64,000 nt of DNA from Pseudomonas sp. B21-048. Lineage in GTDB: Bacteria; Pseudomonadota; Gammaproteobacteria; Pseudomonadales; Pseudomonadaceae. The stretch lies in the NCBI RefSeq assembly GCF_024748615.1, contig NZ_CP087168.1, positions 1,488,001 to 1,552,000 of the forward strand, in the 5' to 3' direction. Each line of letters opens with the position of its first letter. Position 1 is the first letter of the stretch. The notes under the pieces were generated by a model. The model saw only the letters and a program-made list of their open reading frames with translations. It made no database searches and was not told the DNA's origin. Below, piece by piece: positions 1 through 64,000 of the stretch. Made by a program: the position numbers and the translations under genes.

Positions 1-77
1 GCACCGGTGCGTTTGCCGATGCGAGTCAGCCAGGCTGGTTCGACCGTTTCTTCCTCAGCCCGCTGTTCCCTTTCTAG
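1..77 (+). CDS. flgH: FlgH, flagellar L-ring lipoprotein (3' end only)
   Basis: Only the last 24 codons are in the window (reading frame from base 3, TAG at 75-77). The peptide ends GWFDRFFLSPLFPF, which fits the C-terminus of pseudomonad FlgH, the outer-membrane L-ring subunit. It directly abuts flgI, which matches the flgFGHIJKL order of Pseudomonas. Identity rests on this short tail plus the neighbour. Confidence 0.75.
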   Translation, partial: TGAFADASQPGWFDRFFLSPLFPF

Positions 78-83
78 GTGGCT

Positions 84-1193
84 ATGTTGAATCTTAAACA
101 CCTGATAGTGGGCGCTCTGTTGCTGTCCGTGGCCTTCGATGCTCAAGCCGAGCGGCTGAAGGACATCGCCAGTATTTCCGGCGTGCGTTCCAACCAATTG
201 ATCGGCTATGGCCTGGTGGTCGGGCTTAACGGCACCGGTGACCAGACGACCCAGACCCCGTTCACTCTGCAGACCTTCAACAACATGCTTTCGCAGTTCG
301 GCATCAAGGTGCCGGCAGGCTCTGGCAACGTGCAGTTGAAAAACGTCGCGGCGGTATCGATCAGTGCCGACTTGCCGGCGTTCGCCAAGCCGGGTCAGCA
401 GGTGGACATCACCGTAGCGTCCATCGGTAACTCCAAAAGCCTGCGCGGCGGTACCTTGCTGTTGACGCCGCTCAAAGGTATCGATGGCAACGTCTACGCC
501 ATCGCTCAGGGCAACCTGGTGGTTGGCGGTTTCGATGCCGAAGGTCGTGACGGTTCGAAGATTACCGTCAACGTTCCATCGGCCGGTCGCATCCCGGGTG
601 GTGCGTCGGTCGAGCGTGCGGTGCCAAGCGGTTTCAATCAGGGCAACAGCCTGACCCTGAACCTCAATCGTTCGGACTTCACCACTGCCAAGCGCATCGT
701 CGACAAGATCAACGACATGCTCGGCCCTGGTGTGGCCCAGGCCATTGACGGTGGCTCGATCCGCGTGACGGCGCCACTCGATCCGAGCCAGCGGGTCGAC
801 TATTTGTCGATCCTGGAAAACCTCGAAGTCGACCCGGGTCAGGCGGTGGCGAAAGTCATCATCAATTCGCGCACCGGTACCATCGTGATCGGCCAGAACG
901 TCAAGGTTTCTCCGGCTGCCGTGACCCACGGCAGCCTGACCGTGACCATCACCGAAGACCCGATCGTCAGCCAGCCCGGCCCTCTGTCCAACGGGCAGAC
1001 AGCGGTCGTGCCGCGCTCGCGGGTCAACGCCCAGCAGGAAGCCAAGCCGATGTTCAAATTCGGCCCGGGCACCACTCTCGACGAAATCGTTCGTGCGGTG
1101 AACCAGGTCGGCGCGGCGCCGGGTGACTTGATGGCGATTCTCGAAGCGCTGAAACAGGCCGGCGCATTGCAAGCCGACCTGATCGTGATCTGA
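84..1193 (+). CDS. flgI: FlgI, flagellar P-ring protein
   Basis: 369 residues, the usual FlgI length. It forms the periplasmic P ring around the rod in the peptidoglycan layer. A Sec signal peptide is visible (Lys, then [12 protein letters not shown], cleavage after DAQA), followed by the family start [20 protein letters not shown] and conserved blocks such as [12 protein letters not shown]. The ATG at 84 is chosen because it gives a normal signal peptide; a GTG at 78, directly after the flgH stop, would add two residues. It probably shares the flgF-L operon, with flgJ 11 bases downstream. Confidence 0.95.
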
Positions 1194-1204
1194 GGACGGC
1201 GACC

Positions 1205-2506
1205 ATGGATATGCGCAAAAGCGGTCTGGTCAGTAGCAGTGACTCAGGTTCTTACTCGGACCTGAACCGCCTGAACCAGCTCAAGGTCGGTGACAAGAAC
1301 AGCGATGCGAACATGCGCAAAGTGGCGCAGGAATTCGAGTCGCTGTTCCTCGGTGAAATGCTCAAGTCCATGCGCTCGGCCACCGAAGCGCTGGGTCAGG
1401 ACAATCCGCTCAACACGCCGGCAGCCAAGCAATACCAGGAAATGTACGACCAGCAGTTGGCCGTTTCCATGTCCCGCGAAGGCGGTGGTATTGGTCTGGC
1501 GGACGTGCTGATGCGCCAGATGTCGAAGAACAAACCCATGGCGCCAGGGGAGGCGGCGGCAGCGTCTGCCGCCAAGCAGGCTGCCGCGAAAGCCGCGGTG
1601 GAAACACCGATTGCCGCCGGTACGGTCGCTACTAACGGGCCGTTGTCGCGTCTCAATGGTGAGCGCCCGTTGTGGGCTTCGCGCTCGGTGAAGTCGCCGG
1701 CAAGCGCGGGTGATGGCGCTCATCGCAATGACATGGCGCTGATCAATCAGCGGCGTCTGGCGTTGCCACCAAAACTGGCGGACCGTCTGCTCGCCGGGCT
1801 GGTGCCTTCTGCATCGGTATCGACATCGACCACGGCGACGCCCGCGCAGAACAGCCTCCAGGTCCCGCAAAGCAACAAAACCGGTTCCGGTTCCCTGTAC
1901 AACGGCGATTGGCTGACTTCGCAAACGGACACGACCGCCAGCGGGCGCTTGCAGATTTATGGTCGCGCCATGGCTCAAATACCCCTGGCGCCAGCGAAGA
2001 AAGCCTTCAGCTCGGCCGACGAATTCGTCGACACCATGCTGCCGCTGGCGAAGGAAGCCGCCGACCGCATCGGCGTCGATCCGCGTTACCTGGTGGCTCA
2101 GGCTGCCCTGGAAACCGGTTGGGGCAAATCGGTCATGCGCGCCCAGGATGGCAGCAGCAGCCACAACCTGTTCGGCATCAAGGCCAGCGGTAACTGGCAG
2201 GGCGATTCGGCGCGGGCGATCACCAGCGAATTCAGAAATGGCGAGAAGGTCAAGGAGACAGCCGAGTTCCGTTCCTACGGCTCTTACAAAGACAGCTTCC
2301 ATGACCTTGTGACGCTGCTGCAAAGCAATAATCGCTATCAAGATGTGCTGAAGTCGGCCGATAACCCAGAACAGTTTGTACGCGAGTTGCAAAAAGCCGG
2401 GTATGCAACCGACCCGGATTACGCAAGCAAGATTTCGCAGATAGCCAAGCAGATGACGAGTTATCAAAACTACGCTGCGGCGGGCGCTTCCACCACGCCT
2501 TTATAG
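1205..2506 (+). CDS. flgJ: FlgJ, rod scaffold and peptidoglycan hydrolase
   Basis: 433 residues. The N-terminal domain (about 30-105, KVAQEFESLFLGEMLKSMR) is the rod-binding cap. A long Ala/Ser-rich linker follows. The C-terminal GH73 glucosaminidase domain (about 270-425) has the catalytic glutamate in AALETGWGKS (Glu303) and HNLFGIKA. The protein guides rod assembly and opens the peptidoglycan locally. The linker is longer than in enterobacterial FlgJ (about 313 residues), which is common in Pseudomonas. It lies between flgI and flgK in the same orientation. Confidence 0.95.
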   Translation: MDMRKSGLVSSSDSGSYSDLNRLNQLKVGDKNSDANMRKVAQEFESLFLGEMLKSMRSATEALGQDNPLNTPAAKQYQEMYDQQLAVSMSREGGGIGLADVLMRQMSKNKPMAPGEAAAASAAKQAAAKAAVETPIAAGTVATNGPLSRLNGERPLWASRSVKSPASAGDGAHRNDMALINQRRLALPPKLADRLLAGLVPSASVSTSTTATPAQNSLQVPQSNKTGSGSLYNGDWLTSQTDTTASGRLQIYGRAMAQIPLAPAKKAFSSADEFVDTMLPLAKEAADRIGVDPRYLVAQAALETGWGKSVMRAQDGSSSHNLFGIKASGNWQGDSARAITSEFRNGEKVKETAEFRSYGSYKDSFHDLVTLLQSNNRYQDVLKSADNPEQFVRELQKAGYATDPDYASKISQIAKQMTSYQNYAAAGASTTPL

Positions 2507-2529
2507 GCACAAGGTATAAGGTTTGAACC

Positions 2530-4590
2530 ATGAGTTTGCTCAATATCGGGATGTCGGGTTTATCCGCTAGCCAAACCGCGCTGATGACTACCGGCAATAA
2601 CATTGCCAACGCCGACACCGCCGGGTACTCACGCCAGCAAACCGTGCAGGGCACCAAGGCCTCGAACCCGTTCGGAAATGTCTACATCGGCACCGGTACG
2701 ACCCTGGCCGATGTGCGCCGGGTGTACAACAGCTACCTCGATGCGCAACTGCAAACCTCCACCTCGCTCAACAGCGACTCGGCGGCTTACGCCGGGCAGA
2801 TCAGCCCGCTCGATGCCTTGTTGTCGGACAGCGGCACCGGACTCAATGGCGCCCTGACCAAGTTCTTTGCTTCGGTACAAAACGTCAACGCCAAGCCGGG
2901 CGACGATGCTTCCCGTCAACTGCTGCTCAGCGATGCGCAAGCCCTGAGCAATCGGTTCAACTCGATCTCCAGCCAGTTGACGCAGCAGAACGCCAACGTC
3001 AACGGCAACCTGGCGGACATGGCCGATCAGGTCAATAAACTGGCCGCCACCGTGGCCCAGTTGAACCAGAAAATTTCCGAAATTTCCAACGCTGGCGGCC
3101 AGCCCAACGACTTGCTCGATGCGCGCAACGAGACCGTGCACCAGTTGTCCACCTTCACCGGTGCGCAAGTGATCGAGCGTAACGGCAGCCTCGATATTTA
3201 CCTGGGCAGCGGTCAGCCGCTGGTCATGGGCAGCACCGCCAGCAAGCTGGAAGTGGTGCCGAGCAAAACCGACCCGTCGCGTTCGGCCATTCAACTCAAT
3301 CGCGGCTCGAGCACCATCGACATCACCTCGGTCGTGACCGGTGGTGAGATGGGCGGCTTGCTGCGTTATCGCAGCACTGTGCTGGACCCGGCCATGAACG
3401 AGCTGGGTCGCGTGGCGCTGGTCGTTGCCGATCAGATGAACACCCTTCAGGCCCAAGGCATCGACAAGAACGGTGACTTCGGCTCGAACCTGTTCAACAG
3501 CATCAACAGTGCCGCGCAAATGGCCCAACGCAGTATCGCTACCGTCGGCAACAGCGCAGGCTCGGGCAATTTCGATGTGACCATCGAGGACAGCGGCAAG
3601 CTGACCATCAACGATTACAAGGTCACGTTCACCACCACCACTGACTACACCGTGCAGCGTCTGCCTGAAGGCACCGCCGTGGGCGCATCCAGCACGCTGA
3701 TCACGCCGCCGCCGGTGATCGATGGTTTCTCCATTAAGCTCACCGGTGGCACCGCAGCCGCCGGCGACACCTTCAAGATCACCCCGACCCGCAACGCGGC
3801 GACCAACATCAAGACCGAGATGACCGACTCCAAACGTCTGGCCATCGCGGCACCGTTGGGCGCGGCCATTGCGCCGGGCGGAAGCGGCACGTTGACGATT
3901 CCGGCCAGCGGTCAACCGACCCTGACCACGAAGTTCGATATCTACGACTCGGCCACCACGCTGGCCATTCAGAACGGGCTGAAGAACTCGACGCCGGTCA
4001 AAATCGTGTTCGGTGCCACGGGTGGTACGACCCAGACTTACCAAATGCTTGATGCCAAGGGTAACCCGCTCAGCAGCGGCACCATCGTGCCGGGCCAGAA
4101 CAACACGCTGAGCCTGACCATTCCTCTGGTCGACGCCAGCGGCGCCGCGATCAATGATCCGGGACCGCCAGTTGTGCAGCGTACCGCGACCTTCGACATG
4201 ACCGTAGCCGGTTCGCCAGGTAACGGTACCGCGATCAACGTCACGCTCAGTCAGCCGGGGACGCTGGACAACCGCAACGGTACCGCACTGGCCGGCTTGC
4301 AGACCAAGCAGACGGTAGACACCGGTTCGGCCAGTAAAGGCATTTCCCTGAACGACGCCTACGGCAAACTGGTCGAGGGCGTAGGCGCCAAGGCCGCTCA
4401 GGGCAAGCTCGACAGCGCTGCCACCGACGCGATTCTGGCCAACGCCAAAGGCGCTCGCGATTCGCTATCGGGTGTCGACCTCGATGAGGAGACCGGCAAC
4501 CTGGTCAAATATCAGCAGTACTACACCGCGTCTTCGCAGATCATCAAGGCTGCGCAGGAAATCTTCAGCACACTGATCAACAGTCTTTAA
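2530..4590 (+). CDS. flgK: FlgK, hook-filament junction protein 1 (HAP1)
   Basis: 686 residues. The N-terminus (SLLNIGMSGLSASQTALMTTGNNIANADTAGYSRQ) is the flagellar rod/hook family helix with the ANxxTxGYSRQ motif. The C-terminus (SGVDLDEETGNLVKYQQYY) is the conserved D0 coiled-coil helix. The central region is Thr/Ser/Gly rich and variable, as expected for exposed domains. FlgK joins the hook to the filament with FlgL, whose gene starts 13 bases downstream. The start ATG lies behind an AAGGTATAAGG stretch. Confidence 0.95.
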   Translation: MSLLNIGMSGLSASQTALMTTGNNIANADTAGYSRQQTVQGTKASNPFGNVYIGTGTTLADVRRVYNSYLDAQLQTSTSLNSDSAAYAGQISPLDALLSDSGTGLNGALTKFFASVQNVNAKPGDDASRQLLLSDAQALSNRFNSISSQLTQQNANVNGNLADMADQVNKLAATVAQLNQKISEISNAGGQPNDLLDARNETVHQLSTFTGAQVIERNGSLDIYLGSGQPLVMGSTASKLEVVPSKTDPSRSAIQLNRGSSTIDITSVVTGGEMGGLLRYRSTVLDPAMNELGRVALVVADQMNTLQAQGIDKNGDFGSNLFNSINSAAQMAQRSIATVGNSAGSGNFDVTIEDSGKLTINDYKVTFTTTTDYTVQRLPEGTAVGASSTLITPPPVIDGFSIKLTGGTAAAGDTFKITPTRNAATNIKTEMTDSKRLAIAAPLGAAIAPGGSGTLTIPASGQPTLTTKFDIYDSATTLAIQNGLKNSTPVKIVFGATGGTTQTYQMLDAKGNPLSSGTIVPGQNNTLSLTIPLVDASGAAINDPGPPVVQRTATFDMTVAGSPGNGTAINVTLSQPGTLDNRNGTALAGLQTKQTVDTGSASKGISLNDAYGKLVEGVGAKAAQGKLDSAATDAILANAKGARDSLSGVDLDEETGNLVKYQQYYTASSQIIKAAQEIFSTLINSL

Positions 4591-4603
4591 GGAGTCGTAG
4601 CCC

Positions 4604-6169
4604 ATGCGCATTTCTACCGCCCAGTTTTACGAGTCCTCTGCCGCCAACTATCAGAAGAACTTCGCCAACGTGGTCAAGAGCAGCGAGGAGGCCAGCAGCC
4701 TGGTTCGCGTCAACACCGCGGCCGATGATCCGGTCGGCGCTTCGCGTTTGCTGCAATTGGGTCAACAGGCTTCGATGCTCGATCAATATGAGGCTAACGC
4801 CACCACCATCAAGGGGACCCTTGGTACCACTGAGGCGGTGATGAACAGCATCGGCAACGTATTGCAGCGCGCCAAGGAATTGGCCGTCAGCGCCGGTAAC
4901 GCCGGTTACACGGATGCCGACCGCCAGGCCAACGCGTCGGAGCTGGGGCAGATCGAAGAGCAGCTGCTGAGCCTGATGAACAGCAAAGACGAGAACGGTA
5001 AATACATCTTCGCCGGTTCCAAGGGCGATACCGTGCCGTTCACACGTAACAACGATGGCACCTACAGCTACAACGGTGACCAGGTAACGCTCGACCTGGC
5101 GATTGGCGACACCATGTCGATGGCCACCAACAGCACCGGTTGGGATGCGTTCCAGCAGGCGATCAATACCAGCCGGAGCCAGGTCACCATGACCGCGCCA
5201 GTGACCGATGACGGTCGCGTGACCCTGTCCAATGGCCAGGTGTCGTCGGGCGTGACCTACAACAGCAAGTTCCGTAGTGGCGAGCCCTATACCGTGGACT
5301 TCGTCAGCGGCACCCAGCTGAAAATCACTGACTCGGGCGGGAACGATGTGACTGCCGAAGCCAGTCAGGGCGGCGCGTTCGATCCTGCCAGCCGGGCCGG
5401 CCAGGCCGTCACTTTCCGTGGTGTCGAGCTGACCCTGAATATCAATCTTGGCGTCGGTGATACGGCGGCTACCGTGCTGCCTGGCCACACCTTTACCCTG
5501 GCGGCCAAGCCGGACACCTTCACCGCAACCGCTAGCCCGGGCAACCCTTCGACGGCGCAGGTCACCACCAGCAGCATCACCAACCCGGCGAATTACCACG
5601 CCAGTTTCCCTACCGGTTCGGCGATCCTCAAGTTCACCAGCGCCACCGCCTTCGAACTGTACGCAGCGCCTTTGACGGCCAACAGTAAGCCAGTGTCTGC
5701 CGGAACCATGGCCGGCAGCGTCGCCACCGCATCGGGTGTGAGCTTCACCCTGACCGGTGCGCCGGCTACCAATGATCAGTTCAGCATCGCGGTCAACACT
5801 CACGAAACCCAGAACATCCTGGACACCGTGAGCCAGTTGAAAACCGCTCTGAATACACCGACCAATGGCAACGCGATCGCTACTCAGAAACTGCAAGCGT
5901 CACTGGCTTCCGGTATCGCCAACCTGGCCAGTGGCACTGATCAGCTGTCCAGCGCCTTGAGCTCTGTCGGTGGTCGCGGTGCTGCCCTGGATACCCAGAG
6001 CGATACCAACCAGAGCTTGAAACTGGCCAATGCCCAGACCCAATCCTCGATTCGTGATTCCGATTCGGCTGAAGTGATGACCCGTCTGACCTTGCAACAA
6101 ACCATGTTGCAGGCCTCGCAACTGGCTTTCAGCAAGATTGCTCAGCTGGGCCTGTTCAACAAGGTCTGA
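4604..6169 (+). CDS. flgL: FlgL, hook-filament junction protein 3 (HAP3)
   Basis: 521 residues. The N-terminus MRISTAQFYESSAANYQKN and block RVNTAADDPVGASRLLQL are the flagellin-like D0/D1 helix; the C-terminus (MTRLTLQQTMLQASQLAFSKI) is the matching helix. Between them is a variable domain of roughly 300 residues. FlgL sits between FlgK and the filament. A GGAG Shine-Dalgarno (taaggagtcgtag) precedes the ATG. It is the last structural gene before the glycosylation island, the same position as in P. aeruginosa and P. syringae. Confidence 0.94.
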   Translation: MRISTAQFYESSAANYQKNFANVVKSSEEASSLVRVNTAADDPVGASRLLQLGQQASMLDQYEANATTIKGTLGTTEAVMNSIGNVLQRAKELAVSAGNAGYTDADRQANASELGQIEEQLLSLMNSKDENGKYIFAGSKGDTVPFTRNNDGTYSYNGDQVTLDLAIGDTMSMATNSTGWDAFQQAINTSRSQVTMTAPVTDDGRVTLSNGQVSSGVTYNSKFRSGEPYTVDFVSGTQLKITDSGGNDVTAEASQGGAFDPASRAGQAVTFRGVELTLNINLGVGDTAATVLPGHTFTLAAKPDTFTATASPGNPSTAQVTTSSITNPANYHASFPTGSAILKFTSATAFELYAAPLTANSKPVSAGTMAGSVATASGVSFTLTGAPATNDQFSIAVNTHETQNILDTVSQLKTALNTPTNGNAIATQKLQASLASGIANLASGTDQLSSALSSVGGRGAALDTQSDTNQSLKLANAQTQSSIRDSDSAEVMTRLTLQQTMLQASQLAFSKIAQLGLFNKV

Positions 6170-6215
6170 GCCTGCGTCTGCCGAGCTGCCAACCGTCTTT
6201 TTGCAAGCGGTTCCG

Positions 6216-6243
6216 GGGCCTCTGCCTGAAAGGGTAGAGGCCC
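6216..6243 (+). other. stem-loop between flgL and the first glycosyltransferase
   Basis: An 11-bp stem (GGGCCTCTGCC / GGTAGAGGCCC, one G-U pair) with a 6-base loop. No T tract follows, so it is not a convincing intrinsic terminator. It could be an mRNA-stabilising or attenuating hairpin upstream of the next gene. Seen directly; the role is inference. Confidence 0.4.
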
Positions 6244-6264
6244 GCCGCTCGAGAGTTTCCTGCC

Positions 6265-9200
6265 GTGAATCAACGCCCCCTCGTCAGTATCGTCATCCCA
6301 GCCTTCAACCCGCGCTTCTTCAGCCAGGCATTGGAAAGTGCGCTCGCCCAGACCTACGAGCACATCGAGATCGTTGTCTGTGACGATTCGTCCAGCGACG
6401 AGATCCGCGGCATTGTCGAGGCCTTCAATGAGCCGGCTCACCCGGTTCGCTACTTGCGTAACCCGCAGCGTCTGGGCTTGCAGAAGAACGTATTGCGTTG
6501 CGTCGAAGAAGCCCGGGGCGAGTTCATCAAAGTGCTGTGCGACGACGACCGTCTGTTTTCACCGAGCATTGCATTGCAAGCGCAGGTGTTGATCGATCAC
6601 GCGGATGTGAATGTGGTGTTTGCCCTGCGGATGCTCAGTGATGCCGGTAATTTCATTCTGCCGCCACGGGTCGACAACTGCCGGTTCGCGCCGAACGACG
6701 CCTTGCTCAAGGGCGATGACATGCTGGCGATCTTCGAAGGTACGCCGAAGAATTTCCTCGGCAACTTCAGTTCGACCCTGATGCGTCGCGCCGATGTATT
6801 GGAGCTGTTGCCGGCGCTGATTCAGGAAGGCGCCGGTTTCGTCGCCATGCTCGATTTCGCCTTGTTCGTGTGCTTGATGCGTCGCGGCAATCTGGTGTCG
6901 CTGAGCACTGTGCTGAGCACCGAACGTTTGTACCCGGAGCGTCTGAGCAAAACCCCGGAAATGGTCAAGGCCGCAGCGGTGGAGTGGAGCTGGCTTTCGC
7001 AGATGCTTGCGGCGCGTAGGGGTGAATCGGCGCCGGCATCGGGTTGGGTACGCTACATCGAACTGGCCAAAATCACCGACCAGCCCCACGCCTGGGAAGA
7101 GTTGTGCGTGGTGCGCATTCTGGGCAACCGAAACACGGTGGTGAATGGCCGGGTGGGCGCGGAGAGCGAAAGCTACGCCGATTTCTATCGCGAATGGCTG
7201 GCGATCCGCAGGTTCTCCGATGTCGAGCAGCGGCTCATGCCGCAACGCCTCGACAGCTGGACGTTCCGTCCGCAGATCGTGCCGATCGTGATCGACAGCA
7301 CTGCTGACGGTGCGGCGCTCAAGACTACGTTGCAGAGCATTAGCCAGCAACTGTACGCGCCTCAGGCAGTACTGGTGTTGTCTGATGCCGTGTGTGCGAC
7401 CGACGATTGTGTGGTGCAGTTGCCGTTCCAGGCGGATTGGGCACAACAGCTCAACGCGGTGGTACCGCAGCTGGAAGGCGCTCACTGGTTTTATCTGCTG
7501 CAGGCTGGCGACACCTTGCGCGAGTCGGCTCTGCTGATCCTGGCCGAACGCATTACGGGTTCGGCGGGCATTCTCTGTGCCTACAGCGACGAGGGCGCGC
7601 TGGTCGATGGCGAGTCGGTCGACCCGGTGTTCAAACCCGATTTCAACCTCGATCTGATGCGCGCCTATCCCTATGTCGGTCGAACCCTGGCCTTCGAGCG
7701 GCAGCGCTTCATGGCGCTGGGCGGTTTCGATTCGGCTCACGGTGAGCTGGCGCCGCACGATCTGTTATGGCGTCTGGTGGAAGAGGCCGGGCCGCAAACC
7801 ATCGAGCACATCGCCGAAATCCAGGTTGAGTCGAGTCACTCTTTCGCCGCCTGGCTGTCGTTGCCCGAAGTGATCGAGAGCAATGCCAGGATGGTCAGCG
7901 CACACCTGGATCGTATTGGTGTGGCGCACGCGATCCGGCAGGAAGAGTTGCCGTTGATCAACCGCATCGACTACCTCCATGGGGCGCGTCCGTTGGTGTC
8001 GATCATCGTCCAGACCGGTGATTCGCTGTACGCCTTGCAGCGTTGCATCGAAAGCTTGATCGAGCGCACGGCTTATAGCCAATACGAAATCCTGATCGTT
8101 GACAGCGGTACGGACGACCCGGCGATGCTCGACTGGCTGGCGGCGATGGCGCAGTTGGGCGCCGCGATGCTGCGAGTGCTGCGTTACGCCGGTGACGCCA
8201 ACGATGCGGCGATTCGCAATTTCGCCGCGAGCCTGGCGCATGGCGAGTACTTGCTGCTGCTCAGCGCGCAAACAGTGATCTGCGACAGCGACTGGCTGGA
8301 TGAATTGCTCAATCACGCCCAGCGCCCCGAAGTGGGGGTGGTCGGTGCCCGCATCCTCAGTCCCGAGGGCTCGATCGTCAGTGCCGGGTTGATTCTTGGC
8401 CTGGCCGGGCCGTTCGGCTCGCCATTTCATGGCGAGGCGGCTGGCTCTCGTGGCTACATGCAGCGTTTGCAAGTAACCCAGAACTGGAGCGCGGTAAGCA
8501 GTCACTGCCTGATGGTGCGCAAACAAGTGTTCGATGAGCTCGAGCAGTTCGATGAGGCGACCTTCACCCAAGGTCTCAGCGACGTCGACTTGTGTTTGCG
8601 GGCGAGCAAGGATGGTTATCTAGTGGTCTGGACGCCTTACGCCAGCGTGGTGTGGGTGCCGCAAGATGTATCGCCGACGCCGCCTTCGACATGGGCGCTG
8701 CGAGAGCATGAACAGGAAATCTTCTATCGCAAATGGCTGCCGAAGATCGCCAAGGATCCGGCCTACAGTCCGGCGCTCAGCCTTGGGGTTTCAAGCTTCA
8801 GCCTGGAGCCGTCGCTGCGCAATAACTGGAACCCGTTCTGCACCCGCGCATTGCCGTTGATTCTCGGTCTGCCAGTCAACAGCACCGCCGTCGGTCACTA
8901 CCGGGTGACCGCGCCGTTGGCCGAACTCGAAGCGGCCAGTCGGGTGATCGCGCGGGTGGCCTATGAGTCGCCGTCGACCGTGGAGATCGAGCGTCTGTCT
9001 CCAGACACGATCATTCTGCAAGGACGTTACAGCGAAGGCGCCGCGGGTGACATTCTGCGGATGAAAAAGTACTCCAGTGCGCTACGAATTTTCGAACTCG
9101 ACGACTACATCGTCAGTGCGCCGAAGAAAAACACCCACGCCCGCAACAAGCCCGTCAACACTGAGCAGATGCTGCGTGAAGGCATTGGCCTATGCGATCG

Positions 9201-9837
9201 CGTAGTGGTCACCACTCAGCCGCTGGCTGATGCCTTGTCGAGCATGCACAGCGAGATCCGCGTGGTGCCGAACATGCTATCGCCGGACCCATGGGCGACA
9301 CTGACCAGCCGCCGCCGTACCTCCAGCAAGCCGCGGGTGGGCTGGGGGGGTGGCACCAGCCATACCGGTGACCTGGAGATCATTGCCGACGTGGTTCGCG
9401 AACTGGCGAACGAAGTGGAGTGGGTGTTCTTCGGCATGTGCCCTGACGCCTTGCGTCCGTATGTCCACGAGTTTCACTCCACCATCGGCTTGCAGAGCTA
9501 TCCATTCAAACTGGCCAGCCTGAACCTCGACCTGGCGCTGGCACCGCTGGAATTCCATATCTTCAACGACTGCAAAAGCAACCTGCGCTTGCTGGAGTAC
9601 GGCGCCTGCGGGTACCCGGTGATCTGCACCGATACCGAGGCCTATCGCGGCCACTTGCCGTGCACCAAGGTCTACAGCAACAGCGCGGACGAATGGCTGC
9701 AAGCTATCCGCATGCACCTGGCCGACCCGGATGCGAGTTACCGCATGGGCGATGAACTGCGTGAAGCGGTGCATCGAGATTTCATGCTGCGCGGCGACAA
9801 CCTCAATCACTGGTTGTGGGGCTGGTTGCCGGACTGA
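6265..9837 (+). CDS. Fgt-type multidomain flagellin glycosyltransferase (GT2-GT2-GT2-GTB)
   Basis: 1190 residues. Four regions can be seen: an N-terminal GT2 domain (about 8-240; SIVIPAFN, CDDDRLF with DDD at 93-95); a second degenerate GT2-like region (about 330-560; YSDEG, FKPDFNLD, LGGFDS); a third GT2 module (about 576-800; PLVSIIVQTGD, SDVDLCLRA) in which the usual DxD is SAQT at 667-670; and a C-terminal GT-B/GT4-like domain (about 860-1190; GWGGGTSHTGD, RLLEYGACGYPVICT). Position between flgL and fliC and the size match P. aeruginosa FgtA and P. syringae Fgt1, which glycosylate flagellin. GTG start after GAGAG. Modules two and three are paralogous to those in the protein at 15232. Confidence 0.85.
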   Translation: MNQRPLVSIVIPAFNPRFFSQALESALAQTYEHIEIVVCDDSSSDEIRGIVEAFNEPAHPVRYLRNPQRLGLQKNVLRCVEEARGEFIKVLCDDDRLFSPSIALQAQVLIDHADVNVVFALRMLSDAGNFILPPRVDNCRFAPNDALLKGDDMLAIFEGTPKNFLGNFSSTLMRRADVLELLPALIQEGAGFVAMLDFALFVCLMRRGNLVSLSTVLSTERLYPERLSKTPEMVKAAAVEWSWLSQMLAARRGESAPASGWVRYIELAKITDQPHAWEELCVVRILGNRNTVVNGRVGAESESYADFYREWLAIRRFSDVEQRLMPQRLDSWTFRPQIVPIVIDSTADGAALKTTLQSISQQLYAPQAVLVLSDAVCATDDCVVQLPFQADWAQQLNAVVPQLEGAHWFYLLQAGDTLRESALLILAERITGSAGILCAYSDEGALVDGESVDPVFKPDFNLDLMRAYPYVGRTLAFERQRFMALGGFDSAHGELAPHDLLWRLVEEAGPQTIEHIAEIQVESSHSFAAWLSLPEVIESNARMVSAHLDRIGVAHAIRQEELPLINRIDYLHGARPLVSIIVQTGDSLYALQRCIESLIERTAYSQYEILIVDSGTDDPAMLDWLAAMAQLGAAMLRVLRYAGDANDAAIRNFAASLAHGEYLLLLSAQTVICDSDWLDELLNHAQRPEVGVVGARILSPEGSIVSAGLILGLAGPFGSPFHGEAAGSRGYMQRLQVTQNWSAVSSHCLMVRKQVFDELEQFDEATFTQGLSDVDLCLRASKDGYLVVWTPYASVVWVPQDVSPTPPSTWALREHEQEIFYRKWLPKIAKDPAYSPALSLGVSSFSLEPSLRNNWNPFCTRALPLILGLPVNSTAVGHYRVTAPLAELEAASRVIARVAYESPSTVEIERLSPDTIILQGRYSEGAAGDILRMKKYSSALRIFELDDYIVSAPKKNTHARNKPVNTEQMLREGIGLCDRVVVTTQPLADALSSMHSEIRVVPNMLSPDPWATLTSRRRTSSKPRVGWGGGTSHTGDLEIIADVVRELANEVEWVFFGMCPDALRPYVHEFHSTIGLQSYPFKLASLNLDLALAPLEFHIFNDCKSNLRLLEYGACGYPVICTDTEAYRGHLPCTKVYSNSADEWLQAIRMHLADPDASYRMGDELREAVHRDFMLRGDNLNHWLWGWLPD

Positions 9838-9861
9838 TTCCGTGATTACCCGCTAAGCATC

Positions 9862-9938
9862 AAAAAATCGCAGTCTTTGGCAGCTCCCACAGGAATGTAT
9901 CGACACCTGTAGCCGTTGCCCAAGGCTGCGTCTTTTTT
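9862..9938. repeat. inverted pair of REP-like repeats (P. fluorescens type), possible terminator
   Basis: Left arm 9862-9893 starts AAAAAATCGCAG and contains GGCAGCTCCCACAGG. Right arm 9906-9938 runs CCTGTAGCC to GGCTGCGTCTTTTTT. The arms are imperfect reverse complements, so the transcript can fold into a long hairpin ending in a T run. The same repeat family appears at 44648-44667/45474-45487 and 45504-45536. It separates the giant transferase gene from the CDP-sugar genes and may end the upstream transcript. Confidence 0.6.
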
Positions 9939-10101
9939 GTCCTGCGCAATTGGCTCACTTCCTGCAAGTCACCTGAATATCGCCATAAAACCTTCACCCC
10001 AATGGCGTGAACGGCTCAATGGCTGCGGGTAAATGATGTGCATCTGGCGGTTCGCGACCCTTGCGGGGTTGCCGGAACGCGCGAAGAGCAAGAGGACAGC
10101 G
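9939..10101 (+). promoter_or_regulatory. leader region of the CDP-sugar operon
   Basis: This 163-base stretch has no coding sequence that I support. It follows the REP-like hairpin and precedes rfbF, so it is the natural place for a promoter of the rfbF-led operon. I see no strong sigma-70, sigma-54 or FliA match in it. The rfbF Shine-Dalgarno AGAGGA is at its end. Confidence 0.25.
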
Positions 10102-10875
10102 ATGAAGGCAGTAATTCTGGCAGGTGGTCTCGGCACGCGGATCAGCGAAGAGTCGCACCTCAAGCCCAAGCCGATGATCGAGATCGGCGGCAAGCCAATT
10201 CTTTGGCACATCATGAAACAGTACTCCGCCCACGGGATTCATGACTTCGTGATCTGCCTTGGCTACAAGGGCTATGCGATCAAGGACTTCTTCGCCAATT
10301 ACTTCCTGCACACTTCCGACGTCACCTTCGACATGCGCAACAACCGCATGGACGTGCATCAGAACTACAGCGAGCCGTGGAGCGTCACGCTCATCGACAC
10401 CGGCGAGGAAACCATGACCGGTGGCCGCTTGCTGCGCGCCGGCCGTTACCTCAAGGATGAAGACGCCTTCTGTTTTACCTACGGCGACGGCGTCTCCGAT
10501 ATCAATATCCGTCAACTGGTGGACTACCACAGCGCCCACGGTCGTCTGGCGACCGTTACTGCCGTACAACCGCCGGGCCGTTACGGCGCCCTGGAGCGTC
10601 ACGGCGATCAGGTGCTCGGTTTCACCGAGAAGCCCCGTGGCGACGGTGGCTGGATCAATGGCGGTTTCTTTGTGCTTTCACCGAAAGTGCTGTCGTACAT
10701 CGGCGGTGATGACACCACTTGGGAAGCCGAGCCCTTGGCTCGTCTGGCCCAGGATGAACAATTGAAGGCCTTCGAGCATGAAGGCTTCTGGCATCCGATG
10801 GACACCCTGCGTGACAAGAACCACCTCGAAGCGTTGTGGCAGAGTGGGGAGGCCCCATGGAAGCAATGGGCCTGA
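10102..10875 (+). CDS. rfbF: RfbF, glucose-1-phosphate cytidylyltransferase
   Basis: 257 residues, exactly the usual RfbF/DdhA length. It makes CDP-glucose from CTP and glucose 1-phosphate. The nucleotidyltransferase signature is present ([13 protein letters not shown], then [16 protein letters not shown]), as is YGDGVSD. The ATG at 10102 is chosen because it begins the family motif (MKAVILAGG) and has AGAGGA upstream; an upstream in-frame extension lacks similarity. The 3' end overlaps rfbG, so the two are translationally coupled. Confidence 0.95.
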
Positions 10876-11939
10876 GTCCGGAGTTCTGGCGTGGCAAACG
10901 GGTTCTGCTGACCGGCCATACGGGTTTCAAGGGCAGCTGGCTGACGTTGTGGCTGCAAAGTCTCGGTGCCGAGGTCTGCGGGTTTTCGCTCGATCCGTCC
11001 ACCGAACCGAGCCTGTTCGAATTGGCCCGAGTGCATGAGGGCATCAACGATCAGCGCGGCGACCTGCGTGATCTCGGCGCCTTACTGGAATTGATGACCG
11101 AAGTGCAGCCGGAAATCGTCCTGCACCTGGCGGCCCAACCACTGGTGCGCGAAGGCTATCGCGATCCGCTCGGCACCTATTCCAGCAATGTCATGGGCAC
11201 TCTCAACCTGCTCGAAGCGATCCGCCAGGTCGGCGGTGTGCGCGCCTGCGTGCTGGTGACCACCGACAAGGTCTACGCCAACAAGGAGTGGCTGTGGCCG
11301 TACCGCGAGGACGAAGCGCTGGGCGGTCACGACCCTTACAGCAGCAGCAAGGCTTGCTGTGAATTGTTGGCACAGTCTTACGCCGCGTCGTTTTTCCCGG
11401 TGGACAAGTACGCCGAACACGGTCTGGCGTTGGCCACTGCGCGCGCCGGTAACGTGCTGGGCGGTGGGGACTTCGCGCCGGAGCGCTTGATTCCTGATGT
11501 GCTCAAGGCCTGGTCCGCAGACAAGCCTGTGACCCTGCGCTACCCGCAAGCCGTGCGCCCTTGGCAGCACGCCCTGGAGCCGCTGGCCGGTTATCTGCAA
11601 TTGGCCGCTGGCCTCTATGAGCAAGGCCCGGCATTTGCCGGCGCGTGGAACTTCGGCCCGAGCGAAGCTGATATGTGCAGCGTCGGCGAAGTGGTCGAGC
11701 TGCTCGCCAGCCGCTGGCCGCAAGCGCGCGGCTTGCGCATCGAACCGAGTGATTTGCATGAGGCCGGTCTGTTGCGCCTGGACAGCAGCCGCGCCCGGCA
11801 ACGGTTGGCCTGGCAGCCGCGCTGGTCGTTGCAGCAGTGCCTGATCCAGACCCTCGATTGGCACTTGGCGTGGCAGAACGGCGATGACATGCGCACGGTG
11901 ACCTTGAATCAATTGAATCTCTATAGGGAACGGTCATGA
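10857..11939 (+). CDS. rfbG: RfbG, CDP-glucose 4,6-dehydratase
   Basis: 360 residues, an extended short-chain dehydrogenase. The NAD-binding motif is [10 protein letters not shown], the catalytic threonine region is VTTDKVYAN and the Tyr-Lys pair is in DPYSSSKAC. It converts CDP-glucose to CDP-4-keto-6-deoxyglucose. The ATG at 10857 is chosen because GGGAGG lies five bases before it; a second ATG at 10866 is too far from that site. It overlaps rfbF by 19 bases and ends in an ATGA overlap with the next gene. No rfbH homologue (C3 deoxygenase) is in the window, so the product keeps its 3-hydroxyl. Confidence 0.95.
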
Positions 11940-12496
11940 CTGATTTCACGCTCCAGGCACTGGAGCTTGAGGGGTTGTATCTGATCCGGCAAAAAGTGTT
12001 CTGCGACGACCGTGGCCGGTTTGCCCGACTGTTTTGCCAGACCCGTCTGATGTCGCAGGGCCGCCCGTTTGCCATCCGTCAGATCAACCATTCGCGCACG
12101 GTCGAAAAGGGCAGTGTGCGGGGCCTGCATTACCAGAAAGCCGGCTATGCAGAGTCCAAGCTGATCACCTGCGTACGCGGTGCGGTGTGGGACGTGGTGG
12201 TGGATCTGCGGCCCCAGTCACCGACGTATTTGCAGTGGCATGCAGAAGAGTTGCGGGCCGACGATGGGCGCAGTCTGTTGATCCCGGCAGGTTTTGCCCA
12301 TGGCTTTCAATCCCTGAGCGACGATTCGGAAGTGCTTTATCTGACGGACGCGGACTATGCGCCGGATCATGAGGCCGGCCTTTCGGTCAGCGATCCGGCG
12401 TTGTCGATCCCGTGGCCATTGCCCGTCAAGAACTTGTCGCCCAAGGATGCGAGCCATCCATTGCTGGACAAGGATTTCACCGGGGTTGAACTGTGA
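11936..12496 (+). CDS. RfbC-like NDP-4-keto-6-deoxyhexose 3(,5)-epimerase
   Basis: 186 residues of the dTDP-4-dehydrorhamnose 3,5-epimerase cupin family. Family landmarks are VRGLHYQ (catalytic His region), VWDVVVDLR and IPAGFAHGFQ. No dTDP-sugar genes (rmlA/B/D) are nearby; instead it is the third gene after rfbF-rfbG, so its likely substrate is CDP-4-keto-6-deoxyglucose. Epimerisation at C3, C5 or both cannot be told from sequence. ATGA overlap with rfbG and GTGA overlap with the next gene indicate one operon. Confidence 0.85.
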   Translation: MTDFTLQALELEGLYLIRQKVFCDDRGRFARLFCQTRLMSQGRPFAIRQINHSRTVEKGSVRGLHYQKAGYAESKLITCVRGAVWDVVVDLRPQSPTYLQWHAEELRADDGRSLLIPAGFAHGFQSLSDDSEVLYLTDADYAPDHEAGLSVSDPALSIPWPLPVKNLSPKDASHPLLDKDFTGVEL

Positions 12497-13365
12497 CAGG
12501 CCCCACCACGACCGTGTTGGTCACTGGCGCTACCGGTTTTGTCGGTCGGCATCTGGTCAGTGCCCTGCTCGCCAAAGGCTTCAAGGTGCGTGCGGTGTCG
12601 CGCAGTCTTGAAGCGGCACGTGCGATGCCATGGTTCGCTGATGTCGAGTTTGTCGCGGTGGATTTGCATGCGCCGGATCTGAATGTGGAAAGCCTGACCC
12701 GCGGCGTGGATGCCATCGCGCATCTGGCGTGGGCCGGCCTGCCGAACTATCAGGCGCTGTTCCATTTCGAGCAAAACCTGCCGCTGGATTACGGGTTTCT
12801 CAAACGGGTAATCGCCGCGGGTGTCAGCCAGGTGCTGGTTACCGGGACCTGTTTCGAGTACGGGCTGCAAAGCGGCCCGCTGGACGAGTCGGTGACCGCT
12901 CGACCTTGTACACCTTATGGCCTGGCCAAACACACCTTGCGTCTGTTCCTTGAAGCCTTGCAGCGTGAGCACACGTTTACTTTGCAGTGGGCACGCCTGT
13001 TTTACCTGCATGGCGAGGGGCAGAACCCCAACAGCTTGCTGGCCAGTCTTGACCGGGCCATCGATGCCGGTGACATCCAGTTCAATATGTCGATGGGCGA
13101 TCAGTTGCGCGACTACCTGGAAATCACGGCGGCTGCCTCTCAACTGGCCTCGCTGATCACCCATCGCGATGTTGGTGGCGTGATCAACTGTTGCAGTGGC
13201 CGGCCTGTATCCGTGCGGGCCCTGGTCGAACAGCGTGTGCGCCAGCGCCAATCCTCCATCGTCCTGAATCTTGGGCACTACGGTTATTCCGCCCATGAAC
13301 CTATGGCGTTTTGGGGCGTTGCCCAGCGGATTTCGCAACTGACGGGTGAAGAACATGCAGCATGA
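12493..13365 (+). CDS. NAD(P)-dependent epimerase/4-ketoreductase for a CDP-deoxysugar
   Basis: 290 residues, extended SDR family. The Rossmann motif GATGFVGRHL is near residue 11; TGTCFEYG carries the catalytic Ser/Thr region and YGLAKHT the YxxxK pair. In this context it most likely reduces the 4-keto group of the epimerised, possibly methylated, CDP sugar. GTG start overlapping the previous stop (GTGA). A 4-epimerase role is the alternative. The final codons overlap the methyltransferase gene. Confidence 0.75.
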   Translation: MTGPTTTVLVTGATGFVGRHLVSALLAKGFKVRAVSRSLEAARAMPWFADVEFVAVDLHAPDLNVESLTRGVDAIAHLAWAGLPNYQALFHFEQNLPLDYGFLKRVIAAGVSQVLVTGTCFEYGLQSGPLDESVTARPCTPYGLAKHTLRLFLEALQREHTFTLQWARLFYLHGEGQNPNSLLASLDRAIDAGDIQFNMSMGDQLRDYLEITAAASQLASLITHRDVGGVINCCSGRPVSVRALVEQRVRQRQSSIVLNLGHYGYSAHEPMAFWGVAQRISQLTGEEHAA

Positions 13366-14425
13366 ACTCTATCGGGCGATCGGGCTGCCGGTGCTGCAGA
13401 ACCGCACCTTTACTACGGCCGAACAGGCCCAGGCGTCTGGCAGCGCGGATATCGTGCTGGTGCAAGACAGTCAGAGCGGACTGATCTCCAATCAGGCCTT
13501 TGACGCCAGCAAACTCAGCTACGACGTCGATTATCAAAACGAACAGGCTCATTCGGTGCAGTTCCAGCGGCACTTGAATCATGTCGAAGCAATCCTGGCC
13601 CGGCATTTCAAGGGTAAAAGCCTCATCGAAGTCGGCTGTGGCAAAGGCTACTTCCTGGAGATGCTTCGGGGGCTCGGCTATGCCATCACCGGGATCGACC
13701 CGTCCTATGAAGGGGACAATACCGAAGTGATCAAGGCCCCCTTCACCCGGGAACTGGGGCTGGCCGCCGACGCGATTGTCCTGCGCCATGTGCTGGAACA
13801 TATCAGCGATCCGGTCAGTTTCCTGGCTGAAATTGCCAGTGCCAACCATGGCGGGCAGATTTACATCGAGGTGCCGTGCTTCGACTGGATTGTCGAGCAC
13901 AACGCTTGGTTCGATGTTTTCTACGAACACGTGAATTACTTCCGCCTTGAGGATTTGCGCGCAATGTTTGAAACGGTGCACGAGGCGGGGCACCTTTTCG
14001 GTGGTCAATACCTGTACATCGTTGCGGACTTGTCGACGTTGCGCCGTATGCCGGCCGAGGCACCGTCGTTGCTGACGCTGTCGGAACATTTCACCGCCAG
14101 CCTCGACCGCGCCGTGCAGATCATCCAGGCCGCGCCCGAGCAGGGTTCGGCAATCTGGGGCGCGTCGTCCAAAGGCGTGATTTATTCGCTGTTTCTGCAG
14201 CGCGCGGGTGTGGCAGTGGATCGCGTGGTGGATATCAACCCGGCCAAACAGGGCCGATATTTGCCCCTGAGCGGCGTGCGCGTGTCCTCGCCGCAAGAGG
14301 CCATGGATGCCTTGCCCGAAGGCGCCAACCTGTTTGTGATGAACTCCAATTACCTCGAAGAAATCAAGCGGATGACCGGTGGACGCTACGTCTATCACGC
14401 CGTCGACAGCGCTTCGTTCCAGTGA
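13355..14425 (+). CDS. TylCIII/NovU-type sugar C-methyltransferase with degenerate zinc domain
   Basis: 356 residues. The order matches sugar 3-C-methyltransferases: N-terminal zinc-binding-like region (about 12-70), class I SAM domain (LIEVGCGKGYFLEM near 90; VLRHVLEHI), and a C-terminal domain with WGASSKGVIYS near 265 and HAVDS at the end. In the N-terminal region the usual CxxCG is DSQSGL and no cysteine occurs before the SAM motif, so the zinc ligands are gone. Predicted to methylate C3 of a CDP-4-ketohexose. ATG 13355 is chosen; a GTG at 13346 is possible. It overlaps the previous gene by 11 bases. Confidence 0.75.
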   Translation: MQHELYRAIGLPVLQNRTFTTAEQAQASGSADIVLVQDSQSGLISNQAFDASKLSYDVDYQNEQAHSVQFQRHLNHVEAILARHFKGKSLIEVGCGKGYFLEMLRGLGYAITGIDPSYEGDNTEVIKAPFTRELGLAADAIVLRHVLEHISDPVSFLAEIASANHGGQIYIEVPCFDWIVEHNAWFDVFYEHVNYFRLEDLRAMFETVHEAGHLFGGQYLYIVADLSTLRRMPAEAPSLLTLSEHFTASLDRAVQIIQAAPEQGSAIWGASSKGVIYSLFLQRAGVAVDRVVDINPAKQGRYLPLSGVRVSSPQEAMDALPEGANLFVMNSNYLEEIKRMTGGRYVYHAVDSASFQ

Positions 14426-14442
14426 CCATTGAGAATTTTGAA

Positions 14443-15180
14443 ATGACCGACAACAGCATCAACAAAGCCTTCGAAGCCGAATGCCGGGAACAGATCGCCC
14501 AGCAAGGTGACGACCAGAAACTCACCGGCCTGGCCCGGGATTTCTTCAACGAATCGGCGAAGCACAAATACAGCTACCACTTCTCGTGGATGGGACGTCC
14601 GATCATCCAGCTGCCCCAAGACATGATGGCCATGCAAGAAATCATCTGGCAGGTCAAACCGGATCTGGTCATCGAGTGTGGCATCGCTCACGGCGGTTCG
14701 ATCATCTACTACGCCTCCTTGCTGGAGCTGCAAGGCCACGGTGAAGTGCTGGGCATCGACCTCGACATTCGTGCGCACAACCGCGAAGCCATCGAAAGCC
14801 ATCCGATGAGCAAGCGCATCAAGATGATCGAAGGTTCGAGCATTGATCCTGCGATCGCCGCGCAAGTACGTGCCATTGCCGAAGGCAAAAAGGTCATCCT
14901 GGTACTGGACTCCAACCATACCCACGATCACGTGCTGGAAGAATTGCGCCTGTACGCACCGCTGGTGTCGGTGGACAGCTACTGCGTGGTGATGGACACC
15001 GTGGTTGAAGACATGCCGGCCGATTTCTTCCCGGATCGCCCATGGGGCCCGGGCGACAACCCGAAAACTGCCGTATGGAAGTACCTGGAAGAAAACAAGG
15101 ACTTCGAGATCGATCAGCAGATGCAAAATAAACTGCTGATCACCGTGGCGCCGGACGGCTATCTGCGTCGCGTTCGTTAA
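14443..15180 (+). CDS. CmcI/rhamnosyl O-methyltransferase-family protein
   Basis: 245 residues. DLVIECGIAHGGSIIYYASLLEL is the SAM-binding segment, followed by VLVLDSNHTHDHVLEEL. This is the family often annotated as cephalosporin hydroxylase (CmcI) that includes rhamnosyl O-methyltransferases of bacterial glycolipids. In this cluster the likely job is O-methylation of the deoxyhexose, on the nucleotide sugar or on the glycan. The ATG at 14443 is preferred; a GTG at 14422 overlapping the previous stop is the alternative and would add seven residues. Confidence 0.75.
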   Translation: MTDNSINKAFEAECREQIAQQGDDQKLTGLARDFFNESAKHKYSYHFSWMGRPIIQLPQDMMAMQEIIWQVKPDLVIECGIAHGGSIIYYASLLELQGHGEVLGIDLDIRAHNREAIESHPMSKRIKMIEGSSIDPAIAAQVRAIAEGKKVILVLDSNHTHDHVLEELRLYAPLVSVDSYCVVMDTVVEDMPADFFPDRPWGPGDNPKTAVWKYLEENKDFEIDQQMQNKLLITVAPDGYLRRVR

Positions 15181-15231
15181 TCAAAAGTGGTTTCAGGTTC
15201 TTGGCGATTGGCCGGTTGTGGGGATAGAAAG

Positions 15232-18165
15232 ATGCAGGTTAAAAACAGTGCTCAAAACAACGTTACACCGCTGAACGAGCGGTTTACGGTGGTGGTGATT
15301 TCCCACAACCGGAACGCGTTCCTGCGGCGCACCTTGCAGTACTACAGCAGCTTTCCCTGCACGGTTCTGGTTCTGGACTCCTCCCTTGAGGGTGATGAGA
15401 ACATGACCCGGGACTTCCCGGCGGTCGACTATCGCCACTTGCCGCAATACACCTACAAGGGGCTGCAGGATAAACTCACCTACGGCGTCAATCAGGTCAC
15501 CACGCCATACATGGTGTTCGCCGCCGATGACGACTTCCTGCTGCACCGCGCACTGAACGAATCGGTGGAGTTTCTCGAAGCCAATCCCGACTACGGCCTG
15601 TGCCATGGCTACGGGATCATGTACCTGGCCCGTGCTACTGAAGTGAACTACTTCCGCCGCGACCGCAAGGTTCATGAGGATTACAACTCGGAGCAGGCCG
15701 AAGACCGTGTCGTGCGGTTCATGGATAATTTCCTGCCGCCGTTCTATGCGGTCACCCGTACCGATCTGCTGCAACAGTGGTACAGCCTGCTGCCACCTGG
15801 CACCAGTTTCGAATGGCAGGAAATCGGCCATGCCTTCTACCTGCTGGCCTGCGCGAAGGCACGGATCCTGCCGATTCCGTTTGCTGTGCGGGAAATGAAC
15901 TATGGCGCCTCGGACCACAACACCAACGTGTTGACGGTGCTGACTTTCAAAGACGCCAAAAGCGTTGCCGAGCGCGAGCAGTTTGCCGAATTCCTGGCCT
16001 CGATCCCGACGCCACTCAGCGACAAGGGGCCGGTCCAGGCCAAGCAGATCGCCCTGGACAGTTTTACCGCCATGGCCGATTGCCTGATCGAAGGTCGCTC
16101 GCTCAAAGGCACCCTGATTATTCGCTCGGCCTGGCGCGAGGCGGGGGAAGAGCCGATTCGCTCGTTCGGCCCCGAGCAATTCGTCGAAATGCCGTTCTAC
16201 AACAAACCGGTGTTCGACCTGCTGACCGAGCTCGAATTCCTGCTGCATGCCATGCCTGCCGGGCGCCTGCAACTTCAGGAACTGGAAGGCATTCTGCTCA
16301 AGCAGCATGAGTTGATGCAAGTTCACCCCAATGACACCGACCGCACTGTGCGTAGCCGGTTGTGGGAGGCCTTGAGCCTGAACCTGTTCAACCGGGCCGT
16401 GGTCAAGCGCCTGGCGGAGTCGTTGAAGGACAGCGAAGAGCCGGAAGAAGGCCTCAAGCTGCAAGCCTGGGCCGAGCGACTGAACGCTTTACCAGGTCAG
16501 CAAGACCGCCGACTGTTCGAGAACATGCCGTCCGGCCGGTTGCTGAACTGGCTCGAAGCGCGCAACCCGCAGGCCACACAGCTCAAGGCGATCGCTGCAC
16601 AGTTGGCCAAGCATAATGGCGGTCCTCAGTTCGGCATTCTGTTGCTGGATCTGGACGCCGACAGGGTCAAGTTGCAGGCGACCTTCGACAGTTTGGTCGG
16701 TGGCCATTGCAAGGCATTCAACCTGGTGGTGTTCACTACCGGTGAATTACCGGCAACCACGTCCGTGCGCGATACCGTGCATTTTGTCAAAGTCAGCACA
16801 AGCAATTATGTGGAGCGCATCAACCAGATCGTCACCCAGTCCACCGCCGATTGGCTGTTGCTGGCCGAGGCCGGTGATCAGTTCACTGCCAGCGGTTTGC
16901 TGCGCGCCAGCCTTGAGCTGGCCGGTGCCGAGGGCGTTCGTGCAGTGGCAATGGACGAGATTCAGCGTCAGGCCTGCGGCGCTCTGGCGGATGTATTCCG
17001 CCCTGGGGTCAACCTCGACCTGCTGCAAACCGTGCCGTCGTTGATGGCGCGCCACTGGTTGATCCAGCGTGATGTGTTGGCTCAGGCCAAAGGTTTCTCG
17101 ACCGAGTACCCCCAGGCGCTGGAGTTCGATCTGTTGCTGCGCCTGATCGAGGACGGTGGCCTGGCAGGGCTGGCGCATCTGGCCGAACCCTTGCTGATTT
17201 GCAATGCCCCGGCAGAAGAATCCAGCGCTCAGGAGCGTCAGGTGCTGACCCGCTCTCTGGCGGCGCGCGGCTATCGCGCTCAGGTCAGCTCGGCACTGCC
17301 GCTGACTTACCAGATCGACTATCAACACGCCGAACGGCCGCTGGTGTCGATCATCCTCCAGAGCCAGGACAACCTTGAGTCGCTGCAACGCGCGCTGGTC
17401 AGTGTGCTGCAGCGCACCCGTTATCAGCGTCACGAAGTGCTGATTGCCGACAACCACAGCCAATCCGAAGAACTCGCAACCTGGTTGAGCAGCCTTGAAG
17501 GCAAGGGCGATCGCCTTCGTGTAATGCGCAGCGGTCAGCGCCTGAGTGCCTCGGCGCTGAACAATTTGGCCTGTGCCCAGGCCAAGGGGAACTACCTGGT
17601 ATTACTGTCGGCGGAATCCGAAGTGGTCAATGCCAATTGGCTCGACGCCATGCTCAACCAGGCCCAGCGTCCTGAAGTCGGCATCGTTGGCGCGAAACTG
17701 ATGGACATGCATGGCGTCACCACGCAGGCCGGCTTGGTCCTGGGTTTGAATGGCGATATCGGCTCGGTCTTTGTCGATGAACGTAAGGACGCCAAGGGCT
17801 ACATGAACGGCCATCAGGTCGAGCAGAACTACTCGGCGGTGTCCGGTGCCTGTCTGATGATTCGCAAGGACGTGTTCGACGCGGTGGGGGGGCTGGACGA
17901 AGAGCATTTCGACGAAGCTTTTGGCGACATCGACCTGTGCCTGAAAGTCGCCGATGCGGGTTATCTGACTGTCTGGACACCCCAAGCGCAACTGTTGCAT
18001 CCGGGCGTGCTGCCTGAGGCAGTCCAGGCTCGTGTCGCTTTGCGCGACAAGTGGCAATCGCGCTTCGAACAGGACTCAGCCTACAACCAGAACCTGGCCT
18101 TGACCGGCAAGGGCTTTACTCTCAGTGAACCGACCCGCGTGAACTGGGCGCAGTTGCTCGCATAA
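15232..18165 (+). CDS. second Fgt-type multidomain glycosyltransferase
   Basis: 977 residues. N-terminal GT-A domain (about 18-250; FTVVVISHNRN, VLDSS, AADDDFLL with DDD at 99-101), a mainly helical stretch, a degenerate GT2-like region (about 465-690) and a C-terminal GT2 module (about 703-960; RPLVSIILQSQD, FGDIDLCLKV). The third module has SAES (793-796) where a DxD is expected. It resembles P. syringae Fgt2 in size and place. It lacks the C-terminal GT-B domain of the 6265 protein. ATG 15232 is chosen for its GGGGATAG upstream. A GT for the adjacent CDP sugar is a reasonable inference. Confidence 0.8.
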   Translation: MQVKNSAQNNVTPLNERFTVVVISHNRNAFLRRTLQYYSSFPCTVLVLDSSLEGDENMTRDFPAVDYRHLPQYTYKGLQDKLTYGVNQVTTPYMVFAADDDFLLHRALNESVEFLEANPDYGLCHGYGIMYLARATEVNYFRRDRKVHEDYNSEQAEDRVVRFMDNFLPPFYAVTRTDLLQQWYSLLPPGTSFEWQEIGHAFYLLACAKARILPIPFAVREMNYGASDHNTNVLTVLTFKDAKSVAEREQFAEFLASIPTPLSDKGPVQAKQIALDSFTAMADCLIEGRSLKGTLIIRSAWREAGEEPIRSFGPEQFVEMPFYNKPVFDLLTELEFLLHAMPAGRLQLQELEGILLKQHELMQVHPNDTDRTVRSRLWEALSLNLFNRAVVKRLAESLKDSEEPEEGLKLQAWAERLNALPGQQDRRLFENMPSGRLLNWLEARNPQATQLKAIAAQLAKHNGGPQFGILLLDLDADRVKLQATFDSLVGGHCKAFNLVVFTTGELPATTSVRDTVHFVKVSTSNYVERINQIVTQSTADWLLLAEAGDQFTASGLLRASLELAGAEGVRAVAMDEIQRQACGALADVFRPGVNLDLLQTVPSLMARHWLIQRDVLAQAKGFSTEYPQALEFDLLLRLIEDGGLAGLAHLAEPLLICNAPAEESSAQERQVLTRSLAARGYRAQVSSALPLTYQIDYQHAERPLVSIILQSQDNLESLQRALVSVLQRTRYQRHEVLIADNHSQSEELATWLSSLEGKGDRLRVMRSGQRLSASALNNLACAQAKGNYLVLLSAESEVVNANWLDAMLNQAQRPEVGIVGAKLMDMHGVTTQAGLVLGLNGDIGSVFVDERKDAKGYMNGHQVEQNYSAVSGACLMIRKDVFDAVGGLDEEHFDEAFGDIDLCLKVADAGYLTVWTPQAQLLHPGVLPEAVQARVALRDKWQSRFEQDSAYNQNLALTGKGFTLSEPTRVNWAQLLA

Positions 18166-18195
18166 GCCTGGCTGACAGGTAAAAGGACTCAAGGC

Positions 18196-19197
18196 ATGTT
18201 CAACGGTAAATCGATTTTCATCTCCGGCGGCACCGGCTCGTTCGGGCGCAATTTCATCCGCCGGCTGCTGGAGCAATACCAGCCCAAGCGCGTGGTGGTG
18301 TTTTCCCGCGATGAGCTCAAGCAGTACGAGATGCAGCAGACGTTCAACGCGCCGTGCATGCGTTATTTCATCGGTGATGTGCGCGACGCCGAGCGTTTGC
18401 GTCAGGCCATGCGCGGCATCGATTACGTCGTGCATGCCGCGGCCCTGAAACAAGTGCCGGCGGCGGAATACAACCCCACCGAATGCATCCGCACCAACGT
18501 CAACGGCGCAGAAAATATCATTGCCGCGGCCATCGACAACGGCGTGAAGAAAGTCGTCGCGCTGTCCACCGACAAGGCTGCCAGCCCAATCAACCTGTAC
18601 GGCGCGACCAAGCTGCTGTCGGACAAACTGTTTGTGGCCGCCAACAACATTGCCGGCGAACAGCAGACTCGCTTTGCCGTGGTGCGCTACGGCAACGTTG
18701 CCGGGTCGCGCGGGTCGGTGGTGCCGTTCTTCAGCAAACTGATAGGCGAGGGCGCCAAAGAGCTGCCGATCACCGACGAGCGCATGACACGTTTCTGGAT
18801 CACCCTCGATCACGGTGTGAAGTTTGTGCTCGACAGTTTCGCCCGCATGCACGGCGGTGAAGTATTTGTGCCGAAGATTCCGTCGATTCGCATCGTCGAT
18901 CTGGCGCGGGGCATGGCTGAACATTTGCCGCACAAAAATGTTGGCATTCGGCCGGGGGAAAAACTCCATGAGTTGATGGTGCCGCTGGATGACGCGCGCA
19001 TGACCCTGGAATTCGAGGATCACTACACCATTCAGCCGTCGATTCGTTTCACCAGCGTCGACGTGGATTTTGCCGTCGACAAACTGGGCGAGCAGGGCCG
19101 TTCGGTGAGCGAAGATTTCGAGTACCGCTCCGACACCAACCCGCACTTCCTCTCGGTCGGGCAAATCGCTGACCTGCACGCGGAGCTGTCGGCATGA
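18196..19197 (+). CDS. pseB: PseB, UDP-GlcNAc 4,6-dehydratase (5-inverting)
   Basis: 333 residues, SDR family. ISGGTGSFGRNF binds the cofactor; STDKAASPINLYGATK carries the catalytic Asp-Lys and Tyr135/Lys139. It performs the first step of pseudaminic acid synthesis, giving UDP-2-acetamido-2,6-dideoxy-arabino-hexos-4-ulose. AAAAGGA lies before the ATG. It opens a tight cluster with pseC, pseF, pseG-H and pseI, and its last four bases overlap pseC (ATGA). Confidence 0.95.
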   Translation: MFNGKSIFISGGTGSFGRNFIRRLLEQYQPKRVVVFSRDELKQYEMQQTFNAPCMRYFIGDVRDAERLRQAMRGIDYVVHAAALKQVPAAEYNPTECIRTNVNGAENIIAAAIDNGVKKVVALSTDKAASPINLYGATKLLSDKLFVAANNIAGEQQTRFAVVRYGNVAGSRGSVVPFFSKLIGEGAKELPITDERMTRFWITLDHGVKFVLDSFARMHGGEVFVPKIPSIRIVDLARGMAEHLPHKNVGIRPGEKLHELMVPLDDARMTLEFEDHYTIQPSIRFTSVDVDFAVDKLGEQGRSVSEDFEYRSDTNPHFLSVGQIADLHAELSA

Positions 19198-20357
19198 TTC
19201 CCTACGGTCGGCAAAGCCTCGATCAGGCCGACATCGACGCGGTGGTTGCCGTGTTGCAGTCAGACTGGCTGACGCAAGGGCCGACCATCGAGCGTTTCGA
19301 ACAGGCCATGGCCGAGCGTTGCCAGGCCGATTTCGCGGTGGCGGTGTGCAATGCCACGGCGGCGTTGCACATTGCCTGCCTCGCCGCCGGCCTCGGGCCC
19401 GGCGATCGCTTGTGGACCACGCCGAACACTTTCCTGGCCTCGGCCAACTGCGGTCGCTACTGCGGCGCCGAGGTCGACTTCGTTGATATCGATCCGCTGA
19501 CCTGGAACCTTGACGCTTACACCTTGGCGTCGAAACTTGAAATCGCCGAGCGCGACGGCAAACTACCGAAAGTGTTGGTGGCGGTGGCGTTCTCCGGACA
19601 GAGCTGCGACATGCGCATGATCGCCGAACTGGCCGAGCGCTATGGTTTTACGGTGATCGAAGATGCCTCCCACGCCGTCGGTGCGTTCTACGCCGGGCGT
19701 CCGGTGGGTTGTGGCGAATTCGCGGCGATGACGGTGTTCAGTTTCCACCCGGTGAAGATCATCACCAGTGCCGAAGGCGGCATGGTGCTGACCAATCGAC
19801 CGGAACTGGCCGAGCGCTTGCAGCGCCTGCGCAGCCACGGCATGACCCGTGATCCCGTGCAGATGACCGAACCCAGCCACGGCCCCTGGTACTACCAGCA
19901 AGTAGAACTGGGCTTCAATTACCGCATCACCGACCTGCAAGCAGCCCTTGGTCTGTCGCAGCTGAACAAGCTCGATGGCTTCATCGAGCGTCGGCGTGAG
20001 CTGGCGGCGCGTTATGACCGGTTGCTGGCGTATCTGCCGCTAACCTTGCCCTACGCGCAGCCGGAGGCCGAGTCAGCGTGGCATTTGTACGTGGTGCGCT
20101 TGCAGGCGGAACGGATCACCCTCAGCCATCGACAGGTATTCGAAGGCTTGCGGGCGGCCGGGGTCGGTGTGAACTTGCACTATATTCCGCTGCACTTGCA
20201 GCCGTATTATCGCGACCTGGGTTTTGCCGAGGGGGATTTCCCCCAGGCCGAACGTTATTACGCCGAGGCCATCAGCCTGCCGCTGTTTCCTCTGCTGAGC
20301 GATGAACAACAGGATTATGTAGTCGAGCAATTGCGACGACTGATCCTTGAAGAATAG
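19194..20357 (+). CDS. pseC: PseC, UDP-4-amino-4,6-dideoxy-AltNAc transaminase
   Basis: 387 residues, DegT/DnrJ/EryC1/StrS aminotransferase fold. The PLP lysine is in FSFHPVKIITSAEGG (Lys188), preceded by VIEDASHAVG. Typical C-terminal blocks are present (GVNLHYIPLHLQPYY). It aminates the PseB product at C4. It starts inside the pseB stop (ATGA) and is followed after 14 bases by pseF. Confidence 0.95.
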   Translation: MIPYGRQSLDQADIDAVVAVLQSDWLTQGPTIERFEQAMAERCQADFAVAVCNATAALHIACLAAGLGPGDRLWTTPNTFLASANCGRYCGAEVDFVDIDPLTWNLDAYTLASKLEIAERDGKLPKVLVAVAFSGQSCDMRMIAELAERYGFTVIEDASHAVGAFYAGRPVGCGEFAAMTVFSFHPVKIITSAEGGMVLTNRPELAERLQRLRSHGMTRDPVQMTEPSHGPWYYQQVELGFNYRITDLQAALGLSQLNKLDGFIERRRELAARYDRLLAYLPLTLPYAQPEAESAWHLYVVRLQAERITLSHRQVFEGLRAAGVGVNLHYIPLHLQPYYRDLGFAEGDFPQAERYYAEAISLPLFPLLSDEQQDYVVEQLRRLILEE

Positions 20358-20371
20358 TGACTTGAGGAGTA

Positions 20372-21073
20372 GTGACTCTGAGCAGTGTTGCGATCATTCC
20401 GGCCCGTGGCGGCAGCAAACGAATCCCGCGCAAGAACCTCAAGCCATTCAATGGCATGCCGATGATCGTCCGTTCGATTCGCACGGCGCTGGAATCGAAT
20501 CTGTTCGACCGGGTGATCGTCAGCACTGACGATGAAGAAATCGCCGAGGTCGCACGGGCCCATGGCGCTCAGGTGCCGTTCATGCGGCCCGCGACACTTG
20601 CCGACGATTTCACCGGGACCGCCGCGGTGATTGTGCATGCCTTGAAGCAATTGCCGGCGTTCGACTATGCCTGCTGCGTCTACGCGACGGCGCCCCTGTT
20701 GCAGGCGCGTTATCTGCGTCAGGGGCATGAGTTGCTGGTGCAGCATCCGGGCAAGTCTTTCGCGTTTTCAGTCGCCGGTTTTGGCTTCCCGGTACAACGG
20801 GCCTTGACCCTCGACGAGCAGGGCGCCTTGACCTCGCTCTACCCGGAATTTCGCGATACCCGTTCCCAGGACTTGCCCGAGGCTTTTCAAGATGCCGGCC
20901 AGTTCTATTGGGGGCGCAGCGAAGCCTGGTTGCGGGGCGATGTGCTGTTCTCGCCGGCAAGCCTGCCGGTGATTCTGCCGCGGCATCTGGTGCAGGACAT
21001 CGACACCCTTGAAGACTGGAAGCGCGCCGAATACCTCTACGCCGCGCTCAAGGCCGGCGGGGAACTGCAATGA
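20372..21073 (+). CDS. pseF: PseF, pseudaminic acid cytidylyltransferase
   Basis: 233 residues. The CMP-sugar synthetase signature IIPARGGSKRIPRKNLKPF is near the N-terminus. It activates pseudaminic acid as CMP-Pse, the donor for the Maf-type transferase at 24871. The GTG at 20372 is the first in-frame start but lies only two bases after GAGGAG; a CTG two codons on would have better spacing, so the exact start is uncertain. The 3' end overlaps pseG (ATGA). Confidence 0.93.
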   Translation: MTLSSVAIIPARGGSKRIPRKNLKPFNGMPMIVRSIRTALESNLFDRVIVSTDDEEIAEVARAHGAQVPFMRPATLADDFTGTAAVIVHALKQLPAFDYACCVYATAPLLQARYLRQGHELLVQHPGKSFAFSVAGFGFPVQRALTLDEQGALTSLYPEFRDTRSQDLPEAFQDAGQFYWGRSEAWLRGDVLFSPASLPVILPRHLVQDIDTLEDWKRAEYLYAALKAGGELQ

Positions 21074-22569
21074 GAGTGCTGATCCGCGCTGATGCGTCGC
21101 CGACCATTGGCAGCGGCCACATTGCCCGTTGCCTGACCCTGGCCAGGGTGTTGCGCAAACAGGGCACACACGTTGCTTTCGCCTGTCGTCTGTTGCCGGG
21201 GCATCGGCTGGACAGTCTGCAGGCTGAGGATTTCGAGACCTTCGCGCTGCCGGAGCGCTATCCCGATGAAGACCCGCAGCAGGCCATCGAGTCAATGCTG
21301 CCGTGGCAGGCGGACATTGCGGCGCTGGGGCAAGCCTTGGAAAGTCATCCAACTTTCGACTGGATCATCGTCGACCACTATGGACTCGACCATCATTGGC
21401 AGACTGCCGCGCGCCGATGGGCACCCAGGATTGCGGCGGTGGATGACCTGGCTACTCGGCAATACAGCGTCGATCTGCTGCTCAATCAAAATCTGTCGGG
21501 CACGCCAGAGGCCTATGCCTCGTTGCTGACGCCCGACTGCCAGACTTTACTAGGCCCACGTTTTGCCCTGCTGCGCGATGAGTTCTGCTGCCCGGCGATT
21601 GAGATCAAACCTCGGGCCAGGCGAGTGCTGGTGAACTTCGGCGGCTTCGATGCGGCCATGCAGACCCACCACGCGATGTTGGCACTGGCGGACCTCCATG
21701 AGCTGGAGGTCGATTTCGTGGCGGGTGCCGACAACCCGGCCTGGGAGCAGATGCAGGCGCTGGCGGCGTATCGTCCGAACTGGCGCCTGCACAGTTTTGT
21801 CAGCGACTTCTACCGGCTGATGACTGAGGCTGATCTGTTCATCGGTGCCGGTGGCGGTACCAGTTGGGAGCGGGCGGCCTTGGGGCTGCCGACGATCTGC
21901 ATTGCGGTCTCCAATAATCAGCAGGCCAACGGTGAGGTGATGGCGACCTCGGGTGCTCATGTGTTCCTGGGTAGCCGCGAGCGGGTCAGCGTCGAGCAGT
22001 TGCATCAGGCCATCGGTTTTGTCGTGGGCAATCAGGCACTTCGTCAAAGTCTGGCCGAACGTTCGCGGCAGTTGGTCGATGGCCGTGGGGCGCAGCGGGT
22101 GGCGGCGGCGCTGGCGGGGGCGGTACTGCAGATTCGTCAGGCCACACAGGATGATGCGCAACTGTTGTTCGACGGGCGCAATGCCGAAGCGGTTCGGCGC
22201 TGGTCGCCGGATACGCACGTCATCGACTGGCAATGGCATCAGGCTTGGCTGGCGACGAGCCTGAGCAATCCACAACGGTTGATGTTGATCGCCGAGGCAG
22301 ATGACGGCCCGGTCGGTGTGCTGCGTTATGACCTCGACGATGCGCGGGCCGAAGTGTCGATTTATTTGTTCGAAGGCCGATTCGGCCTGGGCTGGGGCCT
22401 AGCGCTGCTGGTGCGGGGCGAGGCTTTCATCACCGCTCATTGGCCACGACTGGAAGCCATCACCGCTCAGGTGCTGCCGGGCAACCAAGCCTCGCTGAAA
22501 GTATTCCGCGAGGCAGGTTTCACTCAGAGTGCTTGTACGTTCACACGCGTTTTAAAGGATCACCCATGA
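21070..22569 (+). CDS. pseG: PseG-PseH fusion: UDP-sugar hydrolase plus GNAT N-acetyltransferase
   Basis: 499 residues. Residues 1 to about 345 are PseG, the GT-B-like hydrolase that removes UDP; RADASPTIGSGHIARC contains the expected His17, and IGAGGGTSWERAALGLPTIC the donor-binding loop. From about 353 a GNAT domain follows (LQIRQATQDDAQLLF, GLGWGLALLVRGE, VLPGNQASLKVFREAGF), matching PseH, which N-acetylates C4 before PseG acts. No separate pseH is present in the cluster. Length exceeds standalone PseG (about 280-340). ATGA overlaps at both ends with pseF and pseI. Confidence 0.9.
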   Translation: MRVLIRADASPTIGSGHIARCLTLARVLRKQGTHVAFACRLLPGHRLDSLQAEDFETFALPERYPDEDPQQAIESMLPWQADIAALGQALESHPTFDWIIVDHYGLDHHWQTAARRWAPRIAAVDDLATRQYSVDLLLNQNLSGTPEAYASLLTPDCQTLLGPRFALLRDEFCCPAIEIKPRARRVLVNFGGFDAAMQTHHAMLALADLHELEVDFVAGADNPAWEQMQALAAYRPNWRLHSFVSDFYRLMTEADLFIGAGGGTSWERAALGLPTICIAVSNNQQANGEVMATSGAHVFLGSRERVSVEQLHQAIGFVVGNQALRQSLAERSRQLVDGRGAQRVAAALAGAVLQIRQATQDDAQLLFDGRNAEAVRRWSPDTHVIDWQWHQAWLATSLSNPQRLMLIAEADDGPVGVLRYDLDDARAEVSIYLFEGRFGLGWGLALLVRGEAFITAHWPRLEAITAQVLPGNQASLKVFREAGFTQSACTFTRVLKDHP

Positions 22570-23618
22570 CCAGTTTCAAAATAGGCAACCGCTCGATCGG
22601 TGCCGATGCGCCGCCGTTCATCATTGCCGAGATGAGCGGCAACCATAACCAGTCGCTGGCCGTGGCGCTGCACATCGTCGAAGCCGCGGCCAAGGCCGGC
22701 GCGCATGCCTTGAAGCTGCAAACCTATACCGCCGAGACCATGACGCTGGATCTGTCCGAAGGCGAGTTCTTCATCAATGATCCCAACAGCCTGTGGGCCG
22801 GTTCTTCGTTGTACGCGCTGTACGAGAAGGCTCACACGCCGTGGGAATGGCACGCGCCGATCTTCGCCCGGGCTAAAGAACTGGGCATGCTGGCGTTCTC
22901 CACGCCGTTCGATGACACGGCGGTGGACTTCCTCGAAAGCCTCGACGTGCCGGCCTACAAGATCGCCAGTTTCGAGAACACCGATCTGTCGTTGATCCGG
23001 CGGGTGGCTGCCACCGGCAAGCCGTTGATCATCTCCACCGGCATGGCCAGCATCGCCGAGCTCGATGAAACCGTGCGCGCCGCCCGTGAGGCCGGTTGCA
23101 AGGACCTGGTGTTGCTCAAGTGCACCAGCACGTACCCGGCGACGCCGGCCAACAGCAATGTGCGTACGATTCCTCATCTGCGGGAGTTGTTTGGCTGTGA
23201 AGTCGGTTTGTCCGATCACTCGATGGGCGTCGGGGTGTCTGTCGCCGCTGTAGCGTTGGGAGCGACGGTAGTAGAAAAACATTTCACCCTTGATCGTGCC
23301 GCCGGTGGCGTGGACGCCAGTTTCTCCCTGGAACCGGCCGAACTCGCCAGCCTGGTGATCGAAACCGAACGCGCCTGGCAGGCCATGGGCCAGGTGCATT
23401 ATGGCGTGACAGAGGCTGAGCGTAAGTCTCTGGTCTACCGCCGGTCGCTGTATGTCACTCAAGACATGGTTGCCGGGGAGCTTTTCACTGTCGCCAATCT
23501 GCGGGCCATCCGGCCTGGCTTTGGACTGGCGCCCAAACACGCTGAAACCCTTATGGGACGCCGCGCCCGCCAGGCTATCAAGCGCGGAACAGCGCTGGAC
23601 TGGTCGTTGGTCGAATGA
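22566..23618 (+). CDS. pseI: PseI, pseudaminic acid synthase
   Basis: 350 residues, NeuB family. PPFIIAEMSGNHNQSL, KLQTYTAETMTLD and AFSTPFDDTAVDFLE belong to the TIM-barrel catalytic part; the C-terminal SAF antifreeze-like domain ends GRRARQAIKRGTALDW. It condenses PEP with 6-deoxy-AltdiNAc. The ATG at 22566 overlaps the pseG-H stop (ATGA), and earlier in-frame codons lie inside the fusion gene. It completes the Pse pathway (B, C, H, G, I, F). Confidence 0.95.
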   Translation: MTSFKIGNRSIGADAPPFIIAEMSGNHNQSLAVALHIVEAAAKAGAHALKLQTYTAETMTLDLSEGEFFINDPNSLWAGSSLYALYEKAHTPWEWHAPIFARAKELGMLAFSTPFDDTAVDFLESLDVPAYKIASFENTDLSLIRRVAATGKPLIISTGMASIAELDETVRAAREAGCKDLVLLKCTSTYPATPANSNVRTIPHLRELFGCEVGLSDHSMGVGVSVAAVALGATVVEKHFTLDRAAGGVDASFSLEPAELASLVIETERAWQAMGQVHYGVTEAERKSLVYRRSLYVTQDMVAGELFTVANLRAIRPGFGLAPKHAETLMGRRARQAIKRGTALDWSLVE

Positions 23619-23708
23619 TCGCTTGCGGGGCTGATTTGGCAAATTAGCGTGACCTGCGAGTCATAACGCGCATCTTCACTGTATTGTATTGATCGGGGAG
23701 ATGGCGCC

Positions 23709-23723
23709 TGGCCTGCTTTTAGC
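23709..23723 (+). promoter_or_regulatory. weak sigma-54-like promoter candidate upstream of the KASIII gene
   Basis: TGGCCTGCTTTTAGC has GG (23710-23711) and GC (23722-23723) with ten bases between, as required, but the -12 reads TTAGC rather than TTTGC. It lies in the 229-base gap between pseI and the ketoacyl synthase, the only sizeable gap in this part of the island and more AT-rich than its surroundings. Low confidence. Confidence 0.3.
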
Positions 23724-23847
23724 CCAGTGATGGCCTTTTATTCTTCCCCGTGGTCACCCCTTGAGGGCGACGTTATTCCTTGTTTGTCGGCGCCCCTCGA
23801 ATCCTTGCGAGCGGTGGTATTGGGCTGTTTATTATTGGGAAGCCGTA

Positions 23848-24774
23848 ATGATTGGCATAAAGAGCATTGCGAGCTACGTTCCTGTAGCCGGCGTGGACAA
23901 TTACGCACAAGGTGCAAAATTCGAAAAGGATGAAGAGTTCATCCTGGGCAAGATCGGTTCCGCCTTCCTGCCGCGCAAAGACGCCGGGCAAGAAACCTCG
24001 GACCTGTGTGTCGAAGCAGTCAACGCGCTGTTCGCCAACAATCCCGAGCTGAAGCGAGAAGCCATCGACGTGCTGATCGTCGTGACCCAGAACGGCGACG
24101 AAGAAGGCCTGCCGCACACCGCCGCCATCGTTCAGGACAAACTGGGCCTGCCGACCACCGTGGCCGCGTTCGATATTTCCCTGGGCTGCTCCGGTTACGT
24201 CTACGGCATCTACGCCATCAAGGGCTTCATGGAAGCCGCGGGCCTGAAGAATGGCCTGCTGGTGACCGCCGATCCGTACTCCAAGATCGTCGACCCCGAA
24301 GACCGCAACACCACCATGCTCTTCGGCGATGCCGCCACTGCCACCTGGATGGGCGAAGACGCGCCATGGCAGTTGGGCAAGGCCAAGTTCGGCACGGACG
24401 GTTCCGGCGCGCCACACCTGAAGGTTTCCGACGGCGTGTTCTTCATGAACGGCCGTCAGGTGTTCAACTTCGCACTGCTCAAAGTGCCGGCGCATTTGCA
24501 TGAGCTGCTCGCTGACTCGGACCTGACGGCCGACGATATCGATGCTTTCTGCATTCACCAGGGCAGCGCGGCGATTGTCGACGCCGTGGCGCGACGCTTC
24601 GAGGGCGAGCCCGAGAAGTTCCTCAAGGACATGGTCGAGACCGGTAACACCGTGTCGTCGAGCATTCCATTGCTGCTGGAAAAACACGTGCTCGATTCCA
24701 AGTGGAAGCGTGTGGCGCTGAGTGGTTTCGGGGTGGGGCTGTCTTGGGGTTCGGCGATCATCTATCGCCCTTGA
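23848..24774 (+). CDS. ketoacyl-ACP synthase III (FabH-like) of the flagellin glycosylation island
   Basis: 308 residues, thiolase fold. The KASIII triad is intact: Cys114 in LGCSGYVYG, His237 in IHQGSA and Asn267 in GNTVSSS. Its place between sugar genes and fliC suggests it makes a short acyl or 3-hydroxyacyl group for a sugar amino group rather than feeding bulk fatty acid synthesis; KASIII homologues occur in flagellin glycosylation islands of P. aeruginosa a-type strains and P. syringae. The ATG at 23848 starts the family motif IGIKSIASYVP. A strong terminator follows. Confidence 0.85.
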   Translation: MIGIKSIASYVPVAGVDNYAQGAKFEKDEEFILGKIGSAFLPRKDAGQETSDLCVEAVNALFANNPELKREAIDVLIVVTQNGDEEGLPHTAAIVQDKLGLPTTVAAFDISLGCSGYVYGIYAIKGFMEAAGLKNGLLVTADPYSKIVDPEDRNTTMLFGDAATATWMGEDAPWQLGKAKFGTDGSGAPHLKVSDGVFFMNGRQVFNFALLKVPAHLHELLADSDLTADDIDAFCIHQGSAAIVDAVARRFEGEPEKFLKDMVETGNTVSSSIPLLLEKHVLDSKWKRVALSGFGVGLSWGSAIIYRP

Positions 24775-24806
24775 ATCTCGGCTCTTTAGTCAAGAAAGCC
24801 AGGCAC

Positions 24807-24847
24807 AAAAAAAGCGTTCAAGGTGTAACCTTGAGCGCTATTTTTTT
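24807..24847 (+). terminator. bidirectional intrinsic terminator
   Basis: Stem AGCGTTCAAGGT / ACCTTGAGCGCT (24813-24824 with 24828-24839, one G-U pair), loop GTA, flanked by an A run on the left and seven Ts on the right, so it works as a terminator on both strands. It sits after the KASIII gene and ends 24 bases before the start of the maf-like gene. Confidence 0.9.
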
Positions 24848-24870
24848 GCCCGAATGAAAAGCGAGGCTCC

Positions 24871-26163
24871 ATGAGCGAGTTCTTTGAGCGCAACGCCGAG
24901 GTCATACAGCGCCGCTGGCCGTTGCTGTCTGCGCGCTTGCTGGTTGAAGACGCAAGTCTGTTGCAGGCTGATCTGGTCGAGGGACTGGGCTCGACCCTGA
25001 GCATTAACGGCATTCAACTGACCAGTCGCCACGACCGCACCCGCGAAGCTCAGCTTCAGGCCGAAAGCCTGCCGGTCGACAGTCCGGTGCTGCACGTTTA
25101 CGGCACAGGGCTGGGTGATCTACAACTGGAACTGCTGCAGCGTTCGGAGCTGATTCAGCTGCATGTACATATCCTCAATGGCGCCGTGTTTGCGCTGGTC
25201 TTGCAATTGCTCGATCAGCAGCCGTGGCTCAGCGATTCGCGGGTTGAGCTGCACTACGCCGGTGATTTGGTTGAAATTTGTTTGCCGTTCTTTGCCTTGC
25301 CGTCCGAGCTGGTGTTGGCCGATGACTTCAATGCCAAGATCCGCGATCGGCTGATCAGCGAAACTCACCTGACCTTTAACAATCGTGAGTTCGACCCTCA
25401 GGCTCCCGACATCATCGAGCGCTTGCAGGCTAGCCAGGAGCTGGTGCAGACCGATCGCGATGTGATCGAGTTGTTCGGTTCGCGTAAAGGACAGGAGGTA
25501 TTCGTCATTGCCACGGGCCCGAGCCTTGAGCAGCACTTCGAGACCTTGCGCGCAATTCGCAATCAGGCCGAGCGACCGTTGTTCATTTGTGTCGATACGG
25601 CCTACCGACCGCTGCTCGATCACGGGGTCCGCCCTGATGTGGTGGTCAGCATCGACCAGCGTATTTCGGTATGCCACCTGCCGTCCGAAGGCACCGCCGA
25701 TATTACCCTGGCCTATATGCCCATGGTCGACCCTCAGGTGCTGGCGGCCTGGCAAGGGCCGCGCTATGCCAGTTACTCCGCCAGCCCGATCTATCAACAG
25801 TTGCGTCAGCAATGGCCCAAGGGCGAACTGTATGTCGGCGGCAGTGTGATTCATCCTGCAGTGGACCTGGCGGTGAAGATGGGCGCGGCGCAGATCACCC
25901 TGTTCGGTGCCGACTTCGCCTTTCCCAACAATAAGACCCACGCGGGCTGGAACGATGGCGACCTGGGGCCACAACTGTGCGCCGCCAAACACTGGGTGCT
26001 GGATGGTAACGGTCAACGCATCAAGACCCAGCTCAACTTCCGCAGTTACCTATGTGAGCTGGAGCGCTTTATCGCAGGGCATCCTCAGGTGCGCTTCTAT
26101 AACAGCAGCCGGGCAGGGGCGATGATCGCCGGCACGGCTTTTCATCCGGAGCTGGCGTCATGA
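24871..26163 (+). CDS. Maf-type motility-associated factor glycosyltransferase (DUF115/MptE-like)
   Basis: 430 residues. The core from about 209 (VFVIATGPSLEQH, FICVDTAYRPLLDHGVRPDVVVSID, LFGADFAFPNNKTHAG) is the MptE-like/DUF115 domain of Maf proteins, which transfer pseudaminic or legionaminic acid onto flagellin. That fits the complete Pse pathway just upstream, so it is the probable Pse transferase. GAGG before the ATG. The upstream terminator leaves no clear promoter. It ends in an ATGA overlap with a small gene. Confidence 0.88.
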   Translation: MSEFFERNAEVIQRRWPLLSARLLVEDASLLQADLVEGLGSTLSINGIQLTSRHDRTREAQLQAESLPVDSPVLHVYGTGLGDLQLELLQRSELIQLHVHILNGAVFALVLQLLDQQPWLSDSRVELHYAGDLVEICLPFFALPSELVLADDFNAKIRDRLISETHLTFNNREFDPQAPDIIERLQASQELVQTDRDVIELFGSRKGQEVFVIATGPSLEQHFETLRAIRNQAERPLFICVDTAYRPLLDHGVRPDVVVSIDQRISVCHLPSEGTADITLAYMPMVDPQVLAAWQGPRYASYSASPIYQQLRQQWPKGELYVGGSVIHPAVDLAVKMGAAQITLFGADFAFPNNKTHAGWNDGDLGPQLCAAKHWVLDGNGQRIKTQLNFRSYLCELERFIAGHPQVRFYNSSRAGAMIAGTAFHPELAS

Positions 26164-26429
26164 GTGGGCTTGATTCCTTTGTCGTCGACTCAGAGCAATG
26201 CGCGGCATTGTTCCGTTTGGGGCGTGATGTAGAAGCCGGGCTGGCGATGATCGAGCTGATCGGTGCCGTGCAACCGTCCTTTGATCTCACACCGCAGGTT
26301 GTTCAGCAGCAGTGGGTGCTGTTGCTCAGCCAGATACTCGGGTGTCAGGAGGCGCAGAATTGGTTGGCGCTGGCGGACTACCTGGAATATGAACTGGTCC
26401 GGTTGCTGCGCGATAGTCTGTCCATTTAA
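26160..26429 (+). CDS. small protein downstream of the Maf transferase, function unknown
   Basis: 89 residues, no family recognised. The ATG overlaps the preceding stop (ATGA), which supports real, coupled translation. The sequence is acidic/hydrophobic and looks all-helical (LFRLGRDVEAGLAMIELIG, then WVLLLSQILGCQEAQNWLAL), with no signal peptide or clear membrane span. A partner or regulator of the Maf enzyme or of flagellin is possible but not shown. Confidence 0.65.
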   Translation: MSGLDSFVVDSEQCAALFRLGRDVEAGLAMIELIGAVQPSFDLTPQVVQQQWVLLLSQILGCQEAQNWLALADYLEYELVRLLRDSLSI

Positions 26430-26576
26430 ACAATTTATCTTCTGCCGATGCAGGCGAGTCCTCGCCAATCTGTCACCGGCATTTCCCTGACGTCATTTTT
26501 TTGCTTGTCTGAGCGCTGCCCCCCCCTTGATTTACGAGGGGTGGCAACGTGATGGCAAATATTTTTCAAAATCCCC

Positions 26577-26603
26577 TAAAGCAAGTTGCAATCCCGACGA
26601 TAA
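26577..26603 (+). promoter_or_regulatory. FliA (sigma-28) promoter of fliC
   Basis: TAAAGCAA, 11 bases, then GACGATAA. The -10 matches the consensus GCCGATAA at seven of eight positions, and the -35 keeps TAAAG. It lies 80 bases before the fliC ATG, leaving a long leader typical of flagellin mRNAs. The FliA gene is at 55675. Confidence 0.85.
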
Positions 26604-26683
26604 CTATTACGAAGGTTCTCTAGGCCATACCCGGCGGTTGCCAGGGCCGGAAGCCGCAGTACCCAACCAACGAGGAATTCGTC

Positions 26684-27535
26684 ATGGCTTTAACAGTAAA
26701 CACTAACGTTACATCGTTGAACGTTCAGAAAAACCTGAACCGCGCTTCCGACTCTCTGTCGACTTCGATGACTCGTCTGTCTTCCGGCCTGAAAATCAAC
26801 AGCGCTAAAGACGACGCCGCCGGCCTGCAAATCGCTACCCGTATGACTTCGCAGATCCGCGGTCAGACCATGGCTATCAAAAACGCCAACGACGGTATCT
26901 CGATCGCTCAGACCGCTGAAGGCGCGATGCAAGAATCGACCAACATTCTGCAGCGTATGCGTGAACTGGCTGTTCAATCGCGAAACGACTCGAACGGCAC
27001 TGCTGACCGTGCTGCTCTGAACAAAGAATTCGCTTCGATGTCGGACGAGCTGACTCGTATCGCCAAGTCGACCAACCTGAACGGCAAGAACCTGATCGAC
27101 GGCACCGCTGGCACCATGACCTTCCAGGTTGGTTCCAACACCGGCGGTGCCAACCAGATCACCCTGACCCTGGACAGCGGCTTCGACGCAGCTACCCTGT
27201 CGGTTGACTCGGCTACCGTTCAGATCACTGGTAACAACTCGGCTACCGCCGAAGCTTCGATGAACAACGCGCTGACCAAAATCGACGCCGCTCTGGCCAA
27301 GATCAACTCCAGCCGTGCTGACCTCGGTGCTGCACAAAACCGTCTGACCAGCACCATCTCCAACCTGCAGAACATCAACGAAAACGCCAGTGCTGCACTG
27401 GGTCGCGTACAAGATACCGACTTCGCTTCTGAAACTGCTCAGCTGACCAAGCAACAAACCCTGCAACAAGCTTCCACCTCAATTCTGGCTCAGGCCAACC
27501 AACTGCCATCCGCTGTACTGAAATTGCTTCAGTAA
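26684..27535 (+). CDS. fliC: FliC, flagellin
   Basis: 283 residues. The N-terminal D0/D1 helices (ALTVNTNVTSLNVQKNLNRA, SSGLKINSAKDDAAGLQIA) and C-terminal helices (DTDFASETAQLTKQQTLQQA) are conserved; the middle is short, so the large outer D2/D3 domains are missing. Ser and Thr are frequent in the central part, offering O-glycosylation sites for the upstream island. A GAGGA Shine-Dalgarno lies seven bases before the ATG. Codons look strongly biased (CTG, AAC, GAC), as expected for a highly expressed gene. Confidence 0.98.
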   Translation: MALTVNTNVTSLNVQKNLNRASDSLSTSMTRLSSGLKINSAKDDAAGLQIATRMTSQIRGQTMAIKNANDGISIAQTAEGAMQESTNILQRMRELAVQSRNDSNGTADRAALNKEFASMSDELTRIAKSTNLNGKNLIDGTAGTMTFQVGSNTGGANQITLTLDSGFDAATLSVDSATVQITGNNSATAEASMNNALTKIDAALAKINSSRADLGAAQNRLTSTISNLQNINENASAALGRVQDTDFASETAQLTKQQTLQQASTSILAQANQLPSAVLKLLQ

Positions 27536-27549
27536 TAGCTGATGAGTTT

Positions 27550-27588
27550 TGGCGGGGGAGTGCGCTTGTTGCGCTCTCTCGCTTTTTA
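27550..27588 (+). terminator. imperfect terminator after fliC
   Basis: GGGGGAGTGCGC, loop TTGTT, GCGCTCTCTC followed by GCTTTTT. The stem has a T-T mismatch. It lies 15-53 bases after the fliC stop and before flaG, so it may separate abundant fliC mRNA from flaG-fliD mRNA. Confidence 0.55.
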
Positions 27589-27606
27589 CTTTGAGAGGTG
27601 ATGGAC

Positions 27607-27972
27607 ATGGATATGAGCGTGAAGCTGAACTTGTCTTATCCTGCGGCCCAGCAGGCGACGACTGTTGCCGATAAGCCTGCGGAAAAGCCTCTAGCGGAAA
27701 CTGCGCCAGTGGTTGCCGTCAAGGAAGAAAGTAAAAGCAGGCAGGCCGAGCAGGAAAAACTGAAGATGGCCGTTCAGGAAATCGAACAGTTTGTTCAGTC
27801 GGTCAAGCGCAACCTGGAGTTCTCGATTGATGAGCCTTCAGGCAAAGTTGTGGTCAAAGTGATTGCCAGTGACTCTGGTGAGGTGATTCGTCAAATCCCC
27901 AACGAAGAAGTCCTGAAATTGGCGAACAGTTTGAATGATGCAAGCAGCCTGTTGTTCAGCGCAAAAGTCTGA
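27607..27972 (+). CDS. flaG: FlaG family protein
   Basis: 121 residues. The FlaG domain is in the C-terminal half (LEFSIDEPSGKVVVKVIASDSGEVIRQIPNEEVL). FlaG influences filament length and lies between fliC and fliD in pseudomonads and vibrios. The ATG at 27607 is chosen because GAGGTGA sits five bases before it; in-frame ATGs at 27601 and 27613 and a GTG at 27598 are alternatives. Confidence 0.9.
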   Translation: MDMSVKLNLSYPAAQQATTVADKPAEKPLAETAPVVAVKEESKSRQAEQEKLKMAVQEIEQFVQSVKRNLEFSIDEPSGKVVVKVIASDSGEVIRQIPNEEVLKLANSLNDASSLLFSAKV

Positions 27973-27976
27973 CAGC

Positions 27977-27992
27977 TGGCACGAATTTTGTT
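27977..27992 (+). promoter_or_regulatory. variant sigma-54 promoter upstream of fliD
   Basis: TGGCACGAATTTTGTT has a perfect -24 (TGGCACG), but with correct spacing the -12 reads TTGT instead of TTGC. A TTGC occurs three bases further on, where spacing is too long. fliD transcription from RpoN/FleQ is known in P. aeruginosa, so a weak RpoN promoter is plausible. Confidence 0.45.
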
Positions 27993-28054
27993 GCTATGTT
28001 CTTTTGGGCGTTGTAGTGGTCAAAAGGCCGGCGACACACTGAAGGGAGTTTCAC

Positions 28055-29500
28055 ATGGCAAGTCCAATTCTACCGGGCACGGGTTTAGGCTCCGGCCTTG
28101 ATACCGGTGCTATCGTCAAAGCCTTGGTGAACGCTGACAAAGCCGCCAAGCAAGGTCAGATTGACCGTGGGACTGCGACCAATACCGCGAGCATTTCCGG
28201 CATTGGTACCTTGAAGTCGTTGATGGCTGCCTTCAATAAGGCCATGAAGGATCTGGGTAGCACGACGACCCCGCAATTTCCGGGTTTTGCAGCCACTTCC
28301 TCCGATGTGAAGATCGTCGGCGTCACTGCCAACAACTCGGCGGTAAACGGCAACTACGTCGTGAAAGTGGATAATCTGGCCACGTCTTCGAAAGTCACCA
28401 GCGCTGCGTTCGCCGGCGGTACGACCAGCCCGATCACTGCGGATACGTTGATCATCACGCAGGGTACCAGCACCTACAACCTCGACATCAAGCCCGGGGC
28501 GACGCTGCAATCGGTTCGCGATTCGATCAATGCCGATACCTCGCTCAAGGGTGCCGGTATCAGTGCCAACATCGTCACCGACTCCTTCGGTTCGCGTCTG
28601 GTGCTTGGCTCGACCACGACCGGTGCGGGTTCTGACATTTCCGTTGGCTCCGTCAGCGGCAGTTCGGAACTGACTATCGACGGCAGCACTGTCGTTGGCG
28701 AAAGCGGCGGCCCGGCAATGACGCCCACCTCCGCTGGTTCGATCGGTGCTGTGGCCATTGATGCTAAATTCTCCATCGATGGCATGGCACTGACCAGCAA
28801 GAGCAACACGGTAGACAAGGCCGTTTCCGGGCTGACCTTGAACTTGGTGGCGACCGGTACTTCGACCGTCACTGTGGCCAGCAACAACGATGGTCTGAAA
28901 GCTTCGATCCAGAAGTTCGTCGATGCTTACAACGCTCTGGCCAATGGCATCACGGCATTGACCAAGCCTTCGCTCGACGATGACGGCAATCTGACCGTTG
29001 CGGCTGCGTTGACCGGCGACGCATTGCCGCGTTCGATTCTCTCGGCTATACGCGGTCCTCTGGCGGAAACGGGGGCGGGTGACAAACTGACTGTTCTGGC
29101 GCAGCTGGGTATTACCACCGATCAAAAAACCGGTGCTCTCAGCTTCGACAGCAGCAAATTCACCAGCGCCATGAACGACAAGAAGCTGGGCGGTGAAGTC
29201 CAGAAGATGTTTGTCGGTGATGCTGGCAGCAACAATGGTCTGTTGGCGCGCATGACGAAGGTCATTGCACCGTTCACCGATGCCGGCGGTGTTCTGGAAC
29301 AGCGCACAACAAGTCTGAACAAGACAAAGACCAAGTTGACCAATGACCAGGGCGCCCTGGATCGCCGAATAGAGACCCTGACCGCGGTGCTGACCAAAAA
29401 GTACAACGACATGGATACGCTTGTCGGTAAGCTGAAAGCGACAGCCAGTAACATCACCTCGATGTTCGAGGCGATAACCGCACAGCAGAGGAACTCCTAA
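28055..29500 (+). CDS. fliD: FliD, flagellar filament cap (HAP2)
   Basis: 481 residues. N-terminal FliD domain (SPILPGTGLGSGLDTGAIVKALV) and C-terminal FliD domain (about 235-475; LKASIQKFVDAYNALANGIT, ending KYNDMDTLVGKLKATASNITSMF). It caps the growing filament and folds exported flagellin. GAAGGGAG precedes the ATG. A strong terminator follows, before fliS. Confidence 0.96.
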   Translation: MASPILPGTGLGSGLDTGAIVKALVNADKAAKQGQIDRGTATNTASISGIGTLKSLMAAFNKAMKDLGSTTTPQFPGFAATSSDVKIVGVTANNSAVNGNYVVKVDNLATSSKVTSAAFAGGTTSPITADTLIITQGTSTYNLDIKPGATLQSVRDSINADTSLKGAGISANIVTDSFGSRLVLGSTTTGAGSDISVGSVSGSSELTIDGSTVVGESGGPAMTPTSAGSIGAVAIDAKFSIDGMALTSKSNTVDKAVSGLTLNLVATGTSTVTVASNNDGLKASIQKFVDAYNALANGITALTKPSLDDDGNLTVAAALTGDALPRSILSAIRGPLAETGAGDKLTVLAQLGITTDQKTGALSFDSSKFTSAMNDKKLGGEVQKMFVGDAGSNNGLLARMTKVIAPFTDAGGVLEQRTTSLNKTKTKLTNDQGALDRRIETLTAVLTKKYNDMDTLVGKLKATASNITSMFEAITAQQRNS

Positions 29501-29513
29501 CACTCGCAGTGCC

Positions 29514-29555
29514 AAAAGCCCGGCAGCGTTTCAACGCTCCGGGCTTTTTGTTTTT
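29514..29555 (+). terminator. strong intrinsic terminator after fliD
   Basis: AAAAGCCCGG and CCGGGCTTTT form a perfect 10-bp outer stem; AGCGTT/AACGCT forms an inner 6-bp stem with loop TC and a one-base bulge. The T run TTTTTGTTTTT follows directly, 14 bases after the fliD stop. Confidence 0.92.
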
Positions 29556-29626
29556 AAATCTAAAGTTTTTTGACGCGTCGTCGATACATTCGTTATACGG
29601 ACCACAGATTTCTGATGAGGTACAAC

Positions 29627-30022
29627 ATGAATCCAATGTTAGCCCTTCGCCAATACCAGAAGATTGGCGCTCAGGCGCAAACTTCCGAAGCCAGCCCGCA
29701 TCGTTTGGTGCAGATGCTGATGGAAGGCGGCCTGGATCGTATCGCCCAAGCTAAAGGTGCGATGGAGCGTAAGGACATTCCGAATAAAGGCGTTCTGATC
29801 GGCAAGGCCATCGGCATTATCGGTGGTCTGCGTGAAGGTCTGGATCTGGAAAACCAGGCTGATTCGGTGACTGAGTTGGATAACCTCTACACCTATATGA
29901 TGAAGCGTCTGGCTGAAGCCAACATCAAGACCGATCCAAAAATTCTCGACGAAGTCGCCGATTTGCTTCGCACGGTGAAAGACGGTTGGGATGCGATTGC
30001 CGCGCCGGGTCCGCAGTTTTAA
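29627..30022 (+). CDS. fliS: FliS, flagellin export chaperone
   Basis: 131 residues. YQKIGAQAQTSEASPHRLVQMLMEGGLDRI is the FliS family start. It binds the C-terminus of unfolded flagellin in the cytoplasm and prevents early polymerisation. The ATG at 29627 (MNPMLALRQYQ) is chosen over an upstream in-frame start that would add unrelated residues; GAGG lies eight bases before it. fliT follows after 11 bases. Confidence 0.95.
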   Translation: MNPMLALRQYQKIGAQAQTSEASPHRLVQMLMEGGLDRIAQAKGAMERKDIPNKGVLIGKAIGIIGGLREGLDLENQADSVTELDNLYTYMMKRLAEANIKTDPKILDEVADLLRTVKDGWDAIAAPGPQF

Positions 30023-30033
30023 GGAGATCACTC

Positions 30034-30330
30034 ATGAGTCTTGTCTTGCAGCGAATCGAACAAACCCGCGCGGCCCTCGTCGGGGCATTGGCCGAGCGCA
30101 ATTGGGAAGCCATTGGCGAGTTGGACCTGGCTTGCCGTTCCTGCATGGAAGACGCCTTGAGTGAAGCTTCGGTGGACGAGCTCGCGTTGCGCGATAACCT
30201 TGAGGAGTTGCTGGGCGTGTATAAACAGCTTCTGGAGGCGGCGACGGGAGAGCGGCAAGCGATAGTTGACGAGATGTCGCAGATCCAACAAGCGCAGAGT
30301 GCGGCAAAGGTTTACCATCTGTTTGGTTAA
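30034..30330 (+). CDS. fliT: FliT-like flagellar export chaperone
   Basis: 98 residues, predicted all-helical (IEQTRAALVGALAERNWEAIGELDLACR). In this position after fliS pseudomonads carry the FliT-type chaperone for the cap protein FliD. TAAGGAGATCACTC gives a good Shine-Dalgarno for the ATG at 30034. Assignment rests more on context and length than on strong motifs. Confidence 0.8.
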   Translation: MSLVLQRIEQTRAALVGALAERNWEAIGELDLACRSCMEDALSEASVDELALRDNLEELLGVYKQLLEAATGERQAIVDEMSQIQQAQSAAKVYHLFG

Positions 30331-30415
30331 TTAATCCTCAGTTAATCCAAACATGTGCGCCATAAATTTGACTGTGCGCGGTTTTTTGACTTAACTAGTG
30401 GCTGGTTCCAGATTT

Positions 30416-30452
30416 CAAGCGTCTACAGGCACAACGTGTCTGCAAGCGTCTA
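30416..30452. repeat. direct repeat upstream of fleQ
   Basis: CAAGCGTCTA occurs at 30416-30425 and again at 30443-30452, 27 bases apart. Between them lies an imperfect inverted repeat, CAGGCAC-AAC-GTGTCTG. They sit 50-86 bases before the fleQ ATG, so they could be regulator sites in the fleQ promoter. Seen directly; the function is unknown. Confidence 0.4.
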
Positions 30453-30501
30453 GCTTGCCCCTCATTTTGGGCATTGAGTTGACTAGGGAAGTTGCTATTG
30501 C

Positions 30502-31977
30502 ATGTGGCGTGAAACCAAAATTCTGCTGATTGATGACGATAGCGTCCGTCGCCGCGATTTGGCGGTGATTTTAAATTTTCTTGGCGAAGAAAATTTACCC
30601 TGTGGCAGCCATGACTGGCAGCAGGCGGTCGGCTCTTTGTCATCAAGTCGTGAAGTAATCTGTGTCCTCATCGGGACGGTAAATGCTCCTGGTGCACTTT
30701 TGGGCCTGTTAAAGACACTCTCAACCTGGGATGAGTTCCTTCCCGTTTTGTTAATGGGCGATAATTCTTCCATTGACTTGCCGGAAGACCAGCGTCGTCG
30801 AGTGCTTTCGACCCTCGAAATGCCACCCAGCTACAGCAAACTGCTCGATTCGTTGCACCGTGCCCAAGTCTATCGCGAGATGTATGACCAGGCCCGTGAA
30901 CGCGGTCGTCACCGTGAGCCCAATCTTTTCCGCAGCCTCGTCGGCACCAGCCGGGCTATTCAGCACGTCCGGCAGATGATGCAGCAAGTCGCCGATACTG
31001 ACGCCAGCGTGCTGATCCTCGGCGAATCCGGGACCGGCAAGGAAGTGGTCGCGCGTAATCTGCACTACCATTCCAAGCGCCGCGAAGCGCCGTTTGTACC
31101 GGTCAATTGCGGGGCGATCCCTGCCGAGCTGCTGGAAAGTGAGCTGTTCGGTCACGAGAAGGGCGCGTTCACCGGGGCGATCACCAGTCGCGCCGGGCGT
31201 TTTGAGCTGGCCAACGGCGGTACCTTGTTCCTCGACGAAATCGGCGACATGCCGCTGCCGATGCAAGTCAAGCTGCTGCGCGTCTTGCAGGAGCGCACCT
31301 TCGAACGCGTGGGCAGCAACAAGACCCAAAGCGTCGATGTGCGGATCATTGCCGCGACCCACAAGAATCTCGAAAGCATGATCGAGATCGGCACTTTCCG
31401 CGAAGACCTCTACTATCGCCTGAACGTGTTCCCGATCGAGATGGCGCCGCTGCGTGAGCGTGTCGAAGACATTCCGCTGCTGATGAACGAATTGATTTCG
31501 CGCATGGAGCACGAGAAGCGTGGTTCGATCCGTTTCAACTCGGCGGCGATCATGTCGCTGTGCCGTCACGGCTGGCCGGGTAACGTCCGCGAACTGGCCA
31601 ACCTGGTGGAGCGCATGGCGATCATGCACCCGTACGGGGTGATCGGCGTGGTCGAGCTGCCGAAGAAATTCCGCTACGTCGACGACGAGGACGAGCAACT
31701 GGTTGACAGCTTGCGCAGCGATCTTGAGGAGCGGGTGGCCATTAACGGTCATACCCCGGACTTCACCGCCAACGCTATGCTGCCGCCGGAAGGCCTGGAC
31801 TTGAAGGACTACCTCGGCAGTCTGGAACAAGGACTGATTCAGCAGGCGCTGGATGATGCCAATGGCATCGTGGCGCGGGCGGCCGAACGGCTGCGTATTC
31901 GTCGCACCACGCTGGTGGAGAAGATGCGCAAGTACGGCATGAGTCGTCGTGACGGTGATGAACAGGCGGATGATTGA
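30502..31977 (+). CDS. fleQ: FleQ, master flagellar regulator, c-di-GMP-responsive sigma-54 activator
   Basis: 491 residues. The N-terminal receiver-like domain (1 to about 120) lacks the usual phosphoacceptor context. The AAA+ domain has Walker A GESGTGKE (174-181) and the sigma-54 contact loop GAFTGA (221-226). The c-di-GMP-binding landmarks known in P. aeruginosa are at the same numbers: LFRS 142-145 with Arg144, and Arg185-Asn186. The C-terminal Fis-type helix-turn-helix is [21 protein letters not shown]. It activates the RpoN-dependent flagellar promoters seen in this window. Confidence 0.97.
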
Positions 31978-31978
31978 C

Positions 31979-32018
31979 GCCTGTTTTTCAACTCTTTCAT
32001 TTATAGGCAGTTTTTTTT
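31979..32018 (+). terminator. weak terminator after fleQ
   Basis: GCCTGT (31979-31984) pairs with ATAGGC (32003-32008, one G-U) around an 18-base loop, followed by AG and eight Ts. The short stem makes this a modest candidate; it ends just before the fleS promoter. Confidence 0.4.
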
Positions 32019-32034
32019 AGGCACGGGTATTGCT
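32019..32034 (+). promoter_or_regulatory. sigma-54 promoter of fleSR
   Basis: AGGCACGGGTATTGCT: GG at 32020-32021 and GC at 32032-32033 with exactly ten bases between, and a TTGC -12. It lies about 54 bases before the fleS ATG. RpoN/FleQ control of fleSR is established in P. aeruginosa. Confidence 0.85.
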
Positions 32035-32087
32035 ACATCCCTCGTAACGGTCCGTTTAACTGACGGTCAACCACGCGAGAGAGCACG

Positions 32088-33311
32088 ATGCCCCACGCCG
32101 CCCAGATGTCTCCTGTCCCTGACACTTCGGGGCAATCATCGTCCGTAGAGCAGGCAAGCCGGCTTGGCCTCGAGCAGGCGTTTGCCCTGTTCAGCCAGAT
32201 GTCGAGCCAGTTGACCGATTCCTACAGCATGCTCGAAGCCCGGGTCACCGAGCTCAAAGGCGAGCTGGCAGTGGTCAGTGCTCAGCGCATGCAGGAGCTG
32301 GCGGAAAAAGAACGCCTGGCCAACCGTCTGCAAAATCTCCTCGATCTGTTGCCCGGCGGCGTCATCGTCATCGATGCCCAAGGCATCGTACGCGAAGCCA
32401 ATCCCGCCGCGACTGAACTGCTCGGCCTGCCCCTCGAAGGCGAGCTGTGGCGTCATGTGATTGCTCGATGCTTTGCGCCGCGCGAAGACGATGGTCACGA
32501 AATCTCTCTCAAGGACGGTCGGCGTTTGTCGATCGCCACGCGCTCGCTGGATGCTGAGCCCGGTCAGTTGGTGCTGCTCAATGACCTGACTGAAACCCGT
32601 CATCTGCAAGATCAACTGGCTCGTCATGAGCGCCTCTCGTCTCTCGGTCGTATGGTAGCGTCGTTGGCTCATCAGATTCGCACGCCGTTGTCCGCTGCGT
32701 TGCTCTATGCCAGTCATCTGACCGAGCAGGCGTTGCCGGTGGCCACGCAGCAGCGTTTTGCCGGCCGCCTGAAAGAGCGTTTGCATGAGCTGGAACACCA
32801 GGTTCGCGACATGCTGGTGTTCGCTCGTGGCGAGCTGCCGTTGACCGATCGCTTGACCCCCAGGATGCTGATGCAGTCGCTGCAAGCGGCAGCGCTTACC
32901 CAGGTTCAGGACTTGCCGATTCGCTGGCAGTGCGACAGTCATGCCGGTGAGTTGTTGTGCAATCGCGACACCTTGGTCGGGGCGATTCTGAATCTGATCG
33001 AGAATGCCATTCAGGCGAGTGCTGGCGGTGTCCGTTTGAAGGTTCACCTGTATACCCGCGGCAACAACTTGCGACTGTGCGTCAGCGACAGTGGCAGTGG
33101 CATCGACACGAAGGTACTGGCGCGTTTGGGTGAGCCGTTTTTTACCACCAAAACCACTGGCACCGGCCTGGGCCTGACCGTGGTCAAGGCAGTGGCCCGT
33201 GCTCATCAGGGGGAATTGCAGTTGCGCTCGCGGCCGGGTCGCGGCACTTGTGCGCAGGTGATCTTGCCGCTTTTTTCGGGTGAACAGCGCAGCGCTCAGG
33301 GAGCGAAGTGA
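32088..33311 (+). CDS. fleS: FleS, flagellar sensor histidine kinase
   Basis: 407 residues, no transmembrane segment, so cytoplasmic. A coiled-coil-like helix (about 45-85) precedes a PAS domain (about 85-165; LLDLLPGGVIVIDAQGIV). The HisKA domain has His195 in ASLAHQIRTP, and the HATPase region shows LIENAIQ, SDSGSGID and TGLGLTVVKA. With FleR it controls the mid-stage flagellar genes. The stop overlaps the fleR start (GTGA). Confidence 0.95.
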   Translation: MPHAAQMSPVPDTSGQSSSVEQASRLGLEQAFALFSQMSSQLTDSYSMLEARVTELKGELAVVSAQRMQELAEKERLANRLQNLLDLLPGGVIVIDAQGIVREANPAATELLGLPLEGELWRHVIARCFAPREDDGHEISLKDGRRLSIATRSLDAEPGQLVLLNDLTETRHLQDQLARHERLSSLGRMVASLAHQIRTPLSAALLYASHLTEQALPVATQQRFAGRLKERLHELEHQVRDMLVFARGELPLTDRLTPRMLMQSLQAAALTQVQDLPIRWQCDSHAGELLCNRDTLVGAILNLIENAIQASAGGVRLKVHLYTRGNNLRLCVSDSGSGIDTKVLARLGEPFFTTKTTGTGLGLTVVKAVARAHQGELQLRSRPGRGTCAQVILPLFSGEQRSAQGAK

Positions 33312-34702
33312 ACAACATGGCGATCAAGGTTTTACTGGTCGAGGATGATCGCGCACTACGGGAGGCATTGGCCGATACGCTGCTGCTTGCCGGGCACGAT
33401 TACAGGGCGGTCGGTTCGGCGGAAGAGGCGCTGGAAGCTGTCGGCGCCGAGGCGTTCAATCTGGTGATCAGTGACGTCAACATGCCGGGCATGGATGGGC
33501 ACCAACTGCTTGGGTTGCTGCGGACTCGCCAACCCCAGCTGCCGGTGTTACTGATGACCGCTCACGGTGCTGTCGAGCGAGCGGTCGACGCGATGCGTCA
33601 GGGCGCGGCGGATTATCTGGTCAAACCGTTCGAGCCCAAAGCCTTGCTCGATCTGGTGGCGCGTCATGCGTTGGGTAGTCTCGGCGAGAGCGAGAGCGAG
33701 GGACCCGTGGCGTTCGAACCGGCCAGTGCGCAATTGCTCGAATTGGCCGCGCGAGTGGCGCGCAGTGATTCCACGGTGTTGATCTCTGGTGAATCCGGGA
33801 CCGGCAAGGAAGTGCTGGCGCGTTACATCCATCAGCACTCCCGTCGCGCCAGTCAGCCGTTCATTGCGATCAACTGCGCAGCGATCCCGGACAACATGCT
33901 CGAAGCCACCTTGTTCGGTCACGAAAAAGGTTCGTTCACCGGTGCCATTGCGGGGCAGGCCGGCAAGTTCGAACAGGCCGATGGCGGCACAATCCTGCTC
34001 GATGAAATCTCCGAAATGCCCCTCGGCCTTCAGGCCAAATTACTGCGCGTATTGCAGGAGCGTGAAGTCGAACGAGTGGGTGGGCGCAAGCCGATCGCAC
34101 TGGACATTCGAGTGGTCGCCACCACTAACCGTGACCTGGCCTCTGAAGTGGCGGCGGGGCGTTTTCGTGAAGACCTTTACTATCGTCTCTCGGTGTTCCC
34201 GTTGGCCTGGCGTCCGCTGCGCGAGCGCACCGCCGACATCCTGCCGCTGGCCGAGCGGCTGCTGGCCAAACACGTCAATAAAATGAAGCATGCCGCGGCG
34301 AGGCTCTCGCCTGAGGCGCAGGCGTGCCTGATCGGCTATCCGTGGCCGGGCAACGTGCGTGAACTGGATAATGCGATCCAGCGTGCCTTGATTCTGCAGC
34401 AGGGCGGCTTGATCCAGCCGCAGGATTTCTGCCTGGCCGGGCCTGTGGCGTGTGCGCCGCTGCCGACATTGGCGCCGACACCCGTGCGCGCAGTGGAAGT
34501 CGAAGCCGAATCGGCGGGCGCCCTCGGCGAGGATCTGCGGCGCCGTGAATTCCAGATGATTATTGACACCTTGCGCTCCGAGCGCGGCCGTCGCAAAGAA
34601 GCTGCCGAGCGACTGGGCATCAGCCCGCGCACCTTGCGTTACAAGCTGGCGCAGATGCGCGACGCCGGAATGGACGTGGAAGCGTATTTGTTCGCTACGT
34701 GA
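33308..34702 (+). CDS. fleR: FleR, sigma-54-dependent flagellar response regulator
   Basis: 464 residues with the GTG start. The receiver domain has VLLVEDD and the phosphoacceptor in SDVNMPGMDG. The AAA+ domain has GESGTGKE, and its sigma-54 contact loop reads GSFTGA instead of GAFTGA. The C-terminal Fis-type DNA-binding domain is RKEAAERLGISPRTLRYKL. The GTG at 33308 has AGGGAG four bases upstream and overlaps the fleS stop; an ATG at 33317 is the alternative. Confidence 0.95.
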   Translation: MNNMAIKVLLVEDDRALREALADTLLLAGHDYRAVGSAEEALEAVGAEAFNLVISDVNMPGMDGHQLLGLLRTRQPQLPVLLMTAHGAVERAVDAMRQGAADYLVKPFEPKALLDLVARHALGSLGESESEGPVAFEPASAQLLELAARVARSDSTVLISGESGTGKEVLARYIHQHSRRASQPFIAINCAAIPDNMLEATLFGHEKGSFTGAIAGQAGKFEQADGGTILLDEISEMPLGLQAKLLRVLQEREVERVGGRKPIALDIRVVATTNRDLASEVAAGRFREDLYYRLSVFPLAWRPLRERTADILPLAERLLAKHVNKMKHAAARLSPEAQACLIGYPWPGNVRELDNAIQRALILQQGGLIQPQDFCLAGPVACAPLPTLAPTPVRAVEVEAESAGALGEDLRRREFQMIIDTLRSERGRRKEAAERLGISPRTLRYKLAQMRDAGMDVEAYLFAT

Positions 34703-34758
34703 AAGTTGACGCAAGCAACACAGATCCAAATGTGGGTGCGCTGATTCACTGTTAAGGC

Positions 34759-34783
34759 AAAGCCCGGAATGGGCTTTTGTTTA
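34759..34783 (+). terminator. intrinsic terminator after fleR
   Basis: AAAGCCC / GGGCTTT, loop GGAAT, followed by TTGTTT. It lies about 56 bases after the fleR stop and just before the fliE promoter. Confidence 0.8.
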
Positions 34784-34798
34784 GCGCGGCCACCGAGC

Positions 34799-34814
34799 TG
34801 GCACCCTTGTTGCT
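34799..34814 (+). promoter_or_regulatory. sigma-54 promoter of fliEFGHIJ
   Basis: TGGCACCCTTGTTGCT: GG at 34800-34801, GC at 34812-34813, ten bases between, near-perfect -24 and -12. It lies about 78 bases before the fliE ATG and after the fleR terminator. Confidence 0.93.
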
Positions 34815-34891
34815 AACACCTCACTACCCGCCGAGTGAGTGTCAAAAAATTGCGGGTCGTCAAAGACGTAGACTCGTCAAAGAGAGAAGCC

Positions 34892-35221
34892 ATGAGCCAA
34901 GGTATTGAATTCAATCGGTTGATGCTGGATATGCGTTCCATGCAAATGGATGCCATGTCTGCGCCGAAATCGACTGCCGCCGTCCCTGAATTGGGTGGCA
35001 GCAGCTTTTCCGACATGCTCGGTCAGGCCGTCAATAAAGTGAACGACACCCAGCAGGCGTCCAATCAGTTGGCCAGCGCCTTCGAGATCGGTAAAAGCGG
35101 CGTCGACTTGACGGACGTGATGATTTCCTCACAGAAGGCCAGCGTGTCTTTTCAGGCGCTGACCCAAGTACGTAACAAGCTGGTTCAGGCTTACCAAGAC
35201 ATCATGCAGATGCCGGTTTAA
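34892..35221 (+). CDS. fliE: FliE, MS-ring-rod junction protein
   Basis: 109 residues, the P. aeruginosa length. C-terminal block [35 protein letters not shown] is the FliE signature. It links the MS ring to the proximal rod and is exported early. The ATG at 34892 ([12 protein letters not shown]) has GAGAG upstream; earlier in-frame codons lie in the promoter leader. fliF follows after 15 bases. Confidence 0.95.
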
Positions 35222-35236
35222 GGACGAGATTGAGTC

Positions 35237-37024
35237 ATGGCAGAAGCAGTCGCCGATAATGTGCCGGCCAAGGCCACTCCAATAGACGGCAAACCGCCGC
35301 TGTTCGGGTTGTCCTTTCTGGAAAACCTCTCCGAGATGACCATGTTGCGTCAGGTGGGCCTGTTGGTTGGCCTGGCCGCGAGCGTGGCGATTGGTTTTGC
35401 CGTGGTGTTGTGGTCGCAACAGCCGGACTACCGGCCTCTGTACGGCAGCCTTGCCGGTATGGATGCCAAGCAGGTCATGGAAACCCTGGCCGCCGCCGAC
35501 ATCCCCTATAACGTTGAACCGAACTCCGGTGCCTTGCTGGTCAAGGCCGATGACCTGTCTCGTGCGCGGCTCAAGCTCGCGGCCGCTGGTGTCACTCCCA
35601 GCGATGGCAATATCGGTTTTGAAATTCTCGACAAGGAGCAGGGGCTGGGCACCAGTCAGTTCATGGAAGCGACCCGCTATCGTCGCGGCCTCGAAGGCGA
35701 ACTGGCCCGGACCATTTCCAGCCTGAACAACGTCAAGGGTGCCCGCGTGCACCTGGCGATTCCGAAAAGCTCGGTGTTCGTGCGTGACGAGCGCAAACCC
35801 AGCGCTTCGGTGCTGGTTGAACTCTATTCCGGTCGCTCGCTGGAGCCAGGCCAGGTCGTCGCCATCATCAATCTGGTGGCGACCAGCGTTCCCGAACTGA
35901 GCAAGTCGCAGATCACGGTGGTCGACCAGAAGGGCAATCTGCTGTCGGATCAGGCGGAAAATTCCGAACTGACCATGGCCGGCAAGCAGTTCGATTACAG
36001 CCGTCGCATGGAAAGCATGCTGACTCAGCGTGTGCACAACATCCTGCAACCGGTGTTGGGCAATGACCGCTATAAAGCCGAAGTCTCGGCTGATGTGGAT
36101 TTCAGTGCCGTCGAGTCGACTTCCGAGCAGTTCAACCCGGACCAGCCGGCATTGCGCAGTGAGCAGTCGGTCAACGAGCAACGTACCGCCAGCAATGGCC
36201 CGCAAGGTGTGCCGGGTGCTCTGAGCAACCAGCCGCCATCGCCAGCCTCGGCGCCGCAAACCACCGGCGGCGCCACCGCGTCGGCCGGCATGGTGCAGCC
36301 AGGCCAGCCATTGCTCGACGCCAACGGTCAGCAAATCATGGACCCGGCCACCGGCCAGCCGATGCTGGCGCCGTACCCGGCCGACAAGCGTCAACAATCC
36401 ACCAAGAACTTCGAACTCGACCGTTCCATCAGCCATACCAAACAACAACAGGGCCGTTTGAATCGCCTGTCGGTGTCGGTGGTGGTGGATGATCAGGTCA
36501 AGGTCAACGCGGCCAACGGTGAAACCACTCGTGCGCCGTGGAGCGCCGACGAATTGGCGCGCTTCACCCGTCTGGTACAGGACGCGGTCGGTTTCGATGC
36601 CAGCCGTGGTGACAGCGTCAGCGTGATCAACATGCCGTTCTCCGCCGAGCGCGGGGAAGTGATCGCCGATATTCCGTTCTACTCCCAACCTTGGTTCTGG
36701 GACATCGTCAAGCAAGTGCTGGGTGTGTTGTTCATCCTGGTGCTGGTATTCGGCGTGCTGCGGCCGGTACTCAACAACATCACCGGTGGCGGCAAAGGCA
36801 AGCAGCTCGCTGGCTTTGGCGGCGACATGGAGCTTGGTGGCATCGGTGGCCTGGACGGCGAGCTGGCCAACGACCGCGTCAGCCTCGGTGGCCCGACCAG
36901 CATCCTGCTGCCGAGCCCGAGCGAAGGCTATGACGCACAGTTGAACGCAATCAAGAGTCTGGTGGCAGAAGATCCGGGTCGCGTGGCCCAGGTCGTGAAA
37001 GAGTGGATTAACGCAGATGAGTGA
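35237..37024 (+). CDS. fliF: FliF, MS-ring protein
   Basis: 595 residues. First membrane segment near residue 40 (GLLVGLAASVAIGFAVVLW), the YscJ/FliF periplasmic domains (about 60-300; QPDYRPLYGSL, ARVHLAIPKSSVFVRD), a Pro/Ala/Gln-rich loop and a second membrane segment near 495 (VLGVLFILVLVFGVL). The cytoplasmic C-terminus (SLVAEDPGRVAQVVKEWI) binds FliG. Eight-base overlap with fliG. Confidence 0.96.
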   Translation: MAEAVADNVPAKATPIDGKPPLFGLSFLENLSEMTMLRQVGLLVGLAASVAIGFAVVLWSQQPDYRPLYGSLAGMDAKQVMETLAAADIPYNVEPNSGALLVKADDLSRARLKLAAAGVTPSDGNIGFEILDKEQGLGTSQFMEATRYRRGLEGELARTISSLNNVKGARVHLAIPKSSVFVRDERKPSASVLVELYSGRSLEPGQVVAIINLVATSVPELSKSQITVVDQKGNLLSDQAENSELTMAGKQFDYSRRMESMLTQRVHNILQPVLGNDRYKAEVSADVDFSAVESTSEQFNPDQPALRSEQSVNEQRTASNGPQGVPGALSNQPPSPASAPQTTGGATASAGMVQPGQPLLDANGQQIMDPATGQPMLAPYPADKRQQSTKNFELDRSISHTKQQQGRLNRLSVSVVVDDQVKVNAANGETTRAPWSADELARFTRLVQDAVGFDASRGDSVSVINMPFSAERGEVIADIPFYSQPWFWDIVKQVLGVLFILVLVFGVLRPVLNNITGGGKGKQLAGFGGDMELGGIGGLDGELANDRVSLGGPTSILLPSPSEGYDAQLNAIKSLVAEDPGRVAQVVKEWINADE

Positions 37025-38036
37025 TAACCGAGCCGCTGTCGCCAAACTGTCCCGGGTTGATAAAGCCGCGATCCTGCTGCTGTCCCTGGGTCCTACCGAC
37101 GCCGCGCAAGTGCTGCGCCACATGGGGCCTAAAGAGGTCCAGCGTGTGGGTGTGGCCATGGCCCAGATGGGTAACGTACACCGCGAGCAGGTCGAGCAGG
37201 TCATGAGCGAGTTCGTCGACATCGTCGGCGACCAGACCAGCCTGGGCGTCGGCTCCGATGACTATGTGCGCAACATGCTCACCCAGGCGCTGGGCGAAGA
37301 CAAGGCCAACGGCCTGATCGACCGGATCCTGCTGGGCGGCAACACCAGTGGCCTCGACAGCCTGAAGTGGATGGAACCGCGCGCGGTTGCCGATGTGATC
37401 CGTTACGAGCACCCGCAGATCCAGGCAATCGTGGTGGCGTACCTCGACCCGGATCAGGCCGGTGAAGTGCTGGGTAATTTCGATCACAAGGTCCGGTTGG
37501 ACATCATCCTGCGCGTGTCTTCGCTGAACACCGTGCAGCCAGCGGCCCTGAAAGAACTCAACCAGATTCTCGAGAAGCAGTTCTCCGGCAACTCGAATGC
37601 CTCGCGCACCACCCTGGGTGGCATCAAGCGCGCGGCCGACATCATGAACTTCCTCGACAGCTCGATCGAAGGTCAGTTGATGGACTCGATCCGCGAAGTC
37701 GACGAAGACCTGTCCGGTCAGATCGAAGACCTCATGTTCGTGTTCAACAACCTGTCCGATGTCGACGACCGCGGCATTCAGGCGCTGTTGCGCGAAGTGT
37801 CCTCGGACGTCCTGGTGCTCGCCCTCAAGGGCTCGGACGAAGGCGTCAAGGAAAAGATCTTCAAGAACATGTCCAAACGGGCGGCCGAACTGTTGCGCGA
37901 CGACCTCGAGGCCAAAGGCCCGGTGCGCGTCAGCGACGTGGAAACCGCGCAGAAAGAAATCCTCACCATTGCCCGCCGTATGGCCGAAGCCGGAGAAATC
38001 GTTCTCGGCGGGAAGGGCGGCGAAGAGATGATCTAA
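37017..38036 (+). CDS. fliG: FliG, flagellar rotor/switch protein
   Basis: 339 residues. N-terminal (AAILLLSLGPTDAAQVLRHM), middle with EHPQIQAIVVAYLDPDQA, and C-terminal domain with the charged torque helix (LALKGSDEGVKEKIFKNMSKRAAELLRDDLEAKGPVR). It couples the stators MotAB and MotCD to the MS ring. It overlaps fliF by eight bases, with fliH seven bases downstream. Confidence 0.97.
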   Translation: MSDNRAAVAKLSRVDKAAILLLSLGPTDAAQVLRHMGPKEVQRVGVAMAQMGNVHREQVEQVMSEFVDIVGDQTSLGVGSDDYVRNMLTQALGEDKANGLIDRILLGGNTSGLDSLKWMEPRAVADVIRYEHPQIQAIVVAYLDPDQAGEVLGNFDHKVRLDIILRVSSLNTVQPAALKELNQILEKQFSGNSNASRTTLGGIKRAADIMNFLDSSIEGQLMDSIREVDEDLSGQIEDLMFVFNNLSDVDDRGIQALLREVSSDVLVLALKGSDEGVKEKIFKNMSKRAAELLRDDLEAKGPVRVSDVETAQKEILTIARRMAEAGEIVLGGKGGEEMI

Positions 38037-38043
38037 GGTCACT

Positions 38044-38844
38044 ATGTCGTCCAAACATGATGAGTCCAATACCGACCTGATCCGTGGCAAGGACGTCAGT
38101 GGTTTTGACGTCTGGTCACTGCCCAGTTTCGACCCGTTTGTGCCGGAGCCCGAGCCGGAACCGGAGCCCGAACCGCCGGAAATGGAAGAAGTGCCGCTGG
38201 AGGAAGTCCAGCCACTGACCCTCGAAGAGCTCGAAAGCATTCGCCAGGAGGCCTACAACGAAGGCTTCGCCGTTGGCGAGAAAGAAGGTTTTCACAGCGC
38301 CACGCTCAAGGTCCGTCAGGAAGCCGAAGTGGCCCTGACGGCCAAGATTGCTGGCCTGGAACAACTGATGGCCAACCTGTTCGAGCCGATTGCCGAGCAG
38401 GACACCCAGATTGAAAAGTCGCTGGTCGACCTTGTGCAGCACATCACCAAACAAGTGATTCAGCGCGAACTGGCGATCGACTCGGCGCAGATCGAACTCG
38501 TCATGCGTGAAGCCCTCAAGCTTTTGCCGCTGGGCGCGGACAATGTGCGGCTATACATCAATCCGCAGGATTTCGAACAGGTCAAAGCCCTGCGCGAGCG
38601 CCATGAAGAAACCTGGCGCATTGTCGAGGACGCGTCTTTGTTGCCAGGCGGTTGTCGGGTCGAAACCGAGCACAGTCGGATTGACGCCACCATCGAAACC
38701 CGTGTGACCCAAGTCATGGCCAAGCTGTTCGATCAATTGCACGATCAAGCGCTGCACCCAGCCGCGCCGGACCTGAGCCTGGAACTGCCGGTCGACGAAA
38801 AGTCTGCTGTCCTCCCGGACCAGGACGAACCCGATGCGCCTTGA
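38044..38844 (+). CDS. fliH: FliH, export ATPase regulator
   Basis: 266 residues. An N-terminal Pro/Glu run ([15 protein letters not shown] near 36-50) is followed by a long helix ([24 protein letters not shown], with GxxxG-like spacing) and the conserved C-terminal domain ([39 protein letters not shown]). It holds FliI in the export apparatus. It overlaps fliI by 11 bases. Confidence 0.93.
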
Positions 38845-40192
38845 TCGCACCAGCTTCGCCAAGCGCCTCGGTAGCTACGCCGAGGCCACAGAGCTGGCTG
38901 GCGCGCCGATCCTCGAAGGTCGCCTCCTGCGTATGGTCGGCCTGACACTCGAAGCCGAAGGCTTGCGCGCGGCCATGGGCAGCCGTTGCATGGTCATCAA
39001 CGATGACAGCTATCATCCGATGCAAGTCGAGGCCGAGGTCATGGGCTTCTCTGGCAGTAAGGTTTTTCTGATGCCGGTCGGCAGCGTCGCCGGCATCGCC
39101 CCCGGCGCCCGGGTGGTTCCCTTGGCCGATACCGGTCGTCTGCCCATGGGTATGAGCATGCTCGGGCGGGTCCTCGATGGCGCCGGTCGTGCGCTGGATG
39201 GCAAGGGCGGGATGAAGGCTGAAGACTGGGTGCCGATGGACGGTCCGACCATCAACCCGCTCAAGCGTGACCCGATCAGCCAGCCGCTGGACGTCGGTAT
39301 TCGCTGCATCAACGGTTTGTTGACGGTCGGTCGCGGTCAGCGGCTCGGGTTGTTTGCCGGTACTGGCGTGGGCAAGAGTGTGCTGCTGGGCATGATGACC
39401 CGCTTCACCGAGGCCGACATCATCGTCGTCGGGCTGATCGGTGAGCGGGGTCGTGAAGTTAAAGAATTCATCGAGCACATCCTCGGTGAAGAAGGGCTCA
39501 AGCGTTCGGTGGTGGTGGCGTCGCCAGCGGATGATGCGCCGCTGATGCGTCTGCGCGCGGCTATGTACTGCACACGGATCGCCGAGTATTTTCGCGACAA
39601 GGGCAAGAATGTCCTGTTGCTCATGGATTCCCTGACCCGGTTCGCCCAGGCCCAGCGGGAAATCGCCTTGGCCATCGGCGAACCGCCAGCGACCAAGGGC
39701 TATCCGCCGTCGGTATTCGCCAAGCTGCCGAAACTGGTGGAACGGGCCGGTAACGCCGAAAAGGGTGGCGGTTCGATCACTGCGTTTTACACCGTATTGT
39801 CCGAAGGCGATGACCAGCAAGACCCGATCGCCGACTCGGCGCGGGGCGTGCTCGACGGGCACATCGTGCTGTCCCGGCGCTTGGCCGAGGAAGGGCATTA
39901 CCCGGCCATCGATATCGAAGCGTCCATCAGCCGGGTCATGCCGTCGGTGGTCGGCGTCAAGCACATGAACCACGCGCAGATGTTCAAGCAATACTGGTCG
40001 CGCTATCAGCAGAGTCGCGACCTGATCAGCGTCGGCGCCTATGTGCCCGGCGGAGACCGGGAAACCGACACCGCGATCAATCTGCAACCGGCTATGACGA
40101 TGTACCTGCGCCAGGGCTTGAACGACAACATCAGCATGGGCGCCAGCGAAGGCCATCTTGCGTCGGTATTCGCGCCAGCGCCAGGCGGTTAA
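38834..40192 (+). CDS. fliI: FliI, flagellar type III export ATPase
   Basis: 452 residues, F1-ATPase beta-like. Walker A GTGVGKS is at about 176-182, Walker B near [18 protein letters not shown], and the signature [16 protein letters not shown] is present. It drives unfolding and export with FliH and FliJ. The start is inside the fliH 3' end; fliJ follows after six bases. Confidence 0.97.
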
Positions 40193-40198
40193 TCGGCC

Positions 40199-40648
40199 AT
40201 GGCCCTGAGTCGCGCAGCGCGCCTGGCACCGGTGGTGGAAATGGCTGAAAAGGCCGAGAAAACCGCCGTCCAGCGCCTGGGGCACTTCCAGGGTCAGGTG
40301 CGCCTGGCGGAAAGCAAACTGGCCGACCTCGAAGCCTTTCATCTCGATTATCAAGAGCAATGGATCGTGCGCGGCAGCGGCGGCGTGTCGGGTCAATGGC
40401 TGCTGGGGTATCAAGGTTTCCTGGCGCAACTGGGCACGGCCATCGATCAGCAGCGACAAAGTCTGGCCTGGCATCAGAACAACCTGAACAAGGCTCGGGA
40501 GACTTGGCAGCAGGCGTTTGCCCGGGTCGAAGGCTTGCGCAAGCTGGTTCAGCGCTACAGGGATGAGGCGCGGCAACTGGAAGACAAGCGCGAGCAGAAG
40601 TTGCTGGATGAACTGTCCCAACGGTTGCCGCGTCATGATCCGTATTGA
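40199..40648 (+). CDS. fliJ: FliJ, export apparatus stalk protein
   Basis: 149 residues, almost entirely helical coiled coil (VVEMAEKAEKTAVQRLGHFQGQVRLAESKLADLE), the expected FliJ length and position after fliI. It acts as the stalk in the FliI hexamer and carries chaperones. Motifs are weak, so context is important, but the call is firm. Confidence 0.92.
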   Translation: MALSRAARLAPVVEMAEKAEKTAVQRLGHFQGQVRLAESKLADLEAFHLDYQEQWIVRGSGGVSGQWLLGYQGFLAQLGTAIDQQRQSLAWHQNNLNKARETWQQAFARVEGLRKLVQRYRDEARQLEDKREQKLLDELSQRLPRHDPY

Positions 40649-40656
40649 ATCAGGTA

Positions 40657-40669
40657 GCCCGCGAAGGCG
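40657..40669. repeat. REP-type half element after fliJ
   Basis: GCCCGCGAAGGCG here is identical to 51117-51129 in the flhB-flhA gap, where it forms one arm of a palindrome. Here only one arm is present, so it looks like a degenerate REP half. The remaining bases up to hsbA (to 40765) show no convincing promoter. Confidence 0.45.
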
Positions 40670-40765
40670 ATTTTACTAACCGTACAATTGTTCAGCCTTG
40701 CTCCAGCCCCCATCAGGTGCTAAACCTTCTACACGTACGTTCGTCAATGACAAGGAAGCCGTGAA

Positions 40766-41071
40766 ATGTCAGTCGTTACAGAAGTATCTCAGGATGGGAA
40801 AAAGCTGACGATTTCGATCGAGGGGCGATTCGATTTCGGTCGGCATCAGGAGTTTCGCGAGTCCTACGAGCGACTCAACAGTAAGCCCGAGTCCATTGTG
40901 GTGGACCTGAAGAAAGCCACTTATCTCGATAGCTCTGCGTTGGGCATGTTGCTCTTGCTGCGTGATCACGCCGGTGGCGACAATTCCGATATTCGCGTCG
41001 TCAACAGCAGCACCGATGTGAAGAAAATCCTCGCCATCTCCAACTTCGACAAACTGTTCGACATCAGTTGA
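40766..41071 (+). CDS. hsbA: HsbA, anti-sigma-factor antagonist (STAS)
   Basis: 101 residues, a STAS domain with YLDSSALGML carrying the phosphorylatable serine (Ser56 in the P. aeruginosa protein; Ser56/57 here). In P. aeruginosa HsbA partners HsbR and then FlgM or the diguanylate cyclase HsbD, switching between swimming and biofilm. hsbR follows with a start six bases past the hsbA stop. Confidence 0.92.
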   Translation: MSVVTEVSQDGKKLTISIEGRFDFGRHQEFRESYERLNSKPESIVVDLKKATYLDSSALGMLLLLRDHAGGDNSDIRVVNSSTDVKKILAISNFDKLFDIS

Positions 41072-41076
41072 TCGCC

Positions 41077-42780
41077 ATGCAGCCGCTCGAGCCGCTGACG
41101 ATTCTGATCGCTGAAGACAGCGCGGCCGATCGCCTGCTGCTGTCGACTATCGTCCGTCGTCAGGGTCATGAGGTGCTAACGGCTGCCAACGGCGCCGAGG
41201 CGGTCGAAGCGTTCCGCTCGCAGCGACCGCATCTGGTGCTGATGGACGCCATGATGCCGGTGATGGACGGCTTCGAGGCTGCACAACAAATCAAGGCGCT
41301 GGCCGGCGAAACCCTGGTGCCGATCATCTTTTTGACGTCGCTGACCGAAAGCGAAGCCTTGGCTCGTTGTCTGGAGGCCGGGGGCGACGATTTTCTGGCA
41401 AAGCCTTACAACCAGGTGATCCTCGCCGCCAAGATCAAGGCGATGGACCGCTTGCGACGCTTGCAAGCCACGGTGCTGGAGCAGCGCGACCTGATCGCCA
41501 GGCACCACGATTACCTGCTCAATGAACAACGGGTGGCCAAAGCCGTGTTCGACAAGGTCGCCCATTCCGGTTGCCTGAATGCCCCCAATATCCGTTACCT
41601 GCAATCGCCCTATGCGCTGTTCAATGGCGATCTGTTGCTGGCCGCGTTCACCCCGGCCGGCGACATGCACGTGCTGCTTGGCGATTTCACTGGCCACGGT
41701 TTGCCGGCCGCTGTTGGCGCCATGCCCCTGGCCGAAGTCTTCTACGGCATGACGGCCAAGGGCTACGGCTTGTCCGAAACCCTGCGCGAGATGAACGCCA
41801 AGCTCAAACGTATCCTGCCGGTGGACATGTTCTGCTGTGCGACCTTGCTGTGCCTGAGCTTTCAGCGAGGATCGGTGGAGGTCTGGAACGGTGGGATGCC
41901 GGACGGCTATTTACACAGTACCGCCAGCGGCGAACGTATCACTCTGGCGGCGCGGCACTTGCCGTTGGGCGTGCTGAGCCCGCCAACCTTCGATGACCGT
42001 ACCGAGGTGTTCCCGATGGCTATCGGGGATCGGGTCTTTCTGTTGTCCGACGGAGTGATCGATACCTGCGATGCCAATGAACAATTGTTTGGGGTGGAGC
42101 GATTGGAGCAGGTGTTTGCAGCCAATCGTCAGCCTGATGCGCTGTTCGAGGAGATTGAACAGGCCCTGCGGGATTTTCGCGGCGAGGCTCGCGATGACGT
42201 GAGCATGGTTGAGGTCAGTCTGCTGAAGGCTGCGCAACTGAGTGCGCCAGCGCCGGTGTATTCCGACAGCGGCCAGTCCAGCCCGCTGGACTGGTCGGTG
42301 AGTTTCGAGTTCCGCGCCGCCACCCTCAAGCGCTTCAATCCGCTGCCGTACTTGTTGCAGTTGCTGCTTGAAGTGCATGGTCTGCGGGCTCAGAGTGGCG
42401 CGCTCTACAGTGTGCTGGCTGAGCTTTATTCCAACGCCCTGGAGCATGGCGTGCTGGGTCTGGATTCGAGCCTGAAACGCGATGCATCGGGTTTTGCGCG
42501 CTATTATCAGCAGCGCAATGCACGTCTGGACGATTTGCGGGACGGCTATGTTCGGGTGCATTTGCAGGTGATGCCAAAAGATGAGGGTGGTTGTTTGACG
42601 ATCCAGGTCGAAGACAGTGGCAAGGGCTTCGATGTGGCGCGGGTGATGGAGCGTCCCGTCGATGGTGTCCGCCTGTCGGGACGTGGCGTCAGTTTGATCC
42701 GTCAGTTGAGCCATCATGCGCGCTGGACCGATAATGGGCGCAGTGCTCACGTAGAGTTCTTCTGGGAGGCTCTGGCCTGA
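41077..42780 (+). CDS. hsbR: HsbR, response regulator with PP2C phosphatase and HATPase kinase domains
   Basis: 567 residues. Receiver domain (LTILIAEDSAADRLLL; phosphoacceptor in LVLMDAMMPVMDG), coiled-coil linker (about 120-160), PP2C/SpoIIE domain (about 190-390; GDFTGHGLPAAVGAMPL, LLSDGVIDTCD) and a C-terminal HATPase domain (about 415-565; LAELYSNALEHGVL, VEDSGKGFD). It dephosphorylates or phosphorylates HsbA depending on HptB input. ATG 41077 is chosen; a TTG at 41068 overlaps the hsbA stop. Confidence 0.93.
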   Translation: MQPLEPLTILIAEDSAADRLLLSTIVRRQGHEVLTAANGAEAVEAFRSQRPHLVLMDAMMPVMDGFEAAQQIKALAGETLVPIIFLTSLTESEALARCLEAGGDDFLAKPYNQVILAAKIKAMDRLRRLQATVLEQRDLIARHHDYLLNEQRVAKAVFDKVAHSGCLNAPNIRYLQSPYALFNGDLLLAAFTPAGDMHVLLGDFTGHGLPAAVGAMPLAEVFYGMTAKGYGLSETLREMNAKLKRILPVDMFCCATLLCLSFQRGSVEVWNGGMPDGYLHSTASGERITLAARHLPLGVLSPPTFDDRTEVFPMAIGDRVFLLSDGVIDTCDANEQLFGVERLEQVFAANRQPDALFEEIEQALRDFRGEARDDVSMVEVSLLKAAQLSAPAPVYSDSGQSSPLDWSVSFEFRAATLKRFNPLPYLLQLLLEVHGLRAQSGALYSVLAELYSNALEHGVLGLDSSLKRDASGFARYYQQRNARLDDLRDGYVRVHLQVMPKDEGGCLTIQVEDSGKGFDVARVMERPVDGVRLSGRGVSLIRQLSHHARWTDNGRSAHVEFFWEALA

Positions 42781-42811
42781 TCCCGGGCATTCTTGATCAA
42801 GGAGTGAACAA

Positions 42812-43159
42812 GTGGCTGACACACATCTGGACCGTGACGTGCTGAGCGCGTTGCAGGAAGTTATGGAGGACGGGTATCCAGAATTGCTTGATACCTTTCT
42901 CGCCGATTCCGAAGCGCGTTTGAGTCTGCTGCAGAAGGCTGACAACGCCGATCAGTTGGGCGCCGCTGCGCACAGCTTCAAAGGCAGTTGCAGCAACATG
43001 GGCGCTACCCGGCTGGCCGAGCTGTGTAATGAGTTGGAGCAGCGCGCAAAGCAAAAAAGCCTCGAAGGCATTGAAGCGCTGGTCGGAGAAATTGATGGCG
43101 AGTTCGCAATTGTCCGACCGCTCTACGAAGCGGAACGCCAGCGTTCCCTTGCTGAATAA
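42812..43159 (+). CDS. hptB: HptB, histidine phosphotransfer protein
   Basis: 115 residues, HPt domain with the phosphorylated histidine His54 in AAAHSFKGSCSNMGA. It relays phosphate from hybrid kinases of the Gac/RetS network to HsbR. GTG start preceded by AAGGAGTG at good spacing. In P. aeruginosa hptB, hsbR and hsbA also lie together but not between fliJ and fliK. Confidence 0.93.
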   Translation: MADTHLDRDVLSALQEVMEDGYPELLDTFLADSEARLSLLQKADNADQLGAAAHSFKGSCSNMGATRLAELCNELEQRAKQKSLEGIEALVGEIDGEFAIVRPLYEAERQRSLAE

Positions 43160-43198
43160 ATCAACCGTCCGGCGCTTTTAGCGGCCAGCGAGCAAAGC

Positions 43199-43214
43199 TG
43201 GCTCGACCCTTGCA
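43199..43214 (+). promoter_or_regulatory. sigma-54 promoter of fliK
   Basis: TGGCTCGACCCTTGCA: GG at 43200-43201, GC at 43212-43213, ten bases between, TTGCA -12. It lies about 51 bases before the fliK ATG, giving fliK its own RpoN promoter after the hptB module. Confidence 0.9.
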
Positions 43215-43264
43215 GACAACTTGCTCAACTGTACCTACGATCCCAGTGCAGCGGAGACCGTTCT

Positions 43265-44632
43265 ATGCCCGTTACCCCCAACATTCTTCTTCAGGCCGCC
43301 ACACAGGCCAAGGCTCAAGCTGCGTCCGCCAATGCGCCGGCGCTGACGGCTGAGGCTGGGGACAAGGCGTCCAGCTTCGCTCGGGTCTACGCCAATCAGT
43401 CCCAGAACAAGCCCTCGGCCGTGGCGGACGGATCGGCTAAAGCTGCTCGCGACAAAGCGCCGGACAGCGCCGACATAAAGGACGTGAGCAACGACAAGTC
43501 TGCCGCCCCGGAACCGCCGGTTGCCGATAGCGGCAAATCCTTGCCCGCCGATAAACCGGCGCAGGCTGATGACAAGACGGCCAGCGATGACGCGCCGGAT
43601 GCGGCCGAGACGGCGACGCAGGTAGTCGATACCGCGCCTGTCGATCCAGCCCTCGATCCGGCGTTGATGCAAGTGGTGCTGCCGGTGCTGTCAGCCCCCG
43701 TGCCGGAAACTCCACCCGTTGTCGCCACTGTGCAGTCAGCCGTCGAAGCACCCGTCGCAGCCGCTGTTACCGCGACAGCGACGCAGCCCGTTGCGACCGT
43801 CGATCCTGATTTCGATCCCGAAGCCGATCCTCTCGATGCGCTGCCGGCCGTGCGCTTGGCCATGGAGCAGGGCGGGCATGTTTCGGCCGCCAGCCAGGCT
43901 CAGCCAAAAGCGGCGCCGACCCAGGCTCACGTCGACGGCGAGCTGACCCCGGCACAGAACTTTGCCGTGGGCATGGCGAGCATGTTCGATGTGCAAGCCG
44001 ACCAGGACAGCACCAGTCAGGACGGCGAAAAGGCTTTCAGTGGCCTGATCGATGACGGCCTCAAGGATCTCAAATCTGCTAGCAGCGATACCCGTGTCGA
44101 TGACTTCGCCAATCGTCTGGCAGCTTTGACCCAGGCGGCAACGCCGAAAACTGCCAACGCATTGCCGGTGAATCAGCCAATCGCCATGCATCAGAGCGGT
44201 TGGACCGAGGAAGTGGTCAACCGGGTCATGTACCTGTCCAGTGCCAACCTCAAGGCGGCCGACATTCAATTGCAACCGGCCGAGCTGGGACGCCTCGATA
44301 TTCGGGTGAACATGGTTCCCGATCAGCAGACCCAGGTGACCTTCATGAGTGCTCACCCCAGCGTTCGAGAAGCGCTCGATGGGCAAATGCATCGCCTGCG
44401 TGATCTGTTCGCGCAGCAAGGCATGGGGCAGGTCGACGTCAACGTTTCTGATCAATCCCGGGGCTGGCAGGGGCAGGGGCAGGAACAGGCTCAACAGGGG
44501 CAGGGTGGGCGTAGCAACGCCAGTGGCGGTCGCCTCGACGCTGCCGATGAAGAACTCCCTGCGACTGTCGCTGAAGTAGCCGCCAACACCACCAGTGTGA
44601 TTGGCTCCAGCGCCGTCGATTATTACGCCTGA
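43265..44632 (+). CDS. fliK: FliK, hook-length control protein
   Basis: 455 residues. The N-terminal two thirds is Ala/Pro/Asp-rich and low in complexity, as expected for the secreted ruler part. The conserved C-terminal domain (about 310-400; LQPAELGRLDIRVNMVPDQQ, VTFMSAHPSVREALDGQM) switches export specificity at FlhB. A Gln/Gly-rich tail (GWQGQGQEQAQQGQGG) follows. Preceded by its own sigma-54 promoter and followed by an IS remnant. Confidence 0.93.
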   Translation: MPVTPNILLQAATQAKAQAASANAPALTAEAGDKASSFARVYANQSQNKPSAVADGSAKAARDKAPDSADIKDVSNDKSAAPEPPVADSGKSLPADKPAQADDKTASDDAPDAAETATQVVDTAPVDPALDPALMQVVLPVLSAPVPETPPVVATVQSAVEAPVAAAVTATATQPVATVDPDFDPEADPLDALPAVRLAMEQGGHVSAASQAQPKAAPTQAHVDGELTPAQNFAVGMASMFDVQADQDSTSQDGEKAFSGLIDDGLKDLKSASSDTRVDDFANRLAALTQAATPKTANALPVNQPIAMHQSGWTEEVVNRVMYLSSANLKAADIQLQPAELGRLDIRVNMVPDQQTQVTFMSAHPSVREALDGQMHRLRDLFAQQGMGQVDVNVSDQSRGWQGQGQEQAQQGQGGRSNASGGRLDAADEELPATVAEVAANTTSVIGSSAVDYYA

Positions 44633-44708
44633 TAAATCAGGGCGCCGCTCAAAAGATCGCAGGCTTCCAGACTGTGTGAAAACCTAGCCATTTGCGCAGC
44701 GATTCAAG

Positions 44709-44744
44709 AAAATGCCCCATCATTGAAAGATACGGGGCATTTTT
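44709..44744 (+). terminator. terminator-like hairpin at the left end of the IS
   Basis: AAAATGCCCC (44709-44718) and GGGGCATTTT (44734-44743) form a perfect 10-bp stem with a 15-base loop and a T run. It precedes the transposase start by a few bases; such hairpins shield IS transposases from outside transcription. It may also end fliK mRNA. Confidence 0.8.
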
Positions 44745-44747
44745 GCT

Positions 44748-45373
44748 GTGGCGTATATCCAAGGTGAACCACGAAACCAGACCAGTCTATTCCCGGTTTC
44801 TCTGGAAGATTTAATACCTGAAGATCATCTCGTTCGCGTGATTGACGCCTATGTCGCAGGACTGGATCTTGTTCAATTGGGCTTCGGCAGGGCAACTCCC
44901 AAAGGCACAGGACGTCCCTCTTACGATCCTGCCGACCAGCTCAAACTGTATCTCTACGGCTATTTCCAGCGGATTCGCTCCTCGCGCCGACTTGAAGCCG
45001 AGTGCCAACGCAACGTCGAAGTCATGTGGCTGATCAATCGACTCAAGCTCGACTTTAAAACCATTGCCGACTTTCGTCGGGACAACAAAACCGCGTTCAT
45101 TGCCACGTGCCGGGCCTTTGTCCAATTCTGCCGCGCGGTCGGTTTGATTGCGGGCGACCTGGTTGCCATCGATGGCAGTAAATTTCGGACGGTGGCGTCT
45201 GCACGACGGCATCTGAATCTCAAACAGCTCAAGCTCCAGGAGGAAAAGCTGGACAAGCGCATTGCCCAGTGGAAGGCGCGAGAGCGGAAATGGCGCTGGC
45301 GATAAACGCCTACAACCTCAAAAGAGTGATTAATGTGCTGGGAGCACGTCAACTGATGGCGTTAATGGGCTGA
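44748..45373 (+). pseudogene. transposase remnant (IS1182-like), central part deleted and out of frame
   Basis: The first 185 codons (44748-45305, GTG start) show the IS1182-family N-terminus: NQTSLFPVSLEDLIPEDHLVRVIDAY, DPADQLKLYLYGYFQRIRSSRRLE and the DGSKFR segment. The frame then stops. In the next frame, 45290-45373 encodes MALAINAYNLKRVINVLG and RQLMALMG before a stop, a typical transposase C-terminus. Roughly 250-300 central codons, including later catalytic acidic residues, are missing. Not functional. Confidence 0.85.
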
Positions 45374-45582
45374 ATAGCCTTTTTTCGTCTGCTTCCCGCA
45401 AAGAGCAAACGCCCCGAACAAGCCGTGGCGTTTGCTTGGGCCGCGATTACTGCGTTTTCACACAGTCTGCTTCGGCGGCTCCTACAGGGTGTACACCATC
45501 CAACTGTAGGAGCGGCCGAAGGCTGCGATCTTTTGATTTCAGGTGCCTGCTCGCCGCCATCCATTTTTCCCTCGGACACTTC

Positions 45583-45598
45583 TGGCATAACACTTGCT
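45583..45598 (+). promoter_or_regulatory. sigma-54 promoter of fliLMNOPQR-flhB
   Basis: TGGCATAACACTTGCT: GG at 45584-45585, GC at 45596-45597, ten bases between. It lies about 51 bases before the fliL ATG and downstream of the IS remnant and the REP, so the insertion left it intact. Confidence 0.93.
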
Positions 45599-45648
45599 CT
45601 TGCCTTGCCGTGCGACTGTGAAAACCCGAATAGTGACGGATTATTGGC

Positions 45649-46149
45649 ATGGCGAAGAGCGAAGCAGTAGTAAAAGACCCCGCAACCAAAGGCAAAATCA
45701 AGCTGATCATTGTGATTGTCGTGGCCCTGCTGCTGGCGATCGGCGTGTCCGTGGGCGCGACCTGGTACTTCATGCACGGCACCCAGAGCAAGCCTGCCGC
45801 TGCCACTGAAGCCGTTGTAGTCGGCAAGCAGCCGGCGATCTTCGAAGCCATGGCGCCGGCCTTCGTGGCCAACTACAACCAGAGCGGCCGTCAGCGCTAC
45901 ATGCAGGTGAGCATCACCCTGCAGGGCCGCAATCAGGCCGATCTGGAAGCGCTCAAAGTCCACATGCCGGTGATCCGCAATAACCTGGTGATGCTGTTTT
46001 CCGCTCAGGATTTCGCCACGCTGGCGACGCCGGTCGGCCAGGAGATGTTGCGTCAGAAAGCCACGGCCAGCGTCCAGGAAGTGGCGCAGAAAGAGCTCGG
46101 CAAAGTGGTGATCGAACAGTTGCTTTTCACTAATTTCGTACTGCAGTAG
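45649..46149 (+). CDS. fliL: FliL, stator-associated membrane protein
   Basis: 166 residues. One N-terminal membrane helix (LIIVIVVALLLAIGVSVGATW, about 16-36), then a periplasmic FliL domain (FVANYNQSGRQRYMQVSITLQGR) ending KVVIEQLLFTNFVLQ. It stabilises stators around the rotor. First gene of the fliL operon; fliM follows after nine bases. Confidence 0.95.
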   Translation: MAKSEAVVKDPATKGKIKLIIVIVVALLLAIGVSVGATWYFMHGTQSKPAAATEAVVVGKQPAIFEAMAPAFVANYNQSGRQRYMQVSITLQGRNQADLEALKVHMPVIRNNLVMLFSAQDFATLATPVGQEMLRQKATASVQEVAQKELGKVVIEQLLFTNFVLQ

Positions 46150-46158
46150 GAACACGAC

Positions 46159-47127
46159 ATGGCCGTGCAAGACCTGCTGTCCCAAGATGAGATCGATGCG
46201 CTGTTGCATGGTGTCGACGATGGTCTGGTACAGACCGATAACGCCGCCGAAGCCGGCAGCATCAAGAGTTATGACCTGACCAGCCAGGATCGCATCGTCC
46301 GTGGACGCATGCCGACTCTGGAAATGATCAACGAGCGTTTCGCTCGCTACACCCGCATCAGCATGTTCAACATGCTGCGCCGTTCGGCAGACGTTGCCGT
46401 CGGTGGCGTGCAAGTGATGAAGTTCGGCGAATACGTGCATTCGCTGTACGTGCCAACCAGCCTCAACCTGGTCAAGATCAAGCCGCTGCGCGGTACGGCG
46501 CTGTTCATCCTCGACGCCAAACTGGTGTTCAAACTGGTGGACAACTTCTTCGGCGGCGACGGCCGTCACGCGAAGATCGAAGGGCGTGAATTCACCCCCA
46601 CCGAACTGCGTGTGGTGCGCATGGTGCTGGAACAGGCCTTCGTCGATTTGAAGGAAGCCTGGCAGGCGATCATGGAAGTGAACTTCGAGTACATCAACTC
46701 CGAAGTGAACCCGGCCATGGCCAACATCGTCGGTCCGAGCGAAGCCATTGTGGTGTCGACATTCCACATCGAGCTTGATGGCGGTGGCGGCGACCTGCAC
46801 GTGACCATGCCGTACTCGATGATCGAGCCGGTGCGCGAAATGCTCGACGCCGGCTTCCAGTCCGACCTCGATGATCAGGACGAGCGTTGGATCAACGCCT
46901 TGCGCCAGGACGTGCTGGACGTCGACGTACCGATCGGTGCCACCGTGGCCCGCCGTCAGTTGCGCCTGCGCGACATCCTGCACATGCAGCCGGGGGATGT
47001 AATCCCGGTCGAGATGCCGGAAGAAATGATCATGCGCGCCAATGGCGTGCCGGCCTTCAAGGTCAAGATGGGCTCGCACAAAGGCAACCTCGCGTTGCAG
47101 GTGATCGAGCCGATCGAGCGTCGCTGA
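46159..47127 (+). CDS. fliM: FliM, flagellar switch protein (C ring)
   Basis: 322 residues. The N-terminal CheY-binding segment is DLLSQDEIDALLHG; the middle domain has FARYTRISMFNMLRRSADVAVGG, and the C-terminal SpoA-like domain GATVARRQLRLRDILHMQPGDVIPVEMP. It binds CheY-P and sets rotation direction. The full 322 residues fit the family. Confidence 0.97.
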   Translation: MAVQDLLSQDEIDALLHGVDDGLVQTDNAAEAGSIKSYDLTSQDRIVRGRMPTLEMINERFARYTRISMFNMLRRSADVAVGGVQVMKFGEYVHSLYVPTSLNLVKIKPLRGTALFILDAKLVFKLVDNFFGGDGRHAKIEGREFTPTELRVVRMVLEQAFVDLKEAWQAIMEVNFEYINSEVNPAMANIVGPSEAIVVSTFHIELDGGGGDLHVTMPYSMIEPVREMLDAGFQSDLDDQDERWINALRQDVLDVDVPIGATVARRQLRLRDILHMQPGDVIPVEMPEEMIMRANGVPAFKVKMGSHKGNLALQVIEPIERR

Positions 47128-47192
47128 CCGGCGCTCCAACCCCCTTTTAATTGACTGCTCGTGATTGAGCAGGTGCCCGCCGAGGACAAATG

Positions 47193-47651
47193 ATGAACGA
47201 CGATATGAACGCCCAGGACGACCAGGCGCTGGCCGATGAATGGGCTGCGGCCCTGGAAGAAACCGGTGACGCCGGGCAGGACGATATCGATGCCTTGCTG
47301 GCCGCCGACACCAGCGATTCGCCGTCCAGCCGTCTGCCGATGGAAGAGTTCGGCAGCGTGCCGCGCAACAACGATCCGGTGACGCTGGACGGTCCGAACC
47401 TGGACGTGATCCTTGATATCCCGGTGTCGATTTCCATGGAAGTCGGCAGCACCGACATCAACATCCGCAACCTGCTGCAACTCAACCAGGGTTCGGTGAT
47501 CGAGCTCGATCGTCTGGCCGGCGAGCCGCTGGACGTGCTGGTCAACGGCACACTCATCGCCCATGGTGAAGTGGTGGTGGTCAACGAAAAGTTCGGCATC
47601 CGCCTGACCGACGTGATCAGCCCAAGCGAACGCATCAAGAAGCTGCGCTGA
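47193..47651 (+). CDS. fliN: FliN, flagellar switch protein (C ring)
   Basis: 152 residues. Acidic N-terminal extension (DDQALADEWAAALEE), then the SpoA domain (LDVILDIPVSISMEVGSTDINIRNLLQLNQGSVIELDRLAGEPLDVLVNG). The ATG at 47193 is chosen because GAGGA is six bases before it; an ATG at 47190 is only three bases from that site. It forms the base of the C ring and docks FliH. The stop is directly followed by fliO. Confidence 0.95.
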   Translation: MNDDMNAQDDQALADEWAAALEETGDAGQDDIDALLAADTSDSPSSRLPMEEFGSVPRNNDPVTLDGPNLDVILDIPVSISMEVGSTDINIRNLLQLNQGSVIELDRLAGEPLDVLVNGTLIAHGEVVVVNEKFGIRLTDVISPSERIKKLR

Positions 47652-48113
47652 GTGAAAAAGGTTCTGGGTTTTGTGCTGGGGTTAGCGCTGATCTTGCCGT
47701 GCAGCGTGTTGGCGGCCGAGCAGGTGGCGACAGCTGCGACAGCGGCTGCTGCGCCGGCGCTCAGCAGTGGTGTGGCCGGGCAATTGACGCAATTGGTGTT
47801 CGGCTTGCTGCTGGTGCTGGGGTTGATCTTTTTCCTTGCCTGGCTGCTGCGCCGGGTCCAGCAGGCCGGGCCGGCCGGCAAGGGGCAGGTGATCGAGCTG
47901 ATCGGTTCCCGCGCGCTCGGGCCTCGTGACCGTTTGATGCTGGTGCAGGTCGGTAATGAACAGATTCTGCTCGGCCTTAGCCCTGGCACCATCACTGCGT
48001 TGCATGTGCTCAAGGAGCCGGTGCCGGTGTCCGCCACTACCGAGAAAGCGACCCCGGAATTTGCCCAGCATCTGTTGAGGATGCTCGGCAAGGATCAGAA
48101 GGATAAGAAGTAA
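47652..48113 (+). CDS. fliO: FliO, export-gate assembly protein
   Basis: 153 residues. Signal-like N-terminal segment ([20 protein letters not shown]), a membrane helix near 55 ([19 protein letters not shown]) and a cytoplasmic tail ([29 protein letters not shown]). It is a chaperone for FliP pore assembly. GTG start directly after the fliN stop; the last base overlaps the fliP start. Confidence 0.92.
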
Positions 48114-48872
48114 TGGGTGCGTTACGCATCGTCTTGACCCTGGCCCTGCTGCTGGTCGCGCCGCTGGCGTTCGCCGCCGATCCGTTGTCGATCCCGGCGA
48201 TTACCTTGGGCACTAACGCCGAAGGCGCTCAGGAATACTCGGTCAGTCTGCAAATTTTGCTGATCATGACCGCGCTGAGTTTTATTCCGGCGTTCGTCAT
48301 GCTGATGACCAGCTTCACCCGGATCATCATCGTTTTTCTCGATCCTGCGTCAGGCCCTGGGCTTGCAGCAGACACCGTCGAACCAGATCCTCACCGGCAT
48401 GGCGCTGTTCCTCACCATGTTCATCATGGCGCCGGTGTTCGATCGCGTGAATCAGGATGCCTTGCAACCCTATCTGGCGGAGAAACTCACCGCTCAGGAT
48501 GCCGTGGCCAAGGCTCAGGTGCCGATCAAGGACTTCATGCTGGCGCAGACTCGCAGCAGCGATCTGGAGCTGTTCATGCGCTTGTCCAAACGCACCGACA
48601 TCACTTCGCCTGATCAGGCGCCACTGACGATTCTGGTGCCGGCGTTCGTCACCTCTGAGCTGAAAACCGCGTTCCAGATCGGCTTCATGATCTTCATCCC
48701 GTTCCTGATTATCGACCTAGTCGTGGCCAGTGTGCTGATGGCCATGGGGATGATGATGCTCTCGCCGCTGATTATTTCCCTACCGTTCAAGATCATGCTG
48801 TTCGTGCTGGTGGATGGTTGGGCGTTGATCATCGGCACCTTGGCCAGCAGCTTCGGCGGCGTTTCACCATGA
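48113..48872 (+). pseudogene. fliP: FliP, export-gate pore protein, frameshifted
   Basis: The reading frame runs normally from the signal peptide ([23 protein letters not shown]) to FTRIIIVF, then shifts. FliP similarity resumes in the +1 frame ([16 protein letters not shown], then [21 protein letters not shown]) and ends at 48872, overlapping fliQ (ATGA). Removing one T from the run at 48333-48337 restores a 252-residue protein. As written, translation continues in a wrong frame to 48613 and lacks the pore helices. FliP is essential for flagellar export. Either a sequencing/assembly error or a true loss of function; neighbouring genes are intact. Confidence 0.9.
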
Positions 48873-49138
48873 CGCCGGAAGTTGCCGTAGATATCTTTCG
48901 CGAAGCGCTGTGGCTGACCACCATGATGGTTGCCGTGCTGGTGATTCCGAGCTTGCTGGTGGGGCTGTTGGTGGCGATGTTCCAGGCGGCGACCCAGATC
49001 AACGAACAGACCCTGAGCTTCCTGCCGCGCCTATTGGTGATGCTGGTGACGCTGATCGTTGCCGGCCCGTGGATGGTGCAGACGTTCATGGAATACATCA
49101 TCCAGCTGTACCACAGCATCCCGATGGTCATCGGCTAA
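48869..49138 (+). CDS. fliQ: FliQ, export-gate membrane protein
   Basis: 89 residues, the standard FliQ length. Two membrane helices ([23 protein letters not shown] near 16-38; [20 protein letters not shown] near 55-75) around [15 protein letters not shown]. It forms the helical gate with FliP and FliR. The ATG overlaps the fliP stop; an earlier in-frame codon lies within fliP. Confidence 0.96.
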
Positions 49139-49141
49139 GCC

Positions 49142-49927
49142 ATGTCGTCGCTGCTTCAGCTGACCGACACCCAGATCAGCACTTGGGTGGCGACGTTCAT
49201 GTTGCCGTTGTTTCGCATCGGTTCGTTGCTGATGGTCATGCCGATTTTCGGCACGACACTGGTGCCCCAGCGCGTGCGTCTGTACTTCGCCCTGGCGATC
49301 ACCTTCGTGATCGCTCCCGGCCTGCCGCCGATGCCGCCGGTCAATGCGCTGGACCTGAGCGCGCTGCTGCTGATCGCCGAGCAAATCATTATTGGCGCGG
49401 TGTTGGGTTTCTCCTTGCAGTTGTTCTTCCAGGCGTTCGTGGTCGCCGGGCAAATTGTCGCGATCCAGATGGGTATGGGTTTCGCCTCGATGATCGACCC
49501 TACGAACGGGGTGTCGGTGGCAGTGATCGGGCAGTTTTTTACCATGCTGGTAACGCTGCTGTTCCTGTCGATGAACGGCCATCTGGTGGTGTTCGAAGTC
49601 CTTACCGAGAGCTTCACCACGCTGCCCGTCGGTGGCGGGTTGATGGTTAATCATTTCTGGGAATTGGCCGGCAAGCTTGGCTGGGTGTTCGGTGCGGCGC
49701 TGTTGCTGGTGTTGCCGGCGATCACTGCGTTGCTGGTGGTCAACATTGCGTTTGGCGTGATGACCCGGGCAGCGCCGCAGTTGAACATCTTCTCGATCGG
49801 CTTTCCGCTGACCCTGGTGCTCGGGCTGATCATTGTCTGGGTCGGTCTGGCGGACATTCTCAATCAGTACCAACCGCTGGCCTCCGAGGCTTTGCAGTTG
49901 TTACGCGAACTGGCACGGGCGCGCTGA
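49142..49927 (+). CDS. fliR: FliR, export-gate membrane protein
   Basis: 261 residues with about six membrane helices (for example IGSLLMVMPIFGTTLVPQRVRLYFALAI, FFTMLVTLLFLSMNGHLVVF, LTLVLGLIIVWVGLADIL). The conserved block QMGMGFASMIDP is present. It is part of the FliPQR pore. It starts three bases after fliQ and ends three bases before flhB. Confidence 0.96.
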   Translation: MSSLLQLTDTQISTWVATFMLPLFRIGSLLMVMPIFGTTLVPQRVRLYFALAITFVIAPGLPPMPPVNALDLSALLLIAEQIIIGAVLGFSLQLFFQAFVVAGQIVAIQMGMGFASMIDPTNGVSVAVIGQFFTMLVTLLFLSMNGHLVVFEVLTESFTTLPVGGGLMVNHFWELAGKLGWVFGAALLLVLPAITALLVVNIAFGVMTRAAPQLNIFSIGFPLTLVLGLIIVWVGLADILNQYQPLASEALQLLRELARAR

Positions 49928-49930
49928 GTT

Positions 49931-51070
49931 ATGGCTGAGAGCGAAAGCGGTCAGGACAAAACAGAAGACCCCACCGAGAAACGCAAAAAGGACTCCCGTG
50001 AGAAGGGTGAGATTGCGCGCTCCAAGGAGCTCAATACCCTGGCGGTCATGCTCGCCGGCGCCGGTGCGCTGCTGATTTTCGGTGGTGCATTGGCGCAGGA
50101 CATGATGGAACTGATGCGGATGAACTTCACGCTGTCGCGGGAAGTGATTCTGGATCAGCGCAACATGGGCACCTTCTTGCTGCACTCGGGACAGATTGCC
50201 CTGTTGGCGATTCAACCGGTGATGATCACTTTGCTGTTGGCTTCGTTGATCGGCCCGATCTCCCTCGGTGGCTGGCTGTTCGCGGCCGGCTCCATGGCGC
50301 CCAAGTTCAGTCGGATGAACCCCGGCGCAGGCCTGAAACGGATGTTCTCGACCAAGGCTTTAATTGAATTGCTCAAGGCTCTGGCGAAGTTTTTCATCGT
50401 CTTGTTCGTGGCGTTGGCGGTCTTGTCGTCGGACATCGACGATCTGCTGCGCATCGCCCATGAGCCGTTGGACATGGCGATCATTCACAGCTTGCAAGTG
50501 GTTGGCTGGAGCACGTTGTGGATGGCTTGTGGGCTGATCATCATCGCTGCGGTCGACGTGCCGGTGCAGTTGTGGGAAAGCCGCAACAAACTGCTGATGA
50601 CCAAGCAGGAAGTGCGCGACGAACACAAGGATCAGGACGGTAAACCGGAGGTCAAGCAGCGCATTCGCCAGTTGCAGCGCGAGATGTCGCAGCGGCGGAT
50701 GATGGCGGCCATTCCTGAGGCTGACGTGGTCATTACTAACCCGACTCACTACGCCGTAGCCCTCAAGTACGATCCGGAAAAGGGCGGGGCGCCGATGCTG
50801 ATCGCCAAGGGCAGCGACTTCCTGGCCCTGAAGATCCGCGAAATCGCCGTGGCCAACAAGGTGCTGCTGCTCGAATCGCCGGCGCTGGCGCGTTCGATCT
50901 ACTACTCCACGGAGCTGGAGCAGGAAATTCCCGGCGGGCTCTATCTGGCGGTCGCCCAGGTATTGGCCTATGTCTACCAGATCCGCCAGTACCGCGCCGG
51001 CAAGGGCAAGCGCCCGGATCCGCTCCAGGACGATCTGCCGATTCCGCCGGATCTGCGCCGCGATTCCTGA
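49931..51070 (+). CDS. flhB: FlhB, export substrate-specificity switch
   Basis: 379 residues. N-terminal cytoplasmic TEDPTEKRKKDSREKGEIARSKEL, four membrane helices, and the autocleavage site NPTH at 270-273 in ITNPTHYAVALKYD. Cleavage, triggered through FliK, switches export from rod/hook to filament proteins. Last gene of the fliL operon, followed by a palindrome and the flhA promoter. Confidence 0.97.
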   Translation: MAESESGQDKTEDPTEKRKKDSREKGEIARSKELNTLAVMLAGAGALLIFGGALAQDMMELMRMNFTLSREVILDQRNMGTFLLHSGQIALLAIQPVMITLLLASLIGPISLGGWLFAAGSMAPKFSRMNPGAGLKRMFSTKALIELLKALAKFFIVLFVALAVLSSDIDDLLRIAHEPLDMAIIHSLQVVGWSTLWMACGLIIIAAVDVPVQLWESRNKLLMTKQEVRDEHKDQDGKPEVKQRIRQLQREMSQRRMMAAIPEADVVITNPTHYAVALKYDPEKGGAPMLIAKGSDFLALKIREIAVANKVLLLESPALARSIYYSTELEQEIPGGLYLAVAQVLAYVYQIRQYRAGKGKRPDPLQDDLPIPPDLRRDS

Positions 51071-51093
51071 TTGTGCGTTGACAGTGCCGGCCT

Positions 51094-51126
51094 CTTCGCG
51101 GGCAAGTCGGAACGCCGCCCGCGAAG
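51094..51126. repeat. REP-type palindrome between flhB and flhA
   Basis: CTTCGCGGGC (51094-51103) and GCCCGCGAAG (51117-51126) form a perfect 10-bp stem with a 13-base loop. The surrounding bases resemble Pseudomonas REP sequences. There is no T run, so it is more likely an mRNA-end stabiliser or REP than a classical terminator. Confidence 0.7.
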
Positions 51127-51187
51127 GCGTCGATTCAAGCAATACAAATCCCCGAAACAGACCTCTATTTCAACCCCCGGCAAAAGT

Positions 51188-51203
51188 TGGAAGGCTTCTT
51201 GCA
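51188..51203 (+). promoter_or_regulatory. sigma-54 promoter of flhA
   Basis: TGGAAGGCTTCTTGCA: GG at 51189-51190, GC at 51201-51202, ten bases between, good -12 TTGCA. It lies about 62 bases before the flhA GTG. Confidence 0.88.
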
Positions 51204-51264
51204 ATAGCCGCCCTGCGCCTGCTTCAGGCGTCAAAAGTTTGCTTTAAAGGAACGGGGAAAACCG

Positions 51265-53394
51265 GTGGATCGCTCTCAGTTAATCAACACTGCACGCACA
51301 AACGTTGCCGACCTCAGTCGAGGCAATCTGGGTGTGCCGCTGTTGCTGCTGGTCATGCTGGCGATGATGATGTTGCCGGTGCCGCCGTTCCTGCTGGACG
51401 TGTTTTTCACCTTCAACATTGCCTTGTCCATCGTTGTGTTGCTGGTCTGTGTGTACGCCCTGCGGCCGCTGGATTTTGCGGTGTTCCCGACCATTCTGCT
51501 GGTGGCGACGTTGCTGCGACTGGCGCTGAACGTGGCCTCGACGCGGGTGGTGATGCTCCACGGTCAGGACGGCCATGCCGCCGCCGGTAAGGTGATCCAG
51601 GCCTTCGGTGAAGTGGTGATCGGCGGTAACTACGTGGTCGGTATCGTGGTCTTCGCGATTTTGATGATCATCAACTTCGTCGTGGTGACCAAGGGCGCCG
51701 GGCGGATTTCCGAAGTGAGCGCGCGTTTCACCCTCGATGCGATGCCCGGTAAACAAATGGCGATCGACGCTGATTTGAATGCCGGTCTGATCGATCAGAA
51801 CCAGGCGAAACTGCGCCGGATGGAAGTGGCTCAGGAAGCCGAGTTCTACGGCTCGATGGACGGTGCCAGCAAGTTCGTGCGTGGGGACGCCATTGCCGGC
51901 CTGCTGATTCTGTTCATCAACCTGATCGGCGGCATGGCGGTCGGTATCTTCCAGCACGGCATGAGCTTTGGTGATGCCGGCAAGGTTTATGCGCTGTTGA
52001 CCATCGGTGACGGTTTGGTGGCGCAATTGCCATCACTGCTGTTGTCGACTGCCGCCGCGATCATGGTGACCCGTGCTTCCGGCTCGGAAGACATGGGCAA
52101 GCAGATCAATCGTCAGATGTTCGCCTCGCCGAAAGCCCTGGCGGTGGCCGCTGGTTTGATGGCGGTGATGGGGCTGGTGCCGGGCATGCCGCACTTCTCC
52201 TTTCTGAGCATGGCAGCCTTGGCGGCCGGCGGCGCTTACCTGTTCTGGAAGAAGCAGAACGCGGTCAAGGTTCAGGCCCTGCAAGAGGTCAAGCGTCAGC
52301 AGGAACTGTTGCCATCACCAGCCCGGGCTCAGGAAACCAAGGAGCTTGGCTGGGATGACGTGACGCCGATCGACATGATCGGCCTGGAAGTCGGTTACCG
52401 CCTGATCCCGCTGGTGGATCGCAATCAGGGTGGTCAGTTGCTGGCGCGGATCAAGGGTGTGCGTAAAAAGCTCTCCCAGGACCTGGGCTTCCTGATGCCG
52501 ACGGTGCATATCCGTGACAACCTCGACCTGGCGCCCAGCGCCTACCGCCTGACCTTGATGGGCGTGATCCTGGCCGAGGCCGAGATTTACCCGGACCGCG
52601 AGTTGGCGATCAACCCGGGGCAGGTCTACGGCACGCTCAACGGCATCACCGCCAAAGATCCGGCTTTTGGTCTGGAGGCGGTTTGGATCGAAATCAGCCA
52701 GCGTGCCCAGGCGCAATCCCTCGGCTATACCGTGGTCGATGCCAGTACGGTAGTGGCAACGCACTTGAACCAGATTCTGTACAAGCACTCCAGCGAGCTG
52801 ATCGGCCACGAAGAAGTCCAGCAACTCATGCAGTTGTTAGCCAAAAGCTCACCGAAACTGGCCGAAGAGCTGGTGCCTGGGGTGGTTTCGCTGTCGCAAT
52901 TGCTCAAAGTCTTGCAGGCATTGCTCGCCGAACAAGTGCCGGTACGGGACATTCGCAGCATCGCCGAAGCCATCGCGAACAACGCCGCCAAGAGTCAAGA
53001 TACTGCCGCTTTGGTGGCCGCGGTGCGCGTCGGCGTATCCCGCGCAATCGTGCAAAGCATTGTAGGCACTGAGTCGCAGCTGCCTGTAATCACCTTGGAA
53101 CCAAGGTTGGAACAAATATTGCTCAATAGTCTTCAGAAGGCAGGACAAGGCTCGGAAGAGGGTGTTCTGCTGGAGCCAAGCATGGCAGAGAAACTGCAAC
53201 GCTCGCTGATCGAAGCGGCACAGCGTCAGGAGATGCAAGGTCAACCGGTGATTCTGCTGGTGGCCGGTCCGGTTCGCGCGATGCTCTCGCGATTCGGCCG
53301 ACTGGCAGTCCCGGGTTTGCATGTGTTGGCTTACCAGGAAATCCCTGACAACAAGCAAGTGACCATCGTTGCGACAGTAGGGCCCAACGGCTGA
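51265..53394 (+). CDS. flhA: FlhA, export-gate component
   Basis: 709 residues. An N-terminal membrane region of about eight helices (LLLLVMLAMMMLPVPPFLLDVFFTFNIALS onward) contains the FHIPEP-type cytoplasmic loop (RISEVSARFTLDAMPGKQMAIDADLNAG). The C-terminal cytoplasmic domain (about 360-709) docks chaperones and substrates. GTG start after AAAGGAACGGGG. flhF follows after 11 bases. Confidence 0.97.
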   Translation: MDRSQLINTARTNVADLSRGNLGVPLLLLVMLAMMMLPVPPFLLDVFFTFNIALSIVVLLVCVYALRPLDFAVFPTILLVATLLRLALNVASTRVVMLHGQDGHAAAGKVIQAFGEVVIGGNYVVGIVVFAILMIINFVVVTKGAGRISEVSARFTLDAMPGKQMAIDADLNAGLIDQNQAKLRRMEVAQEAEFYGSMDGASKFVRGDAIAGLLILFINLIGGMAVGIFQHGMSFGDAGKVYALLTIGDGLVAQLPSLLLSTAAAIMVTRASGSEDMGKQINRQMFASPKALAVAAGLMAVMGLVPGMPHFSFLSMAALAAGGAYLFWKKQNAVKVQALQEVKRQQELLPSPARAQETKELGWDDVTPIDMIGLEVGYRLIPLVDRNQGGQLLARIKGVRKKLSQDLGFLMPTVHIRDNLDLAPSAYRLTLMGVILAEAEIYPDRELAINPGQVYGTLNGITAKDPAFGLEAVWIEISQRAQAQSLGYTVVDASTVVATHLNQILYKHSSELIGHEEVQQLMQLLAKSSPKLAEELVPGVVSLSQLLKVLQALLAEQVPVRDIRSIAEAIANNAAKSQDTAALVAAVRVGVSRAIVQSIVGTESQLPVITLEPRLEQILLNSLQKAGQGSEEGVLLEPSMAEKLQRSLIEAAQRQEMQGQPVILLVAGPVRAMLSRFGRLAVPGLHVLAYQEIPDNKQVTIVATVGPNG

Positions 53395-53405
53395 GGTAGT
53401 GGTTT

Positions 53406-54731
53406 ATGCAAGTTAAGCGTTTTTTCGCCGCCGATATGCGTCAGGCCATGAAACTGGTTCGTGATGAGCTGGGCGCCGATGCCGCCATCATTGGCAATCG
53501 CCGGATCGCCGGCGGTGTTGAGCTGACGGCTGCCCTGGATTACAAATTGTCGGCGCTGGCCCCGCGTGTTCCGAACATGGAGCTCGAGGACGAGTTGCGC
53601 AAGACCCAGTCGCGGATCGTCACCGCCCAGGCCGAATTGAGCCTGCGTGGCGATGGCGAGAGCGACCAGACCACCAATCGCCAGTTGTTCGCCGGCCTGC
53701 CGTTGACCGCCGCCGAACCGTTGACCGAGCCGACCCTGGCCGAGCCCCGGCGCCCGACACCCGCGCCTGCGGCAACGACCGGCGTTGACCCGCGTGCGTT
53801 CGACTCGATGCGTTTCGAACTCAACAGCCTGCGCGAACTGATGGAAGTGCAGCTTGGCTCTTTAGCGTGGAATCAGCTGCAAGGCAGCCGCCCGGCCCAG
53901 GCCAACCTTTGGCGTCGCCTGCAACGCATCGGTCTGTCGGGTCCGTTGTCGCGCGATCTGCTGGCGCTGATTACCGACATTGAAGAACCTCGTCAGGCCT
54001 GGCGCATGTTGCTCGCGCACCTGGCGCGGATGATCGCCACTCCAGAAGTCGAGCCACTGGAAGAGGGTGGCGTGATTGCCATGGTCGGCCCGGCGGGTAT
54101 GGGCAAGACCACCACACTGGCCAAGCTCGCGGCCCGTTACGTGCTCAAGTACGGCGCGCAAAACATCGCGCTGGTCAGTATGGACAGCTATCGCATCGGT
54201 GCTCAGGAACAGCTCAAGACCCTGGGCCGCATCCTCAACGTGTCGGTCACCCACGTTGACCCGGGTCAATCGCTGGTGCAGGCGCTGGAACCCTTGCTGC
54301 GCAAACGCGTAGTGCTGATCGATACCGCCGGCCTGCAGGCCAGCGATCCGGCACTGCGCATGCAGCTCGAAAGCCTGGCCGGACGAGGGATCAAATCAAA
54401 AAATTATCTGGTCTTGGCAACCACTAGCCAAAAACAGGTTCTAACCGCCGCTTATCATAGTTACAAACGTTGCGGCCTTGCCGGCTGCATCCTGACTAAA
54501 CTGGATGAAACGGCAAGCTTGGGCGAGGTGTTGAGCCTGGCCATCAGTCATGAATTGCCGGTGGCTTACCTGACCGATGGCCCGCGGATCCCGGATGATT
54601 TGCATCTGCCGCGTCGTCATCAGTTGGTCAGCCGCGCCGTTAGCGTGCAAATGCAGGAAGAACCCAGCGAAGAAGCCATGGCTGATATGTTCGCTGACCT
54701 TTACCACGGCCCGACCAAGCGGGTTGGCTGA
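53406..54731 (+). CDS. flhF: FlhF, SRP-type GTPase for polar flagellum placement
   Basis: 441 residues. N-terminal basic region (MQVKRFFAADMRQAMKLVRDELGADAAI), a Pro/Ala linker (about 100-130), then N and G domains with the P loop GPAGMGKT (228-235), VSMDSYRIGAQEQL and TKLDETASLGEVL. It recruits early flagellar proteins to the pole and is balanced by FleN, encoded next. Confidence 0.97.
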   Translation: MQVKRFFAADMRQAMKLVRDELGADAAIIGNRRIAGGVELTAALDYKLSALAPRVPNMELEDELRKTQSRIVTAQAELSLRGDGESDQTTNRQLFAGLPLTAAEPLTEPTLAEPRRPTPAPAATTGVDPRAFDSMRFELNSLRELMEVQLGSLAWNQLQGSRPAQANLWRRLQRIGLSGPLSRDLLALITDIEEPRQAWRMLLAHLARMIATPEVEPLEEGGVIAMVGPAGMGKTTTLAKLAARYVLKYGAQNIALVSMDSYRIGAQEQLKTLGRILNVSVTHVDPGQSLVQALEPLLRKRVVLIDTAGLQASDPALRMQLESLAGRGIKSKNYLVLATTSQKQVLTAAYHSYKRCGLAGCILTKLDETASLGEVLSLAISHELPVAYLTDGPRIPDDLHLPRRHQLVSRAVSVQMQEEPSEEAMADMFADLYHGPTKRVG

Positions 54732-54847
54732 GGTATTAATGAATAATTTTTGTACCTACATCGATGGTCTGCCACGCATTGTTCAGTTGGTGAGCGCGCA
54801 GCCAGTAATGTGGCCTCCGTCTAAGTAAGACAAGGTAAAGAAAGAAC

Positions 54848-55678
54848 ATGGGCAGCATGCATCCCGTACAGGTGATCGCGGTGACCGGCGGCAAAGGTGG
54901 CGTCGGGAAGACTAACGTGTCAGTGAACTTGTCCCTGGCTCTCGCTGAGCTCGGCCGGCGCGTCATGCTGCTGGATGCCGATCTGGGGCTGGCGAATGTC
55001 GACGTCCTGCTAGGGCTGACACCTAAACGCACACTGGCCGACGTGATCGAAGGCCGCTGTGAGCTGCGCGACGTGCTGTTGCAAGGGCCTGGCGGTATCC
55101 GCATCGTCCCCGCCGCGTCCGGCACCCAGAGCATGGTTCATTTGAGCCCGGCGCAGCATGCCGGCCTGATCCAGGCCTTCAGCGACATCGGCGACAATCT
55201 CGACGTATTGGTGATCGACACCGCCGCGGGTATTGGTGACTCAGTGGTCAGTTTCGTTCGCGCAGCGCAAGAAGTCTTGCTGGTGGTGTGCGACGAACCG
55301 ACCTCGATCACTGACGCCTACGCACTGATCAAACTGCTTAACCGCGACTACGGCATGAATCGTTTCCGCGTCCTGGCCAACATGGCGCAGAGCCCGCAGG
55401 AAGGCCGCAACCTGTTCGCCAAGTTGACCAAGGTCACGGATCGCTTCCTCGACGTCGCCTTGCAATATGTTGGCGCGGTGCCTTACGACGAAAGCGTGCG
55501 CAAGGCCGTGCAGAAGCAGCGGGCCGTTTACGAAGCCTTTCCACGTTCCAAGTGCGCCCTGGCGTTCAAGGCCATTGCGCAGAAAGTCGATACCTGGCCG
55601 CTGCCGGCCAACCCGCGTGGGCATCTGGAATTTTTCGTCGAGCGCCTCGTGCAACAAACGGCAGGACCCGTGCTATGA
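54848..55678 (+). CDS. fleN: FleN (FlhG), ParA-like ATPase controlling flagellar number
   Basis: 276 residues, MinD/ParA family. The deviant Walker A is GGKGGVGKT (14-22); LLDADLGLANVDVLLGL and IDTAAGIGDSVVSFV follow. It antagonises FleQ and limits flagellar number. The ATG at 54848 is used; a second ATG three codons on is possible. The 3' end overlaps fliA (ATGA). The 116 bases before it show no clear promoter. Confidence 0.96.
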   Translation: MGSMHPVQVIAVTGGKGGVGKTNVSVNLSLALAELGRRVMLLDADLGLANVDVLLGLTPKRTLADVIEGRCELRDVLLQGPGGIRIVPAASGTQSMVHLSPAQHAGLIQAFSDIGDNLDVLVIDTAAGIGDSVVSFVRAAQEVLLVVCDEPTSITDAYALIKLLNRDYGMNRFRVLANMAQSPQEGRNLFAKLTKVTDRFLDVALQYVGAVPYDESVRKAVQKQRAVYEAFPRSKCALAFKAIAQKVDTWPLPANPRGHLEFFVERLVQQTAGPVL

Positions 55679-56415
55679 CAGCCAGCGGTTACAACCTCTA
55701 CAAGAGTTCGGCGCGTGACGCGCAGTACGAGCTGATCGAGCGTTACGCGCCACTGGTCAAACGCATTGCCTACCACTTGCTGGCGCGTTTGCCCGCCAGC
55801 GTCCAGGTCGAAGATCTGATCCAGGCCGGGATGATCGGCCTGCTTGAAGTATCCACCAAATATGACGCCAGCAAAGGCGCGAGTTTCGAAACGTACGCGG
55901 GCATTCGAATCCGCGGCGCGATGCTCGATGAAGTGCGCAAGGGGGACTGGGCGCCACGTTCGGTTCACCGCAATACCCGCATGGTCAGCGACGCGATTCG
56001 CTCGATTGAAGCTAAAACCGGCCGTGACGCTAAAGATCACGAGGTTGCGGCCGAACTCCAATTGAGTCTCGACGATTATTACGGGATTTTGAACGACACC
56101 CTGGGCAGCCGGTTATTCAGTTTCGACGATCTGTTGCAGGACGGCGAACATGAAGGGCTGCATGAGGATGGCGCCAGTGCTCATATCGAGCCGTCACGCG
56201 ATCTGGAAGATGAACGCTTCCAGGCGGCGCTGGCGGACGCGATTGCCAATTTGCCGGAGCGTGAGCGACTGGTGTTGGCGCTGTACTACGACGAAGAGTT
56301 GAATCTCAAGGAAATCGGTGAGGTCCTGGGGGTCAGCGAATCGCGGGTCAGCCAGTTACACAGCCAGTGCGCGGCCCGTTTGCGGGGGCGTTTGGGGGAG
56401 TGGCGAGCGCGCTGA
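55675..56415 (+). CDS. fliA: FliA, flagellar sigma factor 28
   Basis: 246 residues. Sigma regions 2 (YAPLVKRIAYHLLARLPASVQVEDLIQAGMIGLLE), 3 and 4 (LPERERLVLALYYDEELNLKEIGEVLGVSESRVSQLHSQ) are complete. It transcribes late genes such as fliC; its promoter is seen at 26577. The ATG overlaps the fleN stop, which is why an upstream in-frame extension is rejected. Confidence 0.98.
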   Translation: MTASGYNLYKSSARDAQYELIERYAPLVKRIAYHLLARLPASVQVEDLIQAGMIGLLEVSTKYDASKGASFETYAGIRIRGAMLDEVRKGDWAPRSVHRNTRMVSDAIRSIEAKTGRDAKDHEVAAELQLSLDDYYGILNDTLGSRLFSFDDLLQDGEHEGLHEDGASAHIEPSRDLEDERFQAALADAIANLPERERLVLALYYDEELNLKEIGEVLGVSESRVSQLHSQCAARLRGRLGEWRAR

Positions 56416-56570
56416 AGGCAGTGTGGGGACACTGCGAATGGAGCGGGTGTGGTGTTGAACCGCGCCGGTCTCGATCTGTTGTGCTCCAGACAGTCATTGA
56501 GTGCTTTGCCGGATTGATTGAAATGGCGCGTCCAGGTGCTGGGCGCGTTTAAGACTGCTTGGAGGTCGAA

Positions 56571-56954
56571 TTGGACAAGAACATGAAAATCCTCATCGTG
56601 GATGACTTCTCAACGATGCGGCGGATCATAAAAAACCTGTTGCGTGACCTTGGGTTCACCAACACGGTCGAGGCTGACGATGGCATCACTGCCATTCCGG
56701 TTCTCAACAGCGGCAGCATCGACTTTCTGGTAACGGACTGGAACATGCCTGGCATGACCGGTATCGATCTGCTGCGTCACGTGCGCGCCGATGAAAAGCT
56801 CAAGCACCTGCCGGTGCTGATGGTGACCGCTGAAGCCAAGCGCGAGCAAATTATCGAGGCGGCCCAGGCCGGTGTTAACGGCTATGTGGTCAAACCCTTC
56901 ACAGCCCAGGCGTTGAAAGAAAAAATCGAGAAGATTTTCGAACGCATCGGTTGA
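56571..56954 (+). CDS. cheY: CheY, chemotaxis response regulator
   Basis: 127 residues from a TTG start. GGAGGT ends four bases before TTG 56571, whereas the ATG at 56583 (123 residues, the start used for P. aeruginosa CheY) is 16 bases away from it. The single receiver domain has [13 protein letters not shown], the phosphoacceptor in [11 protein letters not shown], Thr in MVTAEA and Lys in VVKPF. It carries the signal from CheA to FliM. The 155-base gap after fliA probably holds its promoter, but I cannot assign one. Confidence 0.95.
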
Positions 56955-56976
56955 TGTACTGCGCCACGGGGGAGCT

Positions 56977-57765
56977 ATGGAGCAAAACGAATCTTCACAG
57001 GGCGATTTTGAGTCGACCCTGAAAAAACACGCGGTCGAACTGGTCGAGAGCCTTGAAAAAGGCAGGTTCGGCGACGCTGTGCAACTGATCCATGAGCTCA
57101 ACCAGACCCGTGACCGCGGCCTGTACCAGGAAGTGGGCAAGCTCACTCGCGAGCTGCATAGCGCGATCGTCAATTTTCAGATTGACCCGCACATGCCGCA
57201 AGCCGAGGAAGTGTCTCAGATCACGGATGCCACTGAGCGCCTGGGTTATGTGGTCAAGCTGACCGAGGCCGCGGCCAACCGCACCATGGACCTGGTGGAA
57301 AACGCCACGCCGCTGATCAACAGCCTGAGCGATGAAGCTCAGGCGCTGAGCACGGATTGGGGACGGTTCATGCGTCGCGAAGTCGGGGCTGAAGAGTTCC
57401 GTGAACTGGCCAGGCGGGTCGATGGTTTCCTGACCCGCAGCAGTGAAGACAACCGCATCGTGTCGAGCAACCTCAACGACATTCTGCTGGCTCAGGATTA
57501 CCAGGACCTCACCGGTCAGGTGATCAAGCGCGTGACCCAATTGGTCACCGAAGTTGAAAGCAATCTGCTCAAGCTCGTGCTCATGGCCAGCCATGTCGAC
57601 CGCTTTGCGGGTATCGAACATGACCATGAAGCGATGCTGGCTGAAAAAGATCCACAAAAACATCTCTCTCAGGGTGAAGGTCCGCAGATTCATGCCGATA
57701 AAAGAGAAGACGTTGTGTCCGGTCAGGACGATGTGGACGATTTGCTATCCAGCCTAGGTTTTTAG
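56977..57765 (+). CDS. cheZ: CheZ, CheY-P phosphatase
   Basis: 262 residues. A long helical hairpin with the catalytic block LLAQDYQDLTGQVIKRVTQLV and a C-terminal CheY-binding tail ending VDDLLSSLGF. It dephosphorylates CheY-P. The stop lies inside a TAGGTTTTTAG repeat that continues into the cheA leader. Confidence 0.95.
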   Translation: MEQNESSQGDFESTLKKHAVELVESLEKGRFGDAVQLIHELNQTRDRGLYQEVGKLTRELHSAIVNFQIDPHMPQAEEVSQITDATERLGYVVKLTEAAANRTMDLVENATPLINSLSDEAQALSTDWGRFMRREVGAEEFRELARRVDGFLTRSSEDNRIVSSNLNDILLAQDYQDLTGQVIKRVTQLVTEVESNLLKLVLMASHVDRFAGIEHDHEAMLAEKDPQKHLSQGEGPQIHADKREDVVSGQDDVDDLLSSLGF

Positions 57766-57790
57766 AGTTCTAGGTTTTTTAGGTTTTTAG
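57755..57790 (+). repeat. three copies of TAGGTTTTT(T)AG between cheZ and cheA
   Basis: Copies at 57755-57765, 57771-57782 and 57780-57790. The first includes the last cheZ codons and stop. The T-rich block is unlike the surrounding GC-rich DNA and could arise by slippage. A Shine-Dalgarno GGAG follows before cheA. Confidence 0.7.
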
Positions 57791-57811
57791 ACCTGTAGGA
57801 GCACCCCCTTA

Positions 57812-60064
57812 ATGAGCTTCGGCGCCGATGAAGAGATCCTTCAGGATTTCCTGGTTGAGGCCGGCGAGATTCTAGAGCAACTGTCCGAACAGCTGGTCGA
57901 GCTTGAAAGCCGACCGGATGATGCGGATTTGCTCAATGCAATTTTTCGCGGTTTTCACACTGTAAAAGGGGGCGCCGGCTTCCTCCAGCTCAACGAGCTG
58001 GTGGAGTGCTGTCACATCGCCGAGAACGTGTTCGACATCCTGCGCAAGGGTGAGCGTCGCGTTGACTCGGAACTGATGGACGTGGTTCTCGAAGCACTGG
58101 ACGCGGTGAACAGCATGTTCAGCGAAGTCCGCGAACGCAGCCCGATCACGGCTGCCACGCCTGAATTACTGGCTGCTCTGGCTCGTCTGGCCGAGCCGCA
58201 AACCGCCGATGAAGCGGCACCCGTCGCTGAAGTGGTGCAAGAGCCTGCCGCTGAAAGCGAATCAGGTGACGTCACCGATAACGAATTCGAACAACTGCTG
58301 GACTCGCTGAATGCCGTCAAGGCCCAGGCCGAGGCGCCCGCCGCTGTTCCGGCACCGACCAGCGATACGGCGGCCAGTGACGAAATCACCGATGCCGAGT
58401 TCGAGTCGTTGCTCGATCAATTGCACGGCAAAGGCCAGTTCGCTGCCGATGCCGTGGTCGCAGCACCTACCGCACCGGCTGCTCCGAAAGCGGCAGGCGA
58501 CAGCTCCGACATTACCGACGACGAATTCGAAGCACTGCTCGACACGCTGCATGGCAAAGGCAACTTTGCGGTCGATGCACTGGAGTCGGCGATTGCGTCG
58601 GCCCCGGCCCCGGCTGGGCCAACCGCTAAAGCGGCTGGCGGCGATCTGATCTCCGATCATGAGTTCGAATCGCTGCTCGACGAATTGCATGGCAAGGGCA
58701 AATTCACTGAAGTGGGTTCCGCTGCTTCTGCGGTAGTGGCACCCGTCGCCAAGCCTGTTGCACCGGCACCGGCACCGGCGCCTGTCGCCAAAGCGCCTGA
58801 GCCAAAAGCCGAAGCGCCCAAGCCTGCTGCCACCGCCGCCCCGGCGCCTGCTCGTGCCCCGGCTGCGCCACCACCGGAAAAACCGGCCAGCGAAGCCGAG
58901 ACCACCGTGCGGGTCGATACCGCGCGCCTCGACGAAATCATGAACATGGTCGGCGAGTTGGTACTGGTGCGTAACCGCCTGGTCCGTCTGGGCCTCAACA
59001 GCGGCGACGAAGCCATGTCCAAGGCCGTGTCGAACCTCGACGTGGTCACGGCCGACCTGCAGACCGCGGTCATGAAGACCCGGATGCAGCCGATCAAGAA
59101 AGTCTTCGGGCGCTTCCCGCGCTTGGTTCGCGACCTGGCTCGCCAGCTCAAGAAAGAGATCAACCTGGAACTGGTCGGCGAAGAAACCGACCTCGACAAG
59201 AACCTCGTCGAGGCCCTGGCCGACCCGCTGGTCCACTTGGTGCGCAACTCAGTCGACCACGGTATCGAAGAGCCGGCTGATCGCGAAGCGATGGGCAAGC
59301 CTCGCAGCGGCAAGGTGATCCTGTCCGCTGAACAGGAAGGCGACCACATCCTGCTGTCCATCTCCGATGATGGCAAAGGCATGGACGCCGATGTTCTGCG
59401 CGGCATCGCCGTGAAGAAAGGCCTGATGGACAAGGATGCGGCGGACCGTCTCAGCGAGTCGGATTGCTTCAACCTGATCTTCGCGCCGGGCTTCTCGACC
59501 AAGACCGAAATTTCCGACGTCTCCGGGCGCGGCGTGGGCATGGACGTGGTGAAAACCAAGATCGCCCAGCTCAACGGCACTATCAATATCTACTCGACCA
59601 AGGGCAAGGGCTCGAAGATCGTCATCAAGGTCCCGTTGACCCTGGCGATCATGCCAACGCTGATGGTCATGCTCGGCAACCAGGCGTTCGCGTTCCCGCT
59701 GGTGAACGTCAACGAGATCTTCCACCTCGACCTGTCGCGCACCAACGTGGTAGACGGCCAGGAAGTGGTGATCGTGCGGGACAAGGCGCTGCCTCTGTTC
59801 TACCTCAAACGCTGGCTGGTCAGCTCCGCCGCTCATGAAGAGCAGCGCGAAGGCCATGTGGTGATCCTTTCGGTGGGCACTCAGCGGATCGGCTTCGTCG
59901 TCGATCAACTGGTGGGCCAGGAAGAAGTGGTCATCAAGCCATTGGGCAAAATGCTCCAGGGAACCCCGGGCATGTCCGGCGCCACCATCACCGGTGACGG
60001 CCGCATTGCACTGATTCTCGATGTGCCGAGCATGCTCACGCGTTACGCCGCACGGCGTATTTGA
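57812..60064 (+). CDS. cheA: CheA, chemotaxis histidine kinase
   Basis: 750 residues. HPt domain with His49 ([12 protein letters not shown]); a long Ala/Pro linker (about 130-365) with four copies of a DxEFExLLDxLHGKG-like motif near 157, 193, 235 and 279; the dimerisation domain ([23 protein letters not shown]); the HATPase domain ([35 protein letters not shown]); and the C-terminal CheW-like regulatory domain. It phosphorylates CheY and CheB. Confidence 0.97.
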
Positions 60065-60113
60065 TTCTGCGGGAGCGGGGCGACTGAGCCTCGCTCCGTC
60101 TAATGGAGTGTTT

Positions 60114-61250
60114 ATGGCAGTCAAAGTCCTGGTGGTGGACGATTCGGGGTTTTTCCGCCGCCGCGTCTCAGAAATTCTTTCAGCGGATTCGAATATCCAG
60201 GTCGTCGGTACGGCGACCAACGGCAAAGAGGCGATCGATCAGGCGCTGGCCCTCAAGCCAGACGTGATCACCATGGACTACGAGATGCCGATGATGGATG
60301 GCATCACGGCAGTGCGGCACATCATGCAGCGCTGCCCGACCCCGGTGTTGATGTTCTCCTCGCTGACTCACGAAGGCGCGCGGGTCACCCTCGATGCGCT
60401 GGACGCCGGTGCGGTGGACTTCCTGCCGAAGAATTTCGAAGACATCTCGCGTAACCCGGAGAAGGTCAAGCAACTGCTGTGCGAGAAGATTCTCAGCATC
60501 TCGCGCAGTAACCGTCGCGCCAGCACTTACAGCGCCCCGGCCCCGGTGGCTGCCCCAGCCCCGACGCCTGCGCCTACGAGCGTCAGCAGCTACGGCAGCA
60601 ACGCGCCTGCGCGTGCGGCACCGGCACCGGCACCGATTCCGGCTCGCAGCCATGCAGCGACGCCGTCGTCTCCAGCGCCCAAACGCAAAGCCTACAAACT
60701 GGTCGCCATCGGTACCTCCACGGGTGGTCCGGTTGCTCTGCAACGGGTGTTGACGCAGTTGCCGGCCAATTTCCCGGCGCCGATCGTGTTAATCCAGCAC
60801 ATGCCGGCTGCCTTCACCAAGGCTTTCGCCGAGCGTCTGGACAAACTGTGCCGCATCAGCGTCAAGGAAGCCGAGGATGGCGACATCTTGCGTCCGGGCC
60901 TGGCGCTGTTGGCACCAGGTGGCAAGCAAATGATGATCGACGGCCGTGGCGCGGTGAAAATCCTGCCGGGCGATGAGCGTCTGAACTACAAACCGTGCGT
61001 GGACATCACCTTCGGTTCCGCGGCCAAATCCTACGGCGACAAAGTTCTGGCGGTGGTACTGACCGGCATGGGCGCCGACGGTCGCGAAGGCGCGCGTCTG
61101 CTCAAGCAGGGCGGCAGTGCGATCTGGGCTCAGGATGAAGCCAGCTGCGTGATCTACGGCATGCCCATGGCAATCGTCAAAGCCGAACTCGCAGACGCGG
61201 TATACAGCCTGGACGATATTGGTCGACACCTGGTCGAGGCGTGCCTCTGA
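60114..61250 (+). CDS. cheB: CheB, chemoreceptor methylesterase/deamidase
   Basis: 378 residues. Receiver domain ([15 protein letters not shown]; phosphoacceptor in [11 protein letters not shown]), an Ala/Pro-rich linker (about 140-190) and the esterase domain with the serine in [11 protein letters not shown], a histidine in LIQHMP and the aspartate in VLTGMGADG. The ATG at 60114 has GGAG upstream; an in-frame codon earlier lies inside cheA. The stop overlaps motC by one base. Confidence 0.96.
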
Positions 61251-61990
61251 TGGATGTACTCAGCCTGATCGGGATCATCATGGCGTTCGTCGCCATCATT
61301 GGCGGCAACTACCTTGAAGGCGGGCACCTCGGCGCGCTGGCCAACGGTCCGGCGGCATTGATCGTTCTCGGTGGGACCATCGGTGCGGCGCTGCTGCAAT
61401 CGCCGATGAGCGCTTTCAAGCGCGCCATGCAGATTCTCGCCTGGATCCTGTTTCCACCTCGCGTGGACCTGGCTGGCGGCATCGATCGCGTCGTGAACTG
61501 GAGTCTGACCGCCCGCAAGGAAGGTTTGCTGGGTCTGGAAGGGGTGGCCGACGCTGAACCCGACAGCTACTCGCGAAAAGGCCTGCAACTGCTGGTAGAC
61601 GGCGCTGAGCCGGAAGCGATTCGCAGCATTCTGGAAGTGGATTTCTACACCCAGGAAAGCCGCGACATCGAAGCTGCCAAAGTCTTTGAAAGCATGGGCG
61701 GCTACGCGCCAACCATCGGCATCATTGGTGCGGTGATGGGCCTGATCCATGTCATGGGTAACCTGGGCGATCCGTCGCAGCTGGGCAGCGGCATTGCCGT
61801 CGCTTTTGTCGCCACCATTTATGGCGTGGCCAGTGCCAACCTGATGCTGCTGCCGATTGCCGCCAAGCTCAAGTCCATCGCGTTGCGGCAGTCGCGTTAT
61901 CGCGAAATGTTGCTGGAAGGGATTCTGTCGATTGCCGAAGGTGAAAACCCTCGCTCCATTGAGTTGAAGCTTCAGGGCTTCATGGATTAA
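61250..61990 (+). CDS. motC: MotC, second flagellar stator A subunit
   Basis: 246 residues, MotA/ExbB family with four membrane segments (LIGIIMAFVAIIGGNYLEGG; IVLGGTIGAALL; APTIGIIGAVMGLIHVM; IAVAFVATIYGVASANLMLLPIA) and a cytoplasmic loop. It forms the proton channel with MotD. The ATG at 61250 overlaps the cheB stop. Pseudomonas uses MotCD alongside MotAB, especially for swarming. Confidence 0.95.
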   Translation: MDVLSLIGIIMAFVAIIGGNYLEGGHLGALANGPAALIVLGGTIGAALLQSPMSAFKRAMQILAWILFPPRVDLAGGIDRVVNWSLTARKEGLLGLEGVADAEPDSYSRKGLQLLVDGAEPEAIRSILEVDFYTQESRDIEAAKVFESMGGYAPTIGIIGAVMGLIHVMGNLGDPSQLGSGIAVAFVATIYGVASANLMLLPIAAKLKSIALRQSRYREMLLEGILSIAEGENPRSIELKLQGFMD

Positions 61991-62002
61991 GGGAATAACC
62001 TT

Positions 62003-62896
62003 ATGGCTCGTCGCCGGCAACCCGAAGAACATGTGAACCATGAACGCTGGCTCGTTTCCTACGCCGACTTCATTACGTTGCTGTTCGCTTTTTTCGTGGT
62101 GATGTACTCGATTTCTTCGATTAACGAAGGCAAGTACAAGATCATTTCCGAGGCATTGATCGGGGTGTTTACCGATTCCGATCGCGCCCTCAAGCCGATT
62201 CCTATCGGCGAAGAGCGACCGAAGACCGTGACCCCGGCCAAGCCGCTGGTCAAGGACAGCGAACAGATCGACGCCGGCATCGCCCAGGCCGCCAAAGATC
62301 CGCTCAAAAGCATCGCCGACGACATCAGCGCGGCGTTCGGCGACCTGATCAGCTCCAACCAGATGACCGTGCGCGGCAATGAGTTGTGGGTCGAAATCGA
62401 ACTCAATTCCAGCCTGTTGTTCGGCAGTGGCGATGCCATGCCCAGCGACATCGCGTTCAACATCATCGACAAGATTGCCGCGATCCTGAGCCCGTTCGAC
62501 AACCCGATCCACGTCGAAGGCTTTACCGACGATCAGCCGATTCGCACCGCGCAATACCCGACCAACTGGGAGCTGTCTTCGGCCCGTTCGGCGAGCATCG
62601 TGCGCATGCTGGCGATGCAGGGCGTGAACCCCGGTCGTCTGGCGTCGGTGGGTTATGGTGAATTCCAGCCGGTGGCCAACAATGCCACCGCCGAAGGCCG
62701 GGCGCGTAACCGTCGGGTGGTGCTGGTGGTTTCTCGCAATCTCGATGTACGCCGCAGCCTCACTGGTACCGGAACAGCTCATGCGCAACCGGATGCCGCG
62801 TTGAAGCGGGCTGGCACACAAACTGCACCGTCCCCGGTCAAGTCGCCGGGACGAGAGAGCGCCGTCAATTCTCCGTCACCCGCATTAATACGTTGA
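62003..62896 (+). CDS. motD: MotD, second flagellar stator B subunit
   Basis: 297 residues. N-terminal membrane helix with the proton-binding aspartate Asp22 in SYADFITLLFAFFVVMYS, a plug/linker region, and an OmpA-like peptidoglycan-binding domain (VEGFTDDQPIRTAQYPTNWELSSARSASIVRML). The tail is Pro/Ser/Ala-rich. It pairs with MotC 12 bases upstream. Confidence 0.95.
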   Translation: MARRRQPEEHVNHERWLVSYADFITLLFAFFVVMYSISSINEGKYKIISEALIGVFTDSDRALKPIPIGEERPKTVTPAKPLVKDSEQIDAGIAQAAKDPLKSIADDISAAFGDLISSNQMTVRGNELWVEIELNSSLLFGSGDAMPSDIAFNIIDKIAAILSPFDNPIHVEGFTDDQPIRTAQYPTNWELSSARSASIVRMLAMQGVNPGRLASVGYGEFQPVANNATAEGRARNRRVVLVVSRNLDVRRSLTGTGTAHAQPDAALKRAGTQTAPSPVKSPGRESAVNSPSPALIR

Positions 62897-62939
62897 GCTA
62901 TTTCTCGGTCGACCTTTTCGACCGGGAGGAACAATCCGA

Positions 62940-63728
62940 ATGAGAGTCTGGGCAGTCGCCAATCAAAAGGGTGGTGTCGGTAAAACCACTTCCTCCATCG
63001 CTTTAGCCGGTTTGCTGGCCGAGGCGGGCAAGCGCGTGGTTGTGGTCGATCTCGACCCCCACGGCTCCATGACCAGCTATTTCGGTTACGACCCCGACAG
63101 CCTGGAACACAGCAGCTACGACCTGTTTCTGCACAAGGGCAGCGTGCCGCAAGGCTTGCCCGGTCAGTTGCTGATGCCCACCAGTGACGAACGCATTTCC
63201 CTGTTGCCATCGAGCACCGCGCTGGCAACCCTTGAGCGTCAGTCGCCGGGTCAGAGTGGTTTGGGCCTGGTGATCGCCAAGAGCCTGGCGCAGTTGTGGC
63301 AGGACTTCGATTACGCGGTGATCGACAGCCCGCCGTTGCTCGGTGTGCTGATGGTCAATGCCTTGGCGGCCAGCCAGCAGTTGGTCATTCCGGTGCAGAC
63401 CGAGCACTTGGCCGTCAAAGGCCTGGAACGCATGGTCAACACCCTGGCGATGATCAACCGCTCGCGCAAACAGGCGCTGCCGTTCAGCATTGTGCCGACC
63501 CTGTTCGACCGCCGCACCCAGGCTTCCCTCGGCACCCTTCGCGTGCTGCGCGACAAGTACCCGGAAGAAATCTGGCAAGGCTACATCCCGATCGACACCC
63601 GCTTGCGTGACGCGAGCCGGGCAGGGCTGACGCCTTCGCAATTCGATGGCAAGAGCCGTGGTGTTCTCGCTTACCGTGCACTGCTCAAGCATTTGCTGGC
63701 GGCGCAACTTGTTCCGCAGGTGGCTTGA
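62940..63728 (+). CDS. parC: ParA-family ATPase for polar chemotaxis array placement
   Basis: 262 residues. The deviant Walker A is NQKGGVGKTTS near 9-18, followed by VVVDLDPHGSMTSYFG and VIDSPPLLGVLMVNAL. The Pseudomonas gene in this position after motCD corresponds to the ParC-type protein that works with ParP to place chemotaxis clusters at the pole, not to the chromosomal ParA. GGGAGG precedes the ATG. Confidence 0.85.
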   Translation: MRVWAVANQKGGVGKTTSSIALAGLLAEAGKRVVVVDLDPHGSMTSYFGYDPDSLEHSSYDLFLHKGSVPQGLPGQLLMPTSDERISLLPSSTALATLERQSPGQSGLGLVIAKSLAQLWQDFDYAVIDSPPLLGVLMVNALAASQQLVIPVQTEHLAVKGLERMVNTLAMINRSRKQALPFSIVPTLFDRRTQASLGTLRVLRDKYPEEIWQGYIPIDTRLRDASRAGLTPSQFDGKSRGVLAYRALLKHLLAAQLVPQVA

Positions 63729-63758
63729 GATGAAGCCAATTCCTACAGGGGAGCGCTC

Positions 63759-64000
63759 ATGAATCGGCCGGTGCAGATCACCTCGCGTCCGCAACTGGCC
63801 CTCCAATCCTATCTGGACGCCTTGCTGCAGGACGCGACTGAAGAGTTGCCGCCAGAAGTCGAGGCGCTGCCCGAGGTTGTCGAGGTTGAAGTTGCGCTGG
63901 ATGAGTTCCAGGCCGCCGTGCTTGAAGAACAGGCCCGCGATGCGCAGAAACCGGCAGTGACCGCTGCCCCCATCGTTGCACCAGTGGTGAAAGCGCCGGT
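63759..64000 (+). CDS. parP: ParP/CheW-like coupling protein (5' part, runs off the window)
   Basis: 80 codons are visible. ATG after GGGGAGCG, protein start MNRPVQITSRPQLALQSYLDALLQDA, then an acidic Glu/Val/Ala/Pro-rich linker. The CheW domain would lie beyond the window. The call rests on position after the ParA-family gene and before the expected cheW, as in other pseudomonads. Confidence 0.7.
   Translation, partial: MNRPVQITSRPQLALQSYLDALLQDATEELPPEVEALPEVVEVEVALDEFQAAVLEEQARDAQKPAVTAAPIVAPVVKAP

What the first reader, a model, noticed from the sequence alone, without database searches (positions are those of the whole stretch)
10102..15180. Predicted CDP-linked 3-C-methyl, O-methyl 6-deoxyhexose pathway (vinelose-like) inside a flagellin glycosylation island
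Six coupled genes encode glucose-1-P cytidylyltransferase, CDP-glucose 4,6-dehydratase, an RfbC-like epimerase, an SDR reductase, a TylCIII/NovU-type C-methyltransferase and a CmcI/rhamnosyl O-methyltransferase-type protein. No RfbH deoxygenase is present in the window, so the 3-OH is kept. Established: CDP-vinelose (6-deoxy-3-C-methyl-2-O-methyl-L-talose) was isolated from Azotobacter vinelandii, in the same family as Pseudomonas. Inference: this set is what such a sugar needs, and the sugar would be placed on flagellin. To my knowledge this link has not been described.
Basis: partly seen in the sequence, partly recalled or inferred. Interest (0 to 1): 0.85.

Follow-up and report, generated by a model that had tools for sequence, protein, structure and literature searches.

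The report
Swappable flagellar sugar cassette lacking C-methyltransferase

Summary
The six genes are real, intact, overlapping, and lie between flgL and pse/maf/fliC. They encode a CDP-glucose to CDP-4-keto-6-deoxyglucose pathway with an RmlC epimerase, a reductase and a CmcI-type methyltransferase. The key inference fails here. The gene read as a TylCIII/NovU C-methyltransferase (MT-X) lacks the zinc domain and one active-site Tyr. In sister loci a separate, canonical 3-C-methyltransferase (C-MT) sits between rmlC and the reductase; the window's genome has none. Of 388 Pseudomonas genomes, 119 carry C-MT and 79 MT-X: both 68, MT-X only 11 (window included), C-MT only 51. The window differs from close relatives by a sharp 2.2-kb allelic replacement between flanks that are 91-99% identical. 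An Azotobacter genome (A. vinelandii by inference) has ddhA-ddhB-rmlC-C-MT, an SDR and cmcI beside flagellin, with its only CDP-glucose 4,6-dehydratase over cut-off and no MT-X: a strong candidate for CDP-vinelose. Most likely product here: a CDP-6-deoxy-L-hexose, O-methylated by CmcI and methylated at an unknown site by MT-X. The proposed 174-Da test would not distinguish this from vinelose.

The parts
10102..10875 (+). ddhA/rfbF: glucose-1-phosphate cytidylyltransferase
   Evidence: TIGR02623 457.9 bits over cut-off 300.25
10836..11939 (+). ddhB/rfbG: CDP-glucose 4,6-dehydratase
   Evidence: TIGR02622 474.4 bits over cut-off 278.45; the only one over cut-off in the genome
11936..12496 (+). 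rmlC-like 3,5- (or 5-) epimerase, type-B allele
   Evidence: PF00908, TIGR01221 162.6 vs 155.75; the 11 C-MT-less loci of the genus sample form one clade, support 0.996, among 131 tips
12493..13365 (+). SDR (extended), putative 4-ketoreductase
   Evidence: PF01370 95 bits; YGLAK motif with Tyr142; Thr140 largely tracks absence of C-MT
13346..14425 (+).
   Evidence: PF13489 + PF08484, no PF08421; Phe192 at the Tyr222 place of TcaB9 in 79 of 79
14422..15180 (+). cmcI-like probable sugar O-methyltransferase (PF04989)
   Evidence: 319.6 bits; in the core of 123 of 130 sampled loci
11900..14100 (+). allelic cassette (type B): 65-79% nt identity to L012 and L078 in 300-bp bins (87% in the bin that straddles the right edge), with flanks of 91-99% (L012) and 87-97% (L078); in those strains a C-MT gene stands between rmlC and SDR
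   Evidence: sliding nt identity
6265..9837 (+). multi-domain glycosyltransferase (GT2 family plus a GT1-like end)
   Evidence: PF00535 twice, PF13524 just under its cut-off
15187..18165 (+). glycosyltransferase, TIGR04440 domain + GT2
18196..23618 (+). pseudaminic acid genes pseB, pseC, pseF, pseG (fused to a GNAT domain), pseI
   Evidence: TIGR03589, 03588, 03584, 03590, 03586, all over cut-off; GNAT domain
24871..26163 (+). Maf-type (PF01973) protein, probable flagellin nonulosonate transferase
   Evidence: 121.9 bits; the Maf role is recalled
26684..27535 (+). fliC flagellin
   Evidence: PF00669/PF00700

Best explanation
The six genes make a CDP-activated 6-deoxyhexose that keeps its 3-OH and carries O-methylation but no 3-C-methyl branch. 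Glc-1-P goes to CDP-Glc (DdhA), then to CDP-4-keto-6-deoxy-Glc (DdhB), is epimerised toward the L-series (RmlC), reduced at C4 (SDR), methylated by the CmcI-type enzyme (O-2 is the best guess) and further methylated by MT-X at a site not yet known (O-4 is a guess). Neighbouring glycosyltransferases would place it on the flagellar filament, alone or with pseudaminic acid. The rmlC-SDR-MT-X part is one allele (type B) of an exchangeable cassette. The common alleles carry a canonical 3-C-methyltransferase and are the vinelose-like versions. Shown: gene families, gene order, alleles, sharp breakpoints, absence of C-MT. Inferred: substrates, positions of methylation, configuration, attachment to flagellin.
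For: No C-MT in the genome. Canonical C-MT lies between rmlC and SDR in 69 of 80 named loci; it has PF08421+PF13489+PF08484 (3 of 3 scanned) and a near full-length match to TcaB9/MtmC-type enzymes (L012). In 388 genomes C-MT and MT-X occur together in 68, MT-X alone in 11, C-MT alone in 51, so the two are not interchangeable. MT-X shows 0 fixed differences between loci with (68) and without (11) C-MT, so there is no sign that it took over the missing step; RmlC shares no residue between the groups at 133, 137 and 138 (catalytic Tyr141 nearby), and SDR differs at 140 (Tyr142 nearby). The Azotobacter genome with the vinelose-type set has C-MT, a single CDP-glucose 4,6-dehydratase over cut-off, and no MT-X found. 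Cassette breakpoints near 11,900 and 14,100. MT-X occurs in 79 of 98 loci with a reductase and in 0 of 31 loci where a 4-aminotransferase replaces the reductase, as expected if it needs the 4-OH (not corrected for shared ancestry).
Against: MT-X keeps the equivalents of TcaB9 Tyr76, His181, Glu224 and His225 in 79 of 79 and a PF08484 domain, so C-methylation by MT-X (C3 or C5) cannot be excluded. The type-B RmlC is a single clade, so its differences may be founder effects. One C-MT-bearing locus (L148) has the SDR Thr140, and the Azotobacter L101 reductase has Thr at that place too. Two AT loci (L131, L151) hold distant MT-X-like genes (29% and 26%) that I did not count as MT-X. The 4-O idea rests on co-occurrence alone. 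No glycan has been measured.
Confidence: 0.66

Rival explanations
1. One reading: MT-X is the 3-C-methyltransferase and the product is vinelose-like (3-C-methyl plus O-methyl) in this very strain.
For: MT-X is homologous to the C-MT family (hhalign probability 98.8) and keeps four of five TcaB9 active-site residues; CmcI and RmlC are present; two methyls fit.
Against: No zinc domain; Tyr222 equivalent is Phe in 79 of 79; MT-X coexists with canonical C-MT in 68 of 79 genomes; no MT-X found in the Azotobacter genome with the vinelose-type set; no fixed change in MT-X where C-MT is missing.
Confidence: 0.15
2. MT-X is a C-5 methyltransferase (NovU-like) or a C-methyltransferase at another carbon, so type A makes a doubly C-branched sugar and the window a 5-C-methyl sugar.
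For: Catalytic His/Glu and C-terminal domain kept; NovU acts at C5 beside an RmlC-type epimerase (recalled).
Against: MT-X is in 0 of 31 loci with a 4-aminotransferase, although a C5 methylation at the keto stage would suit those equally.
Confidence: 0.1
3. The sugar goes to LPS or another surface glycan, not to flagellin; the location in the flagellar region is incidental.
For: Six of 130 sampled loci show no flgL, fliC, pseB or pseC in the stretch fetched; five of them have distant C-MTs of about 53%, so the pathway may serve elsewhere.
Against: 124 of 130 loci have flgL, fliC, pseB or pseC within the stretch fetched; in two Azotobacter genomes the set also lies beside a flagellin gene.
Confidence: 0.12

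Closest known systems
CDP-vinelose of Azotobacter vinelandii (sugar nucleotide structure as given by the finding and recalled; no paper on it seen)
   Same: CDP-linked 6-deoxyhexose with O-methyl; an Azotobacter genome carries ddhA-ddhB-rmlC and a cmcI homologue beside flagellin
   Different: The Azotobacter set has canonical C-MT and no MT-X was found there; the window has MT-X and lacks C-MT
TylCIII/TcaB9/MtmC family of sugar 3-C-methyltransferases (PF08421+PF13489+PF08484)
   Same: MT-X shares the SAM domain, a weak C-terminal domain and four of five active-site residues
   Different: No zinc domain, Phe for Tyr222, partial match only
P. syringae viosamine island (dTDP-mVio; PMC3927599, passages seen)
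   Same: Island for a methylated 6-deoxyhexose on flagellin; the vioM deletion gave glycans 14 lower in m/z, i.e. one methyl less
   Different: dTDP and a 4-amino sugar there; CDP and a reduced C4 here; the passages do not give VioM's family
P. aeruginosa b-type flagellin glycan (PMC11833859, passages seen)
   Same: O-linked deoxyhexose on flagellin with methylated decoration
   Different: Methyls sit on threonine (N,N-dimethyl) joined through a phosphate; no CDP-6-deoxyhexose cassette in those passages
Predicted virenose pathway (PMC3539893, passages seen)
   Same: TylCIII-type C3 methylation of an NDP-4-keto-6-deoxyhexose, proposed in silico
   Different: GDP or dTDP route, LPS sugar, no flagellar setting in those passages

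Membership tests
TylCIII/NovU sugar C-methyltransferase | N-terminal zinc-binding domain PF08421 | tested here: not met
   Absent from window MT-X and three relatives, present in three C-MTs of sister loci
TylCIII/NovU sugar C-methyltransferase | C-terminal PF08484 domain | tested here: met
   28.7 bits, cut-off 23.5; weak against 200-208 in C-MT
TylCIII/NovU sugar C-methyltransferase | Active-site Tyr76, His181, Glu224, His225 (TcaB9 numbering; roles recalled) | tested here: met
   Tyr63, His152, Glu194, His195 in 79 of 79
TylCIII/NovU sugar C-methyltransferase | Active-site Tyr222 (TcaB9 numbering; role recalled) | tested here: not met
   Phe192 in 79 of 79; C-MT keeps Tyr in 119 of 119
TylCIII/NovU sugar C-methyltransferase | Methylates carbon of an NDP-4-keto sugar | not testable with these tools
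CDP-4-keto-6-deoxyglucose pathway | Glucose-1-phosphate cytidylyltransferase plus CDP-glucose 4,6-dehydratase | tested here: met
   TIGR02623 and TIGR02622 over cut-off
CDP-3,6-dideoxyhexose pathway | RfbH 3-dehydrase | tested here: not met
   No match over cut-off in the genome
RmlC epimerase | Catalytic His and Tyr (roles recalled) | tested here: met
   His65 and Tyr141 in 83 of 83
PF04989 RMNT/CmcI | Family profile | tested here: met
   319.6 bits, cut-off 23.2
Rhamnosyl O-methyltransferase (NF045824) | Curated score | tested here: not met
   115.8 against 400
Vinelose-type pathway | 3-C-methyltransferase with epimerase, reductase and O-methyltransferase in a CDP cluster | tested here: not met
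   Window lacks C-MT; genes present in Azotobacter L100 and L101
Flagellin glycosylation island | Sugar and glycosyltransferase genes between flagellar genes | tested here: met
   flgI-L upstream, fliC-flaG-fliD downstream
Flagellin glycosylation island | Sugar found on flagellin | not testable with these tools
   Needs mass spectrometry

The most novel reading that the evidence does not exclude
Pseudomonadaceae flagellin islands carry an exchangeable CDP-sugar cassette whose alleles switch a 3-C-methyl branch on or off, and choose a 4-hydroxyl or a 4-amino group, while the flanks stay nearly identical. The CDP-vinelose of Azotobacter vinelandii is the product of the same kind of cassette beside its flagellin gene, so vinelose is a flagellar sugar.
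Probability: 0.5. Interest if true: 0.75.

Novelty: new variant of a known kind. Interest (0 to 1): 0.58.

Why it matters
It corrects which gene would make the branched sugar. It gives a concrete single-locus candidate for the genes behind CDP-vinelose, a sugar nucleotide for which no paper at all turned up in my open-licence searches. It also shows closely related natural alleles of a flagellar glycan cassette with and without a C-methyltransferase. Flagellin is a target of plant and animal immunity and of phages, so a cassette that toggles a methyl branch on the filament is a ready natural experiment.

Tried and rejected
Considered and rejected: (1) MT-X as the missing C-methyltransferase; see evidence. 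(2) C-MT lost by simple deletion in the window: rejected, because rmlC, SDR and about two thirds of MT-X are also a different allele and the C-MT-less rmlC forms one deep clade. (3) Foreign origin by composition: the cassette is 58.6% GC against 55-64% around it, not informative.

Limits and dead ends: the related-loci scan kept the best 80 of 159 by likeness to MT-X, so its 69:11 ratio is biased; the 388-genome draw is the fairer count. I took the two 388-genome searches to be the same draw; their sizes and the rows shown agree, but not all rows are printed. They used E 1e-40, so distant homologues (L131, L151) do not count as MT-X; L151 was counted as type D. In one search my ORF filter gave a 407-411-aa C-MT in 64 of 69 loci and only a short ORF in five (L055, L056, L065, L079, L080); a tblastn hit over at least 70% of C-MT was found in all 69. 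L105 lacks detectable RmlC, SDR and CmcI and was left as 'other'. SDR comparisons used 92 of 98 reductase loci; six with distant SDRs were left out. Trees are FastTree on alignments of tblastn segments; several supports are low. The Fisher test ignores shared ancestry. In one search the row for L163 is empty because only one strand was compared. Paper searches for 'vinelose', 'CDP-vinelose' with A. vinelandii and flagellin glycosylation with P. protegens gave nothing; flagellin + C-methyltransferase + glycosylation gave three papers whose titles and abstract starts do not concern this; others (island, Pseudomonas, C-methyltransferase; 20 of 239 listed; 11 listed; 2; 20 of 56 listed) showed no title on such a cassette. 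The library is open-licence PMC only, so older subscription papers are unseen.
Full report
What is there. The window lies at 1,488,001-1,552,000 of a 5.71-Mb single-contig genome; the 80 named loci kept as closest by MT-X are all Pseudomonas. Six overlapping genes run from 10,102 to 15,180. By curated models the first two are glucose-1-phosphate cytidylyltransferase and CDP-glucose 4,6-dehydratase, well over cut-off; the third is an RmlC-type epimerase just over cut-off; the fourth is an extended SDR without a specific assignment; the sixth is PF04989 (Rhamnosyl O-methyltransferase/CmcI). Upstream are flgI, flgJ, flgK, flgL and a large glycosyltransferase; downstream a second large glycosyltransferase, pseB-C-F-G-I, a FabH-like gene, a Maf-type PF01973 protein, fliC, flaG and fliD.

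The fifth gene. It has PF13489 and a weak PF08484 but no PF08421 zinc domain, and its best match among solved structures is partial. A profile of its family matches solved 3-C-methyltransferases weakly (best E 9.4e-9), and other class-I methyltransferases almost as well (4.7e-8); profile against profile with the canonical enzymes gives 98.8% probability. It is therefore a divergent cousin. I call it MT-X. Aligned to TcaB9 numbering, it keeps the places of Tyr76, His181, Glu224 and His225 and has Phe for Tyr222; this holds in 79 of 79 sampled MT-X proteins, while the canonical enzyme keeps all five, and the four zinc cysteines, in 119 of 119. The roles of those residues are recalled from the TcaB9 literature, not read here. 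A distant MT-X of an Azotobacter (L101, 31% identical) still has CxxC-type pairs, so the zinc site was probably lost in the Pseudomonas branch (inference).

The missing gene. Among 80 named Pseudomonas loci (best 80 of 159) gene order is conserved, but 69 hold an extra gene, 407-411 aa where read in full, between rmlC and the SDR. The three proteins scanned have all three domains, and that of L012 matches MtmC and TcaB9 over nearly its full length at E 5e-65 to 2e-69. The window and 11 loci (L002-L010, L041, L057) lack it. Searched with C-MT, the window's genome returns only MT-X at E 7.7e-9.

How common. In 388 Pseudomonas genomes drawn evenly from the genus, MT-X is in 79 and C-MT in 119 at E 1e-40; both in 68, MT-X only in 11 (own genome included), C-MT only in 51, neither in 258. 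I fetched all 129 other loci and typed 130 with the window: type A, C-MT + SDR + MT-X, 68; type B, SDR + MT-X without C-MT, 11; type C, C-MT + SDR without MT-X, 19; type D, C-MT + a DegT-type aminotransferase, 31, of which 25 also have a hexapeptide-repeat (acyltransferase-like) gene; other, 1. Pfam for those two genes was run on one locus (L152). The CmcI-type gene is in the core of 123 of 130. In 124 of 130 a flgL, fliC, pseB or pseC lies in the stretch fetched. C-MT and MT-X thus occur in every combination, which argues that they do different things.

A cassette exchange. Compared in 300-bp bins with L012, the window is 91-99% identical over 10,100-11,900 and 14,300-18,200, and with L078 87-97%; between about 11,900 and 14,100 both fall to 65-79%, with 87% in the bin across the right edge. 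L014, L016 and L020 show the same drop; L002, which is type B like the window, does not (82-95% there). Further out, single bins in the first glycosyltransferase also dip (80% in L012). The left edge is at the ddhB/rmlC junction; the right edge falls at about residue 251 of MT-X, where its PF08484 match begins. In trees of the named loci the 12 C-MT-less members form 1 clade for RmlC (support 0.994) and 2 each for SDR and MT-X, but 9 for DdhB and 7 for CmcI. In the genus sample the 11 C-MT-less RmlCs form one clade (0.996) among 131 tips. This looks like repeated exchange of an old alternative allele, not a recent deletion.

What the neighbours' residues say. RmlC differs with C-MT at six places: 133 (Leu/Met with; Val/Ile without), 137 (His in 120 of 120 with; Thr or Ser without) and 138 (Ser/Thr with; Asp in 11 of 11 without) share no residue between the groups; 19, 35 and 37 differ nearly so. 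The first three lie a few residues from the catalytic Tyr141. SDR shows one: position 140, two before Tyr142, is Asn in 80 of 81 with C-MT and Thr in 11 of 11 without. L163, which has C-MT but whose SDR is sister to the main C-MT-less SDR clade (support 0.92), has Asn, and the C-MT-less SDRs fall in five separate clades yet all have Thr. Against: L148 has C-MT and Thr, and the Azotobacter L101 SDR has Thr at that place. MT-X, CmcI and DdhB show none. The simplest reading is that the epimerase and reductase see a substrate with or without the 3-C-methyl, and that MT-X did not change its job where C-MT is absent.

Azotobacter. Four of 398 family genomes carry AnfD over cut-off. One of them, G056, is a single 5,366,370-bp contig with three nitrogenase-type matches; I take it to be A. 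vinelandii by inference, and its C-MT is identical to a protein named for Azotobacter. It has one CDP-glucose 4,6-dehydratase over cut-off, one C-MT, 61% identical to that of L012, and no MT-X match. They sit together: ddhA, ddhB, rmlC, C-MT, a hexapeptide-repeat gene, an SDR, cmcI, a PhyH and a TylF-type methyltransferase, next to a glycosyltransferase and a flagellin gene. G017, of the same genus label, has the full type-A order beside flagellin. Two other genomes of that label (G033, G044) and three of label g11 have no C-MT, so the set is variable there too. Vinelose is 6-deoxy-3-C-methyl-2-O-methyl-L-talose (from the finding and recall). CDP, 6-deoxy, L-epimerisation, 3-C-methyl, reduction and O-methyl each have a candidate gene in this one cluster. 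That makes it the best candidate I know of for CDP-vinelose biosynthesis. It leaves CmcI or TylF for the 2-O-methyl and no need for MT-X in vinelose. PF04989 includes a mycobacterial rhamnosyl 2-O-methyltransferase (recalled).

What the window makes. Most likely a CDP-6-deoxy-L-hexose, O-methylated by the CmcI-type enzyme and methylated elsewhere by MT-X. MT-X is in 79 of 98 loci with a reductase and in 0 of 31 with the aminotransferase (two of the 31 hold distant relatives of 26-29%), so the 4-OH is my guess for its target; this is weak evidence. Two methyls give the same 174-Da residue as vinelose, so composition analysis or NMR is needed.

Literature. Searches are listed under Tried and rejected. 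Known Pseudomonas flagellin glycans seen in passages are rhamnose with modified viosamine (PMC3927599) and a deoxyhexose with phospho-N,N-dimethylthreonine (PMC11833859). The passages seen of a Pseudomonas flagella review (PMC8036289), a glycoproteomics review (PMC12645811) and the virenose paper (PMC3539893) mention no such cassette; all other papers were seen only as listings.

Noticed in passing
   Followed up: partly
L109, L152 and other type-D loci: A DegT-type aminotransferase and, in 25 of 31 loci, a hexapeptide-repeat gene replace the reductase and MT-X, predicting a 4-amino, 3-C-methyl CDP sugar in flagellin islands.
   Followed up: partly
L103, L106, L122, L131, L137: Distant C-MT clusters (about 53% C-MT) in Pseudomonas without flgL, fliC, pseB or pseC in the stretch fetched; possibly surface polysaccharide clusters.
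   Followed up: no
window 21070-22569: PseG is fused to a GNAT acetyltransferase domain, probably PseH, so the pseudaminic acid set looks complete.
   Followed up: no
window about 14100 (MT-X residue about 251): The right recombination edge falls where MT-X's C-terminal domain match begins, so MT-X is a mosaic between alleles.
   Followed up: partly
L071 and L075: ddhA (both) and the second glycosyltransferase (L071) match in two pieces; these are split matches, not duplications, perhaps frame breaks or sequencing errors.
   Followed up: partly
L163 (G493): Hybrid locus: C-MT-type rmlC and C-MT, but SDR and MT-X close to the window's; its SDR carries the C-MT-type Asn140.
   Followed up: yes
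L105 (G222): C-MT present but RmlC, SDR and CmcI not detected in the core; possibly degraded or highly divergent.
   Followed up: no
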